This document shows, one piece after another, positions 1 through 20,633 of a stretch of DNA of 20,633 nt. The stretch comes from a virus. The notes beneath the pieces were generated by a model, which did no database searches, had not been told where the DNA came from, and was given only the letters and a program-made list of their open reading frames with translations. Location of the stretch: IMG/VR virus record IMGVR_UViG_3300020205_000624, positions 1 through 20,633 of that record; one strand, written 5' to 3'. Each line of letters opens with the position of its first letter. The first letter of the stretch is position 1. The position numbers were made by a program, and so were the translations under genes.

Positions 1-1
1 G

Positions 2-3000
2 GCTGCATATCAAGGCGGCCCGGCACTTACTACCTTTACAAACGGTACAGGATTAAGTTTACTTGTAGAGATCAATAACTTACCAAGTACAAGTTGGGTC
101 ACCGCAGCGTATGTTACACAAAATAATTCGTTGCAAACAAATAAAGCAACAATTAAAGGACAAGTAACCTCGTTCATTACAGAGAATTATCCAACTTTAA
201 GTTATGATGCTGCAACTTGTGAAAGAGATGTGGGATATATCATTGACTATGTTGGGTACGACATGATGTTTGACAGTAATTATCTAACAATAACTTCTGC
301 AAAAAGTTATTATAGAGCACAGGCTTCTTTAGTATTAGGAGAACAAAAAGCCGCTACTATTGCATCTTTTAGATACTTAAAAACTTTAATGTTAGCAGTT
401 GTTGAAGATAATGCAACAGTTAAGCGTAGAGTTAAAGTGTTAATGGATATTATTATCAACACTTTAATAAATGGTATTGGGTCAACTCCTGAAGTAACTG
501 GTACTATAACTTACAAAAATGATGTTGGCTTATACAAAGGTGCCGAAGTTCTTAAAGCAAATAAAAACTTCCTTGCAGCAGAAGCAACAGCGTGGATTAC
601 ACAAAATTACGGTGGAACAGTAACATCAGTTACTGCTACAACTGACAGATTTACCACAAGCTCTGCACATAATTTAACAGCAGGCGATCCAGTTATTTTC
701 TCTGGAACAGTTATTTCAGGCAGCGCCATTTTAGTTAATGAAATATACTATGTAGTTGCTACTCCGACACCAACGACATTTACTATTGCTGAATCAGCAA
801 TTAGTGCATCAGTGCATAATGTAACAGCTGACGGTACTGGTAGCATGACTGTACGTTATGCGTTTGATGATACGTTATGCAAGCGTGACATGAAAGAATA
901 CATCGACGCTATGGTTTATGATTTGAGTTACACTGGTAACTATAAGTCATTAAGAGCAGCTGAACTATATGTTAATGCAGTACGCGGTTCTAAACAACAA
1001 AACATGTTCTATGTTAGTAACGCCACTGGTCTACGCAATTGTACGCTCAATGGTCTAAATGGAACATTAAGTGAGGAAAATGACTACGGTACCAAACGCC
1101 CAACTGCTGGCGCATACGTTAGTTTGAATCCAGGATTTGGTCCAAATGACAGTAATGTATGGGTTAATACTCGTTCTCACTACTCACAGAACGTATCATT
1201 ATTTGGTACAGGATGTACCGGAGCCAAGATTGACGGAGCATTACATGCCGGTGGAAATCGTTCAATGGTTAAGAATGACTTTACAACCATTATGAGTGAC
1301 GGATTTGGCGTATGGTGTACAGGTGCTAACTCACTAACAGAACTTGTTTCAGTGTTTAACTACTACGGTTACGCAGGCTACATGGCAGAGCTAGGTGGAC
1401 GTATCCGTGCTACTAACGGTAACAGTTCATACGGTACATACGGAGTTATTGCCGAAGGTACTGATACATTTGAACAACCAATTTATGCAGTAGTAGATAA
1501 TCATGCTCAACAGGCAGTAGTAACTGATACTATTACTGATTCTGCAAACATTATCTACAGAATTGAATTTTCAAATGCCGGTACAAATTATACAAACGCA
1601 GACATTGCAATCGGCGGCGACGGTGTAAACGCAACTACTATTGGTGATGAATTCCGTGACGGCGGCGTATTTGAAACACGAATAATTGACTTAGATGACG
1701 GCAATGGCTATGGCGGTACTAATTACGCAAATGCTCTTAACGCTGCTCAAGGTGGCGATGTTGGATACATTACTATTGCAGCTACTGACATTGCTCTAAG
1801 TACAGCATATGTTGGTATGCGTGTACAAATTAGTGCCGGCACTGGTGTGGGACAATATGCAAATATTTTAACTTATAACAGTGGTACAAAAATTGCTACA
1901 ATTTATAAAGATAGTTTTACAGCTCTAACAGTATCAACTACTACTGATACTGGGGACTTTGTTAACGTTGCTTCTAATGCAACATTATATGCTGACATGC
2001 CTATATACTTTGTTGGTACAACTTTTGGCAGCATTACTGCTAATCAGTTATACTATGTCAAAGCGTTAACTGGAACTACGCAATTTACTGTATATCAAAA
2101 TACAACTACAAAAGCACAGATTAATGTAACAGGTGGCAGTGGAACAATGTCTATCTATGCTGCCGGGTGGGATCACGCAGTTCCTGGAACTACATTAGTT
2201 AACAGTTTAGATTTATCTTCAAGCTATAAGTTAGAACCAAGAATTAGTTATACTGCCCCAGGTTATACAGCAACAGCAAGAAGCATTCAAGCAGTTGCAT
2301 TCTCAGCAGCAACATTTGGTAATAATAGATATATTGCAATTCCTACAAGCGGAACAAGTACTTCATATAGTTTAGATGGAAAAACATGGGCTGCTGGCGG
2401 AGCATTAAGTGCAAGTGAAAGCTGGATCGACACAGTGTACGGCGGCGGCCAAGGTGCAGTAGCAACAGCAATCGTTGGCGGTCTTGGTGGTGATGGTGCT
2501 GTTTTTGAAGCAGTAATGGGAGCTGTCAATAGCATTGGCGCACCGGGCATTGACCAAGTTGTTAGTGTTACTATTATTGACGGCGGCTTTAACTATACTT
2601 CACCGCCAACTATCGTGTTTACTCCAACAACAGGCGGCGCAGGCGCAATAGCATCTTGTACTGTACTAAACGGAAAAATTGATAGTATTACTATAGAAGT
2701 TAATGGATCTGGATATAATGCTCCTCCGACAGTTTCAGCAGCAACAGATCGTGTAACAAAACTTAATGTTTCAACTTGGGGTAGAGGCTATACAACAGCA
2801 CCTACAGTTACAATTAGTCCTCCGGTTAGCGCAACTGCATGGTCGTCAGGCGGCGCCGCTACTCTAGGAACTTATTACTCGTATGTTAATACTGGAGTTA
2901 TTCCTAGTCGAACCAACTACTATCTAGCAACAGCTAGCGGTACGTTTAGTTCTACAGCACCAACATTTACATCTGGTACTGGCTCATCTGGCACATATGG

Positions 3001-5134
3001 CGTTGGGTTAACATTTGCAGCAACACTTGCAACAGGTACTGCGGTATTAACTAATAATGGTGTGGGATCTATTACAATCGGAGCTGACGGCGGCAGAGGA
3101 TACACCGCTGATCCAACAGTAACTATAGTTGATACTACTGCAAAATATGTTGCTATTGCAAGTGGAACAATTGGCACCGCATACTTACCAACAAGTGCAG
3201 CTGAAAATGCAGCATGGACAGCTGGCGGAAATCTACAAGCTGGATTTACTGATGCAGCCGCAGTAGCGTATGGCGGTGGTTTATTTGTCACAGTAGGCGG
3301 CACAAACAAAGGCGCATCTGCACCGTTGAGCGCATTAGGTATAACTTGGACAGGTAGAACACTTCCAACAACTAGTGGAACTTACTCTGCAGTCACTTAT
3401 GGTAACGGAATATTTGTTGCAATAACAACAGGTGCACAATTAACTGCCTACAGCACAAATGCTACCTCGTGGACTCAAGGTGGTAACTTACCATCTAGCA
3501 CCACTTGGAGCAGTATTGCATATGGTAACGGACGTTTTGTTGCTATTGCTACTGGCACAAGAAGTGTGGCTATTAGTTTAGACAAAGGCATAAACTGGAA
3601 AACAGTGACTCCGGGATTACCAAGTGCATTAACATGGACTAAGATTGTCTACGGACAAGGCCTATTTGTTGCAATTGCTAGCGGTGGTACAACAGTAGTT
3701 ACTAGCTCAGACGGCCTAAACTGGACTGTTAGAACAATGCCAGGTGCTAGCTCTACATGGAAAGGTCTAGCTTTTGGTAACGTAAGTAATAATCCGTTAT
3801 GGGTTGCAGTATCTAGTACAAGTGGACAAAACGCTGCATCATTAAACACCGGTGCAACTGCTCTAGGAAGAATGAAGGCAGAGTCTGGAACTATAACTGA
3901 AATTAGAATAATAGAACCAGGTTCAGGCTACCCGAAAGGAACAGTTACTGCAACTACCGATACTACAAATGTAATCACAGTAAACAATACTGAAAACTTA
4001 ATTGATAGCCAACCTATTTTATTCAATGGCGTAACTGCTGGTGGACTAGTTACTGAGAAACTATATTACGTTATTGGAACTAGCATTGTTACAAATACTA
4101 GCTTCAAAGTTAGTCTGGTAGCAGGCAGTACGACTCCGGTAGTACTAGCAACTGCTACAGGATTAACAGGAGTTTACAGAGCAGGTCCTATTGCTACTCA
4201 AACAGATCCAAATAAAGTTATTACCGCAGCAATTAATCCAAGAACAAATGATGGTGTTTTAGCTAATCCATCGTTTAGTAACAGAGGTACATTGTACACA
4301 ACTGCTACTACAGCAATTGCAGGAGATGGCTATGCAGATTTGTATCAACCTAGTACATTTATTTCGGTCAGAAATTTATATGATCGACCACAACCTGGCG
4401 CTAACGTAGTGTTTTCATCACTTCCTACTGTTTGGTATAAACTTGTTGCAGTTACTAACTTGTTAGGTGATAAGGGAGATTACACTGCTAACTTCCAAAT
4501 TAGTCCAGGAATTAGCGTACTAGAAGCACCAATTGACGGTGATACTATTACTACTACAATCAAGTACTCGCAAGTTCGTCTAACTGGACACGACTTCTTA
4601 TACATTGGTACAGGAAATCAAGCAGACACCAACTATCCGTTTGTTGACCCTACTAATGCTAGCATTGCGGCACAAACTAATAGTTCAGGCGGTGGACGAG
4701 TGTTCTTTACAAGTACTGACCAAGACGGTAACTTTAACGTCGGTGGACTATTCGGAGTGCAACAGTCAACTGGTACTGCTACATTGAACGCTGATGCGTT
4801 TAACTTGTCAGGACTACAGAGCTTGCAATTAGGTGAGATTAACCTAGGTGTTGGATCAGCTGTTATTAACCAGTTTAGTACAGACCCGTACTTTACTGCT
4901 GATAGCGATAACATTGTACCAACACAGCGAGCAATTAAAGCATATATTACAGCCCAAATTGGTGGCGGACAGAGCTCATTGAACGTAAATACACTAACAG
5001 CTGGTGTTGTATACGTGGCTAACGACTCGATCTCAACTACTAGTGGCGGTCAGTTAAATATAAAATCAAAGATGTATTTTACAGGTGGAATTGACGGGGC
5101 TCCCGTTGCACTTGGATTCTTCTTACAACGATAA
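2..5134 (+). CDS. Giant tail-fibre / structural protein, 5' end outside window
   Basis: The frame is open from position 2 without a stop, so the gene starts upstream; a TTG at 131 is only an internal codon. About 1,710 residues are visible. Seen in order: two copies of a Cys-Arg-Asp helical repeat (near 203-325 and 860-985); three copies of a beta module containing a YYV core (near 619-860, 1924-2167, 3939-4190); at least five G-x-GY-x-x-P-T-V-like repeats (2579-3127 and near 3921); Asp-box-like propeller strands (2368-2391, 3449-3472, 3574-3598, 3704-3724); and a C-terminal part with DQDGNF and SDNIVPTQRAIKAYI, motifs I associate with long fibre proteins of marine T4-like phages. The likely role is a distal fibre or baseplate-attached structure that contacts the host. 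It heads a co-directional run of virion genes, with 17 bases to the next start. The fibre-type assignment is firm; the exact place in the virion and the receptor are unknown. Confidence 0.8.
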   Translation, partial: AAYQGGPALTTFTNGTGLSLLVEINNLPSTSWVTAAYVTQNNSLQTNKATIKGQVTSFITENYPTLSYDAATCERDVGYIIDYVGYDMMFDSNYLTITSAKSYYRAQASLVLGEQKAATIASFRYLKTLMLAVVEDNATVKRRVKVLMDIIINTLINGIGSTPEVTGTITYKNDVGLYKGAEVLKANKNFLAAEATAWITQNYGGTVTSVTATTDRFTTSSAHNLTAGDPVIFSGTVISGSAILVNEIYYVVATPTPTTFTIAESAISASVHNVTADGTGSMTVRYAFDDTLCKRDMKEYIDAMVYDLSYTGNYKSLRAAELYVNAVRGSKQQNMFYVSNATGLRNCTLNGLNGTLSEENDYGTKRPTAGAYVSLNPGFGPNDSNVWVNTRSHYSQNVSLFGTGCTGAKIDGALHAGGNRSMVKNDFTTIMSDGFGVWCTGANSLTELVSVFNYYGYAGYMAELGGRIRATNGNSSYGTYGVIAEGTDTFEQPIYAVVDNHAQQAVVTDTITDSANIIYRIEFSNAGTNYTNADIAIGGDGVNATTIGDEFRDGGVFETRIIDLDDGNGYGGTNYANALNAAQGGDVGYITIAATDIALSTAYVGMRVQISAGTGVGQYANILTYNSGTKIATIYKDSFTALTVSTTTDTGDFVNVASNATLYADMPIYFVGTTFGSITANQLYYVKALTGTTQFTVYQNTTTKAQINVTGGSGTMSIYAAGWDHAVPGTTLVNSLDLSSSYKLEPRISYTAPGYTATARSIQAVAFSAATFGNNRYIAIPTSGTSTSYSLDGKTWAAGGALSASESWIDTVYGGGQGAVATAIVGGLGGDGAVFEAVMGAVNSIGAPGIDQVVSVTIIDGGFNYTSPPTIVFTPTTGGAGAIASCTVLNGKIDSITIEVNGSGYNAPPTVSAATDRVTKLNVSTWGRGYTTAPTVTISPPVSATAWSSGGAATLGTYYSYVNTGVIPSRTNYYLATASGTFSSTAPTFTSGTGSSGTYGVGLTFAATLATGTAVLTNNGVGSITIGADGGRGYTADPTVTIVDTTAKYVAIASGTIGTAYLPTSAAENAAWTAGGNLQAGFTDAAAVAYGGGLFVTVGGTNKGASAPLSALGITWTGRTLPTTSGTYSAVTYGNGIFVAITTGAQLTAYSTNATSWTQGGNLPSSTTWSSIAYGNGRFVAIATGTRSVAISLDKGINWKTVTPGLPSALTWTKIVYGQGLFVAIASGGTTVVTSSDGLNWTVRTMPGASSTWKGLAFGNVSNNPLWVAVSSTSGQNAASLNTGATALGRMKAESGTITEIRIIEPGSGYPKGTVTATTDTTNVITVNNTENLIDSQPILFNGVTAGGLVTEKLYYVIGTSIVTNTSFKVSLVAGSTTPVVLATATGLTGVYRAGPIATQTDPNKVITAAINPRTNDGVLANPSFSNRGTLYTTATTAIAGDGYADLYQPSTFISVRNLYDRPQPGANVVFSSLPTVWYKLVAVTNLLGDKGDYTANFQISPGISVLEAPIDGDTITTTIKYSQVRLTGHDFLYIGTGNQADTNYPFVDPTNASIAAQTNSSGGGRVFFTSTDQDGNFNVGGLFGVQQSTGTATLNADAFNLSGLQSLQLGEINLGVGSAVINQFSTDPYFTADSDNIVPTQRAIKAYITAQIGGGQSSLNVNTLTAGVVYVANDSISTTSGGQLNIKSKMYFTGGIDGAPVALGFFLQR
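203..985 (+). repeat. Duplicated Cys-Arg-Asp helical module inside the fibre protein
   Basis: Two stretches of about 40 codons (203-325 and 860-985) encode related segments. Both contain Cys-x-Arg-Asp, then Ile-Asp, Tyr-Asp, Asn-Tyr and an Ala-rich helix ending in Tyr. They flank the first YYV beta module, so the unit was probably duplicated together with, or around, that module. Seen directly; the function is not known to me. Confidence 0.7.
619..4190 (+). repeat. Three dispersed copies of a YYV beta module in the fibre protein
   Basis: Copies lie near 619-860, 1924-2167 and 3939-4190. Each starts with a T-x-T-T-D segment, has a D-x-P-I/V-x-F strand, a central (I/L)YYV core about 45 residues in, and ends with a Gly-rich strand before an aromatic or Arg residue. 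DNA identity between copies is low, so the duplications are old. This is probably a structural spacer domain of the fibre shaft. Confidence 0.65.
2284..3850 (+). repeat. Asp-box-like propeller repeats interrupted by GxGY repeats
   Basis: Strands of the form YGNGxFVAI alternate with S-x-D-(x)-G-x-x-W-like turns at 2368-2391, 3449-3472, 3574-3598 (an exact SxDxGxxW) and 3704-3724. This is the Asp-box pattern of sialidase-type beta-propellers. The first blade-like unit (2284-2430) is separated from the others (about 3170-3850) by a block of GxGY-x-x-P-T-V repeats at 2579-3127, which looks like an insertion between blades. No catalytic residues of a sialidase are recognisable, so binding rather than hydrolysis is the safer guess. 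Confidence 0.55.
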
Positions 5135-5151
5135 TTTACGGAGATATAAAA

Positions 5152-5478
5152 ATGGCAACAGGAAGATTAGGAACGGGTGCAGTAGCAATCCCAGCAACAG
5201 CAAACACTACAGTATATACAGTGCCTGTAGGTTATTATGCAGTGTGTAATGTATCTATTACTAATAGAAATACATCAGCAGTTACTATAAGATTAGCACT
5301 TTCAACATCAGGTTCTCCAGGTGCTGAAGAATTTATCGAATATGATACTGTTGTTATTCCTAACGGAACATACGAACGTACCGGATTGGTCGCCCAAGCT
5401 GGACTAAATATTGTTGTTTACTCGTCAGCTGCAACAGTCGGCTGTACAGTATACGGTATTGAAACTTCTACATCATAA
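5152..5478 (+). CDS. Small virion/fibre module protein, 108 aa
   Basis: The product is a single beta-rich module with N-terminal TTVYTVP, a central ITNRNTS, then EFIEYDTVVIPNGTYERTG and a closing VYSSAATV-x-x-x-VYGIE. The same module occurs twice in the protein encoded at 6481-7128. There is no signal peptide or membrane segment. A GGAG ribosome-binding site sits about ten bases before the ATG, and the gene follows the giant fibre gene by 17 bases, so it is probably co-transcribed and part of the same virion structure. I do not recognise a named family; a fibre-associated or capsid-decoration role is inferred from context. Confidence 0.7.
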   Translation: MATGRLGTGAVAIPATANTTVYTVPVGYYAVCNVSITNRNTSAVTIRLALSTSGSPGAEEFIEYDTVVIPNGTYERTGLVAQAGLNIVVYSSAATVGCTVYGIETSTS

Positions 5479-5492
5479 TTGAGAGATAAACT

Positions 5493-6461
5493 ATGGCACG
5501 ATTAAACACAGGCGCAAAGACCTTAAGTATAACAGGGACGTTTAATCTCTCGTATGCTTTTTCAGGAGGCTTAATTTCTCTAACTGGAACTGCGCCTTAT
5601 ATTGTAACAATAGCTAACCCGGTATTTTTTCCCGGAGCAAAACAAGAATTTTATAACGCCACTACTGGAAATATAACGCTCAGTACACCGGCAGGTAATA
5701 TTCAAGGCCCGGGATTTACCGCAGCAGCCACGCAGATTATGCCAGCTGGTTCTACATTTACGCTTATTTCAAACGGCGCAAACTACGTTATTACTAATGA
5801 TGAAGGTGGTCCTCTGCAAGGAACTGCGGTAGTATTTACGACATCGGCAACTGTTCCTATAGTACAAGGATCTACAACAAGCGCCGGACAGCTAACAATT
5901 AGATCAACTAGTAATGCTACCAAAGGTACTGCTGGCATTTTAATGAATGATGGTATTGCATCAACTACAACTGCAACAGGTACATTGGTTATTACAGGCG
6001 GCCTAGGTGTTAGTGAAAATATTCGCTCAGGCGGTACAATTTACGGTAATTTAAACAGTAGTAGTGTTACACTAAACACAACAGGTAGTATTGATAGTAT
6101 CACGGTTGGAGCAACTACAAGAGCAAGTGGTGCATTTACCACACTAGGTGCTAACAATACTGCGACATTTACTGGGGCAATATCGGCAGCAACAGGCACA
6201 AATAATCAAGCATTTTCTACTACCGGTGCAGGCATTATTACTTTTAGTTCTGGAACACTTGGTAGTATTGATAATATGACCATTGGTGCAACAACAGCTA
6301 CTACTGGTAGATTTACTACGATGACTGCTACAACAGCCACGTTGACTAATGGTACAATTAGTACTGCGCCTAGTAGTGGCAATGATATTACAAATAAAAC
6401 ATATGTTGATGCCGCTGCTAAAAAGATCAGCGGGTTCGGCTTCTTCTACGCTGGCGTGTAA
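5493..6461 (+). CDS. Tail-fibre-like structural protein, 322 aa
   Basis: The product is low-complexity, Thr/Gly/Ser-rich and beta-type. The N-terminal ~105 residues form a compact region; the middle has a TTTATGTLVITGGLGVSEN segment common in phage fibre proteins. Two copies of a GSID-(S/N)-(I/M)-T-(V/I)-GATT...FTT repeat (around 6087-6145 and 6258-6322) follow. The end carries NDITNKTYVD, a motif frequent at the ends of marine phage fibre proteins. It lies 14 bases after the previous gene with a GAGAG ribosome-binding site, between the two genes that share the 105-residue module. Probable role: fibre shaft or adhesion component. The family-level assignment is moderately secure, the position in the virion unknown. 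Confidence 0.7.
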   Translation: MARLNTGAKTLSITGTFNLSYAFSGGLISLTGTAPYIVTIANPVFFPGAKQEFYNATTGNITLSTPAGNIQGPGFTAAATQIMPAGSTFTLISNGANYVITNDEGGPLQGTAVVFTTSATVPIVQGSTTSAGQLTIRSTSNATKGTAGILMNDGIASTTTATGTLVITGGLGVSENIRSGGTIYGNLNSSSVTLNTTGSIDSITVGATTRASGAFTTLGANNTATFTGAISAATGTNNQAFSTTGAGIITFSSGTLGSIDNMTIGATTATTGRFTTMTATTATLTNGTISTAPSSGNDITNKTYVDAAAKKISGFGFFYAGV

Positions 6462-6480
6462 AATATTTTAAGGAAATATA

Positions 6481-7128
6481 ATGGCAATTGGAATTAATTC
6501 AAGAGTAGATTTAGCCGCAACAACAAATACAACGATTGCAACTACTCCCGCATCCGGAAAAGCACAGATATTAACTGTATCGTTGGCTAACCGATCAGCT
6601 AGTGCTGCAACATTTAACTTGGCTGTTGTTAATAACGGTACTACTACACCATCAAACGGAGATTATCTAGAAATATCTACTAATCTTGCTGCAAATACAG
6701 TTTTTGAAAGAACAGGTATTGTACTACAAAACGGACAAACTATTGTAGCTTATGCTAGTATTGCTGGATTTTCTGCAGTTACATACGGCATAGAAGACAA
6801 CGTGTCTAACGCAAACACCGGTTCTTTCAAGGCTGCACTGCCTGCTGCTACATGGGTACAAGCAACAGCCGGACCAGCTTCAGGAAGATATCAAACAGTC
6901 TCATTAAATATCTGTAATAGAAACTCTTCATTAGCGCGGATTAGAGTGTGTATTTCGACAACATTTAATGCACCAAATGCAGGAGACTATATTGAATATG
7001 ATTCAGTATTACCTGGTGGTGCTGAATTAGAAAGAACTGGTATTGTTATAGCTAATGGTCAGCAAATTGGCGTATACTCAAGCGTAGCAACCGTTGATCT
7101 GGTTACAATGATTGTTGACGATATATAA
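6481..7128 (+). CDS. Tandem two-module virion/fibre protein, 215 aa
   Basis: The protein is two copies of the module found alone at 5152-5478: residues about 8-106 and 116-215. Each copy has a strand ending in NR(S/N) followed by Ser/Ala, a Gly/Asp-Tyr-(L/I)-E segment, an ERTGIV strand, an NGQ turn and a V/A-Y-(A/S)-S strand. The second copy is closer to the single-module protein (NRNSS, YIEYDSV) than the first. An AAGGAAA ribosome-binding site precedes the ATG. The gene ends the first structural run; the next gene has its own late-promoter-like box. The role is inferred to be structural. Confidence 0.7.
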   Translation: MAIGINSRVDLAATTNTTIATTPASGKAQILTVSLANRSASAATFNLAVVNNGTTTPSNGDYLEISTNLAANTVFERTGIVLQNGQTIVAYASIAGFSAVTYGIEDNVSNANTGSFKAALPAATWVQATAGPASGRYQTVSLNICNRNSSLARIRVCISTTFNAPNAGDYIEYDSVLPGGAELERTGIVIANGQQIGVYSSVATVDLVTMIVDDI

Positions 7129-7133
7129 TTTAT

Positions 7134-7141
7134 GATAAATA
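7134..7141 (+). promoter_or_regulatory. Candidate T4-type late promoter box (GATAAATA)
   Basis: GATAAATA differs by one base from the T4 late consensus TATAAATA, which is read by a gp55-type sigma factor without a -35 box. It lies 20 bases before the ATG at 7162 in the short gap opening the adhesin/chaperone block. The predicted start, about six bases downstream of the box, would leave room for the AAGG ribosome-binding site. The same variant occurs before the gp13-like gene. Confidence 0.5.
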
Positions 7142-7161
7142 TGAACAAGGAAACAAAATAA

Positions 7162-7905
7162 ATGTCAGGAATTAAATTAATATACGACGGCACCTGCACT
7201 AATACTGCCAATACTACTTGTGCGTGGACTGTGCCTGCGGGCGTGTTCCGAGTAACATTTGAAGTATGGGGTGGTGGCGGTGGTGGTGGTGTGCCCGGGA
7301 CTAACTGCAATTGCTGTAGTACTGGAGGAGCTGCATCCGGTGGCGGATATTCTAAGGTAACTGTTAACGTTACTCCTGGAACAGTATACCAAGTAGTAGC
7401 AGGAGCAGCCGGAGTAAGTGGAGGTTTTGGAGCTCCTATTTCAATATGCGCAAACGGTATTACTGGCGGCACAAGTTATGTTTCTGGAACTGGTGTACCA
7501 GCAACTTTCTGCGCAACCGGCGGCCTAGGGGGTCTAAGCGACTTTGGTACTAACTGTTATGCAATGTGTGGATGTAATTTCTACACACGTACCCCAGGTC
7601 AGGGATACGGTGGTGATACTGTTGCCCAAGGAACCTGGGGTGTTGTTAGTCTATTCGGCGACCAAAGCCCATATGGTATATCAAACTTCGGCGGCGTGGC
7701 AGGTGGACCTGGCGGCGGATCTGGCGGATTCAACATATCAGGCGGCTACTGTGGCGGGCACGGGTGTTCGGTGACAGGTGAAGGACCACTTCATGGTCGA
7801 GTACCAGGTGGTGGTGGTGCCGGTGGCTCCTGCTGGAGTACCTGCCAATGCACTCCTTGGGCCAGTGGCCGAGGCGGTCCTGGTATGGTTAAAATTACTT
7901 ATTAA
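7162..7905 (+). CDS. Gly/Cys-rich adhesin-like protein 1, 247 aa
   Basis: After a short head with a WTVPAGVFRVTFEVWG strand, the protein is dominated by Gly tracts and by my count holds 15 Cys. Landmarks shared with the two paralogues at 8417 and 9578 are the WTVP...VTFE(V/I)WG opening, a Cys cluster right after the first Gly tract, a CATGGxGG segment, a YGGD/S-type turn, a (V/F)PGGGG tract near the end and a final (M/L)VK/RI-x-(Y/F). Gly-rich receptor-binding tips with polyglycine-II helices are known in T4-like phages (gp38-type adhesins); a comparable tip role is inferred. The next gene starts 11 bases later and resembles a fibre assembly chaperone. Confidence 0.7.
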   Translation: MSGIKLIYDGTCTNTANTTCAWTVPAGVFRVTFEVWGGGGGGGVPGTNCNCCSTGGAASGGGYSKVTVNVTPGTVYQVVAGAAGVSGGFGAPISICANGITGGTSYVSGTGVPATFCATGGLGGLSDFGTNCYAMCGCNFYTRTPGQGYGGDTVAQGTWGVVSLFGDQSPYGISNFGGVAGGPGGGSGGFNISGGYCGGHGCSVTGEGPLHGRVPGGGGAGGSCWSTCQCTPWASGRGGPGMVKITY

Positions 7906-7916
7906 TTGGAGATATT

Positions 7917-8417
7917 ATGAATACACATAAAATATTAATAAGCAACGACACAGGACGTATCATACTACCTATATACGTTATAGACGATCCAAGACCCTGC
8001 CCACCAGATGCTACATGGATGGAAATAGATCCAGATACAAGTATATATAAACATTATGTAGGACTCGAAGATGTGCATCATTTAGATATTGAAGCAACAT
8101 ATTGGGACTTTGAAACCAATGCGTGGATAGAAGTACCTACAAGTGGTGGTCCGTCATACGAAAAAACAAGATTCAACAGAAACGAATTGTTGAAACAAAC
8201 TGATAAAGTGTTTGCAAAAGTAACAGACCCTGTAGAAATACAACAATGGATTACTTATAGACAACAGTTACGCACAATGTTCGATGGTCTCCCTGAAGAT
8301 TTTGATTGGAATGAAATAATTTTTCCAAGAACCCCAATGGATATTAAGGCATTAAAAGATAAGGCTGCTGCTGGAGATGCATTTGCAATTGAAATAGTTA
8401 CAAGGGATAATTTATAA
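7917..8417 (+). CDS. Tail-fibre assembly chaperone-like protein 1, 166 aa
   Basis: This soluble, acidic protein has two recognisable parts. Residues about 60-75 carry a (Y)WDFETNAWIEVP strand. Residues about 85-137 carry R-N-E-L-L...TD followed by W-x-x-YRQQLR (114-119) and a closing IIFP, the pattern of phage tail-fibre assembly/chaperone proteins (R-x-x-LL-x-x-TD...YRQ-x-LR...P). About 25 residues extend beyond that motif. It sits between adhesins 1 and 2, and its TAA overlaps the ATG of adhesin 2 (TAATG), so translation of the two is coupled. It probably assists folding or trimerisation of an adjacent adhesin; which one is not decidable from position alone. Confidence 0.6.
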   Translation: MNTHKILISNDTGRIILPIYVIDDPRPCPPDATWMEIDPDTSIYKHYVGLEDVHHLDIEATYWDFETNAWIEVPTSGGPSYEKTRFNRNELLKQTDKVFAKVTDPVEIQQWITYRQQLRTMFDGLPEDFDWNEIIFPRTPMDIKALKDKAAAGDAFAIEIVTRDNL

Positions 8418-9115
8418 TGGGAAGATTTATTAGCGAAACAGTGGGATATGTTCCCAGCCAAAGAAGAACCCAACTAGTAGCCAGCGCAGGCAGCAGTGCT
8501 TGCTGCCTATGGACAGTACCATCAGGAGTAACTGAAGTTACTTTTGAAATTTGGGGAGGCGGTGGTGCGGGCGGCCCAAAATGTTGCTGTTACTGCGGTG
8601 CCTCTTCGGGCGGCTCGGCAGGCGGTTACGCAATTAAAACAGTAGCAACTTCAGCGGGACAGACGTATACATTATGTGCCGGCGGCCCAGGCGAAGCCCG
8701 TTATTGCTCAGTTGGCGGCTCAAACATTGGTTGTCAGGGCTGCACAAGTTTTGCAACAGGCACCGGCCTAACTAACTTCTGTGCAACAGGCGGAGCTGGC
8801 GGTTATACTGTATGTTGTATTCAAATGACGCAATGTTGCGGCGGCAATGGCTTCGGCGGTGATTTTAATATCCCTGGCGGTGATGCATGGCAAAAAGGCG
8901 GCTGCGGCAGTTGGATTTGTCATTTTAGTGCTGGTGGCGCTGCTGCATTCTCGGGTCACGCATGGCATTCAACAGACCATTGCTGTGCATATTTTAGCCC
9001 TGGCCGCTGCGGAGTATTTCCTGGTGGCGGTGGCGGCGGATTCTTTGCATGTGCATGTGATTGCTGCGGATGCCAGGGTGGTGGCGCATCAGGTTTAGTA
9101 AAGGTGACTTTTTAA
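8417..9115 (+). CDS. Gly/Cys-rich adhesin-like protein 2, 232 aa
   Basis: This is a paralogue of the proteins at 7162 and 9578, with the same order of landmarks: WTVPSGVTEVTFEIWG, a KCCCYC cluster, FCATGGAGG, FGGD, a DHCC motif, GVFPGGGG and a terminal LVKVTF. By my count it has 25 Cys, often in pairs or triplets, very unusual for a protein made in a reducing cytoplasm. The Cys may bind metal or form disulfides after lysis; neither can be shown here. The start overlaps the stop of the preceding chaperone-like gene, with AAGGGAT as ribosome-binding site. A 47-bp stretch is identical to adhesin 3. Confidence 0.7.
   Translation: MGRFISETVGYVPSQRRTQLVASAGSSACCLWTVPSGVTEVTFEIWGGGGAGGPKCCCYCGASSGGSAGGYAIKTVATSAGQTYTLCAGGPGEARYCSVGGSNIGCQGCTSFATGTGLTNFCATGGAGGYTVCCIQMTQCCGGNGFGGDFNIPGGDAWQKGGCGSWICHFSAGGAAAFSGHAWHSTDHCCAYFSPGRCGVFPGGGGGGFFACACDCCGCQGGGASGLVKVTF
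8510..8556 (+). repeat. 47-bp exact direct repeat, copy A
   Basis: This stretch of adhesin gene 2 is identical, base for base, to 9662-9708 in adhesin gene 3. It encodes the WTVPSGVTEVTFEIWG strand. Flanking DNA diverges quickly, so the identity suggests recent duplication or gene conversion and gives a site for recombination between adhesin cassettes. Confidence 0.95.
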
Positions 9116-9116
9116 T

Positions 9117-9563
9117 ATGTACTATTCAATTGTAGAAAAAGCAACAGGCATAATGCATGAAGGTTGGTCAAACTATATCCATGTAGATGATGCGGACAGA
9201 CCGTTACACGAATCGTTAGCCTATGTACCATTAAATGAATTGTTAACAAAATTGCTAACAACAGATGGTACAGATATAGGAGACGAGTTACATCCAATAG
9301 ATTATAAACAAACACATTACGATTTTAATACAAGTCAATGGGTAATTATATATCAAGACGATGTTCCTGAAGCCGTAGACCCAGTAGCTACTGCACAAGA
9401 ACTAAAAGATCAACACATAGCAGAAGTTAACGCTAAGTTATCTATACCGGATCTAAGTACATCCGCTAGAACTAAGTTAGAAGCGCATTTAACAGAGTTA
9501 ACATCAATTGCAATAACTGCTGAGACAGTTAAGACTGTTGTATTTCCAGTTTCACCGTTTTAA
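9117..9563 (+). CDS. Tail-fibre assembly chaperone-like protein 2, 148 aa
   Basis: It is related in layout to the proteins at 7917 and 10296. Residues about 68-78 carry a YDFNTSQWVI strand matching DFETNAWIEV in chaperone 1. Residues about 108-131 read IPDLSTSARTKLEAHLTEL, aligning with APDLPDSVKQQLLAYRQAL of chaperone 3, but the YRQ-x-LR core is replaced by AHLTEL. The C-terminus ends in a VVFPVSPF strand, like the IIFP and ITWP of the other two. It starts one base after the stop of adhesin 2 and precedes adhesin 3 by 14 bases. The chaperone role is inferred from shared layout; the motif is the most degenerate of the three. Confidence 0.55.
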   Translation: MYYSIVEKATGIMHEGWSNYIHVDDADRPLHESLAYVPLNELLTKLLTTDGTDIGDELHPIDYKQTHYDFNTSQWVIIYQDDVPEAVDPVATAQELKDQHIAEVNAKLSIPDLSTSARTKLEAHLTELTSIAITAETVKTVVFPVSPF

Positions 9564-9577
9564 AAGAGAATAAAAAT

Positions 9578-10282
9578 ATGGCAAGATATTGTACTTTAGT
9601 AACATCAGCTACATTAACATGTAGTGCGGTGTGCGATTTTCCAACTCCGGGAGCCTACACGTGGACAGTACCATCAGGAGTAACTGAAGTTACTTTTGAA
9701 ATTTGGGGTCCCGGTGGCGGTGGCGGAGCTAAATGCTGCTGCGAATGTTATCACGGTGGCCCGCCGGGCGCTGGCGGTGGCTATTCCTCAGTAACAGTTG
9801 CTACTGCGGCAGGTTGCGCATATGCTGTATGTGTGGGTTACGGCGGCATGGTCACCGGGGTTGGTAGCTGTACACTTCATTGGTGTTGTTACGGACAACC
9901 AGGATCAACTACTTACATTACGGGATTTAATCTAAGTAACCTTTGTGCAACAGGCGGCGACGGCGGAAGAAACGACTGCTATTATATTTGCGGATGTACC
10001 GTTGCAGGCGGCATTGGCTACGGCGGCAGTGTTGTTAGCTGCGGTTCAGGCGGAGCCAATCAAGGATACAGTGATGCATACTTCTGGCGATTTGCGCATG
10101 CCGGAGCACCGCCATTTACTGGCGCCGCACGTCCAATGACCGGAGATCATTGCTGCCCTTGTATGTTAGGATACCCGGGAGTGTTTCCAGGCGGCGGTGG
10201 CGCTACCGTTATGCCCAACATATGTTGCTGCTGCTCACAAGGTGGCGTTGGTGCCAACGGCCTGGTCAGAATTCACTTTTAA
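9578..10282 (+). CDS. Gly/Cys-rich adhesin-like protein 3, 234 aa
   Basis: This is the third paralogue. Landmarks are WTVPSGVTEVTFEIWG (the DNA here is identical to adhesin 2 over 47 bp), a KCCCEC cluster, LCATGGDGG, IGYGGS, DHCCPC, GVFPGGGG, a late CCCC cluster and a terminal LVRIHF. By my count it has 24 Cys. The N-terminal ~25 residues (ARYCTLVTSATLTC...) differ from the other two, so the cap that attaches it to the virion may differ while the tip is shared. An AAGAGAAT ribosome-binding site precedes the ATG. The chaperone-like gene at 10296 follows by 13 bases. Confidence 0.7.
   Translation: MARYCTLVTSATLTCSAVCDFPTPGAYTWTVPSGVTEVTFEIWGPGGGGGAKCCCECYHGGPPGAGGGYSSVTVATAAGCAYAVCVGYGGMVTGVGSCTLHWCCYGQPGSTTYITGFNLSNLCATGGDGGRNDCYYICGCTVAGGIGYGGSVVSCGSGGANQGYSDAYFWRFAHAGAPPFTGAARPMTGDHCCPCMLGYPGVFPGGGGATVMPNICCCCSQGGVGANGLVRIHF
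9662..9708 (+). repeat. 47-bp exact direct repeat, copy B
   Basis: Identical to 8510-8556. The two copies lie in the same place relative to the adhesin reading frames, 1,152 bases apart. Recombination between them would remove chaperone 2 and fuse adhesins 2 and 3 in frame (the distance is a multiple of three). Confidence 0.95.
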
Positions 10283-10295
10283 AAGGTAACTCATA

Positions 10296-10781
10296 ATGAC
10301 ACAATACGCTTTATTTTTTAATACTGAAACAAATAAACCCTATAATATGGTTGTTTATAGAGATGCTGAAATCCCACCAGAGGAACATTGGCCACCAAAG
10401 GCTAAACTTTTTGTATTTGACGAAACTACAGAAAACTTTGATACGTTATACGGAGTTTGGGTTGAAGACCAAGAAAAAGTTTACCTAGACTACGATGCAT
10501 TTAATGTAGTTTTAGATCCCGTTACGGGCGAATTTACTTTCCCTATGCTAGCCAAGTTATCTAATATTGAGCTAATTAGAGAAATACGTAATAAAAAAAT
10601 TGCAGAAACTGACGTATTCATGTATGCCCCGGATCTACCAGATAGCGTCAAGCAACAGTTGCTAGCATATAGACAAGCACTGCGAGATATTACTAATGGA
10701 CTTAATCCAGAAACTGTACCTGATGTTATTACTTGGCCAGAAATGCCTGCGGCATTTGAATCAGCAAAGATGGATGTTTAA
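10296..10781 (+). CDS. Tail-fibre assembly chaperone-like protein 3, 161 aa
   Basis: The C-terminal half has the clearest chaperone pattern of the three: residues about 107-132 read MYAPDLPDSVKQQLLAYRQALRDI in outline, with the YRQALRDI core at 125-132, then VPDVITWPEMP at 141-151. This resembles the conserved tail of phage tail-fibre assembly proteins. The N-terminal half opens with a QYALFFNTETNKPYNMVVY strand pair that differs from the other two, consistent with adaptation to a different adhesin. An AAGGT ribosome-binding site precedes the ATG. The stop codon overlaps the stop of the convergent gene on the other strand (10778-10781). Confidence 0.65.
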   Translation: MTQYALFFNTETNKPYNMVVYRDAEIPPEEHWPPKAKLFVFDETTENFDTLYGVWVEDQEKVYLDYDAFNVVLDPVTGEFTFPMLAKLSNIELIREIRNKKIAETDVFMYAPDLPDSVKQQLLAYRQALRDITNGLNPETVPDVITWPEMPAAFESAKMDV

Positions 10782-11320
10782 TTTTTGTCAACAGTTGCGT
10801 GAGCAAATTCAAAAAATGTAGCATAACGGGTCCAACTGGACCCGTTACCTATTTTAACAGGCATAGCCTTAGCCGATGTCGCAGCCAGCAGATCCTTATC
10901 AAACGAACTGATAACAGGGATATTACTCCAGTCTATTGATTGATTTTCACTTGCCTTATGAAACATGCCAGGATTGGGAACAACGTACGGGTCATTTTTA
11001 GTAATAGATGGACACCAATAGATTCCAACTACTTTAACACCCTGCGCATTTATAAATCGTTCAACAGCGCCATTTAAATTATTAAATGTTTCATATGGTA
11101 ATTGTCTTGATTTAAATTGATTAATAAACACAATTACCGAATAGTTTTCTTCAGCTAACAATCTTAATCCAGCTATTGCAGATTCTAAAAAATCAATCTT
11201 TCCAGAGTAAACATCTGTTGTACTAGGATCCACAAGCGCATTAAATGGAAACAATCCAATTATTTTAGACTGTGTAGTACCCGCATTTGGAGTTGTTAAG
11301 ATATGGCTAAATCGGCTCAT
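10778..11320 (-). CDS. HAD-like GmhB/HisB-type protein lacking catalytic residues, 180 aa
   Basis: The fold order follows the GmhB/HisB phosphatase group: an opening strand (IIGLFPFNALV, residues 20-30), a helix, VIVFINQ (62-68) where family members have vvvTNQ, GIYWCPS (99-105) where GmhB has GIYYCPH, NPGMF (116-120) where GmhB has KPxPGM, and VISSFDKDLLAA (136-147) where GmhB has VGDKxxDxxAA. The nucleophile motif DxDGT is replaced by PFNAL, the motif-II Thr by Ile, the motif-III Lys is absent and the motif-IV GD is SS. It is probably a non-catalytic binding or regulatory protein, or enzymatically dead. GGAAA precedes the ATG. It faces the GT9-like gene across a 103-base divergent gap. Confidence 0.65.
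   Translation of the reverse strand: MSRFSHILTTPNAGTTQSKIIGLFPFNALVDPSTTDVYSGKIDFLESAIAGLRLLAEENYSVIVFINQFKSRQLPYETFNNLNGAVERFINAQGVKVVGIYWCPSITKNDPYVVPNPGMFHKASENQSIDWSNIPVISSFDKDLLAATSAKAMPVKIGNGSSWTRYATFFEFAHATVDKN
10824..10847. terminator. Perfect 10-bp hairpin, candidate bidirectional terminator
   Basis: Arms TAACGGGTCC (10824-10833) and GGACCCGTTA (10838-10847) are perfect complements around a 4-base loop AACT. On the plus strand the stem is followed by CCTATTTT, on the minus strand by a run of six T starting several bases away, so neither U-tract is ideal. The hairpin lies about 43 bases after the end of the plus-strand adhesin/chaperone block and inside the 3' coding end of the minus-strand HAD-like gene. 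It may end transcription of the adhesin block; this is inferred from position and structure. Confidence 0.55.
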
Positions 11321-11423
11321 TGTAGTTTCCTTTTATATAATTATACATATCTATCAAGACTGCCACTCTATTGTGATACATCACGATAAGTAGTACACAG
11401 TTTTAAAACTTACCAAGGATATT
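11321..11423. other. Divergent intergenic region
   Basis: This 103-base AT-rich gap separates the start codons of the minus-strand HAD-like gene and the plus-strand GT9-like gene. It must hold start signals for both. On the plus strand I see GATAAGTA at 11385-11392; on the minus strand only a loose TATATAAAA next to the ribosome-binding site. No small gene or strong hairpin is visible. Confidence 0.6.
11385..11392 (+). promoter_or_regulatory. Weak late-promoter-like box (GATAAGTA)
   Basis: GATAAGTA has two differences from the T4 late box TATAAATA and one from the GATAAATA variant seen twice elsewhere in the window. It lies 31 bases before the ATG of the GT9-like gene, leaving room for the AAGGA ribosome-binding site at about 11416. 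Alone it would be weak evidence; the matching positions of the related boxes raise it. Confidence 0.35.
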
Positions 11424-12353
11424 ATGCAAAAAACAGTTTTTATTAATGGTGGCGCAGGCAGAATGATCTGTGCATTGCCTGCGCTTGAACGCTTTATCCA
11501 AGAAAACCCAGATGGGTATATCGTAACAGAAGCAGGCTTGGATTTTGTTTGGGGAAATCGCATCTTACAAGATCGTACACTCGAAATTAATACAAAAGGT
11601 CTTTTTGAAAACATTATTCGAAAAAGTCAAATTATTGCACCTGAACCTTACAGAGATTATGATTATTATAATCAGAATTTAAGCATATCACAAACATTTG
11701 ATAAACTTATTAATGGAAGTGTTAGAGAAAATTTTGATTATCGTCCTAATATTATTCTTAATAAAGAAGAAGAATTAAATGGAGTGACGGCATTAAAGCA
11801 TGCCAAAGACGAGCATAAAAAAGAAAAAACAATTGTTATTCAGCCGTTTGGCCGCAGTTCAACTAATGATAGTAACTTAGGGGTTGTAGTAGATTACAGT
11901 ACTCGAAGTTTAGAAATGAAAACATATATGGCTATTGCACGAGCTCTTAGAGAGCAGTATAATGTTATTAGTATGTCAGAATTTGCAATACCCGGAGACG
12001 ATATCAGTGTTAATCCTAAACAATTAACCTTGCGTAAATGGGCGGCAATAATAGAACATGCAGATTATTTTATTGGGTGTGACAGCGTCGGACAACATCT
12101 TGCATACAGTATGAAAAAACCTGGGAGTGTGATATTAGGAAGTACATTTGCAGTTAATGTAAGTTACCCAAATTACTTTAATATTATTGAAAAGCAAGGC
12201 GTAGAAAAACGATATAGTCCTATTAGAATTTCAGAGTTTGGATGCTACGAAGCTGATAGATTTAACGATATGTTGTTAGAATTTGATGACACAGAAACTG
12301 CTGATCTTATTAATAATATTATGACACATATTAAACGCACAATTGGAGAATAA
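11424..12353 (+). CDS. GT9 / heptosyltransferase-like glycosyltransferase, 309 aa
   Basis: It appears to be a two-domain GT-B protein close in length to bacterial heptosyltransferases (~320-350 aa). The N-terminus has GGAGRMICALPALERF (residues 9-24), like the opening loop and first helix of the family (GD-x-(I/V)...LPAL). The C-terminal domain starts near TIVIQPFGRSS (136-146), with the donor-side motif GCDSVGQHLAYSMKKPGSVILGST (218-241 in outline), matching the GxDSGxxHLAxxxxxPxxxLFG pattern. The donor is probably an activated sugar, perhaps ADP-heptose; the acceptor is unknown. It is followed directly by an SGNH-like gene (stop and GTG adjacent) and opens the accessory sugar-tailoring block. 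The fold is fairly sure, the substrate not. Confidence 0.7.
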   Translation: MQKTVFINGGAGRMICALPALERFIQENPDGYIVTEAGLDFVWGNRILQDRTLEINTKGLFENIIRKSQIIAPEPYRDYDYYNQNLSISQTFDKLINGSVRENFDYRPNIILNKEEELNGVTALKHAKDEHKKEKTIVIQPFGRSSTNDSNLGVVVDYSTRSLEMKTYMAIARALREQYNVISMSEFAIPGDDISVNPKQLTLRKWAAIIEHADYFIGCDSVGQHLAYSMKKPGSVILGSTFAVNVSYPNYFNIIEKQGVEKRYSPIRISEFGCYEADRFNDMLLEFDDTETADLINNIMTHIKRTIGE

Positions 12354-13139
12354 GTGACTTCAATGACTGTAGACTGGTTACTTGCAGTCGGATGCAGTTT
12401 AACTTGGGGGACTGAGATAACACAACTACGGATGTCACTACCCGAAGATAAAGAGTTAGCATGGCCTGCACACTTAGGTAAAGCATTATCAGCACATACT
12501 ATAATAAATCGAGGATTACCTGGGCGCAGTAATGGTAGTATCTTTCGTATTGCAATGCAAGAACTTATTAGTTGTTATAATAAACACGGGTCTAATGGAA
12601 TGTTAGTAGTACAATGGACAGGTCCTGATCGTTTAGAATTTGTAAATCCATTTCAATTTGATATTCAAGAACTTTATAAAACTGAAACTAATACAAATCA
12701 TCCCGGACAAGAAGGGTCATACTTATGTGTAAGTCCTGCAGAACTTACTATACCTTTTTTAAAAAAGCAATTTATTGGCCTAGATTATTTTTTTGTAAAT
12801 AATTGGGCTCATACATTTTATCAAACTGAACTACTAATAAATCATAGCATCGCATTAACTAGTTTGGCAAACAGATTAGGAATTAAGATTCTACAATTTA
12901 ATGGCATTGATCAAATAGATGTTGCTGTATTACACAATCATGCAGTCCATATGTTAGATTTAATAGGTACTGAATATTATCGTCCCTATGAACGAGAATA
13001 TGCATTTTGGCCATCGATGAGACATTTCCCACAACAGCGCATAGAATCTGGAATTATAGAAGTTCCAACACACCCAACTGTTGATGAACATTATCAATGG
13101 GCGGCAACACTATACAAATACATACAGGAAAATTATTAA
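12354..13139 (+). CDS. SGNH/GDSL-like hydrolase or acyltransferase 1, 261 aa
   Basis: Landmarks of the SGNH fold are GCSLTWG near the N-terminus (residues 13-19, Ser15 as candidate nucleophile, Cys in place of the usual Asp), NRGLPGRSNGSIFR (52-65) as the Gly/Asn block, a VVQWTGPDRLEF strand (85-96) and a late HPTVDEHYQWA (240-250) as the catalytic His region. SGNH enzymes remove or move acyl groups on sugars and lipids. GTG at 12354 directly follows the upstream TAA and has GGAG five bases before it; an ATG at 12363 is possible but badly spaced. The neighbours (GT9-like, carbamoyltransferase) suggest a glycan substrate; this is inference. Confidence 0.6.
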   Translation: MTSMTVDWLLAVGCSLTWGTEITQLRMSLPEDKELAWPAHLGKALSAHTIINRGLPGRSNGSIFRIAMQELISCYNKHGSNGMLVVQWTGPDRLEFVNPFQFDIQELYKTETNTNHPGQEGSYLCVSPAELTIPFLKKQFIGLDYFFVNNWAHTFYQTELLINHSIALTSLANRLGIKILQFNGIDQIDVAVLHNHAVHMLDLIGTEYYRPYEREYAFWPSMRHFPQQRIESGIIEVPTHPTVDEHYQWAATLYKYIQENY

Positions 13140-13169
13140 TCAATTCTGATTAATAGTATAACCCTAGTC

Positions 13170-13177
13170 TATAAATA
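13170..13177 (+). promoter_or_regulatory. T4-type late promoter box (exact TATAAATA)
   Basis: TATAAATA is the exact T4 late consensus, in the 67-base gap between the SGNH-like gene and the carbamoyltransferase, 30 bases before the ATG. Predicted transcription would start near 13183, upstream of the CGGAGAA ribosome-binding site. It suggests that the carbamoyltransferase, oxygenase and second SGNH-like genes form their own late unit. Confidence 0.65.
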
Positions 13178-13206
13178 TTTTGTAACACAATACACGGAGA
13201 ATAAGA

Positions 13207-14988
13207 ATGACACAATGGATCGCAGGCATTACTAGAGGCCATAATGGCGCAACCTGTTTATTAAAAGATGGAGAAGTAGTATTCTATATTGAAGAAGAAC
13301 GACTAAGCCGTAAAAAATACGATGGCGGGCCGTTAGCAGGTATGTTAAAGATTAAAGAATATACTAATAAACTTGATTATCTTGTTGTAGCTCATACACA
13401 ACCTCTTAAAGATGCTGGTAAAATTGATTTTACTGGGGATGATATGTACACGGGCCTTGCAAGAAAGTTAGGTCTTATAGAACAGAATTTTAAAGGTGCC
13501 GAGCATCCGCAAGTGATTGATCTAGGAATGATGCATCACGAATTACATGCAGCATGTGCATTTTATAACAGTGGATTTGAAACTGCTGCTTGTTTAATTG
13601 TTGATGGCGCTGGAACTTTTGTACCGCTAGGCGAAACCATCGGGTGGGAATTAGAAACAATTTTTAGTGCAAATTACCCAGCAAATTTTGCTACAAAATA
13701 TAAACATATAGGACTACGTGGCCCACAAGTAACTTTTGAAAAGTTAAATTGCCCCCATGATAATAGAGGTAAGCCTGAAGACATTCATGATGTAATTTTT
13801 ACAGACCACCCGGGCATTACTAAGTGTTATGAAGCAATGACAAATTATTGTGGATTTAATTTTATTGAAGCTGGCAAAGCTATGGGTCTTGCACCTTACG
13901 GCAAACCTAATCCTAATATTCCTCCTATTTTCCTTGGCCCAGAAGGTAGATATTTAAGTAATAGAAATTTAATTGTGCCCAATTATCCTAATGGTGCCAT
14001 TATCGACAAAGTTAGTAATCCAGCTTTGGATATTGATAGTTTAGAAATGAAACAAGATCTTGCATACGCTGTACAAGAAGCTACACAAATGCAAATGGTA
14101 CGCCTAATTCTTGATGCAATTGAAAGGACAGGTGAAAAGAACATTGTGATAGCAGGCGGATACGGGCTAAACTGTGTAGCTAATTATGAATATTTAAAAC
14201 ACTTACCTGAAGGTGTAAACTTGTATGTTGAACCAATTAGTCACGATGGCGGCACTTGTATTGGTGCTGCAAAAATGATACATCATGATCTAAATAAAGA
14301 TAACACTATTAGAAAACAGACTAGCATCTATTACGGTCCACACTATTTTGAAAAAGATGGCGGATATACTATACAGTTGGCTGAGTTTGAAACAATTACT
14401 GAAGTTACTAAGGACGATATTGTAGAATTGTTACTACAAGAAAAAATTGTATGTATGTATCAAGGCCGAAGTGAAGCAGGCCCTCGTGCATTAGGTAATC
14501 GCAGTATTTTGTTCAATCCGGCTGTTAAAAACGGTAAAGATATTGTTAACGGTGTTAAACATAGAGAGTGGTTCCGCCCGTTTGCAGGAACAATATTAAA
14601 AGACGCAGTGCATGATTGGTTTGACTTACGAGGTATGGACTCAACTCCTCATATGATGTATGCTGTAGATTGCCAACCGGGTGTTGCTGATAAGATTCCT
14701 AGTATTATTCACGTTGACGGTACTTGTCGTATACAAACAGTAACATTAGAAGAAAATCAACACTACTACGAACTTATTAGTAAGTTTAATGAAAAAACAG
14801 GAGTTCCTATTTTGTTCAACACTAGCTTTAACTTAGGTGGCGCACCGTTAGTTGAAACAATTGAAGATGCATTACATACTTTAAGATCGAGTGATTTAGA
14901 ATATTTGTACTTGCCAGAAATTGGTAAGTTAATACGAGTACCGTATAATTTAAACGGGGAGGACGAAGATGGATGTGGTATGGTTTGA
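13207..14988 (+). CDS. Carbamoyltransferase, NodU/CmcH family, 593 aa
   Basis: The length and motif order match O-carbamoyltransferases that use carbamoyl phosphate and ATP (NodU, CmcH, TobZ). The N-terminal Kae1-like domain has GITRGHNGATCLL (residues 7-19), EEERLSRKK (29-37), a metal-site HHELHA (110-115), VDGAG (132-136), GKAMGLAPYGK (223-233) and GGYGLNCVANYEY (317-329). Then come EPISHDGGTCIGAA (342-355) and the C-terminal domain with GRSEAGPRALGNRSIL (420-435), WFRPFAGTI (455-463) and LFNTSFNLGGAPLVET (536-551). All expected signatures are present, so the enzyme is probably active. The acceptor hydroxyl is unknown: sugar, antibiotic-like molecule or modified base are known possibilities for the family. 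It has its own late-promoter box and overlaps the oxygenase gene by 20 bases. Confidence 0.9.
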   Translation: MTQWIAGITRGHNGATCLLKDGEVVFYIEEERLSRKKYDGGPLAGMLKIKEYTNKLDYLVVAHTQPLKDAGKIDFTGDDMYTGLARKLGLIEQNFKGAEHPQVIDLGMMHHELHAACAFYNSGFETAACLIVDGAGTFVPLGETIGWELETIFSANYPANFATKYKHIGLRGPQVTFEKLNCPHDNRGKPEDIHDVIFTDHPGITKCYEAMTNYCGFNFIEAGKAMGLAPYGKPNPNIPPIFLGPEGRYLSNRNLIVPNYPNGAIIDKVSNPALDIDSLEMKQDLAYAVQEATQMQMVRLILDAIERTGEKNIVIAGGYGLNCVANYEYLKHLPEGVNLYVEPISHDGGTCIGAAKMIHHDLNKDNTIRKQTSIYYGPHYFEKDGGYTIQLAEFETITEVTKDDIVELLLQEKIVCMYQGRSEAGPRALGNRSILFNPAVKNGKDIVNGVKHREWFRPFAGTILKDAVHDWFDLRGMDSTPHMMYAVDCQPGVADKIPSIIHVDGTCRIQTVTLEENQHYYELISKFNEKTGVPILFNTSFNLGGAPLVETIEDALHTLRSSDLEYLYLPEIGKLIRVPYNLNGEDEDGCGMV

Positions 14989-15700
14989 GGGTGCAACACC
15001 CCTAACAAAATTTGCACCTAAGTTTAAAGTTCCTATTGGGGTTGGGTTTGGCGGCTCAAACGGACTGGTTGATCGATTAACCAAATACGTGCTTACACTA
15101 GAAGAAACAATTATTTCTAAAGAACAGCTAGTATCACCGGTTCCTAAATCCGAAGCTGATCCATACAGGCATACGCAACAGTGGAAACAGCACAACTTGC
15201 TCGACGATATTGTAGGGTTGGAGGGCGAACACTTACAACGATTCCCTCCAGATCCTGCAATTGAAGAATTGTTTACAGTAATACGAACTGGGTATTTAGA
15301 GTTTCTTTCAAAATTAAATTATCCTAGAAGAAAAGTATATATTCACGGGTGGGCCAATGTATTAAGAGATTCAGAATGGATTAGTAAACATCGACATATT
15401 ACTACAGAAGAATCGTATCTTGCATGTACATATTATTTAACTACTAATACAACTTCTTTATATCTTGAAAATCCGTTAGTAGGAGAAGTTATGAGTGCTA
15501 CTACTGAAGAAAAGAAATTAATATTTTTTCCTAGTTGGATGCCTCACTGGAGTGATAAGATTGAAGGCGACAGCATTAGAATTTCTTTAGCATTTGATAT
15601 AGTAACAGAAAGCTGTACGATTAAAAATCCATGGCGTCCTCATCGGTTACTAGACGACCCGGCTACTATGCCGGGATTAGAAGGGTTACGAGGCAAGTAA
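14969..15700 (+). CDS. 2OG-Fe(II) oxygenase-like protein, 243 aa
   Basis: The C-terminal half shows the double-stranded beta-helix pattern of small phage 2OG-Fe(II) oxygenases: KHRH (residues 140-143) followed by a YLACTYYL strand, an LENP turn, IFFPSWMPHWSD (185-196, with the distal iron ligand His193) and DSIRISLAFD (201-210, with Arg204 placed to bind 2-oxoglutarate). The usual acidic residue of HxD is not obvious; the second position reads His. It probably hydroxylates a small molecule, sugar or protein, possibly making the hydroxyl that the upstream carbamoyltransferase uses. The start lies inside that gene with GGGGAGG six bases before the ATG, so translation is coupled. Confidence 0.7.
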   Translation: MDVVWFEGATPLTKFAPKFKVPIGVGFGGSNGLVDRLTKYVLTLEETIISKEQLVSPVPKSEADPYRHTQQWKQHNLLDDIVGLEGEHLQRFPPDPAIEELFTVIRTGYLEFLSKLNYPRRKVYIHGWANVLRDSEWISKHRHITTEESYLACTYYLTTNTTSLYLENPLVGEVMSATTEEKKLIFFPSWMPHWSDKIEGDSIRISLAFDIVTESCTIKNPWRPHRLLDDPATMPGLEGLRGK

Positions 15701-16467
15701 TGAATACTCTATGGATAACTGGAGATAGTTTTTCTGTTACTATACCCGACGATAAACATATAATTCCGTGGACAATGCAGTTAGCAAATCAACTTAACTA
15801 TAATTTAAAAAATAATAGTGAATGGGGAGTTTGCCAAGACTGGTCATGGGACTTTATCAATAGAGAAAAATTAAATATTTCTTCAAACGATCAACTAATT
15901 GTTGTACTTACTGACCCGGCAAGATTTTGGTATTTTGAAGAAATACCAAGTTTAACTAACAGCCATGTTCTTGATTTTAATAGCTTAGTCGAAAATAAAA
16001 ATCGTACACAGGCTGCAAGCAATTACATACAGTATATACAACGTCCTAGCCTTGATACACAGATGATGGCACATCGATTAGGCTGGCTTAACAACTTGGC
16101 AACTTTAAAAAGTTGGAGGAAACCTATAATTTTAGTAGCATTCGATATGTATATTCCGGACATTGCTGATTTTAATAATTTAGTGTTTTCAGACGGATGC
16201 TTGAGGGGTGTTGATCAAAGAGAGCACACAGAAGATTTTAAACTTAAACCTATTGATGTACGATATAATCATTTATGTTTGCGCAATCATAGTGTGCTAG
16301 CTAACAAATTATATAATACAATAATCAACAATGAAAATTTAGATTTACATACTGGATTCCATACACAAATACTATCTAACAATTCTATGGAAGATCCTAA
16401 ATTTATAGAAACTGATTTTAGTCCGTGGCTAGTGAAAAAAAGTAAATCAATTAAATTACATCAATAA
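15700..16467 (+). CDS. SGNH-like protein 2, 255 aa
   Basis: A longer reading from an upstream ATG at 15631 is possible, but the ATG at 15700 overlaps the oxygenase stop (TAATG), has GAGG six bases before it and puts the conserved strand at the N-terminus: LWITGDSFSV (residues 4-13, Ser10 as candidate nucleophile). Further landmarks are NNSEWGVCQDWSWDFI (38-53) as a degenerate Gly/Asn block, LIVVLTDPARFWYF (66-79), matching LVVQWTGPDRLEF of SGNH-like protein 1, and RYNHLCLRNHSVLA (188-201) as the His region. The two are divergent members of one family. The gene ends in a 17-base overlap with the convergent Nudix gene. Confidence 0.55.
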   Translation: MNTLWITGDSFSVTIPDDKHIIPWTMQLANQLNYNLKNNSEWGVCQDWSWDFINREKLNISSNDQLIVVLTDPARFWYFEEIPSLTNSHVLDFNSLVENKNRTQAASNYIQYIQRPSLDTQMMAHRLGWLNNLATLKSWRKPIILVAFDMYIPDIADFNNLVFSDGCLRGVDQREHTEDFKLKPIDVRYNHLCLRNHSVLANKLYNTIINNENLDLHTGFHTQILSNNSMEDPKFIETDFSPWLVKKSKSIKLHQ

Positions 16468-16909
16468 TATCAATCACTGTTTGTATTTTAGTTTGTATAA
16501 TACGATTACGCAGACTAAGATCTAGACCTTTGTGTACCGGCTTTGGTAGATTAGCTAAATCAAACCATCCCCAGGCAATATGCTCGTCGCTAAGTGCAGG
16601 AATAAACTCAGCGTCTACAATACAAAAGTATGTATGAAATTTAAACATACTATCATTACTAACAAATTTCTCAAGCGGAATAGTCTTTTTAACATCAGGC
16701 ATTGCACCTAATTCTTCTTCAATTTCTCGTTGCAGGCCTTGCCATGCTGATTCATTAGAGTGATTAGTACCGCCAACTAAGCCCCAGCGCCCTGCATGTT
16801 TACCTTCGGACTTTTGCAGCAATAAAAATCTCTTAGTTGATCGTGCGCAAAATAGCGCACCTGAACAATCAATTATGTCAGGATTAGAAGTTATAATTCT
16901 AACCTCCAA
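16451..16909 (-). CDS. Nudix hydrolase, about 148-152 aa
   Basis: A complete Nudix box is visible: GGTNHSNESAWQGLQ followed by REIEEELGA (residues about 46-69), fitting G-x5-E-x7-REUxEExGU. The preceding GRWGLVGG and the C-terminal SDEHIAWGWFDLANLP are typical of GDP-mannose mannosyl hydrolase-like and general nucleotide-sugar/NTP Nudix proteins. It would hydrolyse a nucleoside diphosphate linked to another moiety; the substrate cannot be named. The start is odd: no in-frame ATG lies before the box. TTG at 16909 has no good ribosome-binding site, while ATT at 16897 follows a perfect GGAGG by five bases. It overlaps the end of the gp15-like gene by up to 19 bases. Confidence 0.85.
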   Translation of the reverse strand: MEVRIITSNPDIIDCSGALFCARSTKRFLLLQKSEGKHAGRWGLVGGTNHSNESAWQGLQREIEEELGAMPDVKKTIPLEKFVSNDSMFKFHTYFCIVDAEFIPALSDEHIAWGWFDLANLPKPVHKGLDLSLRNRIIQTKIQTVIDIIDVI

Positions 16910-18474
16910 TTGCCACGTCTATAATCTCCGTCAAAACTTTTCACCCAGTTAACTCCATTCCACTTGTATTGCACAAGTGTATAGATATTTGTTTGATAAA
17001 TCAAGTTTTCTGAGTTTTCATCTGCTGAAAACACAACCCACCATTTAGATCCGTCCCATTCAATAATATCATTGGCTTCAGCAATAAAGTCAGTGCCATT
17101 GTTATTTTTCCATGCATCTGGACCATCTTCATTTAGATTTAACACATAGGTAACTGTTCTACCTACAGGTATAAATGCAGCAAGAATAATAATATAATTA
17201 CCATCTCTTTCTATAGGTGTACCTAAACCTACTTCAACACCATCAACAAATACATGACAATCATTTACTTTATCAAACTCAACTGCTGTGGTAATTCTTT
17301 GAATTTTTAATCCAGTTACAAAAGTATCACGGACGCCGCCACCAATGTTGTCAATGATTAAGTATCTAGTACCTACTACTAGATTACTTGGCCCAGTGGT
17401 TGTGGGATCAATAACTGCATCAAAACTTCCTCGTTGTCCCGACGCCCTGGCAGGCCCTACAATCATGTCATTTGTTGGAAAAGTATCTTCATCCCAATTG
17501 ACGACCATTTCACTTTCATCTAACGGATTTATACTTAGATAGCCCACTACTTCACTGCCATCGGGTTGTAACAAATAAATCTTTGCCAAGCCAGCAGTAT
17601 ATTTGCCAGGCACCTGCTGAAGTATTACTTGCCAGTTTAACCATACTCCGGGTTGCTTACTGCTTACCAGTTTAATCTTACCTTCTGATACTACTATATC
17701 AAAGTCACCCAATGTTGCCTTTGCGCTGGCCATTGAGTTTGCAGGATAAGATTGCCCTGCATCAACATATATACCCAATCCGTCAATGTACGAATCACTC
17801 ATTCCAGAACTGTCAAATGTACTTGAAATAATGTTAGTAACAACACCTAACTTTTTAACCTTGGCAGGAGGAGTGATCCATATAGGAGTAGTTAGTGTAA
17901 GCGTAGCAACATCAATTTGCGTAGCAGTTCCCATAGGAACTGTGCGGCTTGTAAAACTAACATCACCAAGGTCAACTACGGTCAATGATGTCCAGTCAAT
18001 AAAGTTATCAGTAGTTTGTATTTCTAAACTTGGATTAAACAATACTAGGATTTGTTCAAGAATTTGTAATTTTTGTTCAGTGCTAGTTGACCATATGTCT
18101 GCTTTAACTGACAACTTGAATGGAGTTGGCATTAGTCGTTCAACTGTATAGTTTTGACCTTGTGTGCTAGTATATGCACCAGTCTCAGGATCAATATCAC
18201 GTTCACGAATGTGCATCTTACTAACCAATGTTGCGTCACCTAAACGAGTATTGTCAAGATCAAGGTCAGTAATGTATATTGCAATCCTTGGAGCACTTTG
18301 TAAAGTATTTTCTGAATTTTGATTAACAATAGTTGCAGCTTGTCGATCCTGATCACCATACATAACTGGCACACGTACTAGACTACCATCTCCGTATCTA
18401 ACTACGAAGTTACTTAGAAGTCTAACTATCTGTAATAGGTATCGGCGTATCTGGCCGTCATAAAAATATTGCAT
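16891..18474 (-). CDS. T4 gp15-like tail sheath stabiliser, extended, 527 aa
   Basis: The N-terminal ~205 residues align by eye with T4 gp15: YFYDGQIRRYLLQ (3-15) with YFYN...RRY, FVVRYGDGSLVRVPVMYGD (23-41) with the RVPITYAS region, SAPRIAIYITDLDLD (60-74) with LPRINLHLVDF, PTPFKLSVKADIWS (116-129) with PSPIKMIYELSIF, and QKLQILEQILVLFNP (134-148) with FQIVEQILPYFQP. T4 gp15 is about 270 residues and caps the tail at the head-proximal end, stabilising the sheath and joining the neck. Here about 300 further residues follow, ending in two W-(D/N)-G-x-x-W segments (residues 474-516). The ATG overlaps the gp14-like stop (TAATG). Confidence 0.8.
   Translation of the reverse strand: MQYFYDGQIRRYLLQIVRLLSNFVVRYGDGSLVRVPVMYGDQDRQAATIVNQNSENTLQSAPRIAIYITDLDLDNTRLGDATLVSKMHIRERDIDPETGAYTSTQGQNYTVERLMPTPFKLSVKADIWSTSTEQKLQILEQILVLFNPSLEIQTTDNFIDWTSLTVVDLGDVSFTSRTVPMGTATQIDVATLTLTTPIWITPPAKVKKLGVVTNIISSTFDSSGMSDSYIDGLGIYVDAGQSYPANSMASAKATLGDFDIVVSEGKIKLVSSKQPGVWLNWQVILQQVPGKYTAGLAKIYLLQPDGSEVVGYLSINPLDESEMVVNWDEDTFPTNDMIVGPARASGQRGSFDAVIDPTTTGPSNLVVGTRYLIIDNIGGGVRDTFVTGLKIQRITTAVEFDKVNDCHVFVDGVEVGLGTPIERDGNYIIILAAFIPVGRTVTYVLNLNEDGPDAWKNNNGTDFIAEANDIIEWDGSKWWVVFSADENSENLIYQTNIYTLVQYKWNGVNWVKSFDGDYRRGNWRLEL
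16895..16909 (-). promoter_or_regulatory. GGAGG ribosome-binding site deciding the Nudix start
   Basis: On the minus strand GGAGG occupies 16907-16903, inside the last codons of the gp15-like gene. The codon with ideal spacing downstream is ATT (16897-16895), a rare but known bacterial start (infC). The TTG at 16909 overlaps the site itself, so could not use it. Confidence 0.5.
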
Positions 18475-19775
18475 TATAAATCTGCCTTAGGTTTAAGTGC
18501 CTTACTCAATGCTTGACGTTCTGCAACATTCTCACCAGCAATATTATCAGTCGCTGTATTATTAATAAATCCAGTTCTGAAAGTTTGTTTAGTATCGGTA
18601 TTTGACAAGGTAGTACGAATAGCATCTTCACGTTTAACCCAACGTGAACCATCATACCTAAATAATCGGTTGGGCAAAAAGTCAGTCCTTAAGTAAAAGT
18701 CACCTTCAATGGCTCCTGCAGGAAAGGCAATTCCGTGCCCAAAATCAACTCCGTTGGGTGGAATGCCGTCACCTAGTAAGTACCCGCTATATCCAGTACG
18801 ATTTGGTCTATCTCCAATCCTACTAGCATCCATTTGCATACTAGATGCATCAGGCGGCGACGTAGCGTCATCTACAGTGATAAGAGCAGGGTTGCCAAAC
18901 TCATCAGCAGATAACGAATAGAATTGTTGGGTTTCGTAACCACTCTTAGGAGCATTAGCTTCTGCCTGATCAAGAATAGCGTCATTAATTTCAAGGCTTT
19001 TTGCCTGTGTACTTAATATACTCTGTATGGTTGCTCCGGAGTATACACTAAAATACCCAGCATTAGGTGGAGTCCTGCCAATGGTAGTTGCAGTAACTTG
19101 ATAAAGTGTACCTTGATAACGAACAATTTCGCCTGCGGTATAAGTTACTGTTGGACTATAATCACCTACAAAATTAGCATCTTTATCTGTAGGAGTTTTA
19201 AGAATGTCTGAATACTGTTGTTGATCAGCAATCTTGCCTAATTTTAATCTGTATAGGTGTGGATACCATGTGCGACTAAATCCTTCGGCAGCACGGCCAA
19301 CTTCACTAACAACAAAGAATCTTGGCAATGCTTGGTCAGCATCATTAAGTGCAAACTCATCGCGTAAATGTGGTAACTCTACCACATCACCTGCTAGCGG
19401 TTTACGTCCTACTAGCTTGATAAAATCATTAATATGCACAGTCATAAACACTGTGTCATTGTCAATAAACAAGCCAAACTGACTTAGATTAAAGTCAATG
19501 TCAGATACATTATAAACGCCACGTACTGTATAAATTGAGCTGTCATACTTTCTATCACGATTTTCAAGGAATAATAAATCTTGTATATTTGTTTCTTTTA
19601 CAGCATCGTACATGGGCATATCCGCAGTACTTTCACCTGTTAGTGGATTTTTAGGTCCTAGGTATTTGTGCAGATATATGTCAGTACCGCCTACCTGAAA
19701 CATCTCAGATATGCTGCGATCGTGAAATTTGTAATCGTTGCCTTTCTCGGGCTTGTAAAGGGATAAACGTGGCAT
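18474..19775 (-). CDS. T4 gp14-like neck protein, enlarged, 433 aa
   Basis: The frame extends upstream to a GTG at 19829, but this would run into the divergent gene; the ATG at 19775 gives a natural start (PRLSLYKPEKGNDYKFHDRS). Residues about 25-140 follow the T4 gp14 layout: SEMFQVGGTDIYLHKY near the N-terminus, then VSDIDFNLSQFGLFIDNDTVFMTVHINDF in outline (90-118), then GRKPLAGDVVELPH (123-136), matching [21 protein letters not shown] and EPKEGDLIYFP of gp14. T4 gp14 has 256 residues and joins head to tail with gp13. The additional ~175 residues include a CBM5/12-like segment (206-241) and a YDGSRW turn (374-379). It is first of the minus-strand run and translationally coupled to gp15-like. 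Confidence 0.75.
   Translation of the reverse strand: MPRLSLYKPEKGNDYKFHDRSISEMFQVGGTDIYLHKYLGPKNPLTGESTADMPMYDAVKETNIQDLLFLENRDRKYDSSIYTVRGVYNVSDIDFNLSQFGLFIDNDTVFMTVHINDFIKLVGRKPLAGDVVELPHLRDEFALNDADQALPRFFVVSEVGRAAEGFSRTWYPHLYRLKLGKIADQQQYSDILKTPTDKDANFVGDYSPTVTYTAGEIVRYQGTLYQVTATTIGRTPPNAGYFSVYSGATIQSILSTQAKSLEINDAILDQAEANAPKSGYETQQFYSLSADEFGNPALITVDDATSPPDASSMQMDASRIGDRPNRTGYSGYLLGDGIPPNGVDFGHGIAFPAGAIEGDFYLRTDFLPNRLFRYDGSRWVKREDAIRTTLSNTDTKQTFRTGFINNTATDNIAGENVAERQALSKALKPKADL
19050..19163 (-). other. CBM5/12-like carbohydrate-binding segment inside the gp14-like protein
   Basis: Codons 205-242 encode YSPTVTYTAGEIVRYQGTLY followed by QVTATTIGRTPPNAGYF, which fits Y-x-x-G-(D/E)-x-V-x-Y-x-G-x-x-Y-x-(A/V)...P of family 5/12 carbohydrate-binding modules, except that the first and last Trp are Tyr and Phe. 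Its presence in a neck protein suggests an exposed appendage that could touch polysaccharide; binding is not shown. Confidence 0.5.
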
Positions 19776-19813
19776 AGTACAATATTTAGCGATAAATAAG
19801 ATGGGAGATACAA
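19776..19813. other. Short divergent promoter region between gp14-like and gp13-like genes
   Basis: Only 38 bases separate the two start codons. The plus strand has GATAAATA at 19791-19798 and GGGAGA as ribosome-binding site. The minus strand has GCTAAATA (19790-19783), two changes from the T4 late box, just before the gp14-like ATG, with no clear ribosome-binding site. The two boxes abut head to head. Confidence 0.45.
19791..19798 (+). promoter_or_regulatory. Candidate T4-type late promoter box (GATAAATA)
   Basis: This is the same GATAAATA variant as before the adhesin block, here 15 bases before the gp13-like ATG. Predicted transcription would start about position 19804, leaving a very short leader that just includes GGAG. 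Confidence 0.45.
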
Positions 19814-20575
19814 ATGTCAGACAATCCACAACAGGTTAAACAGCAAGTTTTTGATTATTGCCGCGCTATGCTAGGTGACGGTATGATTGACGTTGAGCTT
19901 GATCCAATTCATTACGAAACAGCATTAGATCGTGCGCTAACACGATTCCGTCAACGTAGCCCGAATGCAGTAGAAGACAGCTACAGTTTTTTAACTCTTG
20001 AGAAAGATAAAAATGATTACATACTGCCTGCAGAAATTATTAATGTTCAGTCTGTTTTTAGAAGAACATTGGGATCAAGAACTGGTGGCGGAACTGGAAC
20101 AAACTTTGAGCCTTTCAATCTTGCGTACACTAACACGTATCTTTTAAACAGCACCATGCTGGGTGGTATTGCTACCTACTTTATGTTTGCTAGTTATCAA
20201 GAAATGATCGGTAAGATGTTTGGAGCATACATTGAGTTCCAATGGATTCCTACAAGCCGCACACTAAGAATACTACAGCGTCCTTTTTCAGAAGGCGAAG
20301 TCATAGGACTGCGCACACAGAATTTTAGACCAGATTATCTTATTATCGACGACATTTATGCTAAACAATGGATACGTGATTATTCACTAGCCAACTGTAA
20401 AATGATGTTAGGTGAAGCCCGCAGTAAATTTGCATCAATTGCCGGACCACAGGGCGGCGGGGCATTAAATGGCAACGATTTAAAATCAGCAGGCAAAGAA
20501 GAACTAGCTGCATTAGATAAAGAATTAGAAACACTAATCAGTGGCGGCACTGGTTATACATTTGTTATTGGTTAA
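19814..20575 (+). CDS. T4 gp13-like neck protein, 253 aa
   Basis: The layout resembles the start of T4 gp13: QVFDYCRAMLGDGMIDVELD (residues 11-30) with LRQLGAPVIEINVD, then YETALDRALTRFRQRSPN (33-50) with VEDRISDALQMWREYH, then an NDYILPAEIINVQSVFRR segment (66-83) with NYIELDDNIIGVVRIF. A hydrophobic LGGIATYFMFASYQEMIGKMFG stretch in outline (115-136) and RPDYLIIDDIYAKQWIRDYS (in outline, 172-191), then LANCKMMLGEAR, follow. gp13 (about 309 aa in T4) forms the neck with gp14 on top of the portal. Here its partner genes lie on the opposite strand, diverging from it. The assignment rests on layout and gene neighbourhood, so it is less certain than gp15. Confidence 0.65.
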   Translation: MSDNPQQVKQQVFDYCRAMLGDGMIDVELDPIHYETALDRALTRFRQRSPNAVEDSYSFLTLEKDKNDYILPAEIINVQSVFRRTLGSRTGGGTGTNFEPFNLAYTNTYLLNSTMLGGIATYFMFASYQEMIGKMFGAYIEFQWIPTSRTLRILQRPFSEGEVIGLRTQNFRPDYLIIDDIYAKQWIRDYSLANCKMMLGEARSKFASIAGPQGGGALNGNDLKSAGKEELAALDKELETLISGGTGYTFVIG

Positions 20576-20577
20576 TT

Positions 20578-20633
20578 ATGAAAGTACACGAAATTATTTC
20601 AGAGTCAGCCGCGTGGAGACGCAAAGAAGGTAA
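20578..20633 (+). CDS. Start of a gene with capsid-targeting-like N-terminus, cut by window end
   Basis: ATG at 20578, two bases after the gp13-like stop, opens 18 codons without a stop to the window edge (MKVHEIISESAAWRRKEG). The opening resembles the N-terminal capsid-targeting sequence of T4 internal head proteins (MKTYQEFIAEA), including I-S-E followed by a small residue, which fits the (I/L)-x-E cleavage site of the T4 prohead protease gp21. It may encode an internal head protein or a protease-processed virion protein. No strong ribosome-binding site is visible; translation may be coupled to gp13-like. Confidence 0.55.
   Translation, partial: MKVHEIISESAAWRRKEG

Follow-up and report, generated by a model that had tools for sequence, protein, structure and literature searches.

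The window analysed here, a 20,633-nucleotide stretch of viral DNA, contains a six-gene array on the + strand (positions 7162-10781) in which Gly/Cys-rich head proteins and small chaperones alternate in the order G1-C1-G2-C2-G3-C3. The constant feature of this array and its relatives is three heads, not three head/chaperone pairs. We regard it as highly probable that the array consists of Gly/Cys-rich heads and tail-fibre-assembly chaperones, and as likely that the set of three heads is functionally required. That G1, G2 and G3 form one three-chain (A:B:C) fibre tip is a proposal on which we are evenly poised. Little is understood of how T4-like cyanophages recognise their hosts; a conserved three with a variable number of chaperones is a concrete candidate for a receptor-binding structure, the question being one mixed tip versus three separate ones. 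Heads and chaperones of this kind are known; for the three-head set we found no published description in the open literature.

Genes of the array and their surroundings

The six open reading frames lie where the sequence-only reading had placed them (Table 1), with gaps of 11, -1, 1, 14 and 13 nt from G1 to C3, the stop of C1 overlapping the start of G2. Genes of 105-110 aa, comparable to the small fibre gene of the window, are found upstream of most related arrays. The 322-aa protein has no family match among Pfam and PHROG profiles. Co-transcription of the array would be indicated by gene spacing and the terminal hairpin only, since matches to the late promoters of T4 type are about as many as expected (59 against 57) and sigma-70-like sites occur at chance level. 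Photosystem genes, sought as a hint of the host, are present in three of the 13 records examined, including the L035 contig, which has the layout of the window; within the same 13 they are absent from the contigs of L001, L002, L012, L014 and L020.

Table 1. Features of the array and its neighbourhood (window coordinates).
Feature	Position	Strand	Basis
Large tail-fibre protein, probable shaft, upstream of array	131..5134	+	phrog_9851 tail fiber protein E 5.9e-65; 5′ end possibly beyond window
Small beta-rich fibre protein, ~106 aa	5152..5478	+	phrog_11338 tail fiber E 2e-9; upstream partner in most relatives
Probable fibre protein, 322 aa	5493..6461	+	position and conservation only (L001, L012)
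215-aa protein, two copies of phrog_11338-type domain	6481..7128	+	phrog_11338 E 1.1e-14, two stretches
G1, Gly/Cys-rich head, 247 aa	7162..7905	+	PF21722 E 6e-9; AF2; Foldseek 7YPX
C1, tail-fibre-assembly-type chaperone, 166 aa	7917..8417	+	PF16778 E 3.3e-5, below curated cut-off; hhalign to C3
G2, Gly/Cys-rich head, 232 aa	8417..9115	+	PF21722 E 1e-4; phrog_4205 E 1.7e-27; identity to G3
C2, divergent tail-fibre-assembly-type chaperone, 148 aa	9117..9563	+	hhalign to C3 and to C1
G3, Gly/Cys-rich head, 234 aa	9578..10282	+	PF21722 E 5.5e-8; phrog_4205 E 8e-26
C3, tail-fibre-assembly-type chaperone, 161 aa	10296..10781	+	PF16778 E 2e-10, above cut-off; phrog_4912 tail fiber assembly E 9e-13
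Bidirectional terminator-like hairpin, 10-11 bp	10823..10848	.	just past array, within 3′ end of convergent ORF

Judged by composition-adjusted alignment, the three heads are true paralogs (45% identity over 207 aa, E 7e-30, for G2/G3; 45% over 110 aa, E 4e-9, for G1/G2), which rules out three unrelated Gly-rich proteins alike only in composition. Their cysteine content is 6-11%. G1 (36.7 bits) and G3 (33.5 bits) pass the curated cut-off of PF21722 Gly_rich_2 (24.3 bits); G2, slightly under it at 22.7 bits, is assigned to the head family through its paralogs. The AF2 model of G1 (pLDDT 83.5, pTM 0.85) matches the Pam3 fibre 7YPX in Foldseek (E 7.6e-7, probability 1.00, TM 0.56), so that the expected likeness of these proteins to a known trimeric fibre head is borne out; Bxb1 tail-tip chains are also among the matches, and 6F45 (S16 gp38) is absent among the best 50 listed. 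The model has the TNF-like beta-sandwich and glycine-rich loops of a Pam3-type head, a fold that G2 and G3 probably share by homology. The first element of the model is a strand (residues 4-8) rather than a helix, and it lacks the N-terminal alpha-helical baseplate-docking bundle of that type. The heads of P-SSM2 carry a long N-terminal stretch that looks coiled-coil-like by eye. Sequence searches of the PDB with single array proteins gave no match, and the sole match of the head profile there was RemZ (E 2e-4). In most lineages the heads of one array have an N-terminal tag in common, and tags differ between lineages; in the clade of the window the tag of G1 is unlike those of G2 and G3.

The small proteins are, by profile-profile comparison (hhalign), mutually homologous chaperones of tail-fibre-assembly type (E 4e-14 for C1/C3, 3e-9 for C2/C3, 7e-7 for C1/C2), in agreement with the relationship the sequence-only reading had drawn from a D-F-x-T-x-x-W strand in C1 and C2 and a YRQ-x-LR tail in C1 and C3, both of which are real. 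C3 (40.7 bits) passes the curated cut-off of PF16778 (26.6 bits) and C1 (24.1 bits) falls short of it. C2 alone has no convincing match among Pfam and PHROG families and is linked to PF16778-type chaperones only via profiles (96% and 92% probability). The conserved C-terminal helical domain of PF16778 chaperones is found in C3 directly and in C2 through these profiles; the AF2 model of C2 (pLDDT 89) has an N-terminal strand region followed by a C-terminal pair of long helices. Foldseek gave no significant match for this model (2KZ6 at E 3.9), and the C3-slot profile matches 2KZ6 at E 1.5e-4. A scan of close relatives with C3 and searches of phage records with C1 and C2 found nothing, because these proteins diverge too quickly for searches with one sequence at a time.

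Three heads across lineages

Head/chaperone arrays recur in many viral contigs and in the isolates S-SSM7, Sf-FS3, S-CAM1 and S-CAM3, where their proteins are annotated as hypothetical, as are the heads of P-SSM2. The trio is widespread, which does not support the earlier suggestion of an undescribed system in the window, and probable tip heads and chaperones can now be named among the “hypothetical” proteins of S-SSM7, S-CAM1, S-CAM3 and P-SSM2. The arrays were sampled twice, once seeded by the heads and once, independently, by a neighbouring carbamoyltransferase. Exactly three heads are present in 64 of 74 non-redundant arrays, and in 34 of the 41 of the carbamoyltransferase-seeded sample. 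The three-head layouts, with G for head and C for chaperone, are GGGC, GCGGC, GCGCGC and GGCGC; their chaperones number from one to three. Counted over the whole record, the heads again number exactly three in the four isolates, as they do in each of three contigs 165-246 kb long. One lineage has a two-head array (GGC), and in all four of its contigs that are long enough a third head, with an N-terminal tag of the same type, lies about 22 kb away; it is near capsid genes in contig G012 and adjoins another large fibre gene. Three distinct paralogs are therefore kept as a set, with exceptions: two heads are all that the complete genome of P-SSM2 holds, there are four in L092 and six in L083, and in L163 one chaperone accompanies a single large Gly-rich protein.

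The number of chaperones is far less constant. In most relatives, S-SSM7, Sf-FS3 and S-CAM1 among them, three heads go with a single such chaperone in the whole genome. In L002, L014 and L023, contigs with the layout of the window, C1 is only 93-94 aa long and consists of the C-terminal domain alone; the last chaperone of GGCGC arrays is 88-113 aa. The earlier proposal that each head has its own folding helper is not supported by this comparison.

In four lineages tested, heads cluster by lineage (bootstrap 92-100) rather than by slot, and AU tests reject a shared origin of the heads in each slot (p 1e-97, 4e-25 and 8e-8); the trio was thus reached or homogenised repeatedly. Inside the lineage of the window, the heads of one slot cluster together with good support (slot 2 in five of six rows). 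The dN/dS values of 0.08-0.21 against L001 indicate purifying selection on all six genes, with the three heads near 0.11. The three heads of L017 have near-identical cores, a sign that heads elsewhere do recombine or have recently been duplicated.

One mixed tip or three separate tips

The array probably encodes the distal, host-recognising tip of the tail fibre of a T4-like phage, marine or freshwater. Each head would be a beta-sandwich bearing glycine-rich loops, as predicted from the Pam3 fibre head fold, and would bind the receptor once assembled onto the fibre. By analogy with Pam3 gp25, the N-terminal strand domain of a chaperone may grip its client while the C-terminal helical domain trimerises. 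We hypothesize that G1, G2 and G3 come together, one chain of each, as an A:B:C heterotrimer on the fibre end, with the short, often common N-terminal tags docking on the shaft or an adaptor and the chaperones forming trimers along with the heads, possibly as mixed trimers; the short C1 and the short last chaperone of GGCGC arrays would fit such mixed chaperone trimers.

The fixed head number is more readily explained by a single A:B:C tip than by three separate tips. The retention of three heads while chaperones range from one to three suggests it, and so does the restoration of the third head by a distant gene in the GGC lineage. Against it count, by analogy, the solved one-head relative Pam3, which is a homotrimer, the head numbers of P-SSM2, L092, L083 and L163, and the deviating G1 tag in the clade of the window.

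It is possible, though we think it less likely than not, that the three heads are separate homotrimers, each a different receptor-binding tip on its own fibre end, displayed together for several receptors. The Pam3 fibre protein gp24, whose fold is the one predicted for the heads, forms a homotrimer (PMC9608196), slots differ from one another and persist inside lineages, and the layout of the window places a chaperone directly downstream of every head. The third head of the GGC lineage, adjoining another large fibre gene, could serve a different fibre. Simultaneous display of three tips, as first suggested for the window, is possible. However, separate homotrimers leave unexplained why so many arrays hold three heads across separately arisen or homogenised trios, and why a distant gene restores the third. 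One chaperone serves three heads in most relatives, and the tags common within most arrays make the heads seem to dock at one kind of site.

A further reading takes up the swapping by recombination raised in the sequence-only reading: the heads would be alternative or reserve tips, with a single one in use at a time. We consider this improbable. The head cores of L017 and the clustering of heads by lineage are what such exchange would leave, but the low dN/dS of all three heads, the slot identity kept inside lineages, the tight packing (gaps of at most 14 nt) and a head count without drift argue against it. That the heads have a role away from the fibre tip, as Gly/Cys-rich proteins that are secreted or belong to the virion, such as adaptors or decorations of the capsid, is likewise improbable, since their fold matches a tail fibre and a tail tip and they adjoin large fibre genes and tail-fibre-assembly chaperones, even though one lineage has a head near capsid genes.

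Extending the mixed tip beyond the window, we propose, tentatively and with somewhat less than even confidence, that T4-like phages of cyanobacteria, and probably of other aquatic hosts, carry an obligate heterotrimeric tip. Its trio would have become established, or been homogenised, on separate occasions in four or more lineages, would stay at three heads even where one gene lies 22 kb off, and would be served by one to three chaperone chains, some of them only a trimerisation domain. If true, three distinct binding surfaces would sit together at one fibre end. An adhesin of three different chains would stand out among tailed phages, and lineages that have come to three again and again offer a natural case for studying the evolution of paralog complexes.

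Relation to known systems

In the T4-like phage S16 a single adhesin, gp38, caps trimeric gp37. As proposed for the heads described here, gp38 (6F45) is a glycine-rich receptor-binding tip; unlike S16, the array has three heads. The chaperones resemble PF16778 Phage_tail_APC and the Mu/lambda Tfa proteins (2KZ6), C3 by passing the family cut-off and C1 and C2 by profiles; unlike Mu/lambda Tfa, they occur as several paralogs per array, some only as the C-terminal domain. The Methylophilales phage Melnitz-3 (L009) alternates two chaperone-family genes with fibre-like genes, followed by a Gly-rich head-like protein. Its alternating proteins are, however, of different types, and the Gly-rich one lacks cysteine richness and a paralog trio; the Melnitz phages, found via C3, were rejected as carriers of the head trio, as theirs is a different fibre set.

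A precedent for the proposed mixed tip is the solved heterotrimer of three different proteins of the mycobacteriophage Mysterious (gp35/gp36/gp37; PMC13252515). These are likewise three different beta-sandwich-type phage proteins, but they are baseplate accessory proteins, and for the array the heterotrimer is a proposal. The closest parallel is cyanophage Pam3, whose fibre gp24, to which S16 gp38 is similar, forms a 3:3 complex with the chaperone gp25 (PMC9608196; PDB 7YPX). The array shares with it the predicted head fold and an adjoining tail-fibre-assembly-type chaperone with a variable N-terminal and a conserved C-terminal helical domain. The single head gene of Pam3 encodes a long helical docking domain at the N-terminus, whereas the arrays described here have three short-tagged, Cys-rich paralogs and one to three chaperones.

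The six-gene array

Six open reading frames, which the sequence-only reading had described as three alternating adhesin and chaperone-like pairs, are borne out in order and coordinates (table), with intergenic gaps of 11, −1, 1, 14 and 13 nt. This tight spacing, together with a 10-11-bp hairpin directly 3′ of C3, suggests that the array is a single transcript. The window, a virus record of 20.6 kb, belongs to a T4-like phage, encoding the tail-sheath stabiliser gp15 (PF16724) and a phrog_211 head-tail adaptor. The same six-gene order occurs in related contig L001 (G3 84%) and in the diverged L002 (38%), where the genes downstream of the array lie on the opposite strand.

Features of the window and of related records
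Feature	Coordinates (strand)	Observation
1667-aa fibre protein, small fibre proteins		Upstream of array
G1	7162-7905 (+)	Gly/Cys-rich head
C1	7917-8417 (+)	Chaperone
G2	8417-9115 (+)	Gly/Cys-rich head
C2	9117-9563 (+)	Chaperone
G3	9578-10282 (+)	Gly/Cys-rich head
C3	10296-10781 (+)	Chaperone
Sugar-modification genes	10778-15700	Downstream of array: HAD-IIIA phosphatase, weak GT9-like (glycosyltransferase-like) protein, Nol-like carbamoyltransferase, 2OG-Fe(II) oxygenase
Two proteins starting with GCSLTWG and GDSFS motifs	12354-13139; 15631-16467	SGNH/GDSL hydrolase-like by eye; no confident family match
Virion protein phrog_11591	18474-19829 (-)	Mid-protein CBM_5_12 carbohydrate-binding module, 26.6 bits, barely above cut-off
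S-CAM3 (L097) gene	13898-14001	Annotated cysteine dioxygenase, near Cys-rich head array
P-SSM2 (L007) locus	5710-8576	Two heads with long coiled-coil-like N-terminal stretches, chaperone-type protein between
L083	1394-7885	Six heads; outer of usual type, inner larger (362-454 aa), apparently a different subfamily
L092	3155-7768	Four heads; outer and inner as in L083

Composition-adjusted BLAST shows the three heads (6%, 11% and 10% Cys in G1, G2 and G3) to be true paralogs, and each of them matches PF21722 (Gly_rich_2). Cysteine is present in at least 60% of rows at 15 columns of the head alignment and in at least 96% at three of these; the near-invariant residues are G1 positions 117, 132 and 138 (alignment A13), with about a dozen further common ones. 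Disulphides or metal binding are possible roles. C3 scores above the PF16778 tail-assembly-chaperone cut-off, C1 falls slightly under it, and C2 alone has no convincing family match. Profile-profile comparison links C1 with C3 (E 4e-14), C2 with C3 (E 3e-9) and C1 with C2 (E 7e-7), so the strand and tail motifs noticed earlier in the small proteins are true signs of homology; judged by these profiles, the three form a single family.

The HAD-IIIA phosphatase is related to heptose-bisphosphate phosphatase (E 4.8e-12, under the cut-off), and S-CAM3 carries heptose-synthesis genes at the equivalent position. The sugar-modification genes may act on host glycans or on the tip itself.

Constant head number and variable chaperones

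Head-seeded scans, limited to recognisable heads, and a carbamoyltransferase-seeded scan (80 best matches), independent of head number, yielded 74 non-redundant complete arrays, those within one lineage not being independent counts. Of the 74, 64 hold exactly three heads and eight hold two, with single arrays of four and six heads; the carbamoyltransferase-seeded sample alone has exactly three in 34 of 41. With G for head and C for chaperone, the layouts are GGGC (41), GCGGC (12), GCGCGC (8, the layout of the window), GGC (6), GGCGC (3), GCG (2) and two larger arrays. The constant feature is therefore three heads, alternation being one of the forms it takes. No head of the G1-G3 type is seen at several of the carbamoyltransferase loci, some of them truncated by contig ends; in L163, one chaperone accompanies a lone Gly-rich, Cys-poor protein of 704 aa.

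Exactly three heads per whole record are present in S-SSM7, Sf-FS3, S-CAM1, S-CAM3 and three contigs of 165-246 kb, the first three genomes having only one recognisable chaperone of the C1-C3 family each. In the GGC lineage, a third head paralog lies about 22 kb from the array in all four contigs reaching that far (G012, G015, G016 and G017); two shorter fragments (G014, G018) have two heads each. This dispersed head bears an N-terminal tag (MASLK-x-LLGS) of the same kind as array heads, and in G012 it is flanked by a fibre gene (1412 aa) on one side and capsid-head genes on the other, with no adjoining chaperone. P-SSM2 is a true exception, a two-head version of the set.

Ancestry and selection of the heads

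Within the window's layout, each head position (slot) forms a separate group in a tree spanning diverged contigs, with support of 96 for slot 1, 98 for five of six rows of slot 2 and 99 for slot 3; the slots are thus old and unshuffled. Across four deep lineages, heads cluster by lineage (bootstrap 92-100), and a common slot grouping is rejected for every slot (AU p 1e-97, 4e-25 and 8e-8). These trees point to either several separate triplications or homogenisation of heads, the number three being retained both ways. Near-identical head cores in L017 show that homogenisation or recent duplication can happen. The heads of one array mostly share a short N-terminal tag, which varies from lineage to lineage (MA[ST]YxSYKK, MxxLRxLL, MPTSFxxLV); within the window, the sharing is limited to G2 and G3. 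Between the window and L001, dN/dS is 0.11 for each head and 0.08-0.21 for the chaperones (approximate, with dS about 1 or above): none of the six genes is a decaying spare.

Proposed fibre-tip assembly and comparison with known systems

The G1 AlphaFold2 model (72 sequences; pLDDT 83.5, pTM 0.85) has as its top Foldseek match in the PDB the cyanophage Pam3 fibre (7YPX, E 7.6e-7). Next come tail-tip chains of mycobacteriophage Bxb1 and a weak match to the ALK glycine-rich domain; in a viral structure library, an S-CAM3 protein ranks first. The Pam3 fibre protein gp24 assembles with its chaperone gp25 into a 3:3 complex, in which the N-terminal β-sandwich of gp25 grips the head and its C-terminal helical domain trimerises (PMC9608196). 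The C2 model (pLDDT 89, pTM only 0.57) agrees with this layout, with strands in its N-terminal region and a pair of helices at the C-terminus; it gave no significant Foldseek match, and the assignment of C2 thus depends on the profile links.

We hypothesize, at about even confidence, that the heads form one A:B:C heterotrimer: G1, G2 and G3 would assemble at the fibre end, their loops would serve as the receptor-binding surface, and the chaperone chains would trimerise together with them. C1 is reduced to its C-terminal domain in L002, L014 and L023 (93-94 aa), as is the final chaperone of GGCGC arrays (88-113 aa). Mixing of chaperone chains best makes sense of these shortened forms, since a chain with the C-terminal domain only could hardly hold a head unaided. 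The main rival, three separate homotrimeric tips, agrees with the homotrimer formed by the single Pam3 head; we regard it as less likely. For the conserved trio, the Cys richness and the variable chaperone number, we found no description in the open-access literature, the scope of our search. A heterotrimer of three different phage proteins is known from mycobacteriophage Mysterious (PMC13252515), and the parts of the array are themselves of known kinds, a Gly-rich fibre head and a tail-fibre-assembly chaperone.
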